NCBI GenBank assembly: GCA_003054695.1
Contig: QAZA01000025.1
Span: 124,001-188,000, forward strand
From: Verrucomicrobia bacterium LW23
GTDB taxonomy: Bacteria > Verrucomicrobiota > Verrucomicrobiia > Methylacidiphilales > UBA1321
DNA: 64,000 nt
Reading direction: 5' to 3'
Shown here: positions 1 to 64,000 of the stretch, one piece after another
Numbering within the stretch: the first letter of the stretch is position 1
How the letters are laid out: each line of letters opens with the position of its first letter
Position numbers and translations under genes: made by a program
Notes under the pieces: model-generated
Database searches by the model: none
What the model saw: the letters and a program-made list of their open reading frames with translations, nothing else
Told to the model about the DNA's origin: nothing

Positions 1-2391
1 CGTTGGCTCCTGCTCGCCGGCCTGCGCGTCGGTACGCACGCCATAAAGCACGGGGCGCAGTACGGACTCCACCAGGCGGGCGGCCTCGGGGCCATGCGCA
101 AGGTGCACGGCTTCAGCGATTTGTGCGCACATGGCTCGGAACAGGCCGTGCGGGCGTTTGAGCAAAAGCGGTTCGATCAGCGCGGCCCACCAGGTACTAA
201 GGAACTCGGCGCGGCTCTCGATATCAGGCCCCAGAGCCAAAGCGGCGCGGCTGAGCAGGCGGCGCAGCATGCGGCGCGTGGCGGCGGCTTCGGCCTCGGA
301 CTCGCGCAGGCCGGCAAAGTTAAGGCTAAGGCGCGAGACGATGCGGCCGGCCAGCGTCGGTGCGGCAGCCCAGATCTCGGAGCGCAATGCTGCCGCGGGG
401 GCAAGCTCCGCCGCGATGGCCCACGACGAGGCAAGGCCGGCGGGCACCGAGGGGGTTGCCAGCAGGCGGCGGCCGGCAAGCTCCCACTCGCGCTGCACGT
501 CCTCCAGGCGCAGGGCCGCTGGGCGGGCGGCGGCCGAGGCGACAGGGGACAGTGTGTAAAGCGTTGTCAGAGTGAGGTTAGCGGCTTCTCTGGGGCTTGT
601 CGCAACGGGGTAGGCGTCCAACATCGCAGCCATGCTTTGCGGCACCAGTTCGGTGCCCTGGCCGGCGGCAAGCGCGGCTTCGGCGGCCTGCACCGTGGCC
701 GGCAGGTCATCGAGAAGGCAGCAGGCTGTGCCGGCCGTGGTGTGGGGCTGCCAATAGGCGCGGTGTTGCCAGTCCAGGCGCATCTGGCCGCGCAATGCAC
801 TGATAATCGTGCGTGCAAAGTGCCAGCTGGAGGCCTCCCGCGATGCACCTGCGGGGTGAGTGGCCAGGAACCAGCGCCGCCAGGCGCCGCGCGCCGCAAG
901 CTCCCCGGCGTACAGGGCGGAGATGCGCTGCGCCATGTGCACGCACAGGCACAGGTCGTCCTCCATAAAGGGCGTGTTGGCAAATACTTCCATGCCCTGG
1001 CGAAGATTGGCGGCCGCGCCGGTTTCGCCGCGCACAATGGCTTGCACCCGGGCGATGCCGATGGAGCGCTCCTCCTCCACAAAGGCGATGGCGGCGCCGG
1101 TCTTGCCCAGCGCCTGCTCCAGCCAGGCCAGGGCGTCGGGGTTGGCGGCTTCCGTCGCATCGGTGCCGCGCAGGGTGGTCAGGATGATCTCCGAAAACGC
1201 GTCGAAGGAGACGGCTGTGGCTTCGCGGGTAAGGGTGGAATCCTGCAGGGCCAGCCAGCGCAGGCAAAAGCCGGGGCCGTCGCCGGAATCGCCGCCGGCT
1301 TGCAGCAGGGCGTCGCTGAGCAGGAAGGAGACGATCTCGCGCCAGGGGAAGGACGTTTCCGCCGGCTTGGCCAGGGAGTCGGGGTTGGAGAGCTCAGCTT
1401 CCGCATCTTCCTGAGTATCAACGGCTGCCGGGGCGGGGAAGAGCTCGGTCAACTGCCCTTCAATAGCGCCGGCGAGCTCGCCCAGCAGGCGGTGGAGGCT
1501 GCCGCAGCCGGAGAGGGCCTGCCGGGCGCCGGTGAGCAGTTGGAAATAAGGGGGCAGGGGAGCGGCGGCTGCCGGCTCCAGGGCATCGCCGATGTGCAGC
1601 TCCAGGGCGCCGAAGAGGTGGTGCCATTCGCGCTCTGTTGCAACAAGCTGGGCGGCAAGTACTTCGATGGCGCCGCGGCACAGGTTGAGGCGGATTTCCG
1701 CCTCGCTGCCCAGCGCGATGATCTGCACAAACTGCCGCAGGAATTCCGTAACCAGCTCGCGCACATCATCCTGAGAGACAGCAGGTTCGGCATCCGCGTC
1801 GCCGGCTTGCAGTTGCGCAAAGGTGGCGGCTGCCCCGGCGGCGATCTCATCGAGGGCGGCCTCGATGGCCAGCGAGGCACGGTTTAGCGCCAGGATGTGG
1901 TGCGTCTCCTTAATGCGTTGCTGCAGAAGGGGATATGCGTGAGTATCCAGGGTGGCGGCAGCCGTTCCATCCAGGCGGCGCAGCAGGCGTTGCCAGGCCA
2001 GGATGGTTTCCTGGCCCGTGCAGATGTGCGAGGCGATCCAGATGCGGGCCTCGCTGGAGAGGGAGGCGGGATGGAGCGGGCCGGACTCGATGGCCTGGAC
2101 GAGAAACTCCAGCAGCGTGCGCAGCTCCTCTTCGGTCGCCACCACGGCACTGCCCGCCGCCTCGGGCGAAGCGGCACGGTGGGCGGCCAGCAGCGTCTTG
2201 TCGGCCATTGCTTCCGCCGCATTGCGGATGGCGGTTGCCGGCTGCGCAAGTAGCACAGCCTGATGGGCTTCCACAACAGGCACGTTTCTCGCGGGCGCGA
2301 CGTCCGGGGTTTCCCCGGCGCCGGAGTCTTCCAGGTACGACTGGATGTCGAACGGGACAAAGGTGGGGGCGGGAAACGGGGTGCGCTTCAT
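1..2391 (-). CDS. Large protein of unknown function, 3' end outside window
   Basis: The minus strand is open in one frame from the ATG at 2391 down to base 1, giving 797 codons with no stop. The protein therefore continues beyond the left edge. It begins MKRTPFPAPTFVPF and is mostly alanine- and leucine-rich helix (for example LRTLLEFLVQAIESG and QRIKETHHILALNRASLAIEA). I see no signal peptide, membrane segment or catalytic motif. An acidic stretch near residues 330-360 looks like a linker. The long plus-strand reading frames over the same DNA are compositional shadows. It is the last visible gene of a minus-strand run of three, 82 bp below the DUF3386 gene. I do not recognise the family. That it is coding is likely from the uninterrupted length and amino-acid composition. 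Confidence 0.7.
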   Translation of the reverse strand, partial: MKRTPFPAPTFVPFDIQSYLEDSGAGETPDVAPARNVPVVEAHQAVLLAQPATAIRNAAEAMADKTLLAAHRAASPEAAGSAVVATEEELRTLLEFLVQAIESGPLHPASLSSEARIWIASHICTGQETILAWQRLLRRLDGTAAATLDTHAYPLLQQRIKETHHILALNRASLAIEAALDEIAAGAAATFAQLQAGDADAEPAVSQDDVRELVTEFLRQFVQIIALGSEAEIRLNLCRGAIEVLAAQLVATEREWHHLFGALELHIGDALEPAAAAPLPPYFQLLTGARQALSGCGSLHRLLGELAGAIEGQLTELFPAPAAVDTQEDAEAELSNPDSLAKPAETSFPWREIVSFLLSDALLQAGGDSGDGPGFCLRWLALQDSTLTREATAVSFDAFSEIILTTLRGTDATEAANPDALAWLEQALGKTGAAIAFVEEERSIGIARVQAIVRGETGAAANLRQGMEVFANTPFMEDDLCLCVHMAQRISALYAGELAARGAWRRWFLATHPAGASREASSWHFARTIISALRGQMRLDWQHRAYWQPHTTAGTACCLLDDLPATVQAAEAALAAGQGTELVPQSMAAMLDAYPVATSPREAANLTLTTLYTLSPVASAAARPAALRLEDVQREWELAGRRLLATPSVPAGLASSWAIAAELAPAAALRSEIWAAAPTLAGRIVSRLSLNFAGLRESEAEAAATRRMLRRLLSRAALALGPDIESRAEFLSTWWAALIEPLLLKRPHGLFRAMCAQIAEAVHLAHGPEAARLVESVLRPVLYGVRTDAQAGEQEPT

Positions 2392-2473
2392 GAAAACAGC
2401 GTGGCTGGGGAAGGCGATTCGCTTGGAAATGGGAGGTGTGGAGGACGAACAGAACAGCCTGCGCAGCAAATGC

Positions 2474-3208
2474 TTACGCGGGTGTGATGAGGCGGGTGCC
2501 TTGCAGCAGCAGGGCCCGGGTATGGAGCTTGCCGGCGGCGGCCTCCGTGTAGCGGCGCTCGGCGGGGAGGAAGTAGTCGCCGACGCGGGTATAGCGGTCC
2601 AGGTAGGTTTCGACTTTCGTCAGCGCGTCGGTAGCGCGATCGAAGTAGAAAACGGTGTAATGGCTTGCGGCGTAACGGTTATCGCATTCCTGATGTTCGT
2701 CGATATGGATGACGAAGCGCATCTTGCCGTAGGCGCGGCCAATCTCCACAATCTTGTGATCGGCGATGCGGTAGTAGCTTTCCATGCGATCCCCCGTAAA
2801 CGTAACCCTCGTGCCATAAACGGCATGCAAATCGCCGCGGGTAACGCCGGCCTTGCTGGCCATTTTGGAGACGTCGGGGCTTTCGCGGTGGGCAACAAGC
2901 TCCTCCAGCTGGCTGCGTGCCCATGCGGCGGCTTCCTCGGGGGCGCCGGGGCAGCCCAGCGTGATGTCGCGGGAGCTACGCACGCGAAGGTCGCCGTAGT
3001 GGCGCTCGGCGCCGTCCAGGAGGATGAGGCTGGCCTCAAAGCCGGGGAAGTCGGCGGACCAGTGGTAGACGTGGGCGCGGGCCTCGCGCAGCAGGGAGTC
3101 AGCGTACTGATCTCCCTGATTCTCAAAGCGTTGCGTATCCAGGGCTGCGTGTGCCGCGTGGTCGGCGAACGTGTTGCCCTGGGGGGAAGCGGTGGAGGTG
3201 GAATCCAT
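2474..3208 (-). CDS. DUF3386 family protein
   Basis: A 244-residue protein resembling DUF3386 proteins known mainly from cyanobacteria. Family-like features, numbered from the chosen start, are an HVYHWSADFPGF block near residue 50, a central GKMRFVIHIDEH block, and a C-terminal stretch with YTRVGDYFLPAERRYTEA. The family has no assigned biochemical role; in cyanobacteria it is a cytosolic conserved protein. No signal peptide or membrane segment is seen. I chose ATG 3208 (MDSTSTASPQ) because the alternative at 3235 would overlap the upstream gene's stop and adds residues unlike the family. The gene sits 13 bp after the stop of the 203-residue gene upstream on the same strand, so co-transcription is likely. 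The family call rests on memory of the pattern, not a search. Confidence 0.8.
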   Translation of the reverse strand: MDSTSTASPQGNTFADHAAHAALDTQRFENQGDQYADSLLREARAHVYHWSADFPGFEASLILLDGAERHYGDLRVRSSRDITLGCPGAPEEAAAWARSQLEELVAHRESPDVSKMASKAGVTRGDLHAVYGTRVTFTGDRMESYYRIADHKIVEIGRAYGKMRFVIHIDEHQECDNRYAASHYTVFYFDRATDALTKVETYLDRYTRVGDYFLPAERRYTEAAAGKLHTRALLLQGTRLITPA

Positions 3209-3221
3209 AGCCTGGCGTAAC

Positions 3222-3833
3222 TTATATGGAAACAACGGGACGGATGGAGCAGATGCCGGAGAGCTGCCGTATGGTGGTGGCGCGCTCGTTTAGCTGGTGC
3301 AGGTTGCCCTGCTGGCGGGTGTAGAGGTGCAACCCGTAGAAGGTGGGCGACTCGTTGTCGACGCGCTCGGCCAGGTAGCCGAAATGGTTGAGCTGTTCGG
3401 GCGCCAGGTAGTCGCGTACCTCCCAGGTGGCGATGACTTCGTCCATGGGGTACATAGGTGGCAGGTCGTCCGCAAGGCGTTCGTATTCAAGGATTACCGT
3501 GACGCGCTTGCCCTCGGGCATGGTGTAGCGGAAGCTGTCCAGAAGCTCCGCGTAGGGGCGGCCGTAGTGGGCGGCGGTGTTGGAGAAGATGACCGGGTAG
3601 ATGCGCCCGCGATCGCGCAGGGGCAGCAGCAACACCTCGGGATCGCACCGAAGCAGGCCGGAGATGCCCAGGTAGTCATCGGGGATAACGCAGCCGAAGC
3701 TGACGGTGCCGCCCGACTGCCCACTGAGCACCAGGAAAAGCGGCGGCTCCTCGTCCGGCGGTACCGTGCGGAAGGCAAGCTTGATGCCGTCGGTGGGATG
3801 TTTGGTGATGAGGTAGCGGTATTGGCAACTCAT
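3222..3833 (-). CDS. Conserved-looking protein of unknown function, 203 aa
   Basis: The protein starts MSCQYRYLITKHPTDG and is a compact, mixed alpha/beta-looking soluble protein without signal peptide or membrane segment. It contains an YPVIFSNTAAHYGRPYAELLDSFRY block and ends in a short basic and Thr-rich segment. I do not recognise a family. It is the first gene of the minus-strand run that continues into the DUF3386 gene, with only 13 bp between the stop here and the next start. The two are probably translated from one message. Expression would start in the 256-bp gap shared with the divergent NTF2-like gene at 4090. Coding status is supported by amino-acid composition and tight spacing. 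Confidence 0.7.
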   Translation of the reverse strand: MSCQYRYLITKHPTDGIKLAFRTVPPDEEPPLFLVLSGQSGGTVSFGCVIPDDYLGISGLLRCDPEVLLLPLRDRGRIYPVIFSNTAAHYGRPYAELLDSFRYTMPEGKRVTVILEYERLADDLPPMYPMDEVIATWEVRDYLAPEQLNHFGYLAERVDNESPTFYGLHLYTRQQGNLHQLNERATTIRQLSGICSIRPVVSI

Positions 3834-4089
3834 GACAACGCCAACAGTACATCAAGTGGCGGCGCAAATGCACCTGCTAATACCGTTTGCCCCGGAGATT
3901 TTGCGCGGGCGTGTTGCGCGGCAACGCTAAACGTTCGCCTTGTGGATGGCTTAATGGCGTGAAGTTGTATGTTCTTTACGTTGCAATGCGTTTGGGTTAC
4001 CATGGTTACCCGCATTACAACACAGGGCCGTACTCGGGGAAGTTGCGCGTCGGTACCGGCCCGTCTGTGTGCATACAGCGTATAAACCT

Positions 4090-5022
4090 ATGAGACATAT
4101 CGTCCTTTGCGCCGTCGTTTCCGCCGCGGCTTTTGCCGCATTGCCATTTGCTGGTTACCTGCCACTGCACGCCCAGGCCCCCGCGGCCGCGGCCGATCCC
4201 GCGAAGAAGCTTACGCCCGAAGAGACAGCCGCTGCCGAGACGGTTAACGCCTATATCGCCGCATACAACAAGGGGGATGCCAAGGCCCTCGGCGCCCTGT
4301 TTGCCGAGGACGCGGAATGGGTGGATGAAGAGGGCGGTGTGATTCGCGGCCGGGCCGAGATCGAGAAGACCCTGGCGGCCACCTTTGCCTCCACCAAAGG
4401 GCGCACGGTCGACATCAACGTGGAATCCGTTCGCCCGCTGACGCCCGACGTGCTCTCCGAGACGGGCACCGTTGTGCTGACCGACGCGGACGGCTCCGTC
4501 CATACCTCCAGCTATACCGCCGTGCATGTGAAAAAGGAGGGCAAGTGGCTGATTGCGCAGGTGACCGAGACGGGCGCCCCGTTCGTCAGCACTGGCACCG
4601 CGCAGCTTAAGGCGCTGGAGTGGATGGTGGGCGAGTGGAAGGATGGTACCCCGGGCATCGAGGTGCTTTCCACGGTGACGTGGACGAAAAACGAGTCGTT
4701 TCTGGCCCGCTCCATCTCCGTCAAAAAGGAGGGGCTGGAGATTGAAGGCACCGAGATTATCGGCTGGGACCCGATCGCGGGCAAAATCCGCTCGTGGCGC
4801 TTTGACTCCGACGGCAGCTTTAGTGAGAGCACCTGGACGCGCGACGGCGACCGCTGGCTGGTGCAGTCCAGGGGCGTCAATGCCGATGGCCTGGCGACCG
4901 TCTCCCAAAGCACGCTTACTTTTGTGAGCAAGGATAAGTACACGTGGTCCGCAGCCAACAGGCAGGTTGGCGATGACCTGATGCCGAACATCGATCCGGT
5001 GGAGATAAACCGCACGAAGTAA
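4090..5022 (+). CDS. Secreted SgcJ/EcaC-like (NTF2 superfamily) protein
   Basis: A 310-residue protein with an N-terminal signal peptide (MRHIVLCAVVSAAAFAALPF, cleavage near HAQA). An NTF2/SnoaL-like domain follows at about residues 40-160, with the usual pattern YIAAYNKGDAKALGALFAED, IRGRAEIEKTL and a TSSYTAVHVKKEGKWLI strand. The C-terminal half (about 170-310) has a DUF1579-like beta pattern (LEWMVGEWKDGTPG, WTRDGDRWLVQSRG). Proteins of this build (TIGR02246-like N half plus a second lipocalin-like half) are frequent in Planctomycetes and Verrucomicrobia and lack a proven substrate. I chose the ATG at 4090 because it gives a clean signal peptide; an ATG at 4069 would add seven residues. 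It stands alone, divergent from the 3833 gene. The likely location is the periplasm. Confidence 0.8.
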   Translation: MRHIVLCAVVSAAAFAALPFAGYLPLHAQAPAAAADPAKKLTPEETAAAETVNAYIAAYNKGDAKALGALFAEDAEWVDEEGGVIRGRAEIEKTLAATFASTKGRTVDINVESVRPLTPDVLSETGTVVLTDADGSVHTSSYTAVHVKKEGKWLIAQVTETGAPFVSTGTAQLKALEWMVGEWKDGTPGIEVLSTVTWTKNESFLARSISVKKEGLEIEGTEIIGWDPIAGKIRSWRFDSDGSFSESTWTRDGDRWLVQSRGVNADGLATVSQSTLTFVSKDKYTWSAANRQVGDDLMPNIDPVEINRTK

Positions 5023-5025
5023 GCC

Positions 5026-5051
5026 GTCGTTTTTGGACTTATTGACGACGC
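5026..5051 (+). terminator. Hairpin after the NTF2-like gene
   Basis: CGTCGT pairs with ACGACG around a T-rich loop directly after the stop at 5022. The stem is short and no clean T-run follows it, so this may be a weak terminator or only an intergenic hairpin. Confidence 0.35.
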
Positions 5052-5083
5052 ATGACGGTGTAACTCCGAACAGGAGATAAACG

Positions 5084-6889
5084 ATGAAGACTTATCTTTG
5101 CTCAGTCTTTACAGCAATCGCGATGATTGTCGCGATGATATCGTGGCCGGTGGAGGCCGATGCTCGCGGCGGTCGCGGCGGCGGCCGTGGTGGTGGTGGT
5201 GGCGGTCGCTCCTTCAGTGGGGGCGGCGGCGGGGGACATCGCTCCCTTTCGGGGGGCGGTATGGCGCGCCCTTCGCGTCCCTCGGGCGGGGGTGGTTCGC
5301 GCCCTCAGCGGTCGCACACTGCCCAGCGCCCGGCGATTAACAAGCCCGCCCAGCGGCCCTCCACGGCGCAGCGTCCTTCCGGTGGCGCAGGCAGTCGTCC
5401 GGAGCGCCCTGCCCAACGGCCAGGTGGCGGTGGCGGCAGCGGCCATGGGCTGGTGGACAAGCCCGCGGGTGGCGGTGGTGGCGGCGACCGGCTTTCCGGC
5501 GGCGGCGCAAACCGCCCCGGCGGCGGGGATCGCCCCGGTGGTGGGGACCGCCCCGGCGGCGGGGAGCGCCCCGGTGGTGGGGACCGCCCCGGCGGCGGGG
5601 AGCGCCCCGGTGGTGGGGACCGCCCCGGTGGTGGGGAGCGCCCCGGTGGTGGGGACCGCCCTCAGATCGGTGGCGGTGGAGAGCGCCCCAGCCAGTTGCC
5701 TGCTGGCGGCGGTAACCGGCCCGGCATCGGCGGCGGCGGAGATCGCCCCGGCCTTGGCGGCGGTGGCAGTCGCCCCGGTGGCGGCGACAACAACTGGCGG
5801 CCCAGCCGTCCCGACGGCAAGCCGGGGCGACCCGGAGCGGGCGATTCGTTTGTCAATCGCGACAACCTGAAGGGCCAAAACTTCCAGAACCACTTCAACA
5901 ACCGCACGGGCGGCGAGCGCAACTGGGAGAACAACCGCAGCAACTACTGGAACAACTGGTCGTCCCAAAACCGCCAGCGCATCGATAACTTCCAGGCCAA
6001 CCGGTCCGACCGCTGGGGCAACCTGCAAAACCGTCGCGAGGACTGGCAGAGCAACCGCAACAATCGGCGCGAGGACTGGCAAAGCTATCGCAACAACCGG
6101 CGCGAAGACTGGCAGAGCTACCGCAACGATACGCGCAACTTCTGGGCGGATCGCGGCGACGAAATCCGCGATTGCTACCGGGACTCCTACTGCGGCTGGT
6201 TCACGCCCAACTGGTGGACAGGTGCCGCCATATGGGGCACCACGGCGGCTGTCGTCAGCACCGCGCTTAACCCCTGGTGGTGGTGGCAACCCGTCACCTA
6301 CACCGAATACAGCACCCTGTACGATGGCCCTCCGCCGCCCCCCGTTACCTACGACTACGGCACAGACGTCGTGATCATAAAAGAAGAGGTGTATGTGGGC
6401 GACGAAAAGCCCCGCCCGGCCCCCGTGTACCGCGAGGAAGCCATCGCCCTGGCCAACCCCGCCACACAACCCCCGCCACCCATCCCCGCCAGCGACAAGG
6501 ATCCCAACCTCATCCCCCTGGGCGTGTGGGCCCTGGTGCAGCAGGAGAAGGGCGACGCCGTCATGTTCTTCCAGCTGTCCATCACCCGCGACGGACTGGT
6601 AACCGGCGCCTTTAGCAACGTGCTTACCGGCGAGTCGATGCCCATCGTCGGCTCGGTGGACAAAAAGACGCAGCGAGTGGCCTGGCACACCGGCAAAAGC
6701 ACCAAAAATGCCATCGAGTGCAACCTCAACGGCCTGACCCAGAACCAGACCGCCGTCTTTCTGCACTTTGGCACCGGCCAGACCCAAACGTGGCTCCTCG
6801 TCCGCATGCCCAACCCGGATATGCCGGACAAGCCCACCGAACTGCCCGCCAATCCGGCCCCCGCTCCCGCCCCTGCCCCGGCAAAGTAA
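5084..6889 (+). CDS. Secreted Gly/Arg/Pro-rich and Asn/Arg-rich surface protein
   Basis: A 601-residue protein with a strong ribosome site (AGGAG about 9 bases before the ATG) and a signal peptide (residues 1-27, ending near VEADA). Residues 28-260 are low complexity, with RGG-type stretches followed by tandem GGGDRP/GGGERP hexapeptides. Residues 270-360 repeat NNRREDWQSYRN-like units. A Trp-rich patch (LNPWWWWQPV) and a Pro-rich segment follow. From about residue 470 there is a small folded-looking domain (IPLGVWALVQQEKGDAVMFFQLSI). A Pro/Ala tail closes the protein. This layout is common in Verrucomicrobia and Planctomycetes envelope proteins, whose function is unknown. A role at the cell surface or in nucleic-acid or polysaccharide binding is inference from charge and composition only. 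Confidence 0.75.
   Translation: MKTYLCSVFTAIAMIVAMISWPVEADARGGRGGGRGGGGGGRSFSGGGGGGHRSLSGGGMARPSRPSGGGGSRPQRSHTAQRPAINKPAQRPSTAQRPSGGAGSRPERPAQRPGGGGGSGHGLVDKPAGGGGGGDRLSGGGANRPGGGDRPGGGDRPGGGERPGGGDRPGGGERPGGGDRPGGGERPGGGDRPQIGGGGERPSQLPAGGGNRPGIGGGGDRPGLGGGGSRPGGGDNNWRPSRPDGKPGRPGAGDSFVNRDNLKGQNFQNHFNNRTGGERNWENNRSNYWNNWSSQNRQRIDNFQANRSDRWGNLQNRREDWQSNRNNRREDWQSYRNNRREDWQSYRNDTRNFWADRGDEIRDCYRDSYCGWFTPNWWTGAAIWGTTAAVVSTALNPWWWWQPVTYTEYSTLYDGPPPPPVTYDYGTDVVIIKEEVYVGDEKPRPAPVYREEAIALANPATQPPPPIPASDKDPNLIPLGVWALVQQEKGDAVMFFQLSITRDGLVTGAFSNVLTGESMPIVGSVDKKTQRVAWHTGKSTKNAIECNLNGLTQNQTAVFLHFGTGQTQTWLLVRMPNPDMPDKPTELPANPAPAPAPAPAK
5520..5663 (+). repeat. Tandem 18-bp repeats coding GGGDRP/GGGERP
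   Basis: Eight consecutive 18-bp units encode GGG-D/E-R-P inside the secreted protein at 5084. The D and E versions largely alternate, giving a 36-bp higher-order period. Such a tract is prone to slippage, so its length may vary between strains. Confidence 0.85.
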
Positions 6890-7027
6890 GGCTTTGGCGT
6901 GCAAATCGTTGCGGAGGCGGACGCCGTTCCCCCGACCCTGGTTTCCGTGGCTTGAACCGGGGGAGGGCCCGCTTTTTCAACATTGCCACTTGACTTACGC
7001 TGGCGCCTGCGCTAAAAACGGCCCCTT

Positions 7028-7126
7028 ATGGGACAACAAAGCAATAAGACTCAGAAGCGTCGTCGTCGTGTCAATTACATCAAGCGCAAGAAGGAAGCCG
7101 CCAAAGAGGCAGCCATTCGCAAGTAA
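7028..7126 (+). CDS. Very small basic protein, 32 aa
   Basis: The reading frame encodes a 32-residue peptide beginning MGQQSNKTQKRRRRVNYIKR and ending EAAKEAAIRK, with about 40 percent Lys+Arg and no membrane segment. It reminds me of very short KRRRR proteins that recur in Verrucomicrobia genomes; I cannot confirm that without a search. The pattern of a four-arginine run followed by a YIKRKK-type amphipathic helix resembles small ribosomal or RNA-binding peptides. It lies 138 bp after the Gly-rich gene with its own stop and no overlap. A chance frame is the main alternative, but the ordered basic/helical composition argues against it. Confidence 0.55.
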   Translation: MGQQSNKTQKRRRRVNYIKRKKEAAKEAAIRK

Positions 7127-7535
7127 GTAATTCCACGCGACACGGCAGCCCCTCTCGGTCGTTCATTCAGCCAGCCAGTCAGTCAGCAGCGTCATCGCCG
7201 TGCGCGCGGTGGGGGAAGGAACGGAAGCGCAAGCTTCGCCGGAGCCTTTCCGCCGCGCCCGCCGAGGTGGAGATGGAGATAAAACTCAGCCCCCACCCGG
7301 CAGCAACGTTACACTTGCCTGGTATTGCAGGCGCAAAAGTTCTCTGCCTGCATGCAGATCTCGCTCGCACCGCGCCCCCTTGCGCCCGCGTAGTCCGTGC
7401 CGTATAGTGAGTGGTGCCTGACAGCGACGGCAAAGGCCCGCCTCACAGCCTCCGCTTCAAACCGGCCCCAGCGGAGAAAAAGGCGCAAACTTGTTATGTG
7501 ACAAAAGTCTGTCGAGTCGGCAGACTTTCATTGCC
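7127..7535. other. Intergenic region before the NYN nuclease gene
   Basis: These 409 bp have no convincing reading frame. The only structure I see is the near-perfect 25-bp palindrome at its right end (listed separately). No recognisable RNA gene was found. Confidence 0.5.
7504..7528. promoter_or_regulatory. 25-bp near-perfect palindrome upstream of the NYN nuclease
   Basis: AAAGTCTGTCGA and TCGGCAGACTTT form two 12-base arms around a single central G, with one wobble pair. It ends 7 bases before the ATG at 7536, where a ribosome site would normally lie. It could be an operator or an mRNA hairpin that hides the start; the encoded RNase makes autoregulation by cleavage conceivable. Confidence 0.45.
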
Positions 7536-7979
7536 ATGCAAGCGCGCTACCTTCTCATCGACGGCCACAGCGTCATCTTCGCCCGCGAGGACCTGCGCCG
7601 CATCCACCAGGGAAACCGGGCGGAAGCGCGCCGCCTCCTCATCGAGGCCGCCCAGCGCCTGCACGACGGCGGGCAGTGGCGCGTCACCCTCGTCTTCGAC
7701 GGCACGCTGGGCACCGCCACCCCGCGCACCCCGCACTCCATCTGCGTCGCCTACTCCACCGCGGACGAAACCGCCGACAGCATGATCGAGCGCACCGTGC
7801 ACGGCAGCGGCAAGGCCGCGCAAATCCTTGTGATTACGGCAGATGAAGCCGAGCGCCGCACGGTTGAATCGCTCGGCGCCACCTGTGCGTCGCCGGAGTG
7901 GCTGATGTCCGAAATGGAGATGACGGAGCGCGAGCTGCAACAATCGCTGCGCACGATTCAACGCAAAGCCCGCTGGTGA
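7536..7979 (+). CDS. YacP/Rae1-type NYN-domain endoribonuclease
   Basis: A 147-residue NYN/PIN-fold protein. The acidic residues expected for the metal site are visible: D9 in LLIDGHSVI, D55 in VFDGTLG, D77 and D81 in STADETADSMIER, and D103 in ITADEAERR. The layout matches the YacP (Rae1) family, in which the Bacillus protein is a ribosome-associated endoribonuclease. Family length is about 150-170 residues, so this is full length. I prefer the ATG at 7536 over an in-frame start at 7491, because MQARYLLIDG begins exactly at the first family strand and the upstream codons run through a palindrome. It probably acts in the cytoplasm on mRNA. No operon partner is evident. Confidence 0.85.
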   Translation: MQARYLLIDGHSVIFAREDLRRIHQGNRAEARRLLIEAAQRLHDGGQWRVTLVFDGTLGTATPRTPHSICVAYSTADETADSMIERTVHGSGKAAQILVITADEAERRTVESLGATCASPEWLMSEMEMTERELQQSLRTIQRKARW

Positions 7980-8189
7980 GGGCGCGGGGCGCGGCGCGGT
8001 GTGATGCTCCGAGACGCCGCTCAGGCGACGGATTGTGTTGCCTTCGCTGGGATCGACTGGCACGTCATTCGGAAGTGCTTCTCACGCAGCGGGCGAAGCG
8101 GAAACGCACTTATTCATCAAATGTGTAAATAGATGGAACGTCACATGCAGCAATACACTCAACGAAAACAGTTTATTGATGAAAGTTGG

Positions 8190-8195
8190 TTGACA
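8190..8195 (+). promoter_or_regulatory. Consensus-like -35 box upstream of the coiled-coil genes
   Basis: A perfect TTGACA lies 77 bp before the ATG at 8272 in an AT-rich stretch. The matching -10 position is weak (ACCAAT), so this is a tentative sigma-70-type promoter for the three-gene set that follows. Confidence 0.3.
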
Positions 8196-8271
8196 GATTC
8201 CGGACTTTTTACCAATCTCGCTTCCATTACAAGTCGTTGATTTCCTTCATCCACACGACGAGTTTCCCCTT

Positions 8272-9033
8272 ATGGCGAATTTAGCTACAGTCTTTGGAGT
8301 TATCGGTGTACTGGCCGGCGGCGCAGCACTGGTCGGCGGTTATATGCTTGTCGAGCAAAATAATGAAGCGCTCGCCAAACTCGCCGCCGCCGAAGCACTC
8401 TATAAAACCAAACAGGCAACGTACACGAAGCGTGGCGAGGAAAACACAAAGGCCGAAAGTGACGTAAAAGAAATTACCGCCGCCAACGCCAAGGCCTCCA
8501 ACGATCTGGATGACGTCAAGCGCCGCGTGACCGACGCCGAACGCTCCGTGGAAGACCTCACCGTTGCCCTCAAAGCCTCCGCCGACCGCGCCAAAGATTT
8601 TGAAACCAAGGGCGAAGAGCTGGCCAAACTGTGGGAAGGCCAGGACCCCAAGGAGTATAACCAGAAAAAGGCCACCCTTAACGACGAGCTCTCCCAGCTC
8701 AGCACCAAGATTCAGGACCTGCAAAAGCGCGTTGTCGACACTGAGAAGATTGCCAGCGACCTGCGCGACACCGTCATCGTCGCCCGTACGCCCAACAAGG
8801 CGCCCGGCGTCCGCGGCAAGGTGGTCACCCTCAACCGTACGTGGAACTTTGCCGTGCTCAACATCGGCAGCGACGACGGCCTCGCCGCCAATTCCACGCT
8901 TTTCGTCTATCGCAACCGCCAGCTGATCGGCAAACTCCGCATCAGCAGCGTGGAACGTAAACTGGCCATTGGCGACGTTATCCCCGAGTCGACCAACGCG
9001 AGCATCCAGCCCGGCGACGAAGTCTTCCAATAA
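8272..9033 (+). CDS. Membrane-anchored coiled-coil protein, paralog 1
   Basis: A 253-residue protein with one N-terminal membrane segment (residues 5-26). A long heptad-rich coiled coil follows (about 28-165, rich in K, E, A and D, with few aromatics), and then a compact beta-rich C-terminal domain (about 172-253) with the pattern VTLNRTWNFAVLNIGSDDGL, LFVYRNRQLIGKLRI and IQPGDEVF. That C-terminal pattern recalls the small beta domains of MreC or FlgT C-terminal type proteins, but this is only a resemblance. The coil and domain would face the periplasm. It is followed at 72 bp by a paralog with the same build and then a small lipoprotein. No function is known to me. Confidence 0.8.
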   Translation: MANLATVFGVIGVLAGGAALVGGYMLVEQNNEALAKLAAAEALYKTKQATYTKRGEENTKAESDVKEITAANAKASNDLDDVKRRVTDAERSVEDLTVALKASADRAKDFETKGEELAKLWEGQDPKEYNQKKATLNDELSQLSTKIQDLQKRVVDTEKIASDLRDTVIVARTPNKAPGVRGKVVTLNRTWNFAVLNIGSDDGLAANSTLFVYRNRQLIGKLRISSVERKLAIGDVIPESTNASIQPGDEVFQ

Positions 9034-9105
9034 AATCGCAGCAGCAGCTCTTCTCCCGCATCTCTCCCCACTGCGTTACACACAAACCAGTGACCTTCCC
9101 TTTCT

Positions 9106-9861
9106 ATGATCGCCAAAATTTTCTTTGGAATTACCCTGCTGGCGCTCGCCGTCTGCGGCTTCTCCGCCTACACGCTTAACGGCAAAACGGCCACCGCCGA
9201 CGCCTCGCGCGCCAAGACGGAGTCCAACATCTCCGCCACGGAGGCGGAGATCAACAAGCTGGAAAACTCCATCGCGGATTTCAAAAAGACGTACACCGCC
9301 AAGGAGGCCGAGAAGAAAGAAATTGCGGACAAAACCGAGGCCGCCAACAACAACCTGAGCGAAGTGAAACGCAAGGCCGAGGCCCTGACCTCCCAGGTCC
9401 GCGAAGCCAGCGACCGCGCCAACGCCGCGGAGAAAGATCTGCAGGATAAAGTGGCCAAGTACGGCGAGACCAAGCCCGAAGAACACCAGCGCGAGATTCA
9501 GGCGCTGACCGACAAGGTCACTTCCGCCTCCAACGAAGCCAAAGTGCTGGAGCAGAAGGAGAAGACCAACATTGAAGACACCGAGAAGCTCCGCAAGGCC
9601 ACGGCCATCGCAGCGCAGGGCGGCCCCATCCCCGGCGTTAACGGCAAGGTCATCGACGTGAATCGCACCTGGAACTACGCCACCGTGAACCTCGGCACCC
9701 ACGACGGCGTCGCCCCCAACGGCGTGCTCCATGTCTACCGCGGCCGCACCTTTATCGGCAAACTTCGCATCATCAGCGTGGAGGCCCACCGCGCCACCGC
9801 CAACGTACTGCGCGAGGAATCGAGCCGTGAAATTCAGGTTGGCGACCAAATCGTGAATTGA
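9106..9861 (+). CDS. Membrane-anchored coiled-coil protein, paralog 2
   Basis: A 251-residue protein with the same design as its upstream neighbour: membrane helix (residues 3-22), coiled coil (about 25-165), and C-terminal beta domain (VIDVNRTWNYATVNLGTHDGV, LHVYRGRTFIGKLRIISV, IQVGDQIV). The C-terminal 75 residues align with the neighbour without large gaps, while the coils have diverged, which indicates tandem duplication. The two could form a hetero-oligomer, with coils spanning the periplasm and beta domains meeting at the wall or outer membrane; this is inference. The ATG at 9106 begins immediately at the membrane segment. The next gene is a lipoprotein 44 bp downstream. Confidence 0.8.
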   Translation: MIAKIFFGITLLALAVCGFSAYTLNGKTATADASRAKTESNISATEAEINKLENSIADFKKTYTAKEAEKKEIADKTEAANNNLSEVKRKAEALTSQVREASDRANAAEKDLQDKVAKYGETKPEEHQREIQALTDKVTSASNEAKVLEQKEKTNIEDTEKLRKATAIAAQGGPIPGVNGKVIDVNRTWNYATVNLGTHDGVAPNGVLHVYRGRTFIGKLRIISVEAHRATANVLREESSREIQVGDQIVN

Positions 9862-9905
9862 CGCGTCGCCCTTTCTGAAGGACACTACGCGACCTCTTCA
9901 CCGCT

Positions 9906-10100
9906 ATGCGCAAGCTTTTCACCCTCCTCCTCGTTGCCGTCGTATGCTCGTTCACCGCAGGGTGCGCTTCGACTGACCAAACCGCCGCCAGCAGCGGCCC
10001 CGACCTCGATCCGGACGGTAACCGCGTCTCCACCGTGCCCTGGGGTCGCCCCGAAAAGTGGGAATCCGGCGGCCAGCTCGGCAGCGCCATGGGCCAGTAG
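9906..10100 (+). CDS. Small lipoprotein, 64 aa
   Basis: MRKLFTLLLVAVVCSFTAGC is a classical lipoprotein signal with lipobox T-A-G-C, so the mature protein starts at Cys20. The remaining 44 residues are short, polar and disordered-looking (DPDGNRVSTVPWGRPEKWES). Many Verrucomicrobia carry such tiny lipoproteins containing a VPWxRPExWE-like motif. It follows the two membrane coiled-coil genes by 44 bp on the same strand and is likely co-transcribed, suggesting an envelope complex. The function is unknown. Confidence 0.75.
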   Translation: MRKLFTLLLVAVVCSFTAGCASTDQTAASSGPDLDPDGNRVSTVPWGRPEKWESGGQLGSAMGQ

Positions 10101-10189
10101 TCCAGCTTCCGGCCGGCTGGTGCAAGCTGCCGGCCGAGAGCGGAATCCAGGCATCCAGTCCGGCCCCAGGCCAGCGCCCATTCGCGCCT

Positions 10190-11038
10190 ATGTCCAGCTC
10201 CGTCGCCCCCCGCATGGTCAATCTCGGCTGCGGCGGGCGATTTCACCCGGCGTGGGAGAACTATGACCTGACGCCTGCGAGCCCTGATGTCCGTCCGCTG
10301 GACCTCAGCGGCCCCTTGCCGTTTGAGGATGCGTCTGTCGACGTCATCTACGCCTCGCACGTTGTGGAGCACCTGGACCGCTCCGCCGTCCCCGCCCTGC
10401 TCAGCGATATCCGCCGCGTTCTGCGCCCCGAGGGCATCCTGCGCCTTGTCGTTCCCGACCTCGAGGGCATCGTGCGTGGCTACCTGCGTTGCCTGGACAA
10501 AGCACGACGCAAACCCCGCCAGCTAGCCCTGGCAGAGCACGAGTGGATGACCCTGGAACTGCTGGATCAGATCATCCGCAGCCGTGGCGGCGGCTACATG
10601 GGCCGCCTCTGGCAATCCACTCCATTCCTGGCCAAACCATTGGTGGCCAGGCGTTTCGGCCGTGAGTTCACGGACTGGGACGCCGCATTCGGCCCCCGCG
10701 ACGGCCAGGGACCCATCGCCAGGCACGAGGTCTATCAGATACCGCCCGCAAGTAACGAAGAGCGGGTCGCGTTTCTCGCCACAGGCGAAAATCACCGCTG
10801 GATGTACGACGAAATTTCCCTGGGCGCACTTATGCGCCAGGCCGGCTTCGCATCGCCCCGCGCTGTGCGGGCCAACCAGTCGCAAATCCCCCACTTCGCT
10901 GGCTATCAGCTGGATACCGACGAGCACGGCGCCGTTCGCAAGCCGGACTCCCTCTTTATGGAGGCGGGCGGCAAGGCGCAGCACTCCACCCGAGTCGGCA
11001 AACTCCTCCAGCGCCTCCGCCGCCTGCTGCCCTTCTAG
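10190..11038 (+). CDS. Class I SAM-dependent methyltransferase
   Basis: A 282-residue protein. The SAM-binding motif I is NLGCGGRFHPAWENYDL near residues 10-26. Motif II lies around PFEDASVDVIYASHVVEHL, and the typical post-motif RRVLRPEGILRLVVPDLEGI follows. This places it among type 11 methyltransferases often linked to surface polysaccharide biosynthesis. The C-terminal part (about 150-282) is charged and ends in a basic QRLRRLL tail. I chose ATG 10190 because the frame upstream overlaps the lipoprotein gene and lacks family character. Its stop overlaps by four bases the stop of bcsB on the other strand, so the genes are convergent. The substrate is unknown; cell-surface glycan modification is a guess from location. 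Confidence 0.85.
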   Translation: MSSSVAPRMVNLGCGGRFHPAWENYDLTPASPDVRPLDLSGPLPFEDASVDVIYASHVVEHLDRSAVPALLSDIRRVLRPEGILRLVVPDLEGIVRGYLRCLDKARRKPRQLALAEHEWMTLELLDQIIRSRGGGYMGRLWQSTPFLAKPLVARRFGREFTDWDAAFGPRDGQGPIARHEVYQIPPASNEERVAFLATGENHRWMYDEISLGALMRQAGFASPRAVRANQSQIPHFAGYQLDTDEHGAVRKPDSLFMEAGGKAQHSTRVGKLLQRLRRLLPF

Positions 11039-13341
11039 TGCTTGGCGGCGCTGGGCTTACTGTGATGCTTGGAGCGGAACATCGCCAGAGCGCGGCGCGT
11101 CAGCCAGGCAAACAGCAGCACGGCAACAAACACTGCGCCAATCCACAACACCGGGTGCTGGGAGAACTGGTACTGCACCGCGGTGCCGGGGTTGGAGCTG
11201 CCCAGATAGTACGTATCGCCAAAGGTTTGCGTCGCAATGCTGCGCAGCGGCTCTCCCCACACCATCGTGTCGCCGTAAATCGACGTCCACCACTCGTCCT
11301 TTACCAGGCTGGCCACGCGCGCCTGCAAAATCTCGCCGCTGCCGGCGGTGCACAGCGTTACCGTCTTGCCCGAGGCGTTGGGCGACTGAAACTGCAGCAG
11401 CACACCCCAGTCCGCCGTGGGATTCGTGCCCGAAACGGTGGCGAGCTTCTTGGATGGCGCGGCCGGCGGCTCGGTCGTGTCCAGGCCAAGGCTGCGAAGG
11501 AAGCCGAGGAAGCCCTGGGAGATTGTGGCGGTGCCCTCGGGCATCGTGTTAAACACCTCGGCAAACTTGCCGGCGGAGTCGAACTTGACGTGCGCCGCGC
11601 TGCGCAGCTGCTCGGGGATGTTGGAGTTAAGGCCCACCACAATCAGCTCGCGCTCCGGCGGCGGCGGGCGGAAGGAGACGAGCGCCTCGGTCATCGGCGC
11701 GCCGGCAACGCGGCTCAGTTTGGCCATCAGCATCCATGCAGCCGCGATGGAGCCGCTATCGGTGCTGGCCACGTGCACGCCGCACGAGCTGCCCGTGGTG
11801 CTCTCCAGGTAGGGAAAACCGGTGCGCGCCGTCAGCCGCATGTCCGGCATTTTAACATATCTGGTGGCGGCCGGTACATCCATAATCGAGTCATCAAACA
11901 ACGTAAAGAGCAGATTTTCGGTCTGTATAATCTCACACTGGTCCGATACGAGAGGAACCATTTGAGGAACGAACTCCACAATATTTTCGCCCTTATCAAA
12001 GGAGCGCAGAGGTACATTAAGTGCGTAATCGCGATAGACAGATCCGGAGTCTGTATTCAGATAAATGACATTCTCAAAGCGTCCGTTGAGAAAGATGTTG
12101 AACACAGAATCCGGCCGCAAACGTGCACCATGCGCAAAGTGAAGGCGAAAGCGAAGATTCACATGCTCGGCCACATAGAAATCGGCCGGCATATTCACCA
12201 CAAAGCGGAAGCCGCCCGTATTCATCCCCTGCAGCGTGCCGCTGCGGAAGCCAAACTGCGAGAAGCGGTAAGATGTCGACGGCTGCGCCATCAACGGATT
12301 CTCCCGGGGAGCGATGGGAGGCAGCGCAACGTCGCTGACATCCATCGTCGGGCTGGCCGGCAGGGGGAACGACATGGCCGAGAACGCGCGGACGGCCTTG
12401 CTTACGCCTTCTACATTGCTGCCGGAGATAACCAGGATAAAGTAGCGAGGGTCCTTGGGGTTGGGATAAATACCAATAAAGCTGTTGCTGATATTGTTGG
12501 CAATATCCGGAACATAGCTTGCAATTTCGTCGCGTGTGCCTATGACAACCTGATCGCTATTCGTAATAATAGAGGAGCCGTGCGTAAACTCGTAAGGGCG
12601 ATACTTAAGGTAAAGCGCAGCTCTCTGTGTAACAAGGGCGCCCCAGTTCAAATGCTGATCCTGCATTCCACTGGGCGACGTGGTAACCACGTGCAATTTG
12701 TAGGGAAGCCACAGCTTGTCATCGATAAGATCGGCCAGCTCGGAAAGGCGGGGCTTCAGAGGCTTGAGCTCGTACTTTAGCGTAATGGTGGAGGAGATGG
12801 GGTCGACCTGGGTCCATAGCTCTGGCGCGGAGGGATTCTCGCACTTTAATGTATAGTGCTGCGCAACATTAATGCTGAGGTCGTGGTAACCAGGTTTGGT
12901 GTAATCTTTAATGTCCAGCGGTGCAATCAGGCGACCGGTGGGATTTGTCCCCATAAGGGGCAGTTGACCAAGTACCTTTTCGTCCCACGTCAGATAGATC
13001 AGCGAGCGCTCGCCAAGGAGGGAAACAGAGTTGACATAATTCAGCACCACCTGGCCGCCCGTTACATTCATACGGGCACTTATAGGTACAGAGAAACCGT
13101 ACTTGGCTTCATCATGCTTAAGCCATACCTGCCCGCTTTTACCCATAAAGGAGGCCAGCGTGCGCGTGTTGGGATCCAGGATGACCGGGGGCGGGGCTGC
13201 GGGGAGCGGGGTGGCGCTGCCCGCCGGGGAGGTGGGAGAAGCCGGGGCCGGGGTGGCGGGAGCGGGCTGCGTTGTCGTCTGCGCCAAGGCAAGGCTGGAG
13301 AGGTTTACGCAGAGTAATGCAGTTAGCAGGAGGAGGCGCAT
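11035..13341 (-). CDS. bcsB: Cellulose synthase periplasmic subunit BcsB
   Basis: A 768-residue protein with a signal peptide (MRLLLLTALLCVNLSSLALA), a Pro/Ala-rich linker, the long periplasmic BcsB region, and a C-terminal membrane helix (about 735-757) followed by a short basic tail. Family-like blocks include FSVPISARMNVTGGQVVLNY, PTGRLIAPLDIKDYTKPGYH and MPADFYVAEHVNLRFRLHF. BcsB binds and guides the nascent glucan and forms the inner-membrane complex with BcsA. Upstream in-frame residues to 13524 lie inside the end of bcsA, so the ATG at 13341 with its signal peptide is the start. It is separated from bcsA by 34 bp and is the second gene of that transcript. Alternatives are other BcsA/BcsB-type beta-glucan synthases; the polymer is not proven. 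Confidence 0.9.
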   Translation of the reverse strand: MRLLLLTALLCVNLSSLALAQTTTQPAPATPAPASPTSPAGSATPLPAAPPPVILDPNTRTLASFMGKSGQVWLKHDEAKYGFSVPISARMNVTGGQVVLNYVNSVSLLGERSLIYLTWDEKVLGQLPLMGTNPTGRLIAPLDIKDYTKPGYHDLSINVAQHYTLKCENPSAPELWTQVDPISSTITLKYELKPLKPRLSELADLIDDKLWLPYKLHVVTTSPSGMQDQHLNWGALVTQRAALYLKYRPYEFTHGSSIITNSDQVVIGTRDEIASYVPDIANNISNSFIGIYPNPKDPRYFILVISGSNVEGVSKAVRAFSAMSFPLPASPTMDVSDVALPPIAPRENPLMAQPSTSYRFSQFGFRSGTLQGMNTGGFRFVVNMPADFYVAEHVNLRFRLHFAHGARLRPDSVFNIFLNGRFENVIYLNTDSGSVYRDYALNVPLRSFDKGENIVEFVPQMVPLVSDQCEIIQTENLLFTLFDDSIMDVPAATRYVKMPDMRLTARTGFPYLESTTGSSCGVHVASTDSGSIAAAWMLMAKLSRVAGAPMTEALVSFRPPPPERELIVVGLNSNIPEQLRSAAHVKFDSAGKFAEVFNTMPEGTATISQGFLGFLRSLGLDTTEPPAAPSKKLATVSGTNPTADWGVLLQFQSPNASGKTVTLCTAGSGEILQARVASLVKDEWWTSIYGDTMVWGEPLRSIATQTFGDTYYLGSSNPGTAVQYQFSQHPVLWIGAVFVAVLLFAWLTRRALAMFRSKHHSKPSAAKH

Positions 13342-13375
13342 AATGTAAGGGAAGGAGATAATAGAGTGTCTCAGG

Positions 13376-15640
13376 CTAGTTCCATGCAAAGATGCCGCCG
13401 AACCAGCGCATCCACGAAAGTATATAATTTTTGATGCTTTGCAGAATCCACTTGATGAACAACATGGTGGCGTAGGACCAGTGTGCATAGGAGTGCCGCA
13501 TGCCTTGCAAAATAATGAAGCCAAGGCTTCCCATAATGCCGCGCTTTGTCATACGCACTTCCTGAAAGCGGACCCAGCGTTCGCTGTCGCCGTAAATCAG
13601 AAGCACGGCGGCTTTGCGTTCAGCATCTGTCTGGTAATCAAACTGTACAACGAGATGGGGGACGCCGTTGACGATACGCTTCTTCAATATCTTCATACCG
13701 AAGGAGAGCGGGATGCCGTCCGTCTGGCTGGATTGCACATTAAGGATGACACCCTGGCCGAGCTTAAGTTTGCGATACATCTGCAGGCTTAGGAGTACAC
13801 GGATGCCGCCCATGGCAACCTCGTCTACCTTGATATTTTCGATCATTCCGGCGCCTTCCAGAGTTCCTGTCAGGTTTTCGGGAATGCGGGGCCATGCACG
13901 TCGTTGCCTTCGTTCAAACATAACGCCGATGGCGGCGAAAATCATGACGAGATTGAGGGTGCACCAGGCCATCGTAATAACGATAACCGAGCGGTCCATC
14001 GGGTAGTGGAAGTATTTATAAAAGCCGACGAGCAGGCCGATGATGGTGGCAAAGAGTAATGTATAGAAGGGCGTGCCGAGCGGCGAGATAAAGTCTTTAT
14101 CCAGCTGCTCGCCCTTGGGCGTTACAATAAAGGTAGGAGCGCGGGGTTTTAGCAATACCTGAATGATGGACGGCATGGTGTATGGCGCCTGGATAAGTTC
14201 GTAGAGCTCTGAAATGAAGCTCCATCGTACTTTGCCATACAAAAAGTCGGAGATGAACATAGCCGCCAGCATGTGCGGGATGGCGTATGCAAAGAACTCC
14301 ATCACCGTGGCGTTATACACCTTAAGGCCGAAGATGAGGAAGCCCAGCGGGGCGATCATGTAGACGAGGCGGCCGTAAGCAAAGAACCAGAAGAAGCAGC
14401 AATTGAGGTAGCACAATCGCTGGCCAAGGTTTAGACCTTTGAGCAGCATCGGGTTCTTGAGCAGGAAGATCTGCACCATGCCCATGGCCCAGCGGCTGCG
14501 CTGCACCATAAAGCCGCCGAGCGTTTCCGGAGAGAGCCCGGCCACCATGGGGCGGCGGATGAAGGCGCTTGTGTAGCCTTTGGAGTGCAGAAGCAATGCT
14601 GTTTCCGCGTCTTCCGTAATGGTTTCACCGCTAATGCCGCCCACTTCGTTTAAGTAGGTACGGCGGAGTACTGCGGCGGAGCCACAAAAGAAGGCTGCGT
14701 TCCAGAAGTCCAGGCCGCGTTGAATAACGCTGTAGAACATCTCGCTTTCGTTCGGCATAACCTTGAACGTATCGAGGTTTTTCTCGATAGGATCGGGGTT
14801 AAGGAAGAAGTGCGGTGTTTGTACAAGGAAGAGTTTGGGATCCTCCAGAAAGAGGCCGACGGTGCGGCGAAGAATGTCGCGCGTAGGTACGTGATCAACG
14901 TCAAGAATCAGAACAAGCTCGCCACTTGTTTTGTTGAAGGCGTTATTGACGTTACCGGCCTTTGCGTGAAGGTTTTTGGCGCGTGTGCAGTAGTTGGCGC
15001 CAATGCGGTCGCACATTTCCTGCAGTTCTTTTCTTCGTGCCTGGGCGGCAGCTGCTTTGGCGGGAACGGCGTCGTTACATTTCTGGTCCGTACCGCCGTC
15101 GTCGCACAGGTTAACGGTGTAGCGGGATTTAGGATAATCGAGCTGAACAGTGGCGTAGAGCGTTAGCTCAATGATGGAAGGATCTTCATTGTAGGTGGGA
15201 ATGAAGATATCTACCGTTGGCCATGTTTCGGGATCTTCGGGAAGCTCGGGTGATGCTCGGTCAAGTGGGTGGATATTGACGAAGAGACCGAGCAGGTAAA
15301 TGATAATGCCATAGATCTCGGCAAGATAGAGCATGATCGCCAGCGTAAAGCTGAGCGGATCGAAGTAGACGAGGGTGTTGAAGGTGCGCCAGAAGAAGTA
15401 GCGCAGGGAGAGGTATGCGGCGAGAAAGAGAAAGATCTCGCGCATGGCGCCCGCGAGATTGAAGCGGCGCGCGACGATGAGCAGCGTGAGGATGAGCGAG
15501 GCCGTGATGAGCTGCGCGTAGGTATCGGTGGGGATCAGCGCCAGCCAGAGCATGAACGCAGCGGCGACGAACCATGCCCAGTAAATGACTTTGTCATTTG
15601 ACCGGGCCCACCATGCCTGTGCTTCACGGAAGTAACTCAT
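13376..15640 (-). CDS. bcsA: Cellulose synthase catalytic subunit BcsA with PilZ domain
   Basis: A 754-residue membrane glycosyltransferase (GT2) polymerising UDP-glucose into beta-1,4-glucan. Visible motifs are DDG at 180-182, DVDH at 247-250, FFCGS at 317-321 in the channel region, TED at 342-344 (catalytic base) and QRSRW at 380-384. About four membrane helices precede and four follow the catalytic domain, and a further one lies at 722-745. The PilZ domain near 577-690 keeps the RxxxR arm (R577, R581). The second c-di-GMP motif, normally [D/N]xSxxG, reads D606-E-V608-A-M-G611, with Val in place of Ser. bcsB follows at 34 bp; bcsZ and bcsC lie divergently. Length is slightly under the Gram-negative BcsA norm. 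Regulation by c-di-GMP is expected but may be altered. Confidence 0.93.
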   Translation of the reverse strand: MSYFREAQAWWARSNDKVIYWAWFVAAAFMLWLALIPTDTYAQLITASLILTLLIVARRFNLAGAMREIFLFLAAYLSLRYFFWRTFNTLVYFDPLSFTLAIMLYLAEIYGIIIYLLGLFVNIHPLDRASPELPEDPETWPTVDIFIPTYNEDPSIIELTLYATVQLDYPKSRYTVNLCDDGGTDQKCNDAVPAKAAAAQARRKELQEMCDRIGANYCTRAKNLHAKAGNVNNAFNKTSGELVLILDVDHVPTRDILRRTVGLFLEDPKLFLVQTPHFFLNPDPIEKNLDTFKVMPNESEMFYSVIQRGLDFWNAAFFCGSAAVLRRTYLNEVGGISGETITEDAETALLLHSKGYTSAFIRRPMVAGLSPETLGGFMVQRSRWAMGMVQIFLLKNPMLLKGLNLGQRLCYLNCCFFWFFAYGRLVYMIAPLGFLIFGLKVYNATVMEFFAYAIPHMLAAMFISDFLYGKVRWSFISELYELIQAPYTMPSIIQVLLKPRAPTFIVTPKGEQLDKDFISPLGTPFYTLLFATIIGLLVGFYKYFHYPMDRSVIVITMAWCTLNLVMIFAAIGVMFERRQRRAWPRIPENLTGTLEGAGMIENIKVDEVAMGGIRVLLSLQMYRKLKLGQGVILNVQSSQTDGIPLSFGMKILKKRIVNGVPHLVVQFDYQTDAERKAAVLLIYGDSERWVRFQEVRMTKRGIMGSLGFIILQGMRHSYAHWSYATMLFIKWILQSIKNYILSWMRWFGGIFAWN

Positions 15641-16146
15641 GAGGTTGAGGGGCGCCTATGATTAGCAGAGGTTATGGGGTGCGGGTCAAGTGGATTCCCG
15701 CCCTAATTCGTATGCGGCGAAGGGGTTATGGAGCGGGTGCAGCGCGGGTGAGGCGATGCCCCCCGGCCTTCGATGTTCTTGTGCGATCAATTGATGAGTT
15801 TAATTGGATGTCGGGAATTGTCGATAGTTAAGATGATATACGGCAGATGGGTGGTGCGTAATTAATGGTATTGCAATATAAGGTACGCAAAAGACTGTCG
15901 GTTTAAGCGGTAAGCATGGCAACTTCGGTAAAATACTCTGGGTGCTTTTGATAGGGAGTCGTACTTTGTTGGCAAAACTTGAGGGTCGGAGAAAATGAAC
16001 CGTTTGAGAGGGGGCGACGGGTGTGACGGAAAGGCGAGAATACTTTTGTGCAATACTTGTTATACACGTGTCATAACATCAAGATGATAAAAGCTTTACT
16101 CATTTTCTTTACTTTTTACGCGTGAAATCTTAAAAACTTCGGCGCC
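15641..16146. other. Divergent intergenic region of the cellulose locus
   Basis: These 506 bp separate bcsA and bcsZ, which are transcribed away from each other. The region is clearly more AT-rich than its flanks, especially at 15780-15900 and 16030-16140, and must hold both promoters. I see no reading frame and no c-di-GMP riboswitch that I can defend. Confidence 0.6.
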
Positions 16147-17310
16147 ATGGATTCTGTCCTCACCACAACCCCTTCACCTCACGCGGTTTATCCGTCGGCG
16201 CGGCGTCCGTTGGGGCGCGTAGCGTGGCGGTTGCCGCTGATGATGTGCATCCTGGGTTTGCCCGCCTGGATTTTTGGCGGCTGCTCGCCCTCCGCATCGC
16301 GGGAGGCGACGGCGACGGACGCGGACTGGGTGGCCTACAAGTCCCGCTACCTGATGGCGGAGGGGCGCATTACGGACACCTCCAACGGCAACGTAAGCCA
16401 CACGGAGGGACAGGGTTACGGCATGCTTCTTGCCGTGCATTACAGGGATCGCCCCGCGTTTGATGCGATGTGGACCTGGACGAAGGCGAAGCTGACTCGC
16501 CCCGACGGACTGTTGAGCTGGCGCTGGCGGCCGGATGCCTCCGGCAACGGTGGCGCGGTGGATGACCCCAACAATGCCAGCGATGGCGAAATTCTTATCA
16601 CCTGGGCGCTGGTGCGCGCGGGCAAAGCGTGGGGCGAAGCCACGTATACCGCAGAGGGCCAGGGACTTGCGCGGCTTGTTGTGGAGAAGCTTGTGGTGAA
16701 GTCGCCGGCCGGCGATTTGCTGTTGCCGGGCATTGTGGGTTTCCGCAAGCCGGAGAACGGCGGGCGCACCATCGTTAATTTGTCCTACTGGATCTTCCCC
16801 GCGCTGGAGGAGCTGCGCGAGGCGACGGGCGTGGAGACGTGGAACGCGCTTGGCGCCACCGGACGTCGCCTCATCAGCCTGGCCCGGTACGGCCGGTGGA
16901 AGCTGGCTCCGGACTGGCTGTCTGTGGATGACGCGACGGGTGCGGTTTCGATGCCGCCGGCTACGGAGTTTCCGCAGGAATTTGGCTACAACGCGTTTCG
17001 CATTCCGCTGTATGTGGCGTGGGCGGCGGGGCAGGCGGGCGACCGGGAGTTGCTGCGACCTTTTGTGCAATTCTGGTCGGAGCAACAGATCGAGGGGCGC
17101 CCCGCCGCAACGGTACGTCTGGATACGGACGAGGTTGCGGAGTACGCGGGCCCGCCCGGCGAGGAGGCGATTTATCTGCTGGTGCGCGCGGTGGAGGCGG
17201 GCAAATCGCCGCGTTCCATCCGCTGGCCGGCGTTGGTGGAGGGGGACAGTTATTATTCTGCAACGCTGCTGCTGTTGACGAAGGCGGCCGCATCGGACCT
17301 TGAGAAATGA
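16147..17310 (+). CDS. bcsZ: Endo-beta-1,4-glucanase BcsZ, GH8 family
   Basis: A 387-residue glycoside hydrolase family 8 protein. The proton donor is E87 within SHTEGQGYGMLLAV, the family's strongest signature, and the second catalytic acid is D146 in NASDGEILITWAL. The usual length is about 350-370. The N-terminus carries a membrane/signal segment (about 24-46) ending GGCSPS, so C46 may be a lipidation site, although the lipobox is imperfect. BcsZ trims nascent cellulose in the periplasm and is needed for proper export. It is the first gene of the plus-strand half of the locus and overlaps bcsC by ATGA (17307-17310), implying translational coupling. Confidence 0.92.
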   Translation: MDSVLTTTPSPHAVYPSARRPLGRVAWRLPLMMCILGLPAWIFGGCSPSASREATATDADWVAYKSRYLMAEGRITDTSNGNVSHTEGQGYGMLLAVHYRDRPAFDAMWTWTKAKLTRPDGLLSWRWRPDASGNGGAVDDPNNASDGEILITWALVRAGKAWGEATYTAEGQGLARLVVEKLVVKSPAGDLLLPGIVGFRKPENGGRTIVNLSYWIFPALEELREATGVETWNALGATGRRLISLARYGRWKLAPDWLSVDDATGAVSMPPATEFPQEFGYNAFRIPLYVAWAAGQAGDRELLRPFVQFWSEQQIEGRPAATVRLDTDEVAEYAGPPGEEAIYLLVRAVEAGKSPRSIRWPALVEGDSYYSATLLLLTKAAASDLEK

Positions 17311-20300
17311 GTCGTAACATCATTATCCACAACAACGTACGTCGTCTCAACCCGGCTTTGGCGCGCAAGGGCGCGGGGCAGGGGAGCGCTTTCCCTTTGT
17401 GCATGCGCGCCCTGGGTGCCGCGCTGGCTGTCGCCGCGCTTGCCGCGCCGTGCCCCGCGATGGGGCAGGATATGTATGTGCAGCAGGTGCAGGACGATGA
17501 GATCCCGACGATGCCGACGCGCGCCCCGGCTCGGCCCGTCGCGGCGCCTGCCACCAACACCACGTCCTCTCCCAATCGGCCGCTTTCGCCGCAGGAGGCG
17601 TATGAGGAGACGTGGTGGAAGCAGCTGACCGGCCCGGACAACGTGGCGGCGCGCAAGCAGCTGGAGGACTCGCGCGATATCTCCATGACGACGCGTTATG
17701 CGTGGTATCTGTATGAGGGCAAGCAGTATGCGGACTCCCGCGTGTGGTTTGAGCGCATTCTGGCGTGGGATACGAGCAACGCCGTGGCCGCGCGCGGCCT
17801 GGTGCTCAGTTATGTAGGCATGAACGACATCGCCAAAGCCAAGGCGATGGCCGAGAAGTATCGCGACCTGGACGCGCTGCTCATCCGCCTCATCCCCGTC
17901 TCCGCCGAGGAGCAACTGGCCATTTTGATGAAGCCCGACGGCGAGGCGGCCCGGCAAATGCTGGAGGCCGAGAAAAACGCCGGCATGGCCCTCAAGCTGG
18001 CCTGGGCCATTTACGATGACAAGCGCCCCGCCGAGGCGCTGCCGTGGTTTGAGAAAGTGTTGCTGTGGGACGACCAGTCGTCCGTCGCCGCCAAGGGCGT
18101 GGTAACGTGCCTGGTGGCGCTGGATCGCCTGGACGACGCGGAGGCGGCCGCGCGCAAGTATGCCAATCTGGATGCCCAGCTCATCAAGCTGGTGCCGCCC
18201 GCCTACAAAGGCAAAGTCAAGCAGATGAAGCAGGACACCGCCGAAGGCGCCGCCGCGCGGAAGGCTGTGGATGACAACAAGGACGCCGAGCTGGCCACCC
18301 AACTGGGCTGGAGCCTGTACGACGACGAGCGCGCGAAGGATGCCTTGCCGTGGTTCGAGAAGGCGATGGAGTGGGATCCCAAAAACGCGACGGCTGCCAA
18401 AGGCCTGATCGTAACGCTGGTAAAGCTGAATCTTATTGCCCGCGCCGAGGCCGCAGCCGTCAAGTACCTGCCGCTGGATCCCACGATGGCCAATCTGGTG
18501 CCATCCGCACGCAAGGCCAAGATTGACAAGATGATGGCGCCGGGCGGCGAGGACCTGATCCAGCAGATGATTGAGGCCAAGGACCTGGGCCTGGCGCTTC
18601 AGCTGGCATGGGCGTTTTACGATGCCAAGCGGTACACCGACTCGATCCAGTGGTTTACGCGGGTGCTGGAGTGGGAGCCGACCAACTCCCTGGCGGCGCG
18701 CGGCCTGGTGCTGAGCAACATGAAGGCCGGCGACATCCCCGCCGCGGAGACGGCGGCCCGGCAATATGAGTCGCTGGACCCGACGCTGATCAAGCTGCTG
18801 CCCAGCACCAAAACGCGGCAGATACAGGCCATGCGCAAGCCCGGCGGTCGCCAGGCGGCCATTGATGTCGAAAAGAGCAAGGATGTGAGCACGGCCGTGC
18901 CGCTGGCGTGGAGCCTGTACGACGACAAGCACTACGAGGAATCCCTGGTGTGGTTTGAGCGCGCGCAACAGTGGGACCACCAGAATGACAGCGCCGGCAA
19001 GGGCGCCGGCATGGCGCGGCAAAAGATCTCCAACGACTGGGTAGGCCAGGCCGCCATGGCGCAGCAGCAAAAGCGCTACCGCGACAGCCTTGCGCTGCTG
19101 GATAAGGCGCAAAGCTACAACAAGTTAGACACGGACGGCCTCACCATTAAGGCATGGAATCTCTTTCACCTGGGCCGGTACGAGGAAGCGGCGCCTCTTT
19201 TCGAGAAGCTGTACCGGCAGAATCCCCGCAGCGATCTGGCCGAGGGCCTCTACTACTCGCTCAAAAACACGGGCGATTACAACAAGATGGCCGGCCTTTC
19301 GCGAGAGCTGGGCGGGCCCTACGCGCGCATCTACCGCACGGAGACGGCCAAGGAATACGTCGATCGCGGCCTGCCGATTGCCGGCCATGCGCTGGACCCG
19401 AACATCCCGGGGCTGAAGAATGTCGACACCAAGAACATCACCGGCGGCATCGGCATGCGCGAGAAGTCGGGCGACCCCGGCACCAGCAAGCTCAGCGTCG
19501 TCACCTTCCCTGTCGCACAGTACAACCTTGTGCTGCCGGGGCTGCACGACGTGATGTTTGAGGCAAAAATCATGAGCCTGGATGCGGATCGCTTTCGCGA
19601 AAACAGCGCGCTTATCGGCTCCGCGCCCATCAACCCGCTGCCCGGCCAGTTCGAGAGCCCCGAGACGCAGTACACCGTGCTGGAGCCCCGCATCAGCTGG
19701 CGCAAGGAGGGCTGGACAACCTACTACGCCGACGCCGGCCTTACCCCGCTGGGCGGCGAAGTGATGCCCGGCATGACCTGGCACCTGGGCATGATCCAGC
19801 AGATCCCCGACGGCTACTGGAACGCCGAATTCTTCTCCGAGAGCGTCAAGGAGTCGCTGCTAAGCTACACAGGCATGACGGACCCGTACACCGGCGACGG
19901 CTGGGGCCGCGTCATCCGCATCGGTCTTCGCGGCGAGCGCTACACCGAGTTTGGCGGCTGCTGGGGCCTGTACATGAACGCCCAGGCCGACTACCTGACC
20001 GGTGTGGACGTGGACGACAACACCCACGCCAGCGCCACACTCGGCCTCTCCCGCAAGTTCGATATCGAGGGCTTCAAATACTTCTCCGTCGGGCCCAGCG
20101 TGGCGGGCGAGGTGTTTCAGCAGAACCTGAGCCACTACACCGTGGGCCACGGCGGCTACTTCTCGCCGGATCACATCCTGCAAGGCGTTCTGGCCCTCAA
20201 CTTCCTTACGGACGAAGGCAAGCGCTTCCTGCTCAAGGGCTACTTTGCCGGCGGCATGCAAACCAACAAACAGTCGGAGGCCGACGTGCTGCCGCTCACC

Positions 20301-20522
20301 CCCGACGGCCGCATGTACCCCGGCACCACCAGCACCAGCATGGTCTTCACCGGCCGCCTCAAAGGCGCCATGCTCATCAACGAGCACTGGCAAGTCGGCG
20401 GCCTGCTCAGCTACGCCAAAAGCGCCAGCTACGACGAACTCAACGCCTTCATGTTCCTCCGCTACACCTTCGAGCCCCGCACCGGCCTCTTCCGGAGGGA
20501 TCTGCCGGCGGATAATCCGTAG
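17307..20522 (+). CDS. bcsC: BcsC-like TPR and outer-membrane beta-barrel cellulose exporter
   Basis: A 1071-residue protein with a signal peptide ending around residue 53. A periplasmic superhelix follows (about 90-640), built of repeated blocks with LAWAIYDDKRPAEALPWFEK-like helices at about 100-residue spacing. The C-terminal barrel (about 710-1071) starts GGIGMREKSGDPGTSKLSVV and ends in a strand FLRYTFEPRTGLF. This matches the BcsC architecture, in which the TPR part contacts the polymer and the barrel exports it. It is close to the family's usual length. It starts on the ATGA overlap with bcsZ. The spaced repeat blocks are unusually regular and near-identical (five to six copies), pointing to recent internal duplication. 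Confidence 0.88.
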   Translation: MSRNIIIHNNVRRLNPALARKGAGQGSAFPLCMRALGAALAVAALAAPCPAMGQDMYVQQVQDDEIPTMPTRAPARPVAAPATNTTSSPNRPLSPQEAYEETWWKQLTGPDNVAARKQLEDSRDISMTTRYAWYLYEGKQYADSRVWFERILAWDTSNAVAARGLVLSYVGMNDIAKAKAMAEKYRDLDALLIRLIPVSAEEQLAILMKPDGEAARQMLEAEKNAGMALKLAWAIYDDKRPAEALPWFEKVLLWDDQSSVAAKGVVTCLVALDRLDDAEAAARKYANLDAQLIKLVPPAYKGKVKQMKQDTAEGAAARKAVDDNKDAELATQLGWSLYDDERAKDALPWFEKAMEWDPKNATAAKGLIVTLVKLNLIARAEAAAVKYLPLDPTMANLVPSARKAKIDKMMAPGGEDLIQQMIEAKDLGLALQLAWAFYDAKRYTDSIQWFTRVLEWEPTNSLAARGLVLSNMKAGDIPAAETAARQYESLDPTLIKLLPSTKTRQIQAMRKPGGRQAAIDVEKSKDVSTAVPLAWSLYDDKHYEESLVWFERAQQWDHQNDSAGKGAGMARQKISNDWVGQAAMAQQQKRYRDSLALLDKAQSYNKLDTDGLTIKAWNLFHLGRYEEAAPLFEKLYRQNPRSDLAEGLYYSLKNTGDYNKMAGLSRELGGPYARIYRTETAKEYVDRGLPIAGHALDPNIPGLKNVDTKNITGGIGMREKSGDPGTSKLSVVTFPVAQYNLVLPGLHDVMFEAKIMSLDADRFRENSALIGSAPINPLPGQFESPETQYTVLEPRISWRKEGWTTYYADAGLTPLGGEVMPGMTWHLGMIQQIPDGYWNAEFFSESVKESLLSYTGMTDPYTGDGWGRVIRIGLRGERYTEFGGCWGLYMNAQADYLTGVDVDDNTHASATLGLSRKFDIEGFKYFSVGPSVAGEVFQQNLSHYTVGHGGYFSPDHILQGVLALNFLTDEGKRFLLKGYFAGGMQTNKQSEADVLPLTPDGRMYPGTTSTSMVFTGRLKGAMLINEHWQVGGLLSYAKSASYDELNAFMFLRYTFEPRTGLFRRDLPADNP

Positions 20523-20587
20523 CGGGGCTTTTGTGGGGCGGGGGCGTACGTTGCGAAAGCGTGAACGCCGACCTGATCGGCGATCGA

Positions 20588-20635
20588 AAGCGCCAAAGGC
20601 GCGAAAGCCTATAGCCCAGGGCGTAAGCCCTGGGT
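20588..20635 (+). repeat. Left 48-bp inverted repeat (REP-like) of the transposase element
   Basis: This segment contains two small palindromes, GCGCCAAAGGCGC and CCCAGGGCGTAAGCCCTGGG. Its exact reverse complement lies at 21248-21295, beyond the transposase gene. A short inner hairpin, GCGTCCTGTAGGGACGC at 20653-20669, also recurs inverted at 21214-21230. These are typical REP/BIME-type folds recognised by RAYT transposases. Confidence 0.9.
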
Positions 20636-20733
20636 TTGGGTTGTTTGTAGAGGCGTCCTGTAGGGACGCAACTGCGACAGCACGCACAACGTATTGCATT
20701 TACATGAACGTAATGCATGTGTACATACCGCGT

Positions 20734-21186
20734 ATGTCCCAATCGCTTTCGAATGTACTGATTCATGCAATATTCAGCACAAAAGAAAGGGCGCCCTGGC
20801 TTGTGTCAGAGATACGGGACGATCTGTGGCATTATCTTACCGCAATTCTCAATAATATCGATTGCCCATCCATCAAACTCGGCGGAATTGATGACCACGT
20901 CCACGTACTCTTCTCGCTTTCCAGAACGATGACGGTTGCGGATGTTATCAAGACACTCAAAGCGAACTCTTCAAAATGGATAAAGACAAAGAAATCAGAA
21001 CTTAAGAATTTTCAATGGCAGCAGGGGTACGCTGCGTTCTCTGTAAGTCCTTCTTCCCTTCCGCAAGTCATTACCTATATCCATAATCAGGAGAAGCACC
21101 ACAAGATGAGAACGTTTATGGAAGAATATATTTCCTTCCTGGATAAGCACGGAATCAAGTACGACCCCAAATACGTCTGGGATTGA
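20734..21186 (+). CDS. IS200-like Y1 (REP-associated, RAYT-type) transposase
   Basis: A 150-residue protein of the Y1 HUH transposase fold (PF01797-like). It starts MSQSLSNVLIHAIFSTKER, contains the metal-binding HUH motif in DDHVHVLFSL, and has the likely nucleophile Tyr in the helix VITYIHNQEKHHK. The ATG at 20734 gives the standard family N-terminus; an ATG at 20704 would add ten residues unlike the family. Base composition is distinctly more AT-rich than neighbouring genes, indicating separate origin. Both flanks carry palindromic repeats in inverted orientation, which is the arrangement of a REP-associated tyrosine transposase. Such enzymes cut single-stranded REP hairpins. No TnpB is present. 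Confidence 0.9.
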   Translation: MSQSLSNVLIHAIFSTKERAPWLVSEIRDDLWHYLTAILNNIDCPSIKLGGIDDHVHVLFSLSRTMTVADVIKTLKANSSKWIKTKKSELKNFQWQQGYAAFSVSPSSLPQVITYIHNQEKHHKMRTFMEEYISFLDKHGIKYDPKYVWD

Positions 21187-21247
21187 AGTTGAGGCCTTGT
21201 GCGATAGGCTGTTGCGTCCCTGTAGGACGCACCCCAATGCCACTCTG

Positions 21248-21295
21248 ACCCAGGGCTTACGCCCTGGGCTATAGGCTTTCGCGCCTTTGGCGCTT
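21248..21295 (-). repeat. Right 48-bp inverted repeat (REP-like)
   Basis: Exact reverse complement of 20588-20635. Both copies being identical suggests either recent movement or gene conversion. Confidence 0.9.
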
Positions 21296-21766
21296 CGGAT
21301 TCGGTGAGCTGGGTAGCCAGTGCTGTGTCAGAGATATAATTTAGGATAATGTAAATCTATGATAATCGTAACTTACATCAACGACGCTGTATTAGTCAGC
21401 CTGTCGTATCGTACTCGCTACCGGGCTTAACACCCCGTAGCGTGCTTTATCTTCCTCCAATACTTACCAGATCTGCCTATCGAGCTGCTCTGAACTAATG
21501 CCTGGCAACTTGCTCTGAGGTTCTTTACTGATGCGGGATTAATAGGAGAACGTTTCTTTCGTGCGTTGCTTAAATCGCTAAGGGCTATGCTCCTCGCGGC
21601 TTGCTTCGAGATACTCTGCTACAAATACACCGCCTCTTGGAGCGGAGATTTCTCTTGCCGCCCGGACTGACTTTCAGCCAAATCCGGCCTTTCCTTCGTC
21701 TAAGGTTTTTCGAAGGGGCTCTTCAGGTTCCCCCCAATAGCGGGGGCGGCGGAGGTTTGAGATAGT
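21296..21766. other. AT-richer intergenic region between RAYT element and GT2-receiver gene
   Basis: These 471 bp contain no convincing reading frame on either strand. Base composition is lower in GC than both flanks, like the transposase element, so part may be degenerate mobile DNA. It must include the promoter of the gene at 21767, which has a GGAGG ribosome site at 21751-21755. Confidence 0.5.
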
Positions 21767-24097
21767 GTGGGCATGACGAACACGACCTCCTCCACACCGG
21801 TTTCTTCCACCCCTTGTGTTAATGTTGATCCCGCGCCGACGGCGGCGGGGCCGGAGCCTTTGGCGACGATCTCGACGAGTGCGCGCCGGCAGTTGCAGCG
21901 TATGGCGGCTACCACCGTTGGGGTGAGCGAGGCCGACAAGGTGCGCGCCGCCGCGGCATCGGTCCACGCTCAGGCGGCGGCCCGCCGGCCGGCGGCGCCG
22001 ATTGCCGAGGCACGGACGTTTGCGGGGGCCATGCGCATCAGCGTGGTGGCTGTCGTTTGCGACGAAAAGGCGGCTGTGATGGAGATTTATACCCGCACCG
22101 CGCTGGCCTGCTCCACCCGCGACCTGCGGTTTGAGGTGATCTTTGTCGACATGGGCAGCAAGGATGGAACCTGGGACGAGATTACCCGCCTCTCCATTAG
22201 CGACAGCCGCGTGCACGGCTCGCGCACTCGCGGCGAGGTAACGGAGGAGCAGGCTCTGGCCAACGCCCTGCGCATCGCCGGCGGCGACATCGTATTCACT
22301 CTCAATGCCGGCTGCGACGACGCGGCGCAGATCGCCCGCTTTATGGCCACGATGGACGACGGCTATGACTACGTGACGGGCGTTACGCCGGCCGAGGATC
22401 GCGCCCGCTTCGTGCGCACTTTTGCGGAGTGGACCACGCGCCTTACCGGCGTCCATTTCGGCGCGTTCCGCTCCGGCTTCAAGTGCTACAGCGCGCGGAT
22501 GGTGCGCAATATCCACCGCCAGATGCGTTTGAATGGCTACGATTTCCGCTCCGCCAGCCTGGTCCGCTTTCAGGGTTGCCGCGGTGCGGAGATTGTGGTG
22601 CGGCCGCTGCGCGCGCTGCCGGCCGGCACTGGTGTGGCAGGCATCGTCACGCACGCCGCCGCCGAGGCGACGGGCCGCTCGCTGGGCGCCGTGGCCGGGG
22701 CCGGCGATTCGGTCGTCTCCTATCTGGCGACCCACCGCTGGCAGTATATCATCGGCGGCTCCCTGGCGCTGCTGACGTTTGCGCTGTTGATGATGTCCGA
22801 CGTGATTCCCCTGGACATGTACCTGTGGGTCAAGCTGGCGATTGTGGTGGGCGTGGCCAGCCTGGCAGCCTGCTGCTTCTCCGTGGCCGCCCTGCTGCGT
22901 GGTCTCACCGCGCCCGCCCGTGATGTGCGGGAGATGCGCGATATGCCTGATATGAGCTCCGCCGCACCCGCCACAGCCGCCGCGCCGGCCGCACCCGGCG
23001 AGCCCGCGCCGATTGCGGAGGCGATACCGGTTGCCGCTGCCGGCGCCACGCCTGAGGCCCCCGCCACTCCCTCCGTTGCTGCTGCCGTTGCCGAGCCTGC
23101 GCAACTTTCCGTCGCCGGCACGGTACCCACTGTTGCGCTGGGCGTCCCCGCTATAGTGGCGACAGCCGCCGCGCCGGTGCCGGTCGCACCCGTCGTTCCC
23201 GCCGGGGCAACCCGGGCGCAGCGCATCGGGCTTCCGGCGCCGTCGGCGCAGGCCGTCCGCCCCGCCCGCACCGCCGCGGATCCCGCCGGCCTGCGCAAGT
23301 GGGGTTCCTCCGCGCCCCGCTCGTCGGCTACAGCTTCCGCTTCGTCTTCGGCTGCTTCCGCCACCTCGCCCGCAAAGCTTGTGCGCTCTAACATGACGAC
23401 CGGGCCGCTGCCTGTGCCTGCCCGGCCCAGGTCCAAGTCGGCGACTGTTCCGTCCATGCTGCCCAAGAGCGCTGTGGTTTCTCCCCGCCTGGTGCTCTCC
23501 AAATCGGGTTCGGCCCTTACCGGCAGCTTCACCACGGCGCCGCTCCCGGAGACGACCAGCGTCCCGGCCGGCACGCGCAGGTCGGTGGCCTCGGTGATGA
23601 GCGTTGGCGGCCAAAGTGCAACGCTGGACGGTACCGCCACCGCCACCCCCATCCCGGCCCCGGTTGCCGAGGCCGCGGTTGCCGAAAAGCTGGGCAATGG
23701 CCGCCCTAAGCCCCTGGTGCTGATTGCCGACGACGACGCCGCGATCCGCGATATCCTTCGCATCCACATGGAGATGCACGGCTTCCGCGTGGAGGAGGTG
23801 GGCCGCGGCATGCAGGTGCTGGCCAATCTGCACCACAACCCCGATCTGGTGCTGCTTGACCTGATGATGCCCGGCCTGAAGGGCGAGGAAACGCTGCGCG
23901 AGATCCAGCGCCGCCGCCCCAACATGAAGGTCATCGTCATCTCCGGCCGCATCGATGTGGAGGAGAGCAAATCCGGCCTGGATGCCTTCGAGTTCGTCGC
24001 CAAGCCGGTCGACTTCTGCACGCTGCGCTCCGTGGTAAGCCGGGCGATGGAAAAGGGCGGCGAGGAAGCCGGCGAGCGTGCAGCCCTCTCCGCCTAA
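21767..24097 (+). CDS. Degenerate GT2 glycosyltransferase fused to a response-regulator receiver domain
   Basis: A 776-residue protein. Residues 91-285 follow the DPM1/GtrB-type GT2 fold (FEVIFVDMGSKDGTW; GGDIVFTLNAGCDD; GFKCYSARMV). The metal-binding DxD expected in TLDAD reads NAG at 180-182. Two membrane helices follow (about 326-344 and 354-377), then a 260-residue Ala/Pro/Ser linker. A complete receiver domain occupies 646-776, with the acidic cluster DDD 655-657, phosphoacceptor D698 in LLDLMMPG, S726 and K746 in VAKPVD. GtrB-type enzymes move sugars to a lipid carrier. Here catalysis is doubtful, so a membrane-tethered scaffold or sensor is plausible. GTG 21767 is placed better behind GGAGG than ATG 21773; either could be used. 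Confidence 0.85.
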   Translation: MGMTNTTSSTPVSSTPCVNVDPAPTAAGPEPLATISTSARRQLQRMAATTVGVSEADKVRAAAASVHAQAAARRPAAPIAEARTFAGAMRISVVAVVCDEKAAVMEIYTRTALACSTRDLRFEVIFVDMGSKDGTWDEITRLSISDSRVHGSRTRGEVTEEQALANALRIAGGDIVFTLNAGCDDAAQIARFMATMDDGYDYVTGVTPAEDRARFVRTFAEWTTRLTGVHFGAFRSGFKCYSARMVRNIHRQMRLNGYDFRSASLVRFQGCRGAEIVVRPLRALPAGTGVAGIVTHAAAEATGRSLGAVAGAGDSVVSYLATHRWQYIIGGSLALLTFALLMMSDVIPLDMYLWVKLAIVVGVASLAACCFSVAALLRGLTAPARDVREMRDMPDMSSAAPATAAAPAAPGEPAPIAEAIPVAAAGATPEAPATPSVAAAVAEPAQLSVAGTVPTVALGVPAIVATAAAPVPVAPVVPAGATRAQRIGLPAPSAQAVRPARTAADPAGLRKWGSSAPRSSATASASSSAASATSPAKLVRSNMTTGPLPVPARPRSKSATVPSMLPKSAVVSPRLVLSKSGSALTGSFTTAPLPETTSVPAGTRRSVASVMSVGGQSATLDGTATATPIPAPVAEAAVAEKLGNGRPKPLVLIADDDAAIRDILRIHMEMHGFRVEEVGRGMQVLANLHHNPDLVLLDLMMPGLKGEETLREIQRRRPNMKVIVISGRIDVEESKSGLDAFEFVAKPVDFCTLRSVVSRAMEKGGEEAGERAALSA

Positions 24098-24152
24098 GCA
24101 ACGGCAGGTTAAGGGCAGAAGTAGCAGCAGAAGCAAAAGTCACCGTCAGCGA

Positions 24153-24158
24153 TATAAT
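24153..24158 (+). promoter_or_regulatory. TATAAT -10 box before a candidate RNA
   Basis: A perfect TATAAT lies 56 bp after the stop of the GT2-receiver gene. The -35 position is not clear. Transcription from here would start near 24165 and run into the terminator at 24360-24402. Confidence 0.4.
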
Positions 24159-24164
24159 GGAGCC

Positions 24165-24402
24165 CCTTTTCCCCCGACGCCGAACCGGGGGAAGCAGGGC
24201 CGGGCAACGAAAGGAGTGAGCCAGGCACGTGCGCCCTTGAGCATTGCACGGCCGCGCCCGGTCCTTCCGACACACAGCAGGGGGGCAATCCCCCTGGTCG
24301 GTTCGTCAACGTGGGGCAGGTTTGTTTGGAGACCTGTCCCACACACTTCGGCAACCCTCAGCGGGGCGGGTGCGCAATGCATCCGCCCCGCTGCTATTTT
24401 TT
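24165..24402 (+). ncRNA. Candidate structured small RNA, about 240 nt
   Basis: No open frame crosses this segment, yet it contains four separate strong hairpins: 24171-24191 (CCCCCG/CGGGGG), 24279-24295 (AGGGGG/CCCCCT), 24311-24342 (an 11-pair stem GTGGGGCAGGT/ACCTGTCCCAC), and a terminator at 24360-24402. A TATAAT box sits about 7 bases before the proposed 5' end. I could not match it to tmRNA, RNase P RNA, SRP RNA or 6S RNA. It could also be the long untranslated 3' end of the upstream gene. Confidence 0.4.
24360..24402 (+). terminator. Rho-independent terminator
   Basis: A 10-pair stem AGCGGGGCGG/CCGCCCCGCT with a 13-base loop is followed four bases later by six T residues. It ends either the candidate small RNA or the GT2-receiver transcript. 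Confidence 0.75.
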
Positions 24403-24608
24403 GGGCGCGGAGACCTGGGCGATGGGGTCGGTAGGTGGTGCGCCTCAGGGTATTCTCACATGTAGCACAATAGACAGCAGTTGAATGTATTATCTCTTGA
24501 CTATACAGAGACATTAGTATACTTAAGTAAAGGGAGGGCTTTAATACCTGCCGGTTGCCTGCTGGCGGCCGCCCCATTTTGGCAAGTTCTCACCTTTTGC
24601 CCGACATC

Positions 24609-25259
24609 ATGCCCAAGCCGCTTCGAGTTCTGCTGGTAGATGATCATGTGCTTATCCGCGCCGGCATCCGCATGTGCCTGGAGGCAATGGGGACTGTGGA
24701 GGTTGTGGCCGAAGCCAGCGACGGCAGGCAGGCGCTCGATATTGTGCGCAAAGAGCGGCCCGACCTGGTGATGATGGACATTACGATGCCGCTGCTAAAC
24801 GGTGTGGACGCCACGACGCGACTGCGGCAGGAGCATCCCGGCCTTCGTATCATCATCTTCTCCAGCCACTCCGACGAAGTGCACGTGCTCTCCGCCCTGC
24901 GAGCGGGGGCCGGCGGCTACCTCCTCAAAAACGCGCCGGTGGCGGATTTGCAGACAGCGGTGCGCCTGGTGGCGGCCGGCGAGACGTTTCTGAGCCCGGA
25001 GATCTCCCGCCACCTGGTCAGCATCTCCCTGCGCGGCGGCACTCCCCATGCCACTCAGCTGGAGGGACTTACGAGCCGCCAGCGGGAGATATTGCAGCTG
25101 ATTGCGGAGGGCAAAAGCACCAAGGAGATCGCCTTTTTGCTGAACGTCAGCGTCAAGACAATCGAGACGCACCGCACCCAGCTGATGGACCGTCTCGACA
25201 TCCACGACATTGCCGGCCTCGTCAAGTTTGCCATGCGCACCGGGCTGGTGACGGAGTAG
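24609..25259 (+). CDS. NarL/FixJ-type response regulator
   Basis: A 216-residue protein. The receiver domain (1-125) has D11/D12, phosphoacceptor D57 in VMMDITMP, and Lys in GGYLLKNAPV. The LuxR-type HTH (about 150-212) reads LTSRQREILQLIAEGKSTKEIAFLLNVSVKTIETHR in outline, with all helix landmarks present. Length is normal. I chose ATG 24609 (MPKPLRVLLVDDH) because the upstream in-frame codons precede the receiver by a non-family segment. No kinase gene is adjacent; the receiver-bearing glycosyltransferase-like gene upstream is the nearest signalling partner. The gap between them (24403-24608) is AT-rich around 24460-24540 and may hold its promoter. Confidence 0.92.
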   Translation: MPKPLRVLLVDDHVLIRAGIRMCLEAMGTVEVVAEASDGRQALDIVRKERPDLVMMDITMPLLNGVDATTRLRQEHPGLRIIIFSSHSDEVHVLSALRAGAGGYLLKNAPVADLQTAVRLVAAGETFLSPEISRHLVSISLRGGTPHATQLEGLTSRQREILQLIAEGKSTKEIAFLLNVSVKTIETHRTQLMDRLDIHDIAGLVKFAMRTGLVTE

Positions 25260-25688
25260 GGGCAGCGACGCGGGGAGACGGGGACACAGAGAGGCCGGGC
25301 ACGTGGAGGCGGGGAGACAGGGACAGTTTAGCGTGGGGGAGATCAGTCCCGTATCGCAGCTCCCCCGCACCCAGGCGTCCGGGCAACCCGGCTCCACGGA
25401 TGCCATGTCCTTCGCGGCCAATGCTTTCCGCGTTCTCTCAGCAAGACGGGGCGGGCGGTGCGTTCTCTCCGAGAGCCGGGCGTATTCTCGATTTTATCGC
25501 GATACGTCGTTGCGAAGCTCGGGGCGTTTTGCGTATACAATCGTATTGCTGTCGCGCCGCGTGCCGCTCGCGCCGCGCCGCGTCGCGTTGCCACTCCCGC
25601 ATTCGCGCCGCCGCCCCCCCGGCCCGGCCGTACCACGCGCCTCGCGCTTCCCATTTCTTATTTCCCTCTACGCTTTACGCCCTACGCC
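25260..25688. other. Intergenic region after the NarL regulator
   Basis: I see no gene in these 429 bp. Reading frames crossing it lack family or signal features, and no strong hairpin stands out. It contains short GGGACA-type direct repeats near 25280-25330 but no clear palindrome. Confidence 0.4.
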
Positions 25689-26378
25689 ATGCCCATTGCC
25701 ATGATGATGAAGACGCCTTTGCTTATCCCGACACTTCTTGCCATCGCCCTCTCGCTCACCGCCTCCGCCGGTACGCTGCGCGCCCAGTCCGGCGCGGCCA
25801 CGCCCGACAATCCCACAACAGGCCCCGGCCCGGGGGCGGAGGCGCCGGCCGCGCTCACCCCGGAGACGGCCCCCGCGTCAGCCCCCGTTACCGCCAAAAC
25901 GCGCGTGCTGGATAAAGGCGCCTACGCCAAACTGGTGGGGGATCACAGCATCTCCCTGCAGTGGATCAGCTGGAGCAAATTTGGCAAAGGCACGGTTACG
26001 GATACCGACGGCGTGCTCGCCATTGAGGGCGAGCACCGCGGCGACGCCTCCAACCCCGGCGACTACATGACCATCAAGGGCCACATTACGGAGGTGGACG
26101 CGACGACGTTCACCTTCAACGGCACCATCGTTACCCGCATCAGCCACATTGCCGGCGGCGAGGCCGTAACGCGTCAGGGCACGTACACCTTCGCCATCAC
26201 CAAAAATCGCCCCTACTGGCGCATGCAGGAGATGAACAACCCCAAGGACGGCGTGGTGGATTACATCGACATTTACTTCCGCAGAAGCACCCCCTCCTCC
26301 ACCCCCGCCGCCAAGCCCTCCGGCAGCAAGTCGGGCGAGGGAAAGGAGCCGAAAAAGCGCAAGACATCGGAGCGGTAG
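25689..26378 (+). CDS. Secreted protein of unknown function, 229 aa
   Basis: The signal peptide is MPIAMMMKTPLLIPTLLAIA... with cleavage near TLRAQ (residue 36). A Pro/Ala-rich linker follows (40-75), then a beta-rich domain (about 78-195) with WISWSKFGKGTVTDTDGVLA, YMTIKGHITEVDATTFTFNG and NRPYWRMQEMNNPKDGVVDYIDIYF. A Ser/Lys-rich basic tail ends the protein (KSGEGKEPKKRKTSER). Similar domains occur in conserved hypothetical secreted proteins of Bacteroidota and Planctomycetes, as far as I can recall, without function. The ATG at 25689 gives the signal peptide; earlier in-frame starts add a long Arg/Pro stretch that looks non-coding. No operon partner is apparent. Confidence 0.7.
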   Translation: MPIAMMMKTPLLIPTLLAIALSLTASAGTLRAQSGAATPDNPTTGPGPGAEAPAALTPETAPASAPVTAKTRVLDKGAYAKLVGDHSISLQWISWSKFGKGTVTDTDGVLAIEGEHRGDASNPGDYMTIKGHITEVDATTFTFNGTIVTRISHIAGGEAVTRQGTYTFAITKNRPYWRMQEMNNPKDGVVDYIDIYFRRSTPSSTPAAKPSGSKSGEGKEPKKRKTSER

Positions 26379-26572
26379 AGGCTGTCGACATTCTCATTTT
26401 GGCACCCTGCAACACCCCAGGTTTCGTACCTGATGCGAAAATGGAGCGCGTCGCATGCTTGCATTTGCATGATTGCCCCGACGGGGCGTGTTGATCTATA
26501 CTGAACGGACCTACACGCCAGGCGCAGGCGGCACCTCCATCGCTCCACTGCCATTTGTGCCGCCCCGTCCCC

Positions 26573-27268
26573 ATGACGTCTTCCCCATCCCCCGCCTCTG
26601 TGATGATACCCGCCCGTGACTGGAAACCCGCCCCCGGAGATTTTTTGCTGGGAGTTACCGGCCACCGCGACCCCGTAAAGGCGGAGCTTCTCATCCTGCA
26701 AGGCGTTGTGGAGGAGCTGCTTGTGCATATCCGCGACAAAGCGCAGGAGGCAAGCGCGCGCCTGGTCGTCATGTGCCACCTGGCGGAGGGCGCGGACCAG
26801 ATCTGCGCCGCCGCCGCCCACAAGCTGGGCATCCCGCTCGTCGTGCCGCTGCCCATGGAGCAGGCGGACTATGAGATCGACTTTACCGGCGAGGCCGAGC
26901 TGGCCGAGTTTCGCCGCGCCCTGGCCCAGGCGCGCGAGGTGGTGCAAATCCCGCCGGCCGCCGCCCCGCCCGCCGGCGCCTCCGCGCAGGACCTGCGCAA
27001 CCTGCAATACGTGGAAGCCGGTCAGTTCCTCTCCGCCCACTGCCCCCTGCTGCTGGCCCTGTGGGACGGCCGCCACAACAACAAGCCCGGCGGCACCGGC
27101 GACGTCGTCGCCCGCCACCTGGCAACGGAGCGCCCCGACGGCCTCCCCGGCATTGTCTACCACCTGCTCACCCCCCGCGCCAGCATTCCCCAGCCTCTGG
27201 ATGACGGTGCGGAGCCCTACACGCTGCGCGTCCTCACCGCAGGCGAGGGGATGCTGGGGAGCGTTTGA
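26573..27268 (+). CDS. SLOG-like Rossmann-fold protein
   Basis: A 231-residue soluble protein. The motif FLLGVTGHRDP near residue 24 and the later LAEGADQICAAAAHKLGIPLVVPLPMEQADYEIDF block match the YspA/SLOG-type pattern (GxTGHR plus LAEGAD). SLOG domains bind nucleotides, or nucleotide-derived ligands, and are often parts of conflict or signalling systems; here the domain is stand-alone, with no effector fused. The central Ala/Pro-rich loop and a stretch YHLLTPRASIPQP complete it. ATG 26573 is preferred over a TTG six codons upstream. The surrounding genes give no clue to the ligand. It lies 194 bp after the secreted-protein gene on the same strand. Confidence 0.65.
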   Translation: MTSSPSPASVMIPARDWKPAPGDFLLGVTGHRDPVKAELLILQGVVEELLVHIRDKAQEASARLVVMCHLAEGADQICAAAAHKLGIPLVVPLPMEQADYEIDFTGEAELAEFRRALAQAREVVQIPPAAAPPAGASAQDLRNLQYVEAGQFLSAHCPLLLALWDGRHNNKPGGTGDVVARHLATERPDGLPGIVYHLLTPRASIPQPLDDGAEPYTLRVLTAGEGMLGSV

Positions 27269-27414
27269 AGCTGGAACAAGGACACTTCGCAAAGGGTAAT
27301 ACGCGGGGCATCCCCCCTTTATCCGAAACCTGGTGGCTTCGTGCCTTGGTGGTTAATCCCTTTTGCTCCGCTTTTTCCTGCAAGTTGCTTGATGACACTC
27401 CAACCACCAAGGTA

Positions 27415-28047
27415 CTAGTTCGTGGTAGCGGGCGGGGCGGGAGCTGTCGGTACCGGGGCCGGCGCAGAAGGCTGCGGCTCCACCTTCGGCACCTCCGGCG
27501 CCACGTCCGGGCGCCAGCTTTGGGAGCCACCCTCCTCGATGCGGCCCAGGTAGACCGGCAGGTTGGCGCCGGAGGCGGCGCGGACTTCGCTGTTGCTGAC
27601 CCACATCACCTCGATCGACGGGTCGCGGTCCACCGTAAAGCTGCGCTCCGTGCCGTTGAGCGCCAACGGGTTAGCGCGCTGGTGGATGGAGAACGTGTAG
27701 CGGTCCGGCCGGCGCTCCCAGTAGGAGCCGGGCGCAAAAATCACCTGGCACTCAAAGCGGTAATTGGGCGAGGGGTAGACGCGGATGACGCGCGGCTGGC
27801 CGGCGGTGGAGAAGTAGTACCACGCCACGCCAATGATGGCCGCCAGCGCCGCAAGGCTAACGGCGCCAAGCATTAACGCACGCTTGGGATCGCCCCGCAG
27901 CAACGCCATAAACCGCGCGCCGGCCCCCGGCTTGCTGCCCGCGGGCGCCCCCTTTACCGGGTTGATGAGCGGGCCCGACGCTGCCGCCCCGCCCGGGGTG
28001 CCGCCCTTGGCGCCCGAGCCCGGATCCGACGCATGTGCATTCGTCAT
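27415..28047 (-). CDS. Single-pass membrane protein with extracytoplasmic beta domain, unknown function
   Basis: A 210-residue protein. The N-terminus is Gly/Ala/Pro-rich and disordered (about 1-55). A membrane helix lies at about 60-80 (LMLGAVSLAALAAIIGVAWYYF). The outer domain (about 85-180) contains VIRVYPSPNYRFECQVIFAPG and YTFSIHQRANPLALNGTERSF, followed by a Pro/Ala-rich tail (VPKVEPQPSAPAP). I do not recognise a family. ATG 28047 is chosen; longer in-frame starts at 28074 and 28173 add Arg-rich residues. It is convergent with the SLOG-like gene and divergent from the msrB-msrA gene. Confidence 0.65.
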   Translation of the reverse strand: MTNAHASDPGSGAKGGTPGGAAASGPLINPVKGAPAGSKPGAGARFMALLRGDPKRALMLGAVSLAALAAIIGVAWYYFSTAGQPRVIRVYPSPNYRFECQVIFAPGSYWERRPDRYTFSIHQRANPLALNGTERSFTVDRDPSIEVMWVSNSEVRAASGANLPVYLGRIEEGGSQSWRPDVAPEVPKVEPQPSAPAPVPTAPAPPATTN

Positions 28048-28431
28048 AAATTCCTTTGCCGTAACGGGATGCATCGCAGGCGCCACCGCCTTGCGCAGGG
28101 CCCGGCGTTCCCCTCCTGCCGTTACCTGATGTTGCCTCGTTCCCCCCTGCAAACCAAGCCAAATTGCGCGCATTCCATATTGTGCATGGAATAAAACGCG
28201 CCGTCGTCCCTCACATCCCTACACAGCAGTTCAGGCGGCCCGCCTCCACGGTGTGCTCCGCTTGACTTTGAGACCGGCCCTGCTTCATTATAGAAGGGCA
28301 TTGTTTGCCGGAACCGCCCTGCAGGCAGCGTGCGTAACACGTTGCGTAGCAGCTACAAGAGCTAAAGGCGGTTTTCCAGTGCGGCGTCCCTTTTGTTTGC
28401 GCAGGGCTGGTCTCCCCACAATCCACGTTAC
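28048..28431. other. Divergent intergenic region
   Basis: These 384 bp separate the membrane-protein gene (minus) from the msrB-msrA gene (plus) and must carry both promoters. No reading frame, repeat or strong hairpin is evident. Confidence 0.4.
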
Positions 28432-29628
28432 ATGCATATGCCTATGCCCGCATTTCTTGCCAATCTCTTCAAGTCGTCGGAGTCCACCAGCCCGATGTAC
28501 CTTGTCGCAAGCGTTGCCGCCTGCGTCGCCGTTTTCCTTATTGTCAGCCGCATTCACGCTCAGCCCGAGGCCACTACTATGCACGCATCAACCACAAAAA
28601 CAGCCACTTCCAGCGATACCGTAACTGTCCGCCTGCTCGACTCTGAAGGCCGGCTCACCGCGGCCGAAGAGGTGAAGAAGGTGGTGAAATCCGACGAGGA
28701 GTGGCGCAAGCAACTGACGGAGGAGCAGTATAAAATCACCCGCGGCAAAGGCACCGAGCGCGCGTTTTGCGGCGTGTTTTACGATAACCACAAAGAGGGC
28801 CTCTACAGCTGCGTCGGCTGCGAGTTGCCGCTCTTTTACTCCAACGCCAAGTTTGACAGCGGCACCGGCTGGCCCAGCTTTTTCCAGCCCGTCGCCAAGG
28901 AAAACATTGCCGAGGAGGCCGACAACAGCTACGGCATGCGCCGCGTGGAGATCCTCTGCAAACGCTGCGATGCCCACCTGGGCCACGTCTTCGACGACGG
29001 CCCCCGCCCCACCGGCCTGCGCTACTGCCTCAACTCCGGCGCGCTTAAGTTTACCGAGATGAAACTGGGCGCCACGCCCTCCGACAAGCCCGCCTCGGCC
29101 GCGCCCGACAAGGAAAAAGCCAGGACGAGCGGCAAGCGCGAGAAGGCCGTCTTTGCGGCCGGCTGCTTCTGGGGCGTCGAGGCGACCTTCCGCGAGCAGA
29201 AAGGCGTGACCGGCACGCGCGTCGGTTACTCCGGCGGTGTGACGAAGAACCCCACCTACCGCGACGTATGCAGCCACAACACCAAACATGCGGAAGTGGT
29301 TGAGGTGACGTATGATCCAGAGGTTATCAGCTACGCGCAACTCCTCAAGGTCTTTTACGAAAACCACGACCCCACCACCAAAGACCGCCAGGGCCCCGAC
29401 TACGGCGACCAGTACCGCAGCGCTATCTACTTCCTCAGCCCCGAGCAGGAGAAAGAGGCCAAGGAGTACACCGCCAAACTCACCGCCGCCAAAGTCTTCC
29501 GCGCCCCCATCGTCACGGAAATCACCAAAGCCTCCGAGTTTTGGGAAGCCGAAGAGTACCACCAGCAATACCTGGAGAAAAACGGCCGCGCCAAATGCCA
29601 CAGCGGCCTGAACGTGACGCTGCCGTAA
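28432..29628 (+). CDS. Membrane-anchored MsrB-MsrA methionine sulfoxide reductase fusion
   Basis: A 398-residue protein. A membrane segment (about 22-40) would place the enzyme outside the cytoplasmic membrane. MsrB (about 85-215) has zinc-binding CxxC pairs C127/C130 and C176/C179, a GTGWPSFF block and the catalytic Cys199 in RYCLNSGALKF. MsrA (about 238-398) has catalytic Cys245 in AAGCFWGVEATF and the typical GYSGG, HAEVVEV and YHQQYL motifs. It reduces R- and S-methionine sulfoxide in oxidised proteins. The MsrB-first order is the reverse of the MsrA-MsrB order best known from Neisseria PilB. ATG 28432 is used; nearby ATGs at 28438 and 28444 would also work. A terminator follows. Confidence 0.92.
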   Translation: MHMPMPAFLANLFKSSESTSPMYLVASVAACVAVFLIVSRIHAQPEATTMHASTTKTATSSDTVTVRLLDSEGRLTAAEEVKKVVKSDEEWRKQLTEEQYKITRGKGTERAFCGVFYDNHKEGLYSCVGCELPLFYSNAKFDSGTGWPSFFQPVAKENIAEEADNSYGMRRVEILCKRCDAHLGHVFDDGPRPTGLRYCLNSGALKFTEMKLGATPSDKPASAAPDKEKARTSGKREKAVFAAGCFWGVEATFREQKGVTGTRVGYSGGVTKNPTYRDVCSHNTKHAEVVEVTYDPEVISYAQLLKVFYENHDPTTKDRQGPDYGDQYRSAIYFLSPEQEKEAKEYTAKLTAAKVFRAPIVTEITKASEFWEAEEYHQQYLEKNGRAKCHSGLNVTLP

Positions 29629-29748
29629 CGCTGGTGGAAGGGGCGCGTTACTGCCCGCCCTTCTCCCTCAACCTTCATCATGACTTTCTGTCCGCAGCAA
29701 AGAGCAGGAGAGATAGAGAGAGAATAAAATAGAGTCAGAACTCAGCAA

Positions 29749-29795
29749 AAAAAGGCTTCCGCGATGCCCGGAAAGGGAATCACGGAAGCCTTTTT
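29749..29795 (+). terminator. Rho-independent terminator after msrB-msrA
   Basis: A 13-pair stem (AAAAAGGCTTCCG / CGGAAGCCTTTTT) with a 21-base loop lies 120 bp after the stop. An A-run precedes and a T-run ends it, so it can stop transcription from both sides. Confidence 0.85.
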
Positions 29796-29862
29796 CCACG
29801 ACGGATTTATGATGCGGACGATGAGATCATTTTGAAGACGCGTCTGGCCGCGGCGTTCTCCG

Positions 29863-30053
29863 AAGCGCCAAAGGCGCGAATGCCTATAGCCCAGGGCGTA
29901 ATCCCTGGGAGAGGATGAAAATCCGCAGCATTTTGTAGGAATGCAACATCGCCAGGCAGGCGGGCTGTTGCGTCCCTTCAGGACGCGATTCCGTTCCGGA
30001 CTCTCACCCAGGGCTTACGCCCTGGGCTATCGGCCTTCGCGCCTTCGGCGCTT
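29863..30053. mobile_element. Transposase-less relative of the RAYT element (MITE/BIME-like)
   Basis: Near-copies of the 48-bp repeat flanking the transposase occur here as a pair in inverted orientation (about 29863-29910 and 30007-30053). A degenerate inner hairpin (GCGTCCCTTCAGGACGC near 29970) is present but no gene. Compared with the 20.6-21.3 kb copies there are several substitutions, for example GTAATCC for GTAAGCC and CTATCGG for CTATAGG. The unit probably moved with help of the RAYT protein. Confidence 0.75.
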
Positions 30054-30072
30054 CGGAATCCCCTATCCGTGC

Positions 30073-31125
30073 TTACAGCTTCTTCAGAAGCTCCGCCTTC
30101 TTCGCGTCAAACTCGGCCTGGGTGAGGATGCCCTTCTGGAGGAGGCCGCCCAGCTTGTCGAGCGTGGCAAACACTTCGTCGGAGGTCATCGGCGCGGCGG
30201 GCGGGGCGGGGGGAGGGGGAGGCGTTTGCGCGGCATACTGCTGCTGCTGAGGTACTTGCGGGGGCTGCTGGTAGCCGGCGCCCATTTGCTGCGCCATCAT
30301 CTGGCCCATGGCCAGGCCGGCGCCGAGCGTCATGCCGTTGCCGCCGCCGGGGTTGTTGGCGGCGTCGCTGATCGCCTCGGCGGTCTGGAACTGCGTGTAG
30401 CGGTTGAGATCGCCCACCATGCGCATGGAGCTGCTCTTGTCCATATAGCGCTGCAGCTCTTCGGGCAGCGAGACGCTTTGGACAAAGAACGAGTGCAGCT
30501 CCAGGCCAAACTCCACAAAGCCGGGCTTGAGCGCGTTGGCCAGCGTGCTGCTGAAGACGGTAAGGTTCGCCGCCATATCCACAAACGGCGTCTTCGACGC
30601 CGCGAGGAACGAGGCGATATTGGTGACGACGGCGCTGGAGAGCTGGCCGTCAATCTCGTCCACCGTATAGCGCTCGCGCGTGCCGGCAATGTTGCGGAAG
30701 AAAATGCGGGGCTCGTTTACCCGGTAGGCGTAGGTGCCATAGGCGCGGATGCGCACCGGGCCGAACTCGGGGTCGCGCACGGTAATGGGCGTGGGCGTAC
30801 CCCACTTGCGGTTTTGCTGCAGGCGCGTCGACATGAAGTAGACGTCGCTCTTGAACGGGGAGGCGAAGGCCTTGTCCCAGTTCATCAGGTTGGTCAGCAG
30901 GGGCAGCGTTTGCGTGTTAAGCGTGTAACGACCGGGCCCAAACTGGTCGGCCACGCGCCCTTCGTTCACAAAAAGGGCCATCTGGCTCTCGCGCACGGTA
31001 AGCGAGGCGCCGTTCTGGATCTCGTTGTCCGCAAAGGGGTAACGCGAGGAAAGGACGCCGTCCGTCTCTTCGTTCCACTCGATAACGTCGATAAACTGCT
31101 TGCCAAAGAAGTTGAAAATACCCAT
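30073..31125 (-). CDS. SPFH (band 7-like) protein with C-terminal SHOCT domain
   Basis: A 350-residue protein. Residues 1-240 are the SPFH fold of the YdjI/virion-core-like group: MGIFNFFGKQFIDVIEWNEE at the start, GRYTLNTQTLPLLTNL, and GLELHSFFVQSVSLPEELQRYMDK. A Gln/Pro/Gly-rich linker follows (about 245-310, GYQQPPQVPQQQQYAAQ). The tail is a SHOCT domain (KLGGLLQKGILTQAEFDAKKAELLKKL), a short oligomerisation/targeting module. There is no membrane helix. Such proteins assemble on membranes or as large rings, and in Bacillus YdjI participates in a membrane-stress complex. ATG 31125 matches the family start; in-frame upstream codons to 31266 are non-family. It stands alone on the minus strand. 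Confidence 0.88.
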   Translation of the reverse strand: MGIFNFFGKQFIDVIEWNEETDGVLSSRYPFADNEIQNGASLTVRESQMALFVNEGRVADQFGPGRYTLNTQTLPLLTNLMNWDKAFASPFKSDVYFMSTRLQQNRKWGTPTPITVRDPEFGPVRIRAYGTYAYRVNEPRIFFRNIAGTRERYTVDEIDGQLSSAVVTNIASFLAASKTPFVDMAANLTVFSSTLANALKPGFVEFGLELHSFFVQSVSLPEELQRYMDKSSSMRMVGDLNRYTQFQTAEAISDAANNPGGGNGMTLGAGLAMGQMMAQQMGAGYQQPPQVPQQQQYAAQTPPPPPAPPAAPMTSDEVFATLDKLGGLLQKGILTQAEFDAKKAELLKKL

Positions 31126-31760
31126 GGAGGTGGCGAAGTAGAGGGGTGATATAGAAAGGTAGGGACTGCAGGGGACGATAATATAGCGAACGGAAATAAA
31201 TCTCCGCTCGCCAGAGCATAGCGCAACTGCGTAAATCAGCAACTGCGCCGATAAAGTCGCTCTCAAAAATCGTAACGCACAGCGGGCGCAACGATGCAGG
31301 AAAAAGCGATAAAAAAGAACAAAGGTACGGCAAGCCCCGGGGCGGCAGGGCCGGGCAGGGTGGGCCGCGTCGCGCCGGGCGCCGCTGCTAACTCACTATT
31401 AGGCACAACTAATACCAGTGCAACTCCTATCCGGTAGTATTACCGCACTTTTTCCTTCTCACTGGCATTAGACCTGGCAACTGCGAATGGGCCCGGGTGG
31501 TGCTGGACCATATCCCGCCGCCAATCCCTGCGGGGGATATAGTCCAGCCCACTTACTGGGGCCGGCCGGATGGCCTGCGCCGTCGCGGCGGGTGGGGGAT
31601 CACCTCATCCCTCACCTGCCGCGGCGTGCGCCGGCTTTTTGTGCATGTCTGCATGGTTCCGGCCTCCCGCCGGATCGCGTTTTGCGTGAGGGAGCGACGC
31701 ACGGTCGGGGGTGCCCTTCCCGGTCCCGCCTCGTGCGTTTACCTGTTGCCGGGCAGCAGG
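31126..31760. other. Intergenic region with several strong hairpins
   Basis: These 635 bp lie between the SPFH gene start and the end of the heme operon. At 31503-31547 a 14-base arm pairs with its partner (one mismatch) around a 17-base loop. At 31592-31615 a 9-pair stem GTGGGGGAT/ATCCCTCAC follows. GCCGTCGCGGC and GCCGG/CCGGC stems occur nearby. A frame starting at 31487 has Pro/Arg/Gly-rich codons without family features. It may be a structured RNA or a cluster of palindromic repeats. Confidence 0.4.
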
Positions 31761-32771
31761 TTACACATCCCCGCCAAGAAAGATCTCCGACCAGCGCTGT
31801 ACGTCCAGCGGTTCCCCAACACACTGAATATGGCAGCAGCGGCGGCGATCGGAGCCGTAAAGCTCCAGGCACACGCCGTGTTCCTGGCGGTTGATCTTTT
31901 GCCACAGGCCAAGGCCCGGGGCGCGAAGGATATGCGCTTCACTGTCGCGATCCATAAGGTGGATGCTGTCGCCACAACGCTCCATGCGCTGCGGCGTCAT
32001 GTCGATCTGATGAAACAGGCCCTGGTTAAACAGGGAGATACGAAGGGGAATCTGCTCGCGCGAGGCAAGAAAAAGGCTTTGCACCAGCGCCTCGTACCGC
32101 GCCGGCCGGGCGTAGGCCGCGCCGATAAGCTCCATGGCCTCGTGCCGCACCATATCCTCCCAGCCTGCCATGTAATCGCCCTGCACGGTGGGATGCTGGT
32201 GGCGCCAGCCGGCGCGCAGCCAGTCCAGCCCGGCGGAATCATGGGCCAGGGCACCGGGCGCGGGCAGGGGAGGCTGCGCATCAAACCGGGGGGGTGAGCC
32301 GCCGCGGGCGTAGTGCTGAATAAAGTGGGTAAACCACTCGTGCTCAGCACCATCGGCCAAAATCACTTTAAACAGTCCTTCACCGTGCCTGTCAAAAAAC
32401 TGCAGTGCCAGCATGCGATCCTTTTGCAGCCTCTCGTCGGCGGCAACCACAAAGTGCAGGTTTGCCAGGTTGACGGTAAAGCCGCTGGTCAGCTCCACCA
32501 TTTCGGCGGGGTCCTCAAAGTCGCCCACGCCGGTGGAGAAAAACTCCGTGCGAGCCACGCGGGAGGCCACCACCACCTGCTCCGTGCGGCTTAGCAGCAG
32601 GACGGGGCCCAGGACAGAGGTATCGGCCAGCAACTGAGGCCAGCTCTCCAGAAGGCGCAGGCAAATGTCCCCCTTCTCCGTGCAAAACAGCAGGTCCTCA
32701 TGCACCGTCGTCATCGGGCTGGAGGTGGGCGGGGACGGCTGCCAGCTGAAGGCATCGGGCACAAAGGACAT
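31761..32771 (-). CDS. HemS/HmuS-like heme-handling protein
   Basis: A 336-residue protein with two repeats of the ChuX/HutX/HemS fold and the normal HemS length (about 345). The first repeat contains LQFFDRHGEGLFKVIL, matching the family's LQFFDAHGxAVHKVY motif. The second contains ISLFNQGLFHQIDM, GDSIHLMDRDSEAHI and VCLELYGSDRRRCCHIQC. HemS-type proteins bind or degrade heme in the cytoplasm. The His that in HemS follows NPGCIQI is not at the same spot here (NQGLFHQID), so heme ligation may differ. ATG 32771 (MSFVPDAFSW) is chosen; the upstream frame is non-family. It is the last of three same-strand genes with a flavodoxin in the middle. Confidence 0.78.
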   Translation of the reverse strand: MSFVPDAFSWQPSPPTSSPMTTVHEDLLFCTEKGDICLRLLESWPQLLADTSVLGPVLLLSRTEQVVVASRVARTEFFSTGVGDFEDPAEMVELTSGFTVNLANLHFVVAADERLQKDRMLALQFFDRHGEGLFKVILADGAEHEWFTHFIQHYARGGSPPRFDAQPPLPAPGALAHDSAGLDWLRAGWRHQHPTVQGDYMAGWEDMVRHEAMELIGAAYARPARYEALVQSLFLASREQIPLRISLFNQGLFHQIDMTPQRMERCGDSIHLMDRDSEAHILRAPGLGLWQKINRQEHGVCLELYGSDRRRCCHIQCVGEPLDVQRWSEIFLGGDV

Positions 32772-32892
32772 AGCGCAGGGGGCTGTGAGAAAGGGGGAAA
32801 GGAGGCCCGGAGACAGGCGGGCCCGGCGGCATCGCAACGTAACATGCTGCGATGCCGAATGTTGCGTTACATTACTGTAACATTGCGCGGCG

Positions 32893-32912
32893 GTGCGGTG
32901 CATGCACCGCAC
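32893..32912. terminator. 20-bp perfect palindrome between flavodoxin and HemS-like genes
   Basis: GTGCGGTGCATGCACCGCAC is a perfect palindrome in the 154-bp gap after the flavodoxin stop. It lacks a T-run, so it may be an mRNA-stabilising hairpin or operator as well as a terminator. Confidence 0.45.
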
Positions 32913-32925
32913 GCGGCAACCTTGC

Positions 32926-33399
32926 TTACCTGGCGGCGAGGTCGCTGCTCAGCGCGGAGATGACTTCCTTCGTCCATTCCTGCGTCGGGCCGTCGTAGTC
33001 AACGTCGGAGTCGACACGCGCCGCAATGCGGGTGCCGCCGAGCTGCTCCAGGCGCTCGTCCAGGTTGGCGCCGAAGCCGCAGAAGATCTCGTAGCTGCGG
33101 TCGCCCAGCGCCAGCACGGAGAAACGGATGTTGGTCAGTGGCGTTCCGTCCAGCTCCTTCAGCGTGTCCCAGAGGGGGATGGCGTCGTCCGGCGGCTCGC
33201 CCTCGCCCCAGGTGCTGGCCACGACAAGCAGCGTGGACGGCTCGGCGGCCAGGTTCACCACATCGGGGGCCGTCCAGTTGGCGGCGCTGACGAGGGTGGA
33301 GTCGAAACCGGCGCTCTTCAGCTTGGCCGCCACAGTGTTGGCGGCGTCCTCGGCGTTGCCGGTGGTTGTTGCGAACAGGATCGTAATAGGCTTGCTCAT
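32926..33399 (-). CDS. Flavodoxin
   Basis: A 157-residue flavodoxin. The FMN phosphate loop is ATTTGNAED at residues 10-18 of ILFATTTGNAEDAA. The later loops are STWGEGEPPDDA (isoalloxazine region) and ALGDRSYEIFCGFGANLDERL. It transfers single electrons in the cytoplasm. Long-chain or short-chain assignment is not clear. It sits between two HemS-like genes on the same strand, which makes it a likely reductant for heme breakdown or reduction; that link is inference. ATG 33399 (MSKPITILF) starts exactly at the first strand. Confidence 0.9.
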   Translation of the reverse strand: MSKPITILFATTTGNAEDAANTVAAKLKSAGFDSTLVSAANWTAPDVVNLAAEPSTLLVVASTWGEGEPPDDAIPLWDTLKELDGTPLTNIRFSVLALGDRSYEIFCGFGANLDERLEQLGGTRIAARVDSDVDYDGPTQEWTKEVISALSSDLAAR

Positions 33400-33508
33400 A
33401 TTTCTATTAGGTTGTTGTGTGTTGGGGGAAAATCCAAAGTGTTGCAGCACAGAAAGTTGTGTTGGGGCGTGGGACTAAGGCGGCAAGGGTGACGGCGAGG
33501 GGAGGCGG

Positions 33509-34753
33509 CTAGGCCATGCGCTCCTGCACCAGCCGGTTCCACTCCGAAAGCGAGGCCCCCGCACCGGGCGACATCACAAACATCTCGCGGCCATCGGCGC
33601 AGCATGCACGGATGCGCCACACCGGCTGCCCGCCGTGCGCGGCGCCTCGCGTGATTACCGCTGACAGCTCGCCCAGATCCGAAAAGCGCAGGTGCATCCC
33701 CTCGTCTTCGGCGGAGCAGAATGTCCACTCGCCCATATCGCGTATCTCTTGAATCACAAATGTGTGCGATTGCGTGGCGCCCTCGTTGCCCACCACCATG
33801 TGCACCGGAATCGTCGCGTGCAAAAGCTCGCCCAAAAAGGAGCGCATCAGTTCGGGATTCAGCGGGCTGACGGGAAACGCAGGAGCATGGCCAGACGATG
33901 GGGAGGCGGATTCCTGCGCGGCACCATAAGCGTCCTGTGCTTCGGCATCCGCCGCAAGATCCTGATCTTCAAGAGCTTCAGCAGCCTCCCGGCCCTTCAG
34001 GGCTTCGATCGCCTCAAACGCATCCAGCGCGTCCATCTGCGCCGCGGTCAGGCCGGTCAGCATCTCGCGATCCACCCCGCCCGCGTCCTTACTGCCGGCG
34101 CGCTCCAGCGTGGGCGCCATCGCGTCCGCCGCCGTGCGGGAAAGGGGAGAGTGGCCGCGCCCGGAAACCATCCTGCTGCTGGGCGCGGCCTCTGGCTGGA
34201 TGGCCTCCGGCGCCTCGCCGGGCGTTGACTCCAGCCCCGTAGCCTGGTGCACGCGAACGAGTTCCAGAAATTCGTCCAGATTCGCCTCCGGCGTCAGGCA
34301 TACCTTGTGAATACCCTGGCGGTGCGAATCAAAAACCTCGATGGAATAGCAGTAGCCCTTGGGGTGGCGCTCCTCTTTGGCGCACGCGTGGTGCCATACG
34401 GAGGGGTCCAGCTCAAACGTCCCCCATTCGTCACACAGCTTGCCCGTCGCCTCATCGCGCACAAGCACCGGGTACTCCATATAGCGCCCCAGCACGGCGT
34501 GCGCGTTGCGGGTAATCACCAAAAGGCGGCCCACCGCCGCCAAATCGCGCAGCATGCTTGGCCATTGATTCCACAGCGCCACCGCCATCCCGCCCTCGCT
34601 GGGGAAACGCAGGTTGTGCGGCAAAATGCCCTGTGTCAGCGGGCTGGTCGAAACACACGCCTCGCTGCGGCGGCACTTGCCGGCCCCGCCTTTGGCCTGG
34701 GCATGGCTGTCGCTGTCAAACGCGTTTGACGGAACTTCAAACCGGCGCTTCAC
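33509..34753 (-). CDS. HemS/HmuS-like protein with long acidic insertion
   Basis: A 414-residue protein with two ChuX/HutX/HemS-like parts. The first (about 55-165) has MLRDLAAVGRLLVITRNAHAVLGRYMEYPV and YSIEVFDSHRQGIHKVCLTPEANLDEFLELV. The second (about 305-414) has IPVHMVVGNEGATQSHTF, LHLRFSDLGELSAVITRGA. Between them lies a 130-residue acidic Ala/Glu/Asp-rich insertion, absent from standard HemS. The motif NEGATQSH keeps a His where HemS has its axial heme ligand after NPGCIQI. It is the first gene of the probable operon and is followed by flavodoxin and a second HemS-like gene. No heme transporter genes are visible nearby. The family call comes from motif memory, not a search. Confidence 0.68.
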   Translation of the reverse strand: MKRRFEVPSNAFDSDSHAQAKGGAGKCRRSEACVSTSPLTQGILPHNLRFPSEGGMAVALWNQWPSMLRDLAAVGRLLVITRNAHAVLGRYMEYPVLVRDEATGKLCDEWGTFELDPSVWHHACAKEERHPKGYCYSIEVFDSHRQGIHKVCLTPEANLDEFLELVRVHQATGLESTPGEAPEAIQPEAAPSSRMVSGRGHSPLSRTAADAMAPTLERAGSKDAGGVDREMLTGLTAAQMDALDAFEAIEALKGREAAEALEDQDLAADAEAQDAYGAAQESASPSSGHAPAFPVSPLNPELMRSFLGELLHATIPVHMVVGNEGATQSHTFVIQEIRDMGEWTFCSAEDEGMHLRFSDLGELSAVITRGAAHGGQPVWRIRACCADGREMFVMSPGAGASLSEWNRLVQERMA

Positions 34754-34878
34754 GCGAACCTCCCCAAAGTGCGGCCCATGAAAACGCCGGCACGTGTGCG
34801 GCCTGCGCGGGCTGTGGTGTTGCGATTCATCATGCCGCTACCATAACCGGGCGCGCCCAACCGCGCTTCCTCTGCGTT

Positions 34879-34893
34879 GCGATTAATTATCGC
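34879..34893. promoter_or_regulatory. AT-rich palindrome upstream of the heme operon
   Basis: GCGATTAATTATCGC has 5-base arms and a centre resembling GATAAT-type Fur half sites. It lies 126 bp before the first HemS-like gene. A Fur-like operator would fit, but the match is weak. Confidence 0.25.
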
Positions 34894-34971
34894 TCGCTTG
34901 CTGCCGGAGCGTTGCGCATGGGGGGTAAAATCAGCACAAAACTTCGCGCATCGCCACCCCCGGTGGCAGGC

Positions 34972-36318
34972 CTAACCAAAGTCCAGCTCGCCCGTCGCAT
35001 CCCCCTTTTTGCGGGGCGCCGCCTTGCGTTTTGCCGGCGCCTTTTTCGGAGAATCAGCAGGAGGCGAGGAGGTGGAAGTGGCGTTTGCAGAAGGCGTTAC
35101 GGGCTTCCTGGCCGGCACCTTCTTTGCCGCTGGCGGGGCCGTGGCGGGTTCCGGCGCGCCGTCAATGCCCGGCCCGCTGACGCCGGATTTGTTGCGATAC
35201 TCCTTGCGCTTCTCCGCCCAATAACTTTGGGGGAGGGAAGCCGCCTCAAGCGCGCCGGGTCGCATCGTGGGATCCACAATGCCCGTCGCCTCATAATACG
35301 TCTTAAAGTGCGCCTTGCACAGCCGCCGAAGCGCCTCGGGGCTCTGCTCCGTGGCAATCTTTTTGGCCAGCGCCTTTACCTGTGCGGAGGCGCCCTTGAG
35401 CAGCGTGAGACTCCCCGGCCCCGTGCCGCCCAGCTCGCGCAGACGACGCACAAACTCGGCGCGCGCCAGGATGGAGGCGGCGGCCACGGCGATGTCGCTT
35501 TCCGCCTTCGTACGCTGCTCCATAACTATCTGCTTCCCAAGAGGTTTCAGCGCCTTGCGAATCACATCCGGGTCTGTAAACTGATCCGAAAGCGCACGCG
35601 GGCAATCGGGAATGCGGCTGAGGAGCTCCTCGATCACCTCCGCATGCCCCCATGCCAGTAACCTGTTGAGGCTGCGGAACTTACCGTACAGCTTATTGTA
35701 GGTCTCCGGCCCCAGCGCAATAACCTTGCAACAGGCGTCGCCAACAACTTCGCGGATTTGATCCGCCAGCTTTTCGGCGGCCGCGTCGCTGCCGATCGCC
35801 TTGCTGTCACGCACGCCCAGGTCCATCAGCTTGCGGGCCGTCGCTTTTTTGGTGTAGACAGCGGCGACAACCAGAGGCCCAAAAAAGTCGCCCTTGCCGC
35901 TTTCGTCCACGCCAATGTGCGGCTCAAACATTTGGGGATCATGGAGTTCCGCATAGCCCATCTTCGCTTCGCCCAGAATCTCCGGCTCCAGAATAAACTC
36001 CACAAACTCTTTGGCGCCTTTCCCCTGCACAACCAGCTTGCCGTGGGATTTGCCCGCCTTTGCGGCATAGGAGTTGACGGTGAGCCTGTCCTTGGTGGCG
36101 GCAAAAGTGGTGTAGGGCACTTGCTTGAATTCGTAACCTCTCTCCATCAACAGCTTATGCAGCTTTTCGGATTGCGCGGGGGTAAGGTCGAACGTGTAGC
36201 TGGACGGTGCAGCAACGGCTGTGGCGGGCGCCGCCGCCGGCTTCTTTTTCTTGACCCAGGCGAAAGGATCGCCATAGCTGTCGTTGTAAGAGGATGATGA
36301 TGAAGGAGTTGTACCCAT
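34972..36318 (-). CDS. rnhC: Ribonuclease HIII
   Basis: A 448-residue protein. The N-terminal TBP-like domain (about 38-130) has the substrate-binding YTFDLTPAQSEKLHKLLMERGYEFKQV pattern. The catalytic RNase H part (about 135-350) begins HIGVDESGKGDFFGPLV, the RNase HIII/HII signature, with further acidic residues in VRDSKAIG and RTKAESDIAVAAASILARAEFV. It removes RNA from RNA/DNA hybrids and primers. The C-terminal 70 residues are an added Lys/Ala/Pro tail (KKAPAKRKAAPRKK), unlike the standard 300-320-residue enzyme and reminiscent of histone H1 tails. ATG 36318 begins the Ser-rich leader; longer starts add Arg-rich non-family residues. Confidence 0.9.
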   Translation of the reverse strand: MGTTPSSSSSYNDSYGDPFAWVKKKKPAAAPATAVAAPSSYTFDLTPAQSEKLHKLLMERGYEFKQVPYTTFAATKDRLTVNSYAAKAGKSHGKLVVQGKGAKEFVEFILEPEILGEAKMGYAELHDPQMFEPHIGVDESGKGDFFGPLVVAAVYTKKATARKLMDLGVRDSKAIGSDAAAEKLADQIREVVGDACCKVIALGPETYNKLYGKFRSLNRLLAWGHAEVIEELLSRIPDCPRALSDQFTDPDVIRKALKPLGKQIVMEQRTKAESDIAVAAASILARAEFVRRLRELGGTGPGSLTLLKGASAQVKALAKKIATEQSPEALRRLCKAHFKTYYEATGIVDPTMRPGALEAASLPQSYWAEKRKEYRNKSGVSGPGIDGAPEPATAPPAAKKVPARKPVTPSANATSTSSPPADSPKKAPAKRKAAPRKKGDATGELDFG

Positions 36319-36797
36319 AGCCGAAAAAGTCGAAGTCCTGTGTCGAAACCGCGTTGTTAAGATGTAGCGCAAAAAGCGTCGTCGCAAAAGGCAATCCGCA
36401 GCGGCGCGCGCTGTGGAATGAGGCGTCCAGGTTGTGTCATAGCGCGGCACAATGTACTAAAACAGGACATCCGCGACAATTTTCCTCGCACATCCCCGGT
36501 TTCCCCGGGGCGCTCAGGCAACAGCTGTGCAGAAACTGCCGGGTATATCCTTATACTGTTTTACCTTCTCTCCCCTCGGGGCGGGAATGTAAAGTGTTGC
36601 CTGTTATCATCAAAAGGGAAATAACGACAAAGTGCAGGCGACATGGTTAATCTGCGGCATAGTTTTAGCTGCACGTTTTGCAGTTCCGCTTCGCCACCGT
36701 GTCGTTCCTCACGGAACTTGCCTGCTATGTGCACCTTGCGCAAAGTTGGCCATCGCGCGGACTCTCAGCCGCCCCGCCAGACTGGGCAAAAAGAACC
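36319..36797. other. Divergent intergenic region
   Basis: These 479 bp separate rnhC (minus) from the VOC gene (plus). A few AT-rich spots suit promoters (near 36550 and 36600-36640). No gene, repeat or long hairpin was seen. Confidence 0.4.
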
Positions 36798-37289
36798 ATG
36801 CCGAACAGCTCCAAATCTCGCACAACACACATCCCTGGTAACAAATGCACCGCAACTGATACCGAAGATGCCACACCAAGAATAAGCTCCATCGTCGAGA
36901 CTGCGCTGTACGTCAACGACCTTGCCCGTGCGCTCCGCTTTTATGGCGAAGCGCTGCAACTGCGCCGCATTGACGGCGACGACCGCTTTGTTGCCTTCGC
37001 CGCCGGTGCTCACCACGTGCTCCTGCTTTTTCTGCAGGGCTCGTCGCTCGAGCCAGTGGCGATTAACGGCTCCGGCACAATTCCCCCGCACGATGCGGCC
37101 GGCCCCGCGCACATCGCCTTCGGCATCGCGCCAACGGATATCAGCTGGTGGCGCGACCGCTTGCGCCAGCACGACGTGGAGATCGAGAGCGAAATCACCT
37201 GGCCCCGCGGCGGGCGGAGCCTCTTTTTTCGTGATCCGGAGCAACATCTTGTGGAGTTAATTACGCCAGGCGTGTGGGAGGTTTACTAA
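36798..37289 (+). CDS. VOC (glyoxalase/bleomycin-resistance) superfamily protein
   Basis: A 163-residue protein with one VOC domain from about residue 38. VETALYVNDLARALRFYGEALQL forms the first beta-alpha unit. HIAFGIAPTDISWWRDRLRQHDVEIE and GGRSLFFRDPEQHLVELITPGVWE form the second. His in GPAHIAFG and Glu in HLVELITP are likely metal-site positions. VOC proteins do isomerase, dioxygenase or fosfomycin/bleomycin resistance chemistry; nothing here identifies the substrate. The first 35 residues are a Ser/Thr-rich leader without signal character, and a later start is possible. ATG 36798 is the first well-placed start. Confidence 0.85.
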   Translation: MPNSSKSRTTHIPGNKCTATDTEDATPRISSIVETALYVNDLARALRFYGEALQLRRIDGDDRFVAFAAGAHHVLLLFLQGSSLEPVAINGSGTIPPHDAAGPAHIAFGIAPTDISWWRDRLRQHDVEIESEITWPRGGRSLFFRDPEQHLVELITPGVWEVY

Positions 37290-37730
37290 CCCGTAAGGCT
37301 CCCAAGCGCTGTTGGCGCTACGGAACGCCACGCCTTGTAGTGCCACGCGAAAAGGCGAAGCGATGTGTGGAGCAGATTTTGGCGCAACGTACGCAACGGG
37401 CGGATTCGCAACGTACGCAACGACGGAGGTTTCCAGGCAGGCTGTGCTTCCAGTTGATGTCTTGAACAGGACGTTCCCTCATTGGCCTGTCTACACCTGA
37501 ACGTAATCCTCAGGTGGTTCCCGCTCGTGGACTGGCCCCGCCACGTGCTCACTTGCGGTCGCGCTTCCGTTGCTGAGGAGCACGGAGAGCTTTACTGAAT
37601 CGGCTCCAGCCCATTTTTGTCCTTCTGTAAGCGCTTGGAAGGCAATGTCTTAAGATGATGTGGGTAGGGAGTGGTAATGCTTCAGTAAACTTATTTTGAA
37701 GCACGGAGAAAGATTCATCGTCTTAAGCAT
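37290..37730. other. Intergenic region before the His-rich protein
   Basis: These 441 bp hold a direct repeat of CGCAACGTACGCAACG (two copies near 37382-37424) and a small GCTTCA/TGAAGC hairpin near 37678. No gene is evident. Confidence 0.4.
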
Positions 37731-38000
37731 ATGAAACAATTCATTCTACTCTCCGTGGCGGCTATCGGCTTTACGGTTGTTCCCCCTGTAACGACGCCCG
37801 CCAATGCGGACGTTTCCGTTCGTATCGGCCCGGGCGGTGTTAGTGTGCGCAGCGATCGCGATCGCGAACGTGCCCGTGCCCGCGAGCGTTACTACCGGGA
37901 GCATTACCACTACAACCGCGGCTGGCGCCGTGACCGCGATCGCGATCGCGACCGTGATGTCCATCATCATCACCACCACCATCATCACCACGGCCGTTAA
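37731..38000 (+). CDS. Secreted Arg/Asp-rich protein with C-terminal decahistidine
   Basis: An 89-residue protein. The signal peptide (about 1-26) ends at ANA. A short VSVRIGPGGVSVRSD segment follows, then charged RDRERARARERYYRE and RDRDRDRDRD stretches. The C-terminus ends in V followed by ten consecutive histidines and GR. Small secreted proteins with a VSVxIGPGGVSV-like start are common in Alphaproteobacteria and PVC bacteria. The His run should bind Ni, Zn, Cu or Co in the periplasm; a metal buffer or chaperone role is inference. The coding DNA is rich in CGATCG-type repeats, which may be slippage-prone. A strong terminator follows at 38124. Confidence 0.75.
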   Translation: MKQFILLSVAAIGFTVVPPVTTPANADVSVRIGPGGVSVRSDRDRERARARERYYREHYHYNRGWRRDRDRDRDRDVHHHHHHHHHHGR

Positions 38001-38123
38001 GCAGCCGCGTTTCCGCCACGATACGCATCCTGCTTAAGGTAAGCCAGTTACATCGTCAGTAAATAGACTCCCATCTTAACAAACGAACCGCCTGCGCAAA
38101 AGAATCAGCAGGCAGTAAATAAG

Positions 38124-38159
38124 ACAGCCGCCCGTGCGCAAACGCGGGCGGCTGTTTTG
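38124..38159 (+). terminator. Rho-independent terminator
   Basis: ACAGCCGCCCG pairs with CGGGCGGCTGT (11 pairs), followed by TTTT. It ends the transcript of the His-rich protein, 124 bp after its stop. Confidence 0.8.
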
Positions 38160-38402
38160 TTGGGGATGCCAGAGGGCAAACCTCATTGTGGGAAACCAAA
38201 CTTCGGTGCGAATGGATGCCCCTGGCTGCCCCTGGCTGCCAATGCGAGTGGCCCCCTTTCATCCCTCCTTCCCCTCCGCAAATTTCGTGTGCTTCATGTG
38301 CTCCGTGATTAAACACATCCGCATCGCCAACACCCCTCCCCCGATCCCCCGCTTTTGCGTTGACGCCCTGCCTCCCCCCGCCGACAGTATGCCGATAATC
38401 GC
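38160..38402. other. Intergenic region before the aldo/keto reductase
   Basis: No gene is seen. The region includes a twofold direct repeat of CCCCTGGCTG near 38220, and must contain the promoter for the gene at 38403. Confidence 0.35.
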
Positions 38403-39401
38403 ATGAACTACCGAAAATTTGGCAGGCTGGGCTGGGATGTCTCGGAAATCGGCTTTGGCGCGTGGGCGCTGGGCGGCGGGGCGTGGGCCACGCAAAGCGA
38501 CGATGACTCCCTGGCCGCGCTGCACAAGGCGCTGGATATGGGAGTCAACCTTATCGACACAGCCGCCGGCTACGGCAACGGCCGCAGCGAGCGCATTATC
38601 GCGCAGGCCCTCAAAGCCCGCGGCTCCAACATCGGCGGCGGCAGCGAGCGCGTGTATCTTGTCACCAAAACGCCGCCCGCCCCCGGCACCTGGCCGCCCG
38701 CGCCGCACGACGACGTCTCCGTGCGCTACCCGGACGCCTACATTCGCGCCAACCTGGAGGAACGCCTGCGCAATCTCGGTACCGACTGCCTTGATGTGCT
38801 GCTGCTCCACACCTGGACGCGCGCCTGGAACCGCGACCCGCGCCCGCTCGAGACGCTGCGCGCGCTCAAACAGGAAGGCAAAATCCGCGCCTTCGGCATC
38901 TCCACCGCCGAGCATGACCAGGACCAGCTGACGCCCCTGATGGCCGCCGGCCAGATCGACGTCATCCAGATCATCTACAACATTTTTGACCAGCACCCCG
39001 CCGCCGAAGCGCTGCCCGTGGCGCTGGAAAGCGGCACCGGCGTCATGTGCCGCGTCGTATTCGACGAAGGCAGCCTCACCGGCAAGTTTACGGCGGAAAC
39101 CACCTTCCCCACCGACGACTTTCGCAACCGCTACTTTGCCGGCGACCGCCTGGCCCGCACCGTGGCCCGCGTCGAGAAAGTGCGCGCGGACGTTGAAGGC
39201 AGCGGCTACACCATGCCCCAGGCGGCCATCCGCTTTGCCCTGGCGCACCCGGCCATCAGCACTGTCATCCCCGGCATGCGCAACCCGGCGCAGGCGGAGG
39301 CCAATGCGTCTGTCTCGGATCTCCCCCCCATGACTGCCGAGCTGGAGGCGAGGCTGCGCAAACACATATGGACGCGCGGCAACTGGTACCACGGCAAGTA
39401 G
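38403..39401 (+). CDS. Aldo/keto reductase
   Basis: A 332-residue TIM-barrel oxidoreductase. The catalytic tetrad is visible: D52 and Y57 in LIDTAAGYGNGRSE, K89 in YLVTKTPP, and His in DVLLLHTWTRAW (about residue 137). The NADPH-binding end reads STVIPGMRNPAQAEANASV. It reduces aldehydes or ketones, or oxidises sugars, with NADPH in the cytosol; the class typical of AKR family general dehydrogenases fits. ATG 38403 starts MNYRKFGRLGWDVSEIGFG, exactly at the family N-terminus. The gene stands alone between a terminator and the cyclase-like gene, with 214 bp to the latter. Confidence 0.93.
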   Translation: MNYRKFGRLGWDVSEIGFGAWALGGGAWATQSDDDSLAALHKALDMGVNLIDTAAGYGNGRSERIIAQALKARGSNIGGGSERVYLVTKTPPAPGTWPPAPHDDVSVRYPDAYIRANLEERLRNLGTDCLDVLLLHTWTRAWNRDPRPLETLRALKQEGKIRAFGISTAEHDQDQLTPLMAAGQIDVIQIIYNIFDQHPAAEALPVALESGTGVMCRVVFDEGSLTGKFTAETTFPTDDFRNRYFAGDRLARTVARVEKVRADVEGSGYTMPQAAIRFALAHPAISTVIPGMRNPAQAEANASVSDLPPMTAELEARLRKHIWTRGNWYHGK

Positions 39402-39615
39402 GGGATACGGATACGGAACCTCCCTGCCGCCAGCTAAACGCAAAGCAATGCAAGAAGGGCCCTACTGCATTGCTTGCACAAGAGAGTTGACAACACTAAG
39501 TGCTTTCACTCTACATCAGCGCGTTAACTGCCAGACGCACGGGCTGGCGCTTTTAATCCCCTCCTGGCGGTATCAGGCCGTCGACACTATCTATAAGACA
39601 ACGGGGATACATCCT

Positions 39616-40128
39616 ATGAAAGTAGTGAATGCGCTCGTGGCGTGTTCGGATCTGACAGGCTACATCCGCCTCGCCAAAAGCGGTGCGGAGGAGCAAACGT
39701 TTCGCCTGCTCAACGACTTCGCCGAGCTCACCGGCGACATCATCGAAGGCGCCGGCGGCCAGGTCATCAAGTTTATGGGCGACGCCGCCCTGATCCTCTT
39801 TACCGAGGAGAAAGTGAACGAAGGCATCACCGCCCTGCTCCGCCTTCAACGCGAGGGCGACGAGTTCCTCGCCGCAAAAAGCGTCAGTTGCCGCCAGCAC
39901 ATCCGCGCCCATTACGGCCCGGTTGTCATAGGCGAGTTGGGGACGCGAACCGATAAACGTATCGACGTACTGGGCGCAAACGTTAATGCGATGTTCCTGC
40001 TCAAAACATCAGGCTTTACCATAACGCCGGAAGTTTTTCGCAAGCTTAACGCACATTCCCGTACGTACTTCAAAAAGCATACGCCGCCCATTACCTACAT
40101 ACCAACAGGGCAGCCCCATCGCGACTAA
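39616..40128 (+). CDS. Class III nucleotidyl cyclase-like domain protein (possibly inactive)
   Basis: A 170-residue stand-alone cyclase homology domain. The two metal-binding aspartates are D12 (ACSDLTGY) and D56 (IKFMGDAAL). The later GANVNAMFLL segment keeps Asn124, but the transition-state Arg expected four residues on (position 128) is Leu. Canonical class III cyclases need that Arg. There is no membrane segment or partner sensor domain. The protein might bind nucleotide, dimerise with another cyclase that supplies the Arg, or be catalytically dead. ATG 39616 (MKVVNALVACSDLTGY) matches the domain start; upstream in-frame residues from 39448 look non-family. No kinase or receptor lies next to it. 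Confidence 0.75.
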   Translation: MKVVNALVACSDLTGYIRLAKSGAEEQTFRLLNDFAELTGDIIEGAGGQVIKFMGDAALILFTEEKVNEGITALLRLQREGDEFLAAKSVSCRQHIRAHYGPVVIGELGTRTDKRIDVLGANVNAMFLLKTSGFTITPEVFRKLNAHSRTYFKKHTPPITYIPTGQPHRD

Positions 40129-40540
40129 AGCGGGTTAAGTACAGATGTAAGCACTCCCACTGAGAACCTCGACGAGGTTCCCATAACCTAGCCCAGGGCT
40201 CCCCGAACGAAGTGAGGGAGCCCTGGGACGCGGCGAAACGAGGACCAACCCCAACGTGGGTTGCATCCCTCCGTCACGACTTTGCCCGGCAATCAGGCGG
40301 CAACCGTATGCATTGTGTCTGTAAGGAATAGCTGTTGCAACAGTTGTTGCGCGGCGCCACACTTGGTTAAGTGGTCCTTATTCCTTTACTGTTATATCCT
40401 TTGATTGCGTCAAACCAATCCGCCCGCGGAGGGCTCCACGGTGTGCCGCGCCTAATCTCGGACGCCTGAGCCGCGTCCCCATCCCTTCGATTTCCGACCG
40501 TCTGTTCCCTACGCTGTATCCATTTGATTTGCAAACGCTT
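40129..40540. other. Intergenic region with REP-like double hairpin
   Basis: This 412-bp gap precedes the giant FHA-type gene. It contains a small GAACCTCG/CGAGGTTC hairpin near 40161 and a larger CCCAGGGCTCCC...GGGAGCCCTGGG hairpin at about 40192-40227. The latter shares the GCCCAGGGC core with the repeats around the RAYT element and may be a related fossil. Confidence 0.5.
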
Positions 40541-43500
40541 ATGCTTTACCGCCGCTCCTTTATCCACAGCTGGCCCTCGCTCGTTCTTACCGGCTGGTGC
40601 ATGTTCTGGGTCGCGATGCCCCTTCATCTGCCGTTGCCGCTTTTGGCTAATCCCTCGGGTGGAACGGTGGTGGGTGGCTCGGCCAACATCAGCGGCGGGC
40701 CGGGGCAGACGACGGTGAACCAGAGCAGCCAGCGGGCCGTCATCAACTGGCGCGATTTCTCCATAAAGAAGGGCGAGACAACGACTTTCGTTCAACCCAA
40801 CAGTTCGTCCGCCACCCTCAACCGCGTTACCGGGCCGGCGGCGTCCCACATCAACGGGCGGCTCAACGCCAACGGGCGCGTGTACCTGGTGAACCCGAAC
40901 GGGGTGGTTATTGGCAAATCCGGCCGCGTCAACACGGCTGGCTTTACGGCCAGCACGCTGGATGTCAGCGACCAGCAATTCCTTGCAGGTAAGGACCTTA
41001 CATTTAGCGGCAACTCCACGGCCAAAGTCGTCAACAAAGGCAAGATCAAGGCGATGGACGGCGATATTACGCTCATTGCCCGACAGGTGGAGAATCACGG
41101 CAGCCTCTCCGCGCGCAACGGGCGCGTGCAGCTGGCGGCGGGTACGGAGGTGCTGATCAAGACCGCCGGCGAGGAGCGCGTGTTTATCAAGAGCGACGCG
41201 AAGGGCGCGCCGGGCGAGACGGGCGTGCTCAACACGGGCAAAATCCGCGCCGCAATGGCCGAACTGAAGGCGGCCGGCGGCAATGAGTACGCGCTGGCAA
41301 TCAACAACTCCGGCATCATCCGCGCCGGCGGCAGCCGCACAGAGCGCGGGCGCGTGCTGCTGACGAGCAGCGGGGGGCGCATCGTCAACAGCGGCAAAAT
41401 CCGCGCGGTCAACCACGATGGCTCCGGCGGCGAGGTGCGGCTGACGGGCGGCTCCATTCAGCTGAAGCGCGGGTCGGTCATCGACGTCTCCGCGAAGAAA
41501 AGCACGGGCGGTCGCGGCGGCACCATCCTGGTGGGCGGCGAGTGGCAGGGCGGCGGCACGATGGAACAGGCGCGCGAGGTAACCGTGGAGGCCGGCGCCG
41601 AGCTGCGCGCCGACGCCGCACCGGGGCCGAACGGCACAGCGGCGCAGGGCGGCAAGGTCGTCGTGTGGTCCACCGGGCGCACCGATTTTAGCGGGTACAT
41701 CAGCGCGGTGGGCACCGAAGACTCGCCCGTGCTGGGCGGGTGGGTCGAGACGTCCGGGCACTCCCTGAACGTGGGGCTGGACGCGTTTGTCATCACCAAC
41801 GGCGGCGAGTGGCTGCTGGATCCTGTTACGCTGGAGGTAGTTACAGGAGGATCAGGACCCGGAAGCATCGTTGGCGGCGTTAATGTGGAGCCGCACACAA
41901 CCATTGACCCGGCCACGGTGGTGGCCGCGTTGGCAGTGAACAATGTAACACTGCTGGCAACCGGGTCGATCACCATAACGGACGCGATCAACTCCTCCGC
42001 CAACCCCGGCACGGCGCGTAATCTGATTCTGAATGCGCCAACGCTGTTTCTGAACAACAGCATTACGCTCAAGACTGGCGCCAACCTCTCCGGCAACGCC
42101 ACGCTGGTGAACGTTGCCGGCGCCGGTCGCATCCAAAACGCCGTGCACGCCGTGGCTGCCAACGGAACAGTAAGTGTTGCCGCGGGAACGTATATAGAAA
42201 ACGTGTCGATAAACAAGAGCCTGACACTAAACGGAGCGGGCGCTGCTACGACAACAATGCAGGGAACCGGAACCGGTGCCGTGCTTACCATTGCCAGTGG
42301 CGGACATACAGTCAATATCTCCGGCATTACTATTACCAATGGAGCTGGATCTAACGGTGGCGGCATAACTATTGCCAATGGCGGTACGGTTACGCTGAAT
42401 GCCGTTACGGTGCGCAACAATAACGCTACGGGAAGTGGCGCCGGCATTTACAGCAACAACGCGCGGCTGGAAATTATAGACTCGACAATACGAAACAATA
42501 CCTCTACCGGATCCAACGGCGGTGGTATTGGTATAGTTGGCGCGAGCAGTGTGTTCATCCTTACGAACAGTACGGTAAGCAATAACACCATTGCCAACTA
42601 TGGGGGTGGCATTTATATCACCGGTGGAATTACCGCCAATATCAGCGGGTCAACGATAACGAATAACACAACGACACTTGGTGTAAACCGCTATGGCGGT
42701 GGCTTGTACATTAACAATAATGGGGGAACCACAACAATTACGAACAGCAATATCAGGACCAACACATCGGGAGATCGTGGTGCTGGTATTCATAATCTTG
42801 CGGGAACGCTGAATATAACGGGGGGAAGTGTTGCAGATAACGTTCTCTCCTTTACGAGTTCGTCCAGCGGCGGCGCTGGTATTTATAACGCCGGGACATT
42901 AACACTTACTAATGCAAGTGTAGATACAAACCGTTCGCCGATCAGCGGCGGCGGTATATACAATGCGGCAGGTACATTAACGCTCGACAATACCGATGTT
43001 GTGTTGAACCAGACAACGAGCACGGCGGCGGGCAATTACGGCGCCGGCATCTATTCTGCTGGTGGAACTGTAACGATCAGAAATGGCTCTCTTGTTTCGC
43101 AGAATACGACGGTCAGCGGCTCAGGAGGTGGTATCGCGATATTGAGCTCGGGCAACACGCTTACTATTGAGGACAGCACAGTCAGCTTTAATACAGCATT
43201 TTCTGGCGGTGGCGGTATCTATGTGGGAACAGGAACTGTAACGCTTACCAACGCCAATATTGATGATAACACACTGAATGCCAGCGGTAACGGTGGTGGT
43301 TTGTTTATAGGTGGGGGAACGCTGACGGTCACCGGGGGTACGATGAGCCGAAACACGGCGGGCGATCGGGGCGGCGCGCTCTACTCCACTATTCCCGATA
43401 TAAGCATCACAGGCACAACGTTTTCGGCGAACCGTACGACGACGACTGCGGCCAGCCTGGCAGGGGGCGGCGCGTTTTACAACAACGGTGGTACGGCAAC

Positions 43501-46500
43501 CATTACCAACTCCACGTTTACGGGAAATCAGGCAGTCAACGCAGGCGGTGCTATCTATAACTATTTCAATGCGGGTATCGGATCGATCACCCTTAACAAT
43601 GTAACGGTAACGTCGAACGGCCTTACGGCAACAACGGGACCGGGCAATGGCGGCGGTATTTATAGCAACGGCGTGGTGACGATCCTGAATAACTCTACTA
43701 TTTCCTTTAACACAACAATCGTTGGTTCAGGTGGTGGTATCCACGTTACAAGTGCCAATTCTGTGCTTACGATTATGGATTCCAGTGTTAACAGTAATTC
43801 AACATCTTCCGGAGGCGGTGGTATCCTTGCGAATGGCGGAAGGATTTTTCTTACGCGTGTTGATGTTAATGATAACGCGACACTCGGTGGCGGCAGCGCC
43901 GGCGGCGGTCTGAGTATTGCGTCTTCGGTAACGGAGGCAAGTATCGTCGACAGCAACTTCTTGCGTAACAGGACTTTTGAACGAGGAGGAGGTATTATAA
44001 ATGCATCCTTGGATCTGGAAATAACGGGTTCGGAGATTCGTGAGAATGTTACGACAACATCCACTGCCAATTACAGTGGCGGTGGCGGTTTGTACAATAA
44101 CAATGGTGTTATTGTTGTCAGGGATACCATTATTGCGGGTAATATTGCCAATCAGTACGGTGGAGGTATTCACAACTTTTCCACAGGACTGGGTAGTGTT
44201 GAACTGATCGACTCGACAGTCAGCGGGAACAGCATTACCTCGACCACGACTACCAACGGCGGCGGTATCTACATTAACGGAGGTGCAACCACTATTCTTA
44301 CGAATACAGACGTCTTGAGCAACACCAGTGGTAGTGGTGCTGGTATATTCAGTGCGTCAAATGCTAATGTGCTTACTATCACCGATTCATCTATTTCCGG
44401 TAATACGGCAGTATCGAATGGTGGAGGTCTTTATGCTTCCGGAGGCACTGTAACGATTAACAACGGCACGATAGCGGATAACATTATTTCGAATGGCAAT
44501 GGCGGAGGTATAACGCTTACGGGTACGGCGGGAACGATTCGCATTAACGGAACGGACATTCTGCGCAATCGATCGACTAGTGGTGGTGGCGGTATCAGTG
44601 TGATTTCCACCGTGGATGTTGATATCGAACTGCGCAACGTCGACATTCTCGAAAATTCGGTGACGGGAGCGTCCGGCACAGGTGGAGGTGTGTTTCTTGG
44701 CTCAACCCCGCGTGTGGTGTTTTATGATTCCACTATCTCCAGCAACACCGCGGGTACTCAGGGTGGCGGTATATATGTAACTGGCAGTTCGGGTGGTACG
44801 GGAACTCTTTACCTTACGAATGTAACGGTGAATGGCAATTCCACCCTGTCCACGGTTGTCACCACATATGGGGGCGGTATTTTCAATAATGGTTATCTTT
44901 CGATAACAGATTCGTTTATTACAAATAACTTTACCAGCAGCAATTTTACAGGCAGTCAGGGTGGCGGTATCTATAATTCGTCGTCGTTCAGCACGCTTAA
45001 CATAACCCGTACGCACATTACGGGTAATACAACTTATGCCGGGGGCGGCGGTGTAAGCATAGGGCTGGGCGCGGTATCGATGCTGAATAGCGATATATCG
45101 GGCAATACGGCAACGTATAGTGTCTCCAGCGGTGGTGGTATCTATACCAGTAATTCTGCACTTCTGCGGCTGGAGGGCATGACGATTGCGAACAACAGTG
45201 CCAGCCGGGGTGGCGGACTTTTTAATGCAAGTACAAATGCTTTGGGCGATATAGAGATCTATTCGTCCACCTTCTATGGCAATACAGCAACGGGCGATGG
45301 CGGTGCTATCTACAATACCGGTACCGACATGCTGATCTGGAACTCGACGATTCGCGATAATGTGCAGACGTCGACGACAAGCCGTGGCGGCGCGCTTTAT
45401 CAGGGGACGGCGACGGCGGCGCTTGTTGTGGAGAACTCCGCCATATACAACAACGAGGCCGCGCAGGGCGGCGCGTTCTTTATCAGCGCCGGCTCGGCCA
45501 CCATCCGCAACAGCACGGTGGCGAATAACGACGCAACGAGCACCAATGCCAGCCTGGGCGGAGGCGGTCTTTCGGCCACTACATCCACAATTGTGCTGGA
45601 GAACAGCACCATCAGCGGCAACACGGCGGTGGGTCGCGGCGGCGGTTTGCTGCTGGTGGGCGGCGCGGGCAGTGTCCTTTCGATTCGCAACACGATTATT
45701 GCCGGCAACACGGGCCCGACAAGCGCCGCCAGCGGTGTGGATGTTTACAGCGTAGCTAATGTGGCGGTGATCGACAATGGCAATAACCTTATAGGCGCCA
45801 CAGACGGCATGGCCAACGCGGCCTCGCTGCTGCTGGATCAGGCCGCGAATCCCAACACCTACACGCAGGCGGGCACGTTCGCGTCGCGTAAGGATCCCGG
45901 CCTGGCGCCCCTGGGTAACTATGGCGGCACTACGTTCACCATGGCGCTGCTGGTTAACAGCCTGGCGCTGGGGCGCGGCAGCATCCCCGCCTCGGCGGAC
46001 ACCGACCAGCGCGGGCAGGAGCGCACGGCAGGCGTGCACTCGGATATTGGCGCGTTTGAGGCGCAGGCGGTGTCGATGATCCCCACTTATGTGGTGACGA
46101 CCACGGCGGATTACGCTGCCGGCGCGGCGCCCATCACGGGCAGCCTGCGCCTCGCTACCTCGCTGGCCGAGGCGCCGTCGACGGTGACCTTCAACATCCC
46201 GCAGGCCGGCAATGCCTACGACGCGGGCACGGGCACGTGGACCATTACGGCCGACGCTACGCGCGGCGGTTTTTCCGTGCAGCGCGCCATGACGATTGAC
46301 GCGACGACCCAGCCCGGCTATGCGACGGCAACCGGAGTGGCGATTGTGCTGCGCGGTAACGGCGCAAGCGTGCTTGCTGTGGATGCGGGCGCGGGCAGCG
46401 CGGTAACGCTTCGCGGCCTGGCGCTGACAGGCGGATTGGCAACAAACGGCGGCGGCCTGCGCGTTGTATCCGGCAAGGTATCGCTCTCCACGGCAGAGAT

Positions 46501-49327
46501 TTACGGCAACACGGCGTCGGGCTACGGCGGTGGCGTAGCGGTAGAGGGCGGCAGCCTTGCGACCAGCGGCGTCACCATCACGGCCAACACGGCGGGCGCG
46601 GGTGGCGGCGGCGGCGTTTATGTGGCGTCCGGCGGCACGGCGCAGCTGGAGAATACCACCATTGCGCTTAACTCCACCACCGGCAACGGCGGCGGCGTGT
46701 ACGCCGGCGGCACCACGGTTTCGCTTACCAATGTTACTGTGGCGCAGAACAATGCGGTGGACGGCGGCGGCATCTACGCCACTGCGGCGCCTGCGCTGCT
46801 CAACACGCTGGTAGCGCGCAATACGTCCGGCGGTGCGGGGCCGGACGTTAGCGGTGCGCTTACGGACAGCGGTTACAATCTCATCGGCGATGGCTCCGGC
46901 AGCACCGGCTGGGGGGCGACCTCGCAGGTGGGCACGGCCGCCACGCCGCTGGATCCGCTCATTTCCGCGCTGGGCTATTATGGAGGCAAAACGCGCACCA
47001 TTGCACTTTTGCCGGGCAGCCTGGCGCTGAATGCTGGTACCTCCTCGGGCGCACCGGCGGCCGACCAGCGCGGCGCCTCCCGCGTGGGCGTTGCCGACAT
47101 AGGCGCGTTCGAGTCGCAGGGCTTTACCTACACGGTGGTGTCCGGCTCCGGGCAAACGGCCGTGCTGGATCAGGCCTACGGAGCCCCGCTGATTGTCGAG
47201 GTGCAGGCCGTCGACGCCGTGGAGCCGATTGCCGGCGGCCAGGTTACGCTTGTTGTCCCCGACAATGGCCCCAGCGGCCTCGGCACGCTTACGATTACCC
47301 TGAACGGCAGCAACCAGGCGTCCTTCACCCTCACGGCGCATCGCGCGGTCGGCAGCTACTTGGCGACGGTGGCGGGCAGCCCGGGCACGGCCTTCTCACT
47401 TACCAACAGCCCCATTGCGCTGCTCATCACGCCCAACTCTTTGCAGGGCAAAACGTATGGCGAGGCCGATCCTGCCACGGGGCTTGGCTACTCCATTACG
47501 GGCACGCTGATGGTAGGCGACACGGCGCTCAGCGGCGCGCTGAGTCGCGACAACGGTGAGGATGCGGGCTCCTACCTCATCAACCAGGGCACGCTTACCA
47601 GCGCCAACAATCCTAACTATACCATAACGTTTAGCTCCACGCCGGTGTACTTTACGATTGGCCGCCGCAGCATTACCATCAACCCGACAGCCGGTCAGCA
47701 AAAAGTGTATGGAGAGGCGGATCCGTCGTCGCTGAGCTTCAGCGTGGGTGGCTCGGGCCTGGGCAATGGGGATCAGATATCGGATCTCTCCGGCGCACTG
47801 GTGCGCGCCACGGGCGAAGACGTGGCGGCTTACGCGATCGGCCTGGGCACGCTTACCTCGGCAAACAATTCTAACTACACCATTACACTGGGCTCGGCTG
47901 TCGACTTCAACATTACGCCGCGCAGCATTACCATCAGCCCAACCGCCGGTCAGCAAAAAGTGTATGGAGAGGCGGATCCGTCGTCGCTGAGCTTCAGCGT
48001 GGGCGGCTCGGGCCTTGGCAATGGGGATCAGATAACGGATCTCTCCGGCGCCCTGGTGCGCGCCACGGGCGAAGACGTGGCGGCTTACGCGATCGGCCTG
48101 GGCACGCTCACCTCGGCAAACAATCCCAACTACACCATTACGCTGGGCTCGGCTGTCGACTTCAACATTACGCCGCGCAGCATTACCATCAACCCAACCG
48201 CCGGTCAGCAAAAAGTGTATGGCGAGGCAGATCCGTCGTCGCTGAGCTTCAGCGTGGGCGGCTCGGGCCTGGGCAATGGCGATCAGATTACGGATCTCAT
48301 CGGCGCCCTGGTGCGCGCCACCGGCGATAACGTGGCGGCCTACGCGATCGGCCTGGGCACGCTCACCTCGGCAAACAATCCCAACTACACCATTACGCTG
48401 GGCGGGTCGGTCGACTTCAACATTACGGCCCGCGCCATTACAGTAACGCCCCGCGTGGGCCAGACCAAATTCTACGGCGAGACGGACCCCGTACTGCTGT
48501 ACGACGTAGGCGGCCTTGGCCTGGGCAACGGCGATACATCGCTAAACGGCGCGCTGGCCCGGGCGACAGGCGAGGACGCAGGGGCGTACGCTATCTCCGA
48601 AGGCACGGTAACCACGGCAAACAACCCCAATTATGTCGTCACCTTTACCGGGGCGCCTACGGATTTCACCATCCTGCAGCGCCTCATCGAGATCATCCCC
48701 GTGGCCGGCCAACACAAGTACGTTGGCCAGGCGGACCCGGAGCTGACCTACACCGTAGGCGGCATGGGCCTGGCCTTTAGCGACGTGCTGAACGGCACGC
48801 TCATGCGCGCACCCGGCGAGGGAGCCGGCTACTACCTCATCGGCCAGGGCTCCCTCACCACGGCCAACAATCCCAACTACGCCGTGGCCTTCAGCGGCAC
48901 TCCCGTGCAGTTTGAGATTGCCGCGCTGCCACCGGCCCCGGGTGGGCCGAGCCTCCCGCCTGCTTTGCCGACAATCCCGGTCATTCCGACCATTCCTGAG
49001 CTGCCGCTCTCGCCCGATGGGCCCGGCACCAGTGGACAGAACGGAGCGGGGCTGGCGACCACCCCAAACACAACCGGCCGCCCCGGCCTCCGCAACGCCG
49101 GCGGCGATCTGTCGGAATTCAACGCAACGCGCGGCCGCAATAACGAGAGCGAGGACTACTACCTCATCAAACCCAAAGAACGCGCCCGCAACAACTTCCG
49201 CGTAGAACACTCCCGCTCCGGCGGCGCTCCGTCCGGCAACCTCCTGCACATGTCCAGCTACGACATCGTGGAGCAGGAAGCCGGCTCCCAACCCACCCCG
49301 GGAGCGGACAGCACGGGCGGACGATAA
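40541..49327 (+). CDS. Giant filamentous-haemagglutinin-type surface protein with beta-helix and MBG repeats
   Basis: A 2928-residue protein. Residues 1-36 are a signal peptide. The TPS/haemagglutination domain (about 37-230) has NWRDFSIKKGETTTFVQPN, RVTGP and NPNG at 118-121, followed by the VIGKSGRVNTAGF block. Residues about 540-2250 form a right-handed beta-helix of polymorphic-outer-membrane-type repeats (GGGIYNNGGT, ITGNTA, SNNTS). Two IGAFEAQ/IGAFESQ ends mark domain breaks. Residues about 2300-2800 are six MBG/YDG-type repeats, three of them near-identical. A Pro/Gly-rich linker and an Arg/Asn-rich tail end the protein. No barrel or sortase motif is seen. Secretion by a TpsB partner is expected, but none lies nearby. 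It likely mediates adhesion. Confidence 0.85.
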   Translation: MLYRRSFIHSWPSLVLTGWCMFWVAMPLHLPLPLLANPSGGTVVGGSANISGGPGQTTVNQSSQRAVINWRDFSIKKGETTTFVQPNSSSATLNRVTGPAASHINGRLNANGRVYLVNPNGVVIGKSGRVNTAGFTASTLDVSDQQFLAGKDLTFSGNSTAKVVNKGKIKAMDGDITLIARQVENHGSLSARNGRVQLAAGTEVLIKTAGEERVFIKSDAKGAPGETGVLNTGKIRAAMAELKAAGGNEYALAINNSGIIRAGGSRTERGRVLLTSSGGRIVNSGKIRAVNHDGSGGEVRLTGGSIQLKRGSVIDVSAKKSTGGRGGTILVGGEWQGGGTMEQAREVTVEAGAELRADAAPGPNGTAAQGGKVVVWSTGRTDFSGYISAVGTEDSPVLGGWVETSGHSLNVGLDAFVITNGGEWLLDPVTLEVVTGGSGPGSIVGGVNVEPHTTIDPATVVAALAVNNVTLLATGSITITDAINSSANPGTARNLILNAPTLFLNNSITLKTGANLSGNATLVNVAGAGRIQNAVHAVAANGTVSVAAGTYIENVSINKSLTLNGAGAATTTMQGTGTGAVLTIASGGHTVNISGITITNGAGSNGGGITIANGGTVTLNAVTVRNNNATGSGAGIYSNNARLEIIDSTIRNNTSTGSNGGGIGIVGASSVFILTNSTVSNNTIANYGGGIYITGGITANISGSTITNNTTTLGVNRYGGGLYINNNGGTTTITNSNIRTNTSGDRGAGIHNLAGTLNITGGSVADNVLSFTSSSSGGAGIYNAGTLTLTNASVDTNRSPISGGGIYNAAGTLTLDNTDVVLNQTTSTAAGNYGAGIYSAGGTVTIRNGSLVSQNTTVSGSGGGIAILSSGNTLTIEDSTVSFNTAFSGGGGIYVGTGTVTLTNANIDDNTLNASGNGGGLFIGGGTLTVTGGTMSRNTAGDRGGALYSTIPDISITGTTFSANRTTTTAASLAGGGAFYNNGGTATITNSTFTGNQAVNAGGAIYNYFNAGIGSITLNNVTVTSNGLTATTGPGNGGGIYSNGVVTILNNSTISFNTTIVGSGGGIHVTSANSVLTIMDSSVNSNSTSSGGGGILANGGRIFLTRVDVNDNATLGGGSAGGGLSIASSVTEASIVDSNFLRNRTFERGGGIINASLDLEITGSEIRENVTTTSTANYSGGGGLYNNNGVIVVRDTIIAGNIANQYGGGIHNFSTGLGSVELIDSTVSGNSITSTTTTNGGGIYINGGATTILTNTDVLSNTSGSGAGIFSASNANVLTITDSSISGNTAVSNGGGLYASGGTVTINNGTIADNIISNGNGGGITLTGTAGTIRINGTDILRNRSTSGGGGISVISTVDVDIELRNVDILENSVTGASGTGGGVFLGSTPRVVFYDSTISSNTAGTQGGGIYVTGSSGGTGTLYLTNVTVNGNSTLSTVVTTYGGGIFNNGYLSITDSFITNNFTSSNFTGSQGGGIYNSSSFSTLNITRTHITGNTTYAGGGGVSIGLGAVSMLNSDISGNTATYSVSSGGGIYTSNSALLRLEGMTIANNSASRGGGLFNASTNALGDIEIYSSTFYGNTATGDGGAIYNTGTDMLIWNSTIRDNVQTSTTSRGGALYQGTATAALVVENSAIYNNEAAQGGAFFISAGSATIRNSTVANNDATSTNASLGGGGLSATTSTIVLENSTISGNTAVGRGGGLLLVGGAGSVLSIRNTIIAGNTGPTSAASGVDVYSVANVAVIDNGNNLIGATDGMANAASLLLDQAANPNTYTQAGTFASRKDPGLAPLGNYGGTTFTMALLVNSLALGRGSIPASADTDQRGQERTAGVHSDIGAFEAQAVSMIPTYVVTTTADYAAGAAPITGSLRLATSLAEAPSTVTFNIPQAGNAYDAGTGTWTITADATRGGFSVQRAMTIDATTQPGYATATGVAIVLRGNGASVLAVDAGAGSAVTLRGLALTGGLATNGGGLRVVSGKVSLSTAEIYGNTASGYGGGVAVEGGSLATSGVTITANTAGAGGGGGVYVASGGTAQLENTTIALNSTTGNGGGVYAGGTTVSLTNVTVAQNNAVDGGGIYATAAPALLNTLVARNTSGGAGPDVSGALTDSGYNLIGDGSGSTGWGATSQVGTAATPLDPLISALGYYGGKTRTIALLPGSLALNAGTSSGAPAADQRGASRVGVADIGAFESQGFTYTVVSGSGQTAVLDQAYGAPLIVEVQAVDAVEPIAGGQVTLVVPDNGPSGLGTLTITLNGSNQASFTLTAHRAVGSYLATVAGSPGTAFSLTNSPIALLITPNSLQGKTYGEADPATGLGYSITGTLMVGDTALSGALSRDNGEDAGSYLINQGTLTSANNPNYTITFSSTPVYFTIGRRSITINPTAGQQKVYGEADPSSLSFSVGGSGLGNGDQISDLSGALVRATGEDVAAYAIGLGTLTSANNSNYTITLGSAVDFNITPRSITISPTAGQQKVYGEADPSSLSFSVGGSGLGNGDQITDLSGALVRATGEDVAAYAIGLGTLTSANNPNYTITLGSAVDFNITPRSITINPTAGQQKVYGEADPSSLSFSVGGSGLGNGDQITDLIGALVRATGDNVAAYAIGLGTLTSANNPNYTITLGGSVDFNITARAITVTPRVGQTKFYGETDPVLLYDVGGLGLGNGDTSLNGALARATGEDAGAYAISEGTVTTANNPNYVVTFTGAPTDFTILQRLIEIIPVAGQHKYVGQADPELTYTVGGMGLAFSDVLNGTLMRAPGEGAGYYLIGQGSLTTANNPNYAVAFSGTPVQFEIAALPPAPGGPSLPPALPTIPVIPTIPELPLSPDGPGTSGQNGAGLATTPNTTGRPGLRNAGGDLSEFNATRGRNNESEDYYLIKPKERARNNFRVEHSRSGGAPSGNLLHMSSYDIVEQEAGSQPTPGADSTGGR
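47671..48435 (+). repeat. Three near-identical 255-bp tandem repeats coding MBG domains
   Basis: The unit starts at CATTACCATC (47671, 47926 and 48181) with an exact 255-bp period, which is 85 residues. Copies share most bases, so they arose recently. More diverged copies flank them on both sides. Copy number may vary between strains. Confidence 0.9.
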
Positions 49328-49536
49328 ACGCGGGCCAGGCAGAGGTGTGCTCCCAAAGATGCGCCAAAGGCGCTCCCAGTCGGGAGGCGCGACTGTACAG
49401 GAGCCCATGGCTTAGCCGGATTGATTCCCATGGAAACGGCCCAGTGGCGCAGGAGCTTGAAGGTCAGGATCTTGCTTCACAGCGCTGCTCCCATCGGTAG
49501 AGTGCACTAGAGGCTGTGACATTTCCGCTGCATCCC

Positions 49537-49627
49537 CTTGGCGAAACTTTCCGTCCTTGGCGATACTATCTGCCTTGGATCTACGGACCTTCAGATAACA
49601 TCGCCAAGGGCAGAAAGTTTCGCCAAG
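49537..49627. repeat. Long inverted repeat 1 (36-bp arms)
   Basis: Arms 49537-49572 and 49592-49627 are complementary with four differences and a 19-base loop. Both arms carry CTTGGCG/CGCCAAG ends. It could be a bidirectional terminator, an RNA hairpin or the fold of a small mobile unit. Confidence 0.8.
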
Positions 49628-49663
49628 AGGGTTGCTTCCACGATGTTCAACCTTCCTTACGTT

Positions 49664-49794
49664 CCCCCTTTATCCCCTGCTTAGAGGCTTATATCCCCCT
49701 TAGAGCGAGACATTCTCCTCCGTATCGCAGTACGGCTTCACAGATGTCTTGCTCTAAGGGGGGGGACAAGCCTCTAAGCAGGGGATAAAGGGGG
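49664..49794. repeat. Long inverted repeat 2 (about 49-bp arms)
   Basis: Arms 49664-49712 and 49745-49794 are complementary over nearly their whole length with few mismatches and a length difference in a G/C run. The loop holds its own CCGTA/TACGG hairpin, giving a cruciform-capable structure of about 130 bases. Confidence 0.85.
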
Positions 49795-49853
49795 AGGAGG
49801 GCAAACGTCGACAGCCTTTAGAAACAATCTTTGTTGCCCCTCGCTACCCCAGG

Positions 49854-50291
49854 CTACCTGGCCAGCACATTAAACCGCAGCCAAAACCCCTTGATCAATT
49901 GCACAAGCTCCGCCCGCTCCGCCAGGCCGGAGGGCTTGGTGACAAACGCGTTGGCGCCTGCCGCGTAAGCGCTATGGATGTCCGGCGCGTATACAGATGA
50001 GCTGAAAATCATCACCGGCAGGCACCGAAACTCCGCCGTCCCGCGCATCCACTCCAGAACCTCCAGCCCCGTGCGGCGCGGCATCTTCAAATCCATAACC
50101 AACAGCGAGGGAAGGGGATACGCCGTGCGATCCCCGTACGGACCCGCCCCCTGCAGGTACTCCATCACGGCCACGCCGTCGCTCACCGTCCGCAGCCGGT
50201 CGCCAATCTCCGCCTTGCTAAACGAGCGCTGAATAAAAAGCACATCGTTCTCGTCATCGTCCGCAAGCAGTACAAATCGCTCATGCTTCAT
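49854..50291 (-). CDS. Rcp1-like single-domain response regulator
   Basis: A 145-residue receiver-only protein. It has the acidic cluster in LLADDDENDVLF near residues 8-19, the phosphoacceptor Asp in LLVMDLKMP, and a Lys in AFVTKPSG. The long loop SDGVAVMEYLQGAGPYGDRTAYPLP between the third helix and phosphorylation site is characteristic of Rcp1-type regulators paired with phytochrome-like or PAS kinases. No DNA-binding domain is present, so output is by protein contact. ATG 50291 overlaps the stop of the upstream kinase by ATGA (50288-50291), proving close coupling. The kinase is the obvious partner. Confidence 0.92.
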   Translation of the reverse strand: MKHERFVLLADDDENDVLFIQRSFSKAEIGDRLRTVSDGVAVMEYLQGAGPYGDRTAYPLPSLLVMDLKMPRRTGLEVLEWMRGTAEFRCLPVMIFSSSVYAPDIHSAYAAGANAFVTKPSGLAERAELVQLIKGFWLRFNVLAR

Positions 50292-52204
50292 GTTGTCGCT
50301 CCCCTGAGGGAAAGCCAAAAACGGCTGCCCCCGCCTTCGCGCGGCTCCAGCCCGGCCTCGCCACCCATCCGTTCCGCGGCCTTGCGCACAATCGCCAGGC
50401 CGATTCCCGTGCCCGGATACGCCTCCGCCGTCCCTCTCTGAAACATCTCAAACACCCGGCCGTTGGACTTCTTATCTACACCTATCCCGTTGTCCTCAAA
50501 GCTGATACACACACGCCCGTTTGCCTCCCGGCGGGATGCCACGCGCACCTGTGGCATCACCCCCGCCGGCACAAACTTCACCGCGTTATCCAGCACATTA
50601 ACAAAGCATTGCAGCAGCGACGGCACGTTACCCACCACCCGCTCCAGGGGCGAGTCGATAACCACCTGCGCCCTGGGCTCCTGAAACTCCGCGCGCTCCA
50701 TAATAACAGACCGTACAAGCTGCTCCACATCAAGATCTTCCATTGTCATGGCCGTGTGGCTAAGCCGCGTAAACGCCAGCAAATCCAGCACCATCCGATC
50801 CATCCGCTGCGCGGCGCTTACCGCCTTCTTCAGCATCTCGATGCCCGCCGCATCCAGCCTGCCGCCATAATCCTCAATCACAATTTCCAGGAAGCTTTGC
50901 ATTGCCCGCAAAGGCGCCCGCATATCGTGCGAAAGGCTGTACGAAAAAGCTTCCAGCTCGGATACACTCTTCTTTAACTGCGCCGTCCGCTCCTCAATAT
51001 GCGCCTCCAGCTCCGTCGCGTGACTCTTCAACGCGTCCTGCACCCGCCGCAGCTCATTCTCCACCCGCCTGCGCTCGGTAATGTCCCGCGCAATCTTGGA
51101 CGCGCCGATGACATGCCCCTCCATATCCTTGATAGGAGAGACTGTAATAGAGACCGAAACACGATGCCCATCCTTCGCAACACGCTCTGTCTCAAAGTGT
51201 TCCACCCGCTTGCCGGCCCGCAGGGATTTCAGGATCACGTCCTCCTCTCCATGCAGCTCCGGCGGTATCAGCGTCAGGATCGAGCGCCCCACCATTTCAG
51301 CCTCCGTGTAGCCAAAAATGCGCTCCGCACCGTCATTCCAGTTCGTCACTATCCCATTCAGGTCCTTGCCCACAATCGCATCGTCCGAGCCGTGGACAAT
51401 TGCCGCAAGCCGCTGCGCCGATCGCTCCGCCGCGCGCCGGTCACTAATGTCTCGAAACGTAAGCACCACCCCGCCCAGCTCCCCGCTCGCCTCCCAAATC
51501 GGCGAGGCGCTCGACTCGATCGGCCGCTCAAAGCCCTCGCGCGTTATCAGCAACCCATGCCGCATCACCACCGCGCCGCGCATCCTCGATACCGACTCCT
51601 CCGCGGGATTGGCCAGCGGCTCGCGCGTAAACTCGTCCAGCAGCCGAAAGCATTCCCCCAGATTCATCCCGCACGCCTCCCCAAACGTCCGCCCCGTCAG
51701 GTGCTCTGCGGATGGGTTCATGAACGTCACCCGCAGGCTCGCGTCGGTCGAAATCACCGCCTCGCCGATGCTCACCAGCGTCACGCGAAAGCGCTCCTCG
51801 CTACGCCTAAGTCGTTCCGTCACATCCAGTTGCTTCGAAATATCCCGCGCCACCTTGCTGGCCCCCACCACGCGCCCGGCGTTGTCACGAATCGGCGAAA
51901 CCGACAGGGAAATGTGCAACGACCGGCCGCTTTTCGTCAGCCGCACCGTCTCAAAGTGGCTCACCGCCTCCCCCTTGCGAATGCGCTCGAGGATCGTATC
52001 TTCCTCCGAAGCCCGAGCCGGGGGAATCAACATATGTACGGATTTACCAACGACTTCCGACGGCACATAGCCAAACATCCGCTCCGCCCCACCGTTCCAG
52101 CTGGTAATGACGCCGTCGAGATCGTTACTGACAATGGCATCGTCGGAGGAGTCGACAATAGCCGCCAGCAACTGGGCCTTATCGAGAGTATGAAGTTCAG
52201 CCAT
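50288..52204 (-). CDS. Cytoplasmic PAS-PAS-PAS sensor histidine kinase
   Basis: A 638-residue protein. There are three PAS domains: about 9-125, 135-250 and 258-375. The first and third are similar to each other (SDDAIV, WNGGAERMFGY / WNDGAERIFGY), which indicates internal duplication. The HisKA motif FSYSLSHDMRAPLRAM follows near residue 440, with the phosphorylated His in SHD. HATPase motifs are NVLDNAVKF (N box), EDNGIGVD (G1) and GTGIGLAIV (G2). No membrane helix is present, so it senses a cytoplasmic signal. The kinase is coupled to its response regulator by a four-base overlap. ATG 52204 (MAELHTLDKAQ) is preferred; ATG 52234 would add ten residues. Confidence 0.93.
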   Translation of the reverse strand: MAELHTLDKAQLLAAIVDSSDDAIVSNDLDGVITSWNGGAERMFGYVPSEVVGKSVHMLIPPARASEEDTILERIRKGEAVSHFETVRLTKSGRSLHISLSVSPIRDNAGRVVGASKVARDISKQLDVTERLRRSEERFRVTLVSIGEAVISTDASLRVTFMNPSAEHLTGRTFGEACGMNLGECFRLLDEFTREPLANPAEESVSRMRGAVVMRHGLLITREGFERPIESSASPIWEASGELGGVVLTFRDISDRRAAERSAQRLAAIVHGSDDAIVGKDLNGIVTNWNDGAERIFGYTEAEMVGRSILTLIPPELHGEEDVILKSLRAGKRVEHFETERVAKDGHRVSVSITVSPIKDMEGHVIGASKIARDITERRRVENELRRVQDALKSHATELEAHIEERTAQLKKSVSELEAFSYSLSHDMRAPLRAMQSFLEIVIEDYGGRLDAAGIEMLKKAVSAAQRMDRMVLDLLAFTRLSHTAMTMEDLDVEQLVRSVIMERAEFQEPRAQVVIDSPLERVVGNVPSLLQCFVNVLDNAVKFVPAGVMPQVRVASRREANGRVCISFEDNGIGVDKKSNGRVFEMFQRGTAEAYPGTGIGLAIVRKAAERMGGEAGLEPREGGGSRFWLSLRGATT

Positions 52205-52352
52205 GCTAGGAAAGATGGATGGACGTTCTACCATAGGAGAAGAGGTGCGTGCGAGAGTAAATCGGGCGTTTGCTGTGCGCACATGAGTGAAATTGCAATT
52301 GCCGCCTTAAATGTTCTTGCACATCGTTTCCTGTAGCGATACAACGCTATCC

Positions 52353-52904
52353 ATGGATGAAGCCAAGGTAGGCGAAAATATCCGCGCACTGCGCCTGGCC
52401 GCCAACCTCAGCCAAACCGAGGCAGCCCGCCGTGCCGGCATTACCAAAAGCACACTGTCCAAGATAGAGAAGGGCCAGACGTCCTCTCCTATCTCTACGC
52501 TGATAGCTGTCGCTCAGGCACTTAACGCGCATTTGGCTGACTTCTTTCGCGAATGCCCGCCCACCTGCCGCTACGTCCTTACCCGCGCCGGCCAGGGCAA
52601 AACCATTGCGCGCGATGGTACCGCCCACGGCTATAACTACGAGGCGCTGGCCGTCGACTACCCCGGCAAACCCATCGAACCGTTTCTTCTCACGATATCG
52701 CCCGGCGATAAAGTTGCCCACTTTTGCCACACCGGCCAGGAGTTCGTCTACATGCTCAGCGGCACCCTGGAGTTCACCGTCGGCGACGACACGCTCCTCC
52801 TCCATCCCGGAGATTCCCTCTACTTCGACCCGACGCAAGTCCACTCCCTCAAGCCACGTGGCGGCCCCGCCCGCTTCCTCTGCTGCTTTATCGAAACAAA
52901 GTAA
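52353..52904 (+). CDS. XRE-family regulator with C-terminal cupin
   Basis: A 183-residue protein. The HTH (about 5-60) reads VGENIRALRLAANLSQTEAARRAGITKSTLSKIEKG in outline. The cupin domain (about 105-180) has HTGQEFVYMLSGTLEFTVGDDTLLLHPGDSLYFDPTQVHSLKP, with His and Glu at the metal-site positions. Such XRE-cupin proteins sense small carboxylate or acyl ligands and often regulate the adjacent catabolic operon. The start is at ATG 52353; in-frame codons from 52311 precede the HTH without family character. It begins the gene set that continues with acetoacetyl-CoA synthetase 25 bp downstream and is divergent from the kinase gene, so it probably regulates its own operon. Confidence 0.93.
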   Translation: MDEAKVGENIRALRLAANLSQTEAARRAGITKSTLSKIEKGQTSSPISTLIAVAQALNAHLADFFRECPPTCRYVLTRAGQGKTIARDGTAHGYNYEALAVDYPGKPIEPFLLTISPGDKVAHFCHTGQEFVYMLSGTLEFTVGDDTLLLHPGDSLYFDPTQVHSLKPRGGPARFLCCFIETK

Positions 52905-52929
52905 GCCGGCCCGTTTCGCCCTGCACGCC

Positions 52930-54990
52930 ATGCAAACCTTTCCACCTCAAAAGCTTACAGCGCGCGCGCTTTGGCGTCCCACACCCGATTCCATCGCGCA
53001 AACTAACCTCACGGCCTACCTGCACTGGCTGCGCCGCAACCGCAAGCTCGACTTTGCGGACTACGCAGAGCTATGGCAGTGGTCCGTTGCGGATATCGGG
53101 GCCTTCTGGAGTTCCATTGCGGATTTCTTCCAGGTAAACCTTGGCAAGGGTGCCCAGGGACAAGTCATGTCCCACCCCTTCGCGCCGGAAACGCTAATGC
53201 CTGGAACCCAATGGTTTGCGGGTGCGACGGTCAACTACGCGGAGCACGCCCTCCGCCCCGCGTCCGACGATACAGAGCCAGTCCTCATCTTCGAATCCGA
53301 AGCCTTGCCTGGGCGGCCTCCCATCCGCAGCACCCTCACTCGCAACGAGTTACGCGCGCAAGTGGCACGCGTGGCGGCCTCGCTGCGGGCCATGGGCGTC
53401 CGCCGGGGCGATCGCGTGGCGGGGTACCTCTCCAACACGCCGGAAGTCGTCGTGGCGTTCCTCGCAACCGCCAGTATCGGCGCCATCTGGTCCAACTGCG
53501 CGGCGGAGACGAACACGCGCGGCGTGGTCGATCGCTTTGCGCAAATAGAACCGGTTGTGCTGTTTGCGATCGAAGCGTATATCTACGGAGGCAAGGCTCA
53601 TGACCGCCGCCCCACCATCCGCGAGATCTCCGCGGCCCTTCCCACACTTCGGCACGTCGTCGTCATCCCGCAACCGGGTGAAGTGCCGGGCAGCAGGGTG
53701 GTTGAGGAGGGAACGGAAGTAGCCTGGCATCAATGGGATAAGCTCCCCGCTACGGCAGGGACATCGCATGTCCCACCCCTCGTGTTTGAGGCGGTGCCCT
53801 TCGATCACCCGCTCTGGATCCTCTACTCCTCCGGCACCACGGGGCGGCCCAAGGCGATTGTGCACGGGCATGGTGGGATTTTGTTGGAGCATCTCAAATC
53901 GCTCTCGCTGCATCTTGAGCTGCGGCAAGGAGATACGTTCTTCTGGTACACAACGTCAGGCTGGATGATGTGGAACTTCCTGGTCTCCGGCCTGCTCCTC
54001 CCCGGCCTCCGCATTGTCCTCTACGATGGCAGCCCGAAGGCTCCCGATTTCTCTGTGCTGTGGAAGCTGGTGGCCCATCACAAAATCACTTACTTTGGTG
54101 CCAGCGCGCCGTACTTCCGGGCCTGCATCAAAGCCGGGCTTGAGCCGGGGAAGAGTAACGACTTCAGTCACTTACGTGGTATTGGATCCACTGGGGCGCC
54201 ACTTCCTGCGGAGGATTTTTGTTGGATTTACGATCATGTCAAAGGTGACATTGTCCTGGGATCCGTGAGCGGAGGCACCGATATTTGCAGCGCTTTTGTG
54301 ATCTCGTGCCCACACCTTACGGTGGAGGCTGGCAAACTCCAGTGCCTGGCGCTGGGCGCTTCCATTCAGGCCTGGAGCGAGGATGGACGGCCGCTGTTGG
54401 GCGAGGTTGGCGAGCTTGTCCTTACGGCTCCGTATCCCAGCATGCCCGTGTGCCTTTGGGACGACGCCGATGGTAAGCGCCTGGAGGGCAGCTACTTCGG
54501 AATGTATCCCGGCGTGTGGAACCATGGCGACTGGATTGAGCTGGAGACTCCCAGCGGGCCGTGCGTTATTCATGGCCGCTCCGACGCCACGCTGAATCGT
54601 GGTGGTGTTCGCATGGGGACGGTTGAGTTTTACTCCGTGGTGGAGGCGCTTCCGGAGATTGCGGAGGCGCTGGTGATCGATACGAGCGCCCTTGGCGGCG
54701 ATGACAGGTTGCTGCTATTTGTTGCGCTGCAACGAGATGTGACATGGAGCAAAGAGCTCAACGATTCGGTGATTCGCCGCCTCCGCGCGGAGCTTTCGCC
54801 CCGGCATGTGCCGGATGCGATCTATCCTGTGGCCGAGATTCCCCATACGCTTAACGGCAAGAAGCTGGAGGTGCCCGTTAAGCGCATTTTGTGCGGCGTG
54901 CCGGTGGAGAAAGCTGTGCATAAGAGCGCTGTCGCTAACCCATTGTCGCTTCAACCTTTTATAGCGATGGCTGCGCGACCAGGGACATAG
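52930..54990 (+). CDS. Acetoacetyl-CoA synthetase
   Basis: A 686-residue adenylate-forming enzyme that activates acetoacetate with CoA and ATP. Motifs: WKxxP-loop block LWILYSSGTTGRPKAIVHGHGG around residue 300, FFWYTTSGWMMWNFLVSGLL, GSVSGGTDICSAF and HGRSDATLNRGGVRMG near the C-terminal hinge, and a C-terminal TLNGKKLEVPVKRIL with the catalytic Lys. Length (about 650-690) is right for the family. Two 17-bp palindromes lie inside the gene at 53157-53173 and 53758-53774, apparently as in-frame additions (residues GQVMSHP and GTSHVPP). It is followed by thiolase and 3-hydroxybutyrate dehydrogenase genes. ATG 52930 starts at the family N-terminus. Confidence 0.93.
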   Translation: MQTFPPQKLTARALWRPTPDSIAQTNLTAYLHWLRRNRKLDFADYAELWQWSVADIGAFWSSIADFFQVNLGKGAQGQVMSHPFAPETLMPGTQWFAGATVNYAEHALRPASDDTEPVLIFESEALPGRPPIRSTLTRNELRAQVARVAASLRAMGVRRGDRVAGYLSNTPEVVVAFLATASIGAIWSNCAAETNTRGVVDRFAQIEPVVLFAIEAYIYGGKAHDRRPTIREISAALPTLRHVVVIPQPGEVPGSRVVEEGTEVAWHQWDKLPATAGTSHVPPLVFEAVPFDHPLWILYSSGTTGRPKAIVHGHGGILLEHLKSLSLHLELRQGDTFFWYTTSGWMMWNFLVSGLLLPGLRIVLYDGSPKAPDFSVLWKLVAHHKITYFGASAPYFRACIKAGLEPGKSNDFSHLRGIGSTGAPLPAEDFCWIYDHVKGDIVLGSVSGGTDICSAFVISCPHLTVEAGKLQCLALGASIQAWSEDGRPLLGEVGELVLTAPYPSMPVCLWDDADGKRLEGSYFGMYPGVWNHGDWIELETPSGPCVIHGRSDATLNRGGVRMGTVEFYSVVEALPEIAEALVIDTSALGGDDRLLLFVALQRDVTWSKELNDSVIRRLRAELSPRHVPDAIYPVAEIPHTLNGKKLEVPVKRILCGVPVEKAVHKSAVANPLSLQPFIAMAARPGT
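53157..53173. repeat. 17-bp palindrome copy 1 (in gene)
   Basis: GGGACAAGTCATGTCCC, arms GGGACA/TGTCCC. It is within the acetoacetyl-CoA synthetase gene, encoding part of GQVMSHP. Confidence 0.8.
53758..53774. repeat. 17-bp palindrome copy 2 (in gene)
   Basis: GGGACATCGCATGTCCC has perfect 7-base arms around CGC. It is within the same gene, encoding part of GTSHVPP between two conserved blocks. Confidence 0.85.
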
Positions 54991-54998
54991 GTTGTCCC
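54982..54998. repeat. 17-bp palindrome copy 3
   Basis: GGGACATAGGTTGTCCC has 6-base arms and overlaps the last codons of the synthetase gene (stop ends at 54990). Confidence 0.8.
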
Positions 54999-55016
54999 TG
55001 CCTGAAACCGTTTTCA

Positions 55017-55033
55017 GGGACATTGCATGTCCC
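55017..55033. repeat. 17-bp palindrome copy 4
   Basis: GGGACATTGCATGTCCC has perfect 7-base arms. It lies between the synthetase and thiolase genes, next to a second hairpin CCTGAAAC/GTTTTCAGG at 55001-55018. Confidence 0.85.
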
Positions 55034-55066
55034 TTTCTCACCTAACCCGTTCAACCTGTGAAGTTT

Positions 55067-56248
55067 ATGCCTGATATTCTGATACTTGCCGGCGCCCGTA
55101 CACCCATTGGCCGGATGGGCGGAGCCCTCTCTGCGATTCCCGCGCACAAACTTGGCCAGGCCGCTATTGTGGAGGCGCTGAAACGGGCGGGCACGGGGCC
55201 TGAGGAGGTTACGGATGTAATTATGGGGCAAGTGCTTACGGCAGGTGCGGGGCAGAATCCGGCCCGGCAGGCGGCGATGGGTGCGGGCATTCCGCGCGAG
55301 GCGACTGCGTTTGGCGTTAACCAGATCTGTGGCTCCGGCATGCGGGCAACTGCACTGGGCTTTCAGGCACTTCGACTGGGCGAGGCCGACGTGGTTGTGA
55401 CGGGCGGGCAGGAGAACATGAGCGCGGCGCCGCATTGCGCGCTGGTGCGCGGGGGGGTGCGGATGGGGGATACGCCGTTTACGGATACTCTTCTGCGCGA
55501 TGGACTTATCGATGCTTTCCAAAGCTACCACATGGGTCAGACGGCGGAGAACATTGCGGAGCGCTGGTCGATTACCCGCGGGGACCAGGATGAAATTGCG
55601 CTGCGATCGCAGAAGCGAGCGGCCGCGGCTCAGGCAGAAGGGAAGTTTGCGGAGGAGATGGTGCCGGTGCTTGCGCGTGACCGGAAAGGGAATGAGGCGC
55701 TGGTTTCGACCGACGAGGATGTTCGGCCCAACACGACTCTGGAGATGCTGGCGCGGTTGAAGCCGGTGTTTAAGCTGGAGGGGGGGACGGTGACGGCGGG
55801 GAACTCGAGCGGCATTAACGACGGCGCTGCGGCGCTTGTGTTGGCTCGTGCGGATCACCCTGCGGCGCAACGGGTTGAGCCGCTTGGGCGAATTGTGTCG
55901 TGGGCATCGGCGGGGGTGGACCCGTCGATCATGGGGATTGGGCCGGTGCCGGCGACGCAGCGAGCGTTGGCCCGGGCGGGGTGGCGGATGGAGGATGTGG
56001 ACCTTATTGAGGCGAATGAGGCGTTTGCGGTGCAAAGCTGCGCAGTGGGTCGGGATCTGGGCTGGGATCCGGAGAAGGTGAACGTGAATGGCGGTGCGAT
56101 TGCGCTGGGGCACCCGATCGGCGCATCGGGCGCGCGCATTGTGGTAACCCTGCTTTACGAGATGCGGCGCCGCAACGTAAAGCGCGGCCTGGCAACGCTT
56201 TGCATTGGCGGCGGCATGGGTATTGCCATGTGCGTGGAGAGAGGCTGA
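55067..56248 (+). CDS. Acetyl-CoA C-acetyltransferase (thiolase)
   Basis: A 393-residue biosynthetic/degradative thiolase II. The active nucleophile is Cys88 in NQICGSGMRATALG. The other thiolase signatures are all present: GQENMSAAPH, EANEAFAVQ, NGGAIALGHPIGASGARIV (His of GHPIG) and the second active Cys in LCIGGGMGIAM. Length is typical. It splits acetoacetyl-CoA into two acetyl-CoA (or condenses them for PHB). ATG 55067 (MPDILILAGARTP) is the usual N-terminus; a GTG three codons upstream is less good. It is the third gene of the operon, between the synthetase and the hydroxybutyrate dehydrogenase genes. Confidence 0.95.
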   Translation: MPDILILAGARTPIGRMGGALSAIPAHKLGQAAIVEALKRAGTGPEEVTDVIMGQVLTAGAGQNPARQAAMGAGIPREATAFGVNQICGSGMRATALGFQALRLGEADVVVTGGQENMSAAPHCALVRGGVRMGDTPFTDTLLRDGLIDAFQSYHMGQTAENIAERWSITRGDQDEIALRSQKRAAAAQAEGKFAEEMVPVLARDRKGNEALVSTDEDVRPNTTLEMLARLKPVFKLEGGTVTAGNSSGINDGAAALVLARADHPAAQRVEPLGRIVSWASAGVDPSIMGIGPVPATQRALARAGWRMEDVDLIEANEAFAVQSCAVGRDLGWDPEKVNVNGGAIALGHPIGASGARIVVTLLYEMRRRNVKRGLATLCIGGGMGIAMCVERG

Positions 56249-56269
56249 AATGGGTTGACCGCGGTAGCA

Positions 56270-56286
56270 GGGACATTTTATGTCCC
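56270..56286. repeat. 17-bp palindrome copy 5
   Basis: GGGACATTTTATGTCCC has perfect 7-base arms. It lies in the 67-bp gap between the thiolase and 3-hydroxybutyrate dehydrogenase genes. Confidence 0.85.
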
Positions 56287-56315
56287 TGGGCTATCCTTCT
56301 TATATACAAATATTT

Positions 56316-57107
56316 ATGAATCGCCAGCTTGATGGTAAGGCAGCGGTGGTTACGGGCTCCACGTCCGGCGTTGGCAAGGAGATCGCGAGCCAGCTTGCGG
56401 CCGCAGGCTGCGATGTGGTGATTAACGGATTTGGGGAGTCGTTGGCTATAGAAGCGTTTAAACTTGGGCTTGAGGCGGCGCATGGGGTGCGCGTGGTTTT
56501 CCATGGGGCTGACCTGACGCAGCCTTCGGAAGTGGCTGAGATGATGGTATTTGCGGCGGATACCGTGGGGGAGCCGGACATTCTGGTGAATAATGCAGGG
56601 ATTCAGCATGTGTCGCCCATCGAGACTTTTCCGGTGGAGATGTGGGACAGGATTCTTGCTCTGAATTTGTCCGCCGCGTTCCACACGATCCGGTTGGCGA
56701 TGCCGGCGATGCGTCGACGTAAGTGGGGGCGTATCATCAACATAGCGTCGGTGCACGGGCTGGTGGCTTCACCTTTTAAGGCGGCGTATATCTCAGCCAA
56801 GCATGGGCTTATCGGGCTGACCAAGGCGGTGGCGCTGGAGGCGGCGAAGGACGGGATTACGTGCAATGCGATTTGTCCGGGTTTTGTGCACACGCCGCTT
56901 ATGGAGGGGCAGATTGATGATCAGGCGAGGGCGACGGGGATACCGCGGGAGCGGATAATTGAGGAGGTGATTTTGGCCAAGCACGTGAAGAAGGAGTTTG
57001 TGAAGGCGGAGCATATCGCGGCGTGGGTGACGATGCTGTGCACCGACGCAGGTAGTTCGACCACAGGGGCTTCGCTAGCGATGGACGCGGGTTGGACGGC
57101 TGTCTGA
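56316..57107 (+). CDS. bdhA: 3-Hydroxybutyrate dehydrogenase (SDR)
   Basis: A 263-residue short-chain dehydrogenase. The NAD loop is TGSTSGVGKEIA near residue 14. NNAGIQ, the catalytic Ser in NIASVHGLV and the YxxxK in AAYISAKHGLI are all present. IQHVSPIETFPVEMWDRILALNLSAAFHTIR and NAICPGFVHTPLMEGQI match the BdhA group rather than acetoacetyl-CoA reductase. It converts 3-hydroxybutyrate to acetoacetate with NAD in the cytosol. Together with the two genes upstream the pathway runs 3-hydroxybutyrate, acetoacetate, acetoacetyl-CoA, acetyl-CoA. ATG 56316 matches the family start. A double hairpin follows, shared with the convergent zwf gene. Confidence 0.93.
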   Translation: MNRQLDGKAAVVTGSTSGVGKEIASQLAAAGCDVVINGFGESLAIEAFKLGLEAAHGVRVVFHGADLTQPSEVAEMMVFAADTVGEPDILVNNAGIQHVSPIETFPVEMWDRILALNLSAAFHTIRLAMPAMRRRKWGRIINIASVHGLVASPFKAAYISAKHGLIGLTKAVALEAAKDGITCNAICPGFVHTPLMEGQIDDQARATGIPRERIIEEVILAKHVKKEFVKAEHIAAWVTMLCTDAGSSTTGASLAMDAGWTAV

Positions 57108-57135
57108 AAACGTCTCCGCAGGGCACAAAAAATTC

Positions 57136-57166
57136 CTCGTGCGCATCGGGTGATGCGCGCGAGGGA
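57136..57166. terminator. Hairpin after bdhA
   Basis: CCTCGTGCGCATC and GATGCGCGCGAGG form a 13-base stem around a short loop in the 113-bp gap between convergent genes. Confidence 0.6.
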
Positions 57167-57184
57167 TGGTGATTGTTGTTGACT

Positions 57185-57214
57185 CAAGCTAAAGCCTTGC
57201 AAGGCTTTAGCTTG
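57185..57214. terminator. 30-bp perfect palindrome between bdhA and zwf
   Basis: Every base of 57185-57214 pairs with its mirror (15-base arms, CAAGCTAAAGCCTTG and complement). It lies 6 bp before the stop of zwf on the minus strand, and likely ends transcription from both sides. Confidence 0.75.
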
Positions 57215-57220
57215 CGTGGG

Positions 57221-58771
57221 TTAGATGTCTGTCGGGACGGATGCCCAGCGGCGGCCTTCGCGCTGGAGGAGCAGGTCGGACTCGAAGGGGCCCATGCTGC
57301 CGGCGCTGTAGAGCGGGAGGTTGGTGCTTTGCTGGCTGGCCCAGGCGGCGTGCAGGGTGTCGACGAGGCGCCACGCTTGTTCCACTTCGTCGCTGCGGGT
57401 GAAGAGGGTGGACTCGCCGGTGAGTGCGTCGACGATGAGGCGTTCGTAGGCTTCGGGCAGGTAGTCGGTAAAGTCCTGCTTGTAGCGGAAGTTCATGCCG
57501 ACGCCCTGGGCTTCCGCCTTGGCGGGCTTTTTGGCGTTGAAGTTGAGGGTGATGCCCTCGTTGGGCTGAATGCGGATGCGTAAGTTGTTGCGGTGCAGGC
57601 GCTCATCTGCGGACGACGCGAACAGCACGCTGGGCGGGCGGTTGAAGGTGATGGAGATTTCCGTGTACTGCTTGCTGAGGGCTTTGCCGGTGCGCAGGTA
57701 GAAGGGGACGCCCTGCCAGCGCCAGTTGTCGATCTCCAGGCGCAGCGCCACAAAGGTCTCGGTGAGAGAGTTTTGCGCAACGCGGTCTTCCTGGCGGTAG
57801 GCGGGGATCGCCTTGCCGTCGATGAAGCCGCCGCCGTACTGGGCGCGCACGGAATTTTTCGTCAGTTCGTCCAGCTTGGGGGTGGGGATGGAGCGGAGGA
57901 CTTTGACTTTTTCGTCGCGGATGGACTCGGCGTCGAGGGAGGCCGGGGGTTCCATGGCGATGAGGGTGAAGAGCTGCAGCATGTGGTTCTGCAGCATGTC
58001 GCGGGAGGCGCCGGCGGAGTCGTAGTAGCCGCCGCGGCCCATGACGCCAACTTTTTCGGAGACGGTGATCTGGACGTGGTCGATGTAGTTACGGTTCCAG
58101 AGAGGCTCGAAGATGGTGTTGGCGAAGCGGAAGTACATCAGGTTCTGCACCGTCTCTTTGCCGAGATAGTGGTCGATACGATAGATGTTCTTCTCGGGGA
58201 AGGCTTTCTGCAGCGTGTTGTTGAGGGACTGGGCGCTTTGCAGGTCTTCGCCAAAGGGCTTTTCGACGATGAGGCGGCGCACCTGGCCGTCGCGCTCGGC
58301 GCGGGCCAGGCCTACTTCGGCCAGGTTGCCGGCGACATCGCCGAAGTAGTTGGGTGCGGTGGCCAGGTAGAAGAGGTAGTTGCCCTGGATGGCGTCGGCC
58401 TCGGGGAGTGCCTTGAGGCGCTCGGCCAGGGAGCGGTAGCTGTCGAGGTCGGGTAGATCGCCCTGGTGGTAGTAGATGTGCTTGGACATCTTGTCCCACA
58501 CGGAGTAGTCGATGGGCTTAGTGTGGGAGAACTGCTCCAGCGCGACGCGGAGGTCTTCGCGGAACTCGGCGTCGGTTTTGGGGCGGCGGGCAAAGCCGAT
58601 GATGGCGAAATCTTCCGGCAGCAGCCCGTTTTTGGCCAGGTGGTAGAAGGCGGGGACGATTTTGCGGTGCGTCAGGTCGCCCGTGGCGCCGAAGATGACG
58701 GCGGCGGTGGGTTTGACGGGGATGGAGCTGGTGATGGCCAGCGGTCGCTGAGAAATTTCCTGGCAGGTCAT
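57221..58771 (-). CDS. zwf: Glucose-6-phosphate 1-dehydrogenase
   Basis: A 516-residue enzyme. The NADP-binding GATGDLTHRK block is near residue 29 and the substrate-binding RIDHYLGKE is near residue 198. Further family blocks are FANTIFEPLWNRNYIDHVQIT and QNHMLQLFTLIAMEPP. It oxidises glucose-6-phosphate to 6-phosphogluconolactone, yielding NADPH. Length fits. It lies 130 bp after gnd on the same strand, so both enzymes of the oxidative pentose phosphate branch are adjacent. A GC-rich hairpin lies in that gap. ATG 58771 (MTCQEISQRPLAI) is used; no 6-phosphogluconolactonase is nearby. Confidence 0.96.
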   Translation of the reverse strand: MTCQEISQRPLAITSSIPVKPTAAVIFGATGDLTHRKIVPAFYHLAKNGLLPEDFAIIGFARRPKTDAEFREDLRVALEQFSHTKPIDYSVWDKMSKHIYYHQGDLPDLDSYRSLAERLKALPEADAIQGNYLFYLATAPNYFGDVAGNLAEVGLARAERDGQVRRLIVEKPFGEDLQSAQSLNNTLQKAFPEKNIYRIDHYLGKETVQNLMYFRFANTIFEPLWNRNYIDHVQITVSEKVGVMGRGGYYDSAGASRDMLQNHMLQLFTLIAMEPPASLDAESIRDEKVKVLRSIPTPKLDELTKNSVRAQYGGGFIDGKAIPAYRQEDRVAQNSLTETFVALRLEIDNWRWQGVPFYLRTGKALSKQYTEISITFNRPPSVLFASSADERLHRNNLRIRIQPNEGITLNFNAKKPAKAEAQGVGMNFRYKQDFTDYLPEAYERLIVDALTGESTLFTRSDEVEQAWRLVDTLHAAWASQQSTNLPLYSAGSMGPFESDLLLQREGRRWASVPTDI

Positions 58772-58879
58772 GTGTGTCCTTAAGTGTTAGGAGGAAATAA
58801 GCGTAATAGTGCCTAAAAAGAGGGCGTGGGCGCCGCATCCTCCGCTGTGACGAGTCCCCCAAAGGGCTTGTCAGCAACG

Positions 58880-58894
58880 GGGGCGCAGCGCCCC
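58880..58894. terminator. Hairpin between gnd and zwf
   Basis: GGGGCGCAGCGCCCC is a perfect palindrome around a single A, 8 bp after the gnd stop on the minus strand. It is a possible attenuator or weak terminator. Confidence 0.5.
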
Positions 58895-58901
58895 GCGCAG
58901 C

Positions 58902-60365
58902 CTAGGCGTTGTAGCTGGTGGAGGAGACGTTGCCGCCGCGGCCTGTCCAGTTGGTGTGGTGCCATTCGCCCTTCGGGTCGTCCACGCGCTGGTAGGTGTG
59001 GGCGCCGAAGTAGTCGCGCTGCGCTTGCAGCAGGTTGGCGGGCAGGCGGGCGTTGCGGTAGCCGTCAAAGAAGGCCAGCGCGGTGCTGAAGGTGGGGGTG
59101 GGGATGCCGAGGAGGGAGGCCTGGGCCACTACTTTGCGCCAGCTTTCCTGGCTGGTGGCGATGGCTCTTTTGAAGAACTCGTCCAGCAGCAGGTTTTGCA
59201 GGTTGGGGTTCTTATCAAAGGCGTCCTTAATGTTGCCGAGGAAACGGCTGCGGATGATGCAGCCGCCGCGCCACATCAGGGCGATGCCGCCGTAGTTGAG
59301 GTGCCAGCCGTACTGTTTGGCGGCTTCGCGCATGAGCATGTAGCCCTGGGCGTAGCTGACGATCTTGCTGGCGTAGAGGGCTTTACGGATGTCCTCGATA
59401 AACGCGGTCTTGTCGCCTGAGTATTGGGTAACGGCGGGGCCGGAGAGCTCTTTGCTGGCGGCCACGCGTTCGTCCTTGAGGGCGGAGATGCAGCGGGAGA
59501 AGACGGCTTCGGCGATGAGGGTGACGGGGGTGCCGGTGTCCAGAGCGGACTCGATGGTCCATTTGCCGGTGCCTTTCTGGCCGGCTTTGTCGAGAATCTT
59601 GTCGACCAGCCAGGTGCCGTCGGCTTCCTTGTAGCCAAAGATATCTGCCGTAATTTCAATGAGATAGGAGTCCAGCTCTGTCTTGTTCCAGGCGGCAAAC
59701 ACTTCCTGGATTTCGCCGGGGGTCAGGCCCAGGGCGTTCTTGAGCAGGTCGTAGGCTTCGCAGATGAGCTGCATGTCGCCGTACTCGATGCCGTTGTGCA
59801 CCATTTTGACGTAGTGGCCGGCGCCGTTTTCGCCCACCCAGTCGCAACAGGGGGAGCCGTCTTCGACTTTGGCGCTGATGGCCTGGAAGATCTCTTTGAC
59901 GTGGGGCCAGGCTTCGGGGTGGCCGCCGGGCATGATGCTGGGGCCTTTGCGGGCGCCTTCTTCGCCGCCGGAGACGCCGGTGCCGACGAAGAGGATGCCT
60001 TTTTCTTCCAGCTCCCTGGTGCGGCGGATGGAGTCGGTGTAGAGGGAGTTGCCGCCGTCGATGATGATGTCGCCCTTTTCCAGGTGCGGCACAATCTGGG
60101 CGATAAAGTCGTCCACGGCGGAGCCTGCTTTTACCAGCATCATCACGCGGCGGGGACGCTTGAGCTTGGCGCAAAGCTCGGCGATGGAGTGGGCGCCGAC
60201 AACCTTGGTGCCCTTTGCCTCGTTGGCGAGGAATTCGTCGACCTTGCTGACAGTGCGATTATAAACGGCCACGGTATAGCCGTGATCATTCATGTTGAGA
60301 ATGAGATTCTGGCCCATGACGGCCAGCCCAATAAGAGCGAAATCTGCCTGAGGTTCAGCGGACAT
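58902..60365 (-). CDS. gnd: 6-Phosphogluconate dehydrogenase, decarboxylating
   Basis: A 487-residue enzyme. The NADP-binding GLAVMGQNLILNMNDHGY block lies near residue 12. The substrate motif GVSGGEEGARKGPSIMPGG comes next, and the catalytic Lys is in NGAGHYVKMVHNGIEYGDM. Further down come GTGKWTIESALDTGTP and the C-terminal QAQRDYFGAHTYQRVD motif. It converts 6-phosphogluconate to ribulose-5-phosphate, CO2 and NADPH. Length is typical of the long Gnd class. ATG 60365 (MSAEPQADFALIGLA) is the family start; the frame upstream to 60431 is not family-like. zwf follows 130 bp downstream on the same strand. Confidence 0.96.
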   Translation of the reverse strand: MSAEPQADFALIGLAVMGQNLILNMNDHGYTVAVYNRTVSKVDEFLANEAKGTKVVGAHSIAELCAKLKRPRRVMMLVKAGSAVDDFIAQIVPHLEKGDIIIDGGNSLYTDSIRRTRELEEKGILFVGTGVSGGEEGARKGPSIMPGGHPEAWPHVKEIFQAISAKVEDGSPCCDWVGENGAGHYVKMVHNGIEYGDMQLICEAYDLLKNALGLTPGEIQEVFAAWNKTELDSYLIEITADIFGYKEADGTWLVDKILDKAGQKGTGKWTIESALDTGTPVTLIAEAVFSRCISALKDERVAASKELSGPAVTQYSGDKTAFIEDIRKALYASKIVSYAQGYMLMREAAKQYGWHLNYGGIALMWRGGCIIRSRFLGNIKDAFDKNPNLQNLLLDEFFKRAIATSQESWRKVVAQASLLGIPTPTFSTALAFFDGYRNARLPANLLQAQRDYFGAHTYQRVDDPKGEWHHTNWTGRGGNVSSTSYNA

Positions 60366-60879
60366 ATGTGTATTGTGTGTAAGGGGAGACTTGTGTCTTA
60401 TCAAGCTGAAAGAAACCGACCTTTGTGGCAAGGACAGAATACAGCATCACGCTTTACGGCAAGGCGCTGTACGAGTGGGCGGGTTACGAGGGGATGCGGG
60501 GAATAATGAGCAGCTTTCATGCTTCGTGCAAAAAGAATTCACATGCTGAACCGGATGGGTGACGGTTTGCGGGGACATTTATTCGCCATTGTCAGGGATT
60601 CGAAGCACTTGCATGCGTCGCGGGTACGGGCAGCGGCTGCCGGCCGATTTCCGCCCGGGGCCGCATGGCGCGTGACTTTTATTGCGGGCAAGGGTAGATT
60701 GTGGCAACGCGTGCAAATGTCGCCCGCCGCCCGGCGCGCTGCGTGCTTGCCGGCGTCTTTTGCCCGGCGGCGCGGGGCTGAGGGGATCTCTCTCCTCCAT
60801 CACCGCGCGCTTACTTCCCTTCGCCAACCCCTTTTTCTACCCCCACAGCCCTGTGCCTGCTCCCGCCGCTTCCACGTCG
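60366..60879. other. Divergent intergenic region
   Basis: These 514 bp separate gnd from the TPR gene, which point away from each other. The region is GC-rich after 60600 and less so near 60366-60600. No gene or strong repeat was found. Confidence 0.4.
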
Positions 60880-61866
60880 ATGAAGACCGTCATCATCTCG
60901 CTGGCCCTTGTGGGGCTGCTGCTGATTGTGGGTATTGTTATCGGCTCCGTCGTCATCCTGGTGCCCATGGTAACCAAAATGGCCAAGGAGGAGCGCGAAC
61001 GGCAGCAGCGGGAGGCGGAGGGCTACACAGATACCAATCCGGGCAGCAGCGGCGAAGCCGGGGAGACGCCCTCCTCAAGCGAGGAATCGCACACGGCCCG
61101 TGCGGTGCGTCTGGTGACGGAAAAGGACTACGCCGGCGCTGAAAAAGCACTGACCAAGGCCATTGAGGAGACCCCCAAAAACTCCGAGCTTTACCACCTG
61201 CGCGCCCACTGCCGGCAGTACCTTAATGAGATGAAGGCCGCCGTGGATGATATGAACGAGGCGATAAAGCTGGAGAAGGAAATTGCCAGCTACTATAGCC
61301 TTCGCGGCTACCTCAAAATCTGCCTGGGCCAATATGATGAGGCGATTGCTGACCTTACCGAGTCGATCCGCCTTAAAAATGACGACAACGAGAGCTTCCG
61401 CACGCGTGGCCTGGCCTACTACTGCAAGGGGGATCTGGACGCGGCGCTGCGGGACTATAAGCAAAGCTACTCGCTCTCCAAGCCCGGCGTGTATGCCGCT
61501 TATGCCCACTACTTTATGTGGTGCGTGCAGGCGCGTCAGGGCCACGCGGCGGAAGGCACCAAAGCGCTTACCGACTTTCTGGAGCAGCCCTCCAGCAAAA
61601 CCATGGATGCCTGGTGCAAGGCCGTCGGGGAGTTTCTGGTAGATGAGAAGACGGAGGCCGAGCTGCTGAAGCTGGCCGAGGCCGCCGAGGACACCAAGGT
61701 TGTCCGGGACCAGCAGTGCGAAGCCTATTACTACATCGCCATTAAACGCTGGGCCGCCGGCAACAAGGCCGGAGCCCGGGACTATTTGCAGAAGGCGATC
61801 GACACCAACGTCTATCTGTTTCTCGAATACGAGATGGCGAAGGCGGACATTAAGCGCGTGGAGTAG
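60880..61866 (+). CDS. Membrane-anchored TPR protein
   Basis: A 328-residue protein with one N-terminal membrane helix (about 5-30), a Glu/Ser-rich linker (35-70), then TPR-type helix pairs: AVRLVTEKDYAGAEKALTKAIEETP, ELYHLRAHCRQYLNEMKAAVDDMNEAIKL, SYYSLRGYLKICLGQYDEAIADLTESIRL, and SFRTRGLAYYCKGDLDAALRDYKQS. The C-terminal part is more divergent. TPRs mediate protein contacts, and a scaffold role facing the periplasm is inferred. ATG 60880 is used because the upstream codons to 60682 lie in a different, Arg-rich stretch. The serine-hydrolase-like gene begins 110 bp downstream on the same strand. Confidence 0.8.
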   Translation: MKTVIISLALVGLLLIVGIVIGSVVILVPMVTKMAKEERERQQREAEGYTDTNPGSSGEAGETPSSSEESHTARAVRLVTEKDYAGAEKALTKAIEETPKNSELYHLRAHCRQYLNEMKAAVDDMNEAIKLEKEIASYYSLRGYLKICLGQYDEAIADLTESIRLKNDDNESFRTRGLAYYCKGDLDAALRDYKQSYSLSKPGVYAAYAHYFMWCVQARQGHAAEGTKALTDFLEQPSSKTMDAWCKAVGEFLVDEKTEAELLKLAEAAEDTKVVRDQQCEAYYYIAIKRWAAGNKAGARDYLQKAIDTNVYLFLEYEMAKADIKRVE

Positions 61867-61976
61867 GGGATGGCGCTGTGATTGCGCGCAACGCGGCCAA
61901 AGCAATCCGCCGGGCGATGAAATCCCCGCGCTTTTGGGAGTTGTCGGCGGCGCGGTTTCACGGCACACTATGCGTT

Positions 61977-63278
61977 ATGACACACGCCCGGATCAAATCC
62001 TCGTCGATGCTGTTTCTAATCGCCCTGGTAATGGGGCCGCTGTTGGTGTTGCAAATCATCCACGGCATGGCCCTGCACGCCCGGGCTGAGCGCGGCAACC
62101 CTCATGTGCAGCTGGAGGGCAAGACCATAGATGACATGATAGCAGCCTACATGAAGGAGCACGACGTCTCCGGGCTGACGCTGGCTATTGTGCAGGCGCC
62201 TTACATTACCCGCGTGGCAGGCTACGGCGTGGTGGACCGCGAGGTCAAACTGCTCGCCGCCTCCAACACCATGTTCCCCCTGCCGCCCCGCTTTGGCGAG
62301 GCCTACACGGCGGTGGCCGTTATGCAACTGGTGGAGGGCGGCAAGCTGGGGCTGGACGACCCGATCGGCAAGCACCTGCCGCAGTTGCCGGAGCCCTGGA
62401 AGGGGCTCCCTGTGCGCGCCCTCATCCTCCACTCCAGCGGCCTGCCCGATTTTACCGCGCCGCCCGACTACGACAGCAACAGCAACACGCCCGCGGATAA
62501 ACTGATTGCCAGCGTGGCCGGCCAGCCCCTGGCGTTCCCCACTGGCACACAAGTGCGCCCCAGCGCTACGAATCACCTTGTGCTGCAGATGCTTGTGGAG
62601 AAGCTGAGCGGCGGCAGCTACCAGGCGTTTGTGCGCGCCAACCAGTTCGAACGCCTGGGGCTGAAGTACACGTACTTTTCCACGGAGCTGGGCAAGTTCC
62701 CCCGCGAGCACCTGAAGAAGGACGAAAAGCACAGCAAATTCCTGGTCGAGGCGCCGCAGATCAACCCCATCGAGGTGGCCGTCGGTTATCGCGGCGCCGG
62801 CAGCACCCTCACGGCGGTGCCGCCGCTCAACCCGGACGGCCTGGCGCTGCCGCGCGGCGCCGTTATCTACACCAGCTCGCACGACATCAGCGTGTGGGAC
62901 GTGGGGCTGGCGGGCGGCATCCTCATCAAGGACCCCAACCTGCGCGCCGTCATCTACACCCCGCAAAAGCTGGCCGACGGCAAGGAGGTCCCCACCTCCG
63001 GCCCCTGGGCCTTCCCCGGCCGCAAAGGACTCATGATCGCCGCCGGCACCGAGTACGGCTGCAGCGCCTTCCTCAGCCGCTACACCGCGGCGGAAGATCT
63101 GCTGTGCGTTACGTTGCAAGCCAACAAGGAGGGCCTGGACTTTACCGAGCTGGCCACCAAAATCGCCGGCTCCTTCGACGCAAGACTGCTCGTCACCACC
63201 GCCGAGCCCCCGCCCGCCCCCGCCGAGGAGAAAAAGCCCGCCGCCGCGCCGAAGGGTGAGCAGCCGAAGAAGAAGTAG
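61977..63278 (+). CDS. Serine-hydrolase/beta-lactamase-like protein lacking catalytic motifs
   Basis: A 433-residue protein with a signal/anchor helix (about 10-33). The fold of class C beta-lactamase-related serine hydrolases is clear from TIDDMIAAYMKEHDVSGLTLAIVQ, QLVEGGKLGLDDPIGKHLPQLP, ALILHSSGLPDF and YTSSHDISVWDVGL. The SxxK motif that should lie near residues 102-108 reads LPPRFGE, and the YxN motif (near 194-199) reads PSATN, so both catalytic Ser/Lys and Tyr appear lost. The C-terminus is a Pro/Ala/Lys tail. It may be a binding or scaffolding pseudoenzyme. ATG 61977 gives a good signal; longer in-frame codons exist to 61878. Confidence 0.8.
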   Translation: MTHARIKSSSMLFLIALVMGPLLVLQIIHGMALHARAERGNPHVQLEGKTIDDMIAAYMKEHDVSGLTLAIVQAPYITRVAGYGVVDREVKLLAASNTMFPLPPRFGEAYTAVAVMQLVEGGKLGLDDPIGKHLPQLPEPWKGLPVRALILHSSGLPDFTAPPDYDSNSNTPADKLIASVAGQPLAFPTGTQVRPSATNHLVLQMLVEKLSGGSYQAFVRANQFERLGLKYTYFSTELGKFPREHLKKDEKHSKFLVEAPQINPIEVAVGYRGAGSTLTAVPPLNPDGLALPRGAVIYTSSHDISVWDVGLAGGILIKDPNLRAVIYTPQKLADGKEVPTSGPWAFPGRKGLMIAAGTEYGCSAFLSRYTAAEDLLCVTLQANKEGLDFTELATKIAGSFDARLLVTTAEPPPAPAEEKKPAAAPKGEQPKKK

Positions 63279-63313
63279 GGCGGCTGCACTACAGGTAAGT
63301 ACGACGAGGCGAT

Positions 63314-63336
63314 CCGAAGCGCCAACGGCGCTTCGG
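63314..63336. repeat. Hairpin with REP-like core
   Basis: CCGAAGCGCC AAC GGCGCTTCGG resembles one half of the repeats flanking the RAYT element (AAGCGCCAAAGGCGC). It may serve as terminator after the serine-hydrolase-like gene, or be a REP fragment. Confidence 0.45.
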
Positions 63337-63439
63337 AGAGGTTGTGCTGCGCAGGCCCATTCTGAAGCGGCTACAGCCGCTGGGATGGATTCATTTTTTG
63401 CTGTGGAAAAGTGATAGCATCCCGGTTACAATGTAATCG

Positions 63440-64000
63440 TTGATACCGCGCCAATCGCAACCTTCGGGGAGGCCGCCCGCTCTTCCGCCCCCTCTCCCTC
63501 GCTCTCCCGATGCCATTGATGAGGCAAAGTCGGAGCAGGAGGCGCGTTTTTGGCGTGTTGCTTTGTTGCTCATCTTTGCGTTTTACGCGGTTCCCTGCGT
63601 GCTGGTGTTGTACAGGCAATGCCTGGGCGAGGCGCGCTATGCCTACAGCGTTATCCCGGAGCCTCGGCTGCGGGAGTGCCTGGCGCGTCTCGAACCCAGG
63701 AAATTGAGGGTGGGGCTCCAGATCTTCCAGCACAATGGGCGGGAATACATGGATGTAAGCCCGGGCGTCGATGTCGATAACCTGGGCGGCGCGATTCCGT
63801 CCAGCGGCCCCGCCTATATTTACGATCGCAACGGCAACCTTGTCGATTGGGTGGACGACGGTGGCGACGGCGCCGGATACTCGCTGTCCAAACGCTGGGG
63901 CGACCTCTATTTCCACAAGCCCACGCAGCCGGTTAGCTTTGAGCAAGCCCGCGCCTGGCTGGATAAAAAGCTCTCCTCGGATCAGCTGCCGCCCGCCATG
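63440..64000 (+). CDS. Membrane protein, 3' end outside window
   Basis: The frame is open from a TTG at 63440 to the window end (187 codons), with an in-frame stop just before it at 63434. After a Pro/Arg-rich stretch comes a membrane helix (WRVALLLIFAFYAVPCVLVLY). An extracytoplasmic domain follows with EPRLRECLARLEPRKLRVGLQ, VDVDNLGGAIPSSG, and GYSLSKRWGDLYFHKPTQP. I do not recognise the family. The start is uncertain because no ATG fits upstream of the helix in this frame; TTG 63440 is the only convincing one. The minus-strand frame over the same DNA is a shadow. Confidence 0.55.
   Translation, partial: MIPRQSQPSGRPPALPPPLPRSPDAIDEAKSEQEARFWRVALLLIFAFYAVPCVLVLYRQCLGEARYAYSVIPEPRLRECLARLEPRKLRVGLQIFQHNGREYMDVSPGVDVDNLGGAIPSSGPAYIYDRNGNLVDWVDDGGDGAGYSLSKRWGDLYFHKPTQPVSFEQARAWLDKKLSSDQLPPAM

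Follow-up and report, generated by a model that had tools for sequence, protein, structure and literature searches.

The window analysed here, a stretch of 64,000 nucleotides from Verrucomicrobia bacterium LW23 (contig QAZA01000025.1, positions 124,001 to 188,000), holds a small transposase gene enclosed by long inverted repeats and raises the question of which family the transposase belongs to and whether it is the agent that spreads the repeats. The initial annotation had answered with a REP-associated tyrosine transposase (RAYT) bracketed by its own target repeats. The outer repeats are, as it had claimed, exactly complementary: a 48-mer at 20588–20635 (+) recurs with 0 mismatches at 21248–21295 (−), while 100 shuffles of the window gave 0 matches to it. 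Each 48-mer contains the two palindromes described there, here termed H1 and H2, the latter with the sequence CCCAGGGC-GTAA-GCCCTGGG and a TAG directly on its 5′ side. The 48-mers are parts of longer arms of 93 bp each, 83% complementary and 532 bp apart, in which the hairpins follow the order H1-H2-H3 with H1 outermost at both ends. The inner 17-bp hairpin, H3, is inverted as had been noted, so that every repeat part listed earlier is present; its membership in the arm unit had been overlooked, as had a second, gene-less arm pair elsewhere in the window. The features are as follows.

20583–20675, + strand: left arm, H1-H2-H3 (inverted match to 21208–21300; 62.7 bits with the covariance model R1)
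20590–20602, + strand: H1 of the left arm, GCGCC-AAA-GGCGC, a palindrome at the outer edge of the unit
20612–20614, + strand: TAG at the 5′ foot of left H2, a candidate guide sequence (YAG in most arms)
20615–20634, + strand: H2 of the left arm (palindrome; covariation)
20653–20669, + strand: H3 of the left arm, GCGTCC TGTAG GGACGC, a hairpin of 17 nt
20734–21186, + strand: tnpA, Y1/HUH transposase of 150 aa (Pfam/NCBIfam, motif alignment, AF2 model)
21208–21300, − strand: right arm, reverse complement of the left three-hairpin unit (R1, 63.1 bits)
21214–21230, − strand: H3 of the right arm, a hairpin of 17 nt
21249–21268, − strand: H2 of the right arm (palindrome)
21281–21293, − strand: H1 of the right arm (palindrome)
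29859–30057, no strand: gene-less mini-element with arms at 29865–29950 (+) and 29964–30051 (−), 8.5 kb from tnpA

At 40166–40269 of the window the arm model matches weakly (E 0.004), possibly to a degraded arm.

The product of tnpA, for which an alternative in-frame start is possible upstream at 20704 (160-aa reading), carries the HUH motif and helix tyrosine that had been attributed to it, as H55 and H57 (DHVH) and Y115 of the 150-aa product, together with Q119 and H122-H123. The 160-aa reading matches Pfam PF01797 (Y1_Tnp) with an E value of 3.5e-25, and TnpA scores 63.8 bits against NCBIfam NF033573 (IS200/IS605 TnpA), above the cut-off of 55; a relative from locus L077 lies slightly under that cut-off at 53.8. 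Its designation as a RAYT has to be given up. NF047646, the REP-associated tyrosine transposase model with which the E. coli RayT control scores 179 bits, does not match TnpA, blastp finds no meaningful similarity to E. coli RayT, and the motif NP(L/V)(R/K)xG that follows the tyrosine of RAYTs (Y---NP) is absent from TnpA, where Q..HH is found instead. With an AlphaFold2 model of TnpA derived from 38 sequences (pLDDT 88), Foldseek gives ISDra2 TnpA as the best PDB match (E 1.4e-9) and places 29 IS200-type chains ahead of the RAYT structure 4er8 (E 9.3e-6). The signature around the tyrosine is YIHNQEKHH, in which Y115, Q119, H122 and H123 are invariant both in 20 and in 38 sequences; WQ precedes it at 95–96, and a helix at 128–138 after Y---Q forms an extra C-terminal region which is missing in two IS200 controls. 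The accessible text of the survey by Quentin et al. (2018; PMC6006769) defines a TnpAY1 subclass 1.2 by DH[IV]H, WQ, Y---Q--HH, a length of ~148 aa and a conserved C-terminal region, and describes it from Cyanobacteria and Bacteroidetes with REP given as ‘no’ and with no terminal secondary structure. Placed by the motifs, length and C-terminal region of this published description, TnpA is of the subclass 1.2 type.

Arms of the same design accompany such genes well beyond this locus. A close TnpA occurs in 13 of the 78 genomes of relatives, where inverted arms were flagged as gene-spanning at 17 of 28 loci (L065–L092). From at least 586 loci in named genomes the best 80 were taken, a sample close to the query rather than a random one, and two with short flanks were dropped; inverted arms (E ≤ 1e-5) are present at 63 of the 78 usable loci, against 478 of 6006 cross-locus pairings of upstream and downstream sequence. 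Judged by record titles, these loci belong to Verrucomicrobiota, Planctomycetota, Acidobacteriota, Bacteroidota, Fibrobacterota, Armatimonadota, Desulfobacterota and others. Given the arms at 63 of 78 loci, we read the published ‘no REP’ of subclass 1.2, an absence that had been reported, as needing correction. A tnpA of subclass-1.2-like type with inverted arms was also noted on the Persicobacter plasmid CP012861.1 (L253).

Architecture was analysed with the 109 arms of at least 98 nt out of 130 arms from 65 loci. A perfect H1-H2-H3 order is found in 70 of the 109, against 2 of 2180 shuffles, with a first linker of 7–13 nt and a second of 17–28 nt (a single exception has 37 nt). At the foot of H2 in these 70 arms the A is present in 64, the G in 65 and the preceding pyrimidine in 59, giving YAG; the base on its 5′ side is variable and is G in 8 of 70 arms, compared with the GT[AG]G foot of RAYT REPs. 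The stems covary across phyla: in an alignment of 26 arms, selected for short H2, both partners vary in 12 of 15 stem pairs, and paired cells amount to 96.2%, against 78.8% in shuffled alignments and at most 61.5% when the alignment is slid. The tails of H1 and H3 in one arm are alike, with LCS ≥ 4 in 29 of 62 compared with 0.128 for tails from different loci; the likeness may point to sites of paired cleavage or contact. A cleavage dinucleotide shared by these tails was considered and dropped, CT/CA being found at 0.66 against 0.57 with no clear enrichment.

The arms are also dispersed away from the transposase gene. Model R1 detects from 5 to at least 150 arms per genome in all 20 named genomes searched. 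TnpA with arms, TnpA only, arms only and neither are found in 12, 1, 8 and 57 of the 78 relatives, and in 62, 7, 26 and 193 of 288 genomes of the phylum (≥90% complete; best 15 arm matches per genome). Since arms adjoining tnpA enter these counts, free arms were defined as arms minus two per tnpA match. At least three free arms are present in 48 of 69 genomes with TnpA and in 16 of 219 without it (p 2e-24, kinship uncorrected), and among the relatives in 11 of 13 and 4 of 65 respectively. No arms were found in 7 of the 69 genomes with TnpA. A profile re-search (E ≤ 1e-5) of 20 genomes with arms and without TnpA, namely 18 of the 26 arms-only genomes and the relatives G003 and G033, left 18 again without TnpA, the exceptions being an internally deleted gene in G148 and weak matches in G003. 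Two outcomes that the initial annotation had named as damaging to its proposal can be judged from these figures. Restriction of the repeat to this site is contradicted by its dispersal in the window's own genome and in many others. Similar density without the transposase holds only in part: free arms track TnpA, yet 26 of the 219 genomes without TnpA keep arms, 10 of them with at least 10, which may be explained by loss of tnpA or by assembly gaps. A side observation concerns a Persicirhabdus genome (that of L131), in which a one-strand tandem array of arms with a period of ~101 bp lies at G080:C47:192385–193179.

The genome of the window (G000, 6.6 Mb) contains at least 54 matches to the left arm, a lower bound since 40 of 69 candidates were scored, and the H2 core is matched there with up to 3 mismatches 49+60 times, against 2+2 for the reversed pattern. 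It has two tnpA genes, 53% identical, each between inverted arms, and gene-less inverted arm pairs of ~195 bp which recur with H1 outermost in all. We examined 37 elements, the two tnpA units included; of the 35 gene-less ones, one lies inside an ORF predicted by the simple ORF caller from which neighbour orientation was taken, and one lies at an edge. The neighbouring genes are convergent for 17 of the 33 remaining gene-less elements, against 19 of 149 other intergenic gaps (Fisher p 4e-6); the other elements comprise 15 tandem cases and one divergent, and the other gaps 93 tandem and 37 divergent. Both the abundance of the repeat genome-wide and its clustering between convergent genes, checks suggested with the initial annotation, thus come out in its favour, and the preference of the arms for gene ends may arise from tolerance or from a role akin to that of a terminator. 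The elements L037 and L039 (C9 and C10 of this genome) are mirror-image copies with equal distances to their neighbours; they may form a segmental repeat, or a single locus may have been assembled or counted twice. A further palindromic insert, apparently another repeat family, lies between the arms in L045 (3061–3411) and L055 (3017–3362), around GGCTGTCGACA and CTTGGCGATCTTTCC.

Outside the arms many of the G000 elements carry a second type of end. An outer terminal inverted repeat (TIR; TAGAGCGGTTTCAATACG...) exceeds the 99% null on 28 of 37 elements, on one side in 19 and on both in 9, and is missing on both sides of the two tnpA units and of 7 of the other 35. In the regions examined, 21 of 37 matches resembling the TIR directly follow a TA. 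The same TIR begins decayed transposon copies at C38:13139–13911, C53:231345–231892 and C8:5403–6174 (L247–L250; TIR GAGCGGTTTCAATACGC), which from their protein sequence we take to be of the IS630 family. Because 28 of 37 elements have outer IS630-type ends and the tnpA copies do not, a DDE transposase probably spread many of the local copies; an arm pair would have been captured between IS630-type ends and then amplified in G000. The claim that this locus offers a clean model for REP spread does not withstand that observation. The idea that the outer TIRs represent a distinct target palindrome entered by the arms was rejected, there being no empty palindrome among 16 outer-repeat matches; the short ones among these retain parts of H1 and resemble products of deletion, and two are from the IS630-like element.

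Other genomes show how far the mobile unit extends. Gene-less arm pairs of ~190–280 bp are dispersed in genomes that carry tnpA units, with identical polarity in all arm pairs found. Among pairs selected from the best arm matches, 11 in the Terriglobus albidus genome of L157 (G083) are conserved as far as H1 and mostly dissimilar beyond its edge, with borders A|H1..H1'|T in 11 of 11 and right flanks common to some, and 11 of 11 in G020 and G033 have TA|..|T borders, mostly TTA|..|TAA. Six pairs in G012 have common flanks beyond H1 and this, together with the IS630-type ends in G000, indicates that what moves does not always correspond to the stretch from arm to arm. Remnants of the gene are preserved in two cases: in L256 of G148 the arms are intact and the tnpA between them is internally deleted, with MAQSLSQILLHLVFSTKNRDPLIPADK fused in frame to EHHKKKTFKEEF...DERYVWE, and the mini-element L216 of G083 aligns with L157 across both arms and on into the ends of tnpA. 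Mini-elements can therefore arise from a tnpA unit by deletion. In a comparison of joined flanks with the loci examined, neither a transposition event nor a clean empty site came to light; one weak spanning match of 72% among the matches listed was not accepted as an empty site.

We propose, at a probability of roughly two in three, that tnpA and the arms constitute a REPtron-like system of IS200 descent in which TnpA mobilises arm pairs in trans; the chemistry of this action we put forward with less confidence. The proposal draws on the shared architecture, its covariation across phyla, the dispersal of gene-less pairs with one polarity, the link to TnpA and the tnpA remnants. TnpA is not a RAYT by family, yet it is RAYT-like in arrangement. 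The unit would be a subclass-1.2 Y1 transposase between two inverted cognate REP-like units laid out as H1 – linker – YAG – H2 – linker – H3 with H1 outermost. A TnpA dimer would bind the folded single-stranded arm through H2 and the YAG guide, with H1 and H3 helping, cut near the H1 edges and move or copy arm pairs in trans, while deletion of tnpA between the arms would yield non-autonomous mini-elements; in G000 an arm pair lying between IS630-type ends would have been amplified in an extra step by an IS630-type DDE transposase. The likely guide is the YAG at the foot of H2, by analogy with IS608 and TnpAREP, for which the accessible text of PMC8266576 describes a tetranucleotide 5′ of the hairpin that guides cleavage, GTAG selecting CT or CA. 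The inversion of the arms places one arm in the reading sense on each strand. Two mechanistic points speak against our proposal: the IS608 pathway does not directly accommodate inverted ends, and TnpAREP is reported in the same text to cut REP and not its reverse complement.

Four other accounts have to be weighed against this proposal, of which the strongest, though unlikely, takes the arms of G000 to be the interior of IS630-family MITEs moved by a DDE transposase with TIR TAGAGCGGTTTCAATACG and a TA target, the Y1 enzyme being uninvolved. The outer TIRs, the TA preceding them and the decayed copies with an identical TIR are what it would predict, and it accounts for local spread, but not for the architecture; both tnpA copies and 7 of 35 other elements lack the TIR on either side, pairs in G083 and in G020/G033 end at H1 with no such TIRs, and free arms follow TnpA over 288 genomes. 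Somewhat less probable again, and disfavoured, is an ordinary insertion sequence of the IS200/IS605 family whose ends are unusual and which by chance has left many deletion derivatives. Although the NF033573 score and the nearest structures, the TnpAs of ISDra2 and IS608, would suit it, the ends are long and inverted rather than subterminal hairpins on the same strand, two tnpA copies only 53% identical stand against dozens of gene-less arms in G000, and two IS200 controls have no counterpart of the additional C-terminal region that follows Y---Q. The combination of same-orientation subterminal hairpins, no inverted ends and near-identical copies that characterizes IS200/IS605 elements is not what is found here.

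The remaining two accounts we regard as very improbable. Retention of the arms as host transcription terminators or RNA stability elements, with tnpA a passenger, would explain the convergent bias and the single divergent case, but any tolerated insertion would show an equal bias, and the arms flank tnpA and track it between related genomes. Least probable of all is a canonical RAYT with its REPs: the layout resembles REP-rayt-REP, the palindromes are extragenic and dispersed and YAG is like GTAG, whereas the protein lacks both the NP motif and any match to NF047646 or meaningful blastp similarity to RayT, and 4er8 ranks under the IS200-type chains.

Extended to subclass 1.2 as a whole, the proposal of mobilisation by TnpA becomes more tentative, and we would put it somewhat short of an even chance: TnpAs of this subclass may mobilise widespread, unnamed three-hairpin REPIN-like elements of ~190–280 bp, present in many phyla, with a separate origin in the IS200 branch, and an IS630 hijack in the lineage of the window would have left these elements there with two unrelated movers. 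The accessible text of the published survey (PMC6006769) presents subclass 1.2 as an IS200-like branch without IS or REP features, and in the literature, mostly that with open access, we found no repeat partner for it. With a cognate repeat, defined by its hairpins, foot motif, borders and an intermediate with an internal deletion, a role for the subclass can be tested; such a repeat suggests a partnership of REP and transposase beyond the RAYTs, and would account for abundant palindromic repeats in little-studied phyla.

Among known systems TnpA most resembles subclass 1.2 as set out in the available text of PMC6006769, sharing DH[IV]H, WQ, Y---Q--HH, a length of ~148–150 aa, the C-terminal region and the few divergent copies per genome, and differing from it in the inverted arms that flank the gene, the many phyla and the dispersal. 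Class 3 in the same text also pairs a Y motif like that of IS200 with REPtron-like hairpins and a high copy number, and is set apart by its described Y----Q, longer core and CnGA foot. With IS200/IS605 elements such as IS608 and ISDra2 the system shares the Y1 core fold, YxxxQ and hairpin recognition, although the ends of those elements are not inverted repeats and they have no dispersed arm pairs. The TIRYT/TIRtrons, whose TIR-flanked Y1 genes are mapped to class 2 in PMC6006769, are likewise Y1 genes in long inverted repeats, some of them genome-repeated, but have the consensus GGGGWSAS and, in the available text of PMC3733652, no reported three-hairpin order. In arrangement the nearest parallel is with the RAYT/TnpAREP proteins of class 2 and their REPs, BIMEs and REPINs (PMC2817692, PMC8266576, PMC3116915), which share a gene between inverted dispersed repeats, inverted pairs scattered through the genome, repeats that co-occur with the transposase and a guide-like motif at the hairpin foot. 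Unlike a RAYT, TnpA here comes from the IS200 side, with Q rather than NP, and unlike a REP the unit comprises three hairpins in ~90 nt with YAG at the foot, where REPs have GT[AG]G.

Follow-up and report, generated by a model that had tools for sequence, protein, structure and literature searches.

The window analyzed here, a stretch of 64,000 nucleotides from Verrucomicrobia bacterium LW23, contains a gene that joins a glycosyltransferase-like domain, two membrane helices, and a response regulator receiver domain in a single protein. Cellulose genes and a transposase gene precede it, and a gene for a second response regulator follows. The features of the locus are the following.

11035..20522, no single strand: cellulose genes bcsB, bcsA (minus), bcsZ (GH8), bcsC (plus), as neighbors only (Pfam PF03170, GT2 families, PF01270, PF05420)
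20740..21186, plus strand: Y1 (IS200-like) transposase gene, located after bcsC and before the fusion gene (PF01797, E = 2.8e-25)
21767..24097, plus strand: fusion gene, 776 aa, encoding a putatively inactive GT2 domain, two transmembrane helices, a linker, and a receiver (open frame, Pfam, AlphaFold2 model, codon-position GC)
22031..22636, plus strand: GT-A domain of the GtrB/ArnC type, residues 89 to 290 (Pfam PF00535; Foldseek to 9hwj, 9bhc, and 5ekp)
22304..22312, plus strand: position of the DxD motif, which reads N-A-G (residues 180 to 182; both Asp residues invariant in 53 relatives)
22748..22804, plus strand: transmembrane helix 1, residues 328 to 346 (hydropathy; helix in the model)
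22841..22897, plus strand: transmembrane helix 2, residues 359 to 377 (hydropathy; helix in the model)
22925..23701, plus strand: disordered linker rich in Ala, Pro, and Ser, residues 387 to 645, 259 residues (composition; pLDDT mostly below 50)
23711..24052, plus strand: receiver domain, residues 649 to 762 (PF00072, E = 8.1e-21; Foldseek, CheY-like)
23858..23860, plus strand: predicted phospho-acceptor D698 (receiver alignment)
24555..25259, plus strand: NarL/FixJ-type response regulator gene, the downstream neighbor (Pfam)

The start codon of the fusion gene is ambiguous (GTG at 21767 or ATG at 21773). Pfam places two matches in the 776-aa open reading frame, Glycos_transf_2 at residues 114 to 222 (E = 1.5e-9) and Response_reg at residues 651 to 757 (E = 8.1e-21), and the AlphaFold2 model consists of a GT-A domain, a two-helix hairpin, the linker, and a confident receiver. 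Within the GT-A domain, pLDDT is about 85 to 96 across residues 91 to 200 and lower beyond. Foldseek matched the first half of the protein to ArnC/GtrB structures (9hwj, 1.3e-14; 9bhc, 1.6e-14; 5ekp, 3.7e-14) and the second half to CheY-like receivers. The original prediction for this gene, read from the letters of the DNA, had described a GT2/GtrB-type domain with two membrane helices, on which Pfam, hydropathy, AlphaFold2, and Foldseek now agree, and a disordered linker of about 260 residues, which is borne out by the 259 residues of low pLDDT. It had also described an intact receiver pocket; the sequence and the receiver alignment bear this out for the acidic cluster DDD655-657, D698, S726, and K746. 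The receiver carries a two-residue deletion ahead of its last strand.

The GC content of codon position 3 is high throughout the open reading frame (0.68 to 0.90), and relatives of the glycosyltransferase match it mainly in frame 1. A frameshift or sequencing error as the source of the NAG reading is rejected on these grounds. A search of genome contigs returned ordinary GT2 genes only. In the window's own genome, an ordinary GT2 match lies elsewhere (G000:C10:212284), and no second copy of the fusion gene was found.

The fusion gene lies outside any cluster of GT4, PMT_2, and Hpt genes of the kind described below for its relatives, and its context is that of the bcs genes and the NarL-type regulator. 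Hpt matches in the genome number 16, while H-NOX was not found there, and the GT4 protein of the relatives' clusters had no match at E 1e-20 in a search run without a positive control. A PAS-rich kinase gene at 50288-52282 is 26 kb from the fusion gene, with no link seen between the two. The window's BcsA (13376-15640, minus strand) has no Pfam PilZ match and, by eye, has an RxxxR motif (RAWPR) and a second motif reading DEVAMGG, which makes c-di-GMP control of this cellulose synthase doubtful.

Other open reading frames of the window were recorded in passing. These include a neighboring pair of genes with HemS/ChuX-like domains (31761-32912 and 33509-34753, minus strand), a methionine sulfoxide reductase fusion with SelR and PMSR domains (28393-29628, plus strand), an open frame of 2932 aa (40529-49327, plus strand), and an adjacent pair of similar-looking proteins that are probably coiled coils and have no Pfam match (8272-9033 and 9106-9861, plus strand).

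Loss of the glycosyltransferase active site

Conservation in the glycosyltransferase half was scored over the 68 alignment columns that are at least 85% conserved in 53 relatives from the class and the phylum. The window protein keeps 30 of these positions and has lost 38, whereas a fusion from genome G190 keeps 48 and every other relative keeps at least 59. Both Asp residues of the DxD motif are invariant in 53 of 53 relatives, and the window protein has N and G in their place, which confirms the original reading of NAG at residues 180 to 182. The Gln that follows DADL in the relatives is missing through a one-residue deletion. Further along, Met replaces the second Asp of DDGS (DMGS), the HDxNCGFK of the relatives has become GAxRSGFK with loss of its Asp, and SKYG has become ATHR.

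Work on GtrB provides a functional frame for these changes: its DxD motif holds a divalent cation, mutations in the donor and acceptor sites abolish activity, and R122, R125, and R200 are required (PMC4728340). The equivalent of R125 is Glu in the window protein, as read by eye from a HMMER alignment and the alignment of relatives, and the equivalent of R200 may be retained.

The two halves of the protein also differ in their rates of change. In the glycosyltransferase tree, the end branch of the window protein has a length of about 10, and all others are at most 1.6; in the receiver tree, its branch is ordinary (1.36 versus a median of 0.95). The long glycosyltransferase branch, the ordinary receiver branch, and the complete receiver pocket together suggest that one half has been relaxed while the other has remained constrained. 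The motif losses, taken with the long branch and the open frame, point to an active site lost within a still-readable gene, and we infer that the glycosyltransferase half is catalytically inactive. Although the window protein retains the GT-A fold and the C-terminal transmembrane hairpin of the polyprenyl-phosphate GT2 enzymes, it lacks their DxD, DDGS, HDxNCGFK, and SKYG motifs, and because these defining active-site features are absent, we do not class it as such an enzyme.

Fused relatives and their gene clusters

The domain order of the window protein, GT2-2TM-REC, is that of a fusion family found in the same class. Searches of 384 class genomes, first with the window's glycosyltransferase domain as the query and then with an alignment of fusions, found them only in G190, G191, G194, G307, and G335 besides the window. 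The 195 genomes of family f11 contributed further fusions (G649, G656, G682, and G725), and the 213 genomes of the order of G190 contributed those of family f67 (G782, G795, and G797). The 12 other fusions thus comprise eight from f11, three from f67, and one from f44; the genome samples searched, mostly subsets of larger groups, all fall within the window's own phylum. The window's own order (62 genomes) contains no other fusion, and no ortholog of the window fusion was found among 40 relatives, in that order, or in the class sample. A plasmid search returned unfused GT2 or receiver proteins only, among the matches listed.

Either half of the architecture can be the degenerate one. In all eight f11 fusions, the DADLQDDP motif is intact and the receiver pocket complete. 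DADLQDDP is also kept in the three f67 fusions, whose receivers are degenerate: the acidic motif reads ERD in L115 (G782) and L117 (G795), and the phospho-accepting Asp is Asn in L116 (G797). These three proteins mirror the window, with the glycosyltransferase motif kept and receiver pocket residues lost. The G190 fusion, from f44, has DADLRDDP and a complete receiver pocket, but its glycosyltransferase is missing about 17 residues and the transmembrane helices. As judged from the f11, f67, and G190 sequences, the architecture is rare yet recurrent, with decay of one half or the other according to lineage.

These comparisons bear on several expectations attached to the original prediction. The homolog search it called for found the same domain order in 12 relatives, many of them in clusters with GT4, PMT_2, Hpt, kinase, or H-NOX genes. 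The possibility it raised that relatives lack the fusion, with the region split by a sequencing error, does not hold, given those 12 relatives and a frame that stays open. It had further proposed that its inference should be dropped if homologs had an intact DxD and this protein was an isolated mutant. The first part is what was found, since DxD is intact in every one of the 11 fused relatives whose glycosyltransferase is full length, as well as in the truncated G190 protein. The second part does not hold: the window protein has lost 38 of the 68 conserved positions next to an intact receiver and cannot be called an isolated mutant.

Whether all of these fusions share one origin was addressed with trees, that of the glycosyltransferase being built on a set cleaned of spurious antisense open reading frames. 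There, all 13 fusions fall on one side of a branch with support of 61/91, and the row nearest the window is the G190 fusion. The G190 fusion is also nearest in the receiver tree, which requires two label changes for the fusions. Approximately unbiased tests rejected neither a clade of the 12 others without the window (P = 0.555) nor placement of the window among unfused glycosyltransferases outside f11 (P = 0.559). A single origin of the window fusion with the others is plausible on these sequences, and long-branch effects on the placement of the window are possible.

In 10 of the 11 f11 and f67 loci, the fusion gene is immediately followed by a GT4 gene; the exception is L124 (G797), where an HlyD-like protein is encoded next and the contig then ends. 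Several of these loci have genes for LPG_synthase_TM, OEP outer-membrane, HlyD-like, and PMT_2 GT-C proteins after or near the fusion. PMT_2 GT-C proteins belong to a type of enzyme whose substrates are polyprenyl-phosphate sugars. The G190 fusion adjoins a PEPCK gene and lies outside a GT4/PMT_2 cluster, and no bcs genes were seen among the annotated neighbors of the fused relatives.

Signaling genes are a further feature of the f11 loci. Five of the eight encode an Hpt protein (G307, G335, G649, G656, and G725), and the four Hpt sequences inspected contain the phospho-His motif HQLKGS(S/A)G. An H-NOX gene sits beside a gene for a two-receiver hybrid kinase in two loci (G307 and G725), and the G656 locus encodes a PAS-HisKA-HATPase kinase. 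L067 (G307, 3063-17324) contains genes for H-NOX, the hybrid kinase, Hpt, GT2-REC, GT4, LPG_synthase_TM, OEP, HlyD-like, and PMT_2 proteins, and L120 (G725, 716-11751) contains the same series through the HlyD-like protein; both clusters are candidates for gas-sensing control of a glycan pathway. In L068 (G335, 10109-11467, minus strand), a gene for a sigma-54-type, NtrC-like regulator adjoins the GT2-REC and Hpt genes, in the place that a kinase takes in other f11 loci.

Comparison with known systems

Metabolic enzymes with a fused receiver form an established class, and the fusion of a receiver with a glycosyltransferase is itself already known from archaea. In Methanobacteriaceae, REC is fused to a BcsA-like glycosyltransferase domain (PF13641), for example, in MTH_548 (PMC5847659). 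Compared by domain content rather than order, the window protein resembles these fusions in joining receiver and GT2-type domains and in its narrow phyletic spread. It differs from them in being bacterial, in having a PF00535 domain of the GtrB/ArnC type with a transmembrane hairpin, and in the apparent death of that domain. A bacterial fusion of a GtrB-type GT2 domain with REC was not found described in the open-access literature, and the combination of a GtrB/ArnC-type GT2 domain, a transmembrane hairpin, and a receiver, with relay-bearing clusters and opposite decay of the halves, appears to be undescribed in those texts.

Like GtrB, ArnC, and dolichyl-phosphate mannose synthase, the window protein has a GT-A domain followed by two transmembrane helices, and a cytosolic C terminus is expected. 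Unlike them, it is devoid of DxD, the candidate catalytic Asp, and SKYG, and it has gained a long linker and a receiver. The window protein shares its domain order, glycosyltransferase family, and membrane hairpin with the f11 and f67 fusions, but these have an intact glycosyltransferase, a linker some tens of residues long rather than 259, and a GT4/PMT_2 cluster. Moreover, many f11 loci include Hpt and kinase genes, and the f67 receivers are degenerate.

A precedent for the signaling side is the HnoX-HnoK-HnoB pathway: there, H-NOX governs a kinase whose phosphorylation target is the receiver of a c-di-GMP phosphodiesterase (PMC8846402). In f11, the G307 and G725 clusters likewise combine H-NOX, a histidine kinase, and a receiver-bearing enzyme, although their output is a glycosyltransferase rather than a c-di-GMP phosphodiesterase and the window genome yielded no H-NOX. 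By analogy with this pathway, the f11 fusions may be polyprenyl-phosphate glycosyltransferases switched by a phosphorelay. The usual role of the family is therefore probably phosphorelay control of a working enzyme rather than that of a binding protein.

Proposed role of the window protein

Sequence comparison and structure modeling establish the architecture, the loss of the glycosyltransferase site, the complete receiver pocket, the recurrence of the fusion, and the cluster context of the relatives. On balance, we consider it probable that the window protein is a response regulator anchored in the membrane, with a decayed polyprenyl-phosphate glycosyltransferase of the GtrB/ArnC type, now a pseudoenzyme, as its output module. 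The GT2-2TM-REC family would most likely have begun as makers of polyprenyl-phosphate sugars under direct phosphorelay control. In the lineage of the window, the enzyme half would have lost the residues of its metal, donor, and acceptor sites, with the receiver and the membrane hairpin being kept. Phosphorylation of D698 by a kinase would then alter binding at the inner membrane, through contacts of either the receiver or the decayed glycosyltransferase half with a membrane partner; we infer both the phosphorylation and the regulation through binding from the sequence. The transmembrane helices of GtrB hold it together as a tetramer (PMC4728340), and other GtrB-like subunits would accordingly be among the likeliest targets, with mixed oligomers of the window protein and an active transferase as a natural possibility; an envelope glycan machine is the other candidate. 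Neither a partner kinase nor a target was identified for the window protein, and it counts against this reading that the 62-genome order holds no close ortholog in which the state of NAG could be compared. The original prediction of a phosphorylation-controlled binding protein built from a dead glycosyltransferase is thus upheld as to the inactive site, the complete receiver, and the membrane tether, and it departs from the probable usual role of the relatives as working enzymes.

A single lineage-specific copy could also be a decaying gene, and we regard as unlikely, but worth weighing, the reading that the fusion is a functionless leftover or acquisition with a degenerating glycosyltransferase half. 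The end branch of about 10 and the 38 lost positions fit such decay, as do the lack of the fusion in all 61 remaining genomes of the order, the adjoining transposase gene, and the G190 fusion, which is likewise truncated and outside a cluster. Against it stand a frame intact across 776 codons with high third-position GC, the complete receiver pocket, and a GT-A fold that is still predicted with pLDDT of about 85 to 96 over residues 91 to 200.

The neighboring cellulose genes invite a more specific proposal, namely, that the pseudoenzyme, once its receiver is phosphorylated, binds to the inner-membrane BcsA/BcsB and thereby tunes cellulose output. In its favor are bcsBA, bcsZ, and bcsC directly upstream and a BcsA whose missing PilZ match and DEVAMGG motif leave another input conceivable, but it seems to us quite improbable. 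The Y1 transposase gene separates bcsC from the fusion gene, the fused relatives are linked to GT4/PMT_2 clusters with no bcs genes among their annotated neighbors, and the adjacency occurs in one genome only. The original suggestion of a cellulose link comes down to gene adjacency.

It is very doubtful that the receiver merely drains or buffers phosphate from a membrane relay, with the glycosyltransferase half as an anchor. An intact receiver on a long linker, a dead output domain, and the 16 Hpt matches of the genome are what such a sink or shuttle would have, but no relay partner was identified, and a folded output domain, which this role does not need, seems to have been kept. Least credible is an active transferase with a changed donor site: some glycosyltransferases do work without DxD and the GT-A fold is still predicted, yet the losses extend beyond DxD across donor, acceptor, and catalytic motifs, and both Asp residues are kept in 53 of 53 relatives.

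Returning to the regulatory pseudoenzyme that we prefer, we put forward a wider account for the family, tentatively and as possible rather than probable. The fused receiver, fed by a phosphorelay that is headed by H-NOX in two loci, would switch a polyprenyl-phosphate glycosyltransferase without a change in transcription; the window's glycosyltransferase would have become a pseudoenzyme that retains the switch and controls other envelope transferases by phosphorylation-dependent binding; and f67 would have undergone the mirror change, with the receiver dead and the enzyme kept.

Where two-component systems are known to control surface glycans, they mostly do so through transcription or c-di-GMP. 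If the receiver instead sits on the very enzyme that charges a lipid carrier with sugar, in a family some of whose members have adjacent genes for Hpt proteins, kinases, and gas sensors, a signal would be connected to an envelope glycan in one step. The family is also a natural experiment: the enzyme site has been lost in some lineages and the receiver site in others, which makes it possible to test the contribution of each half.
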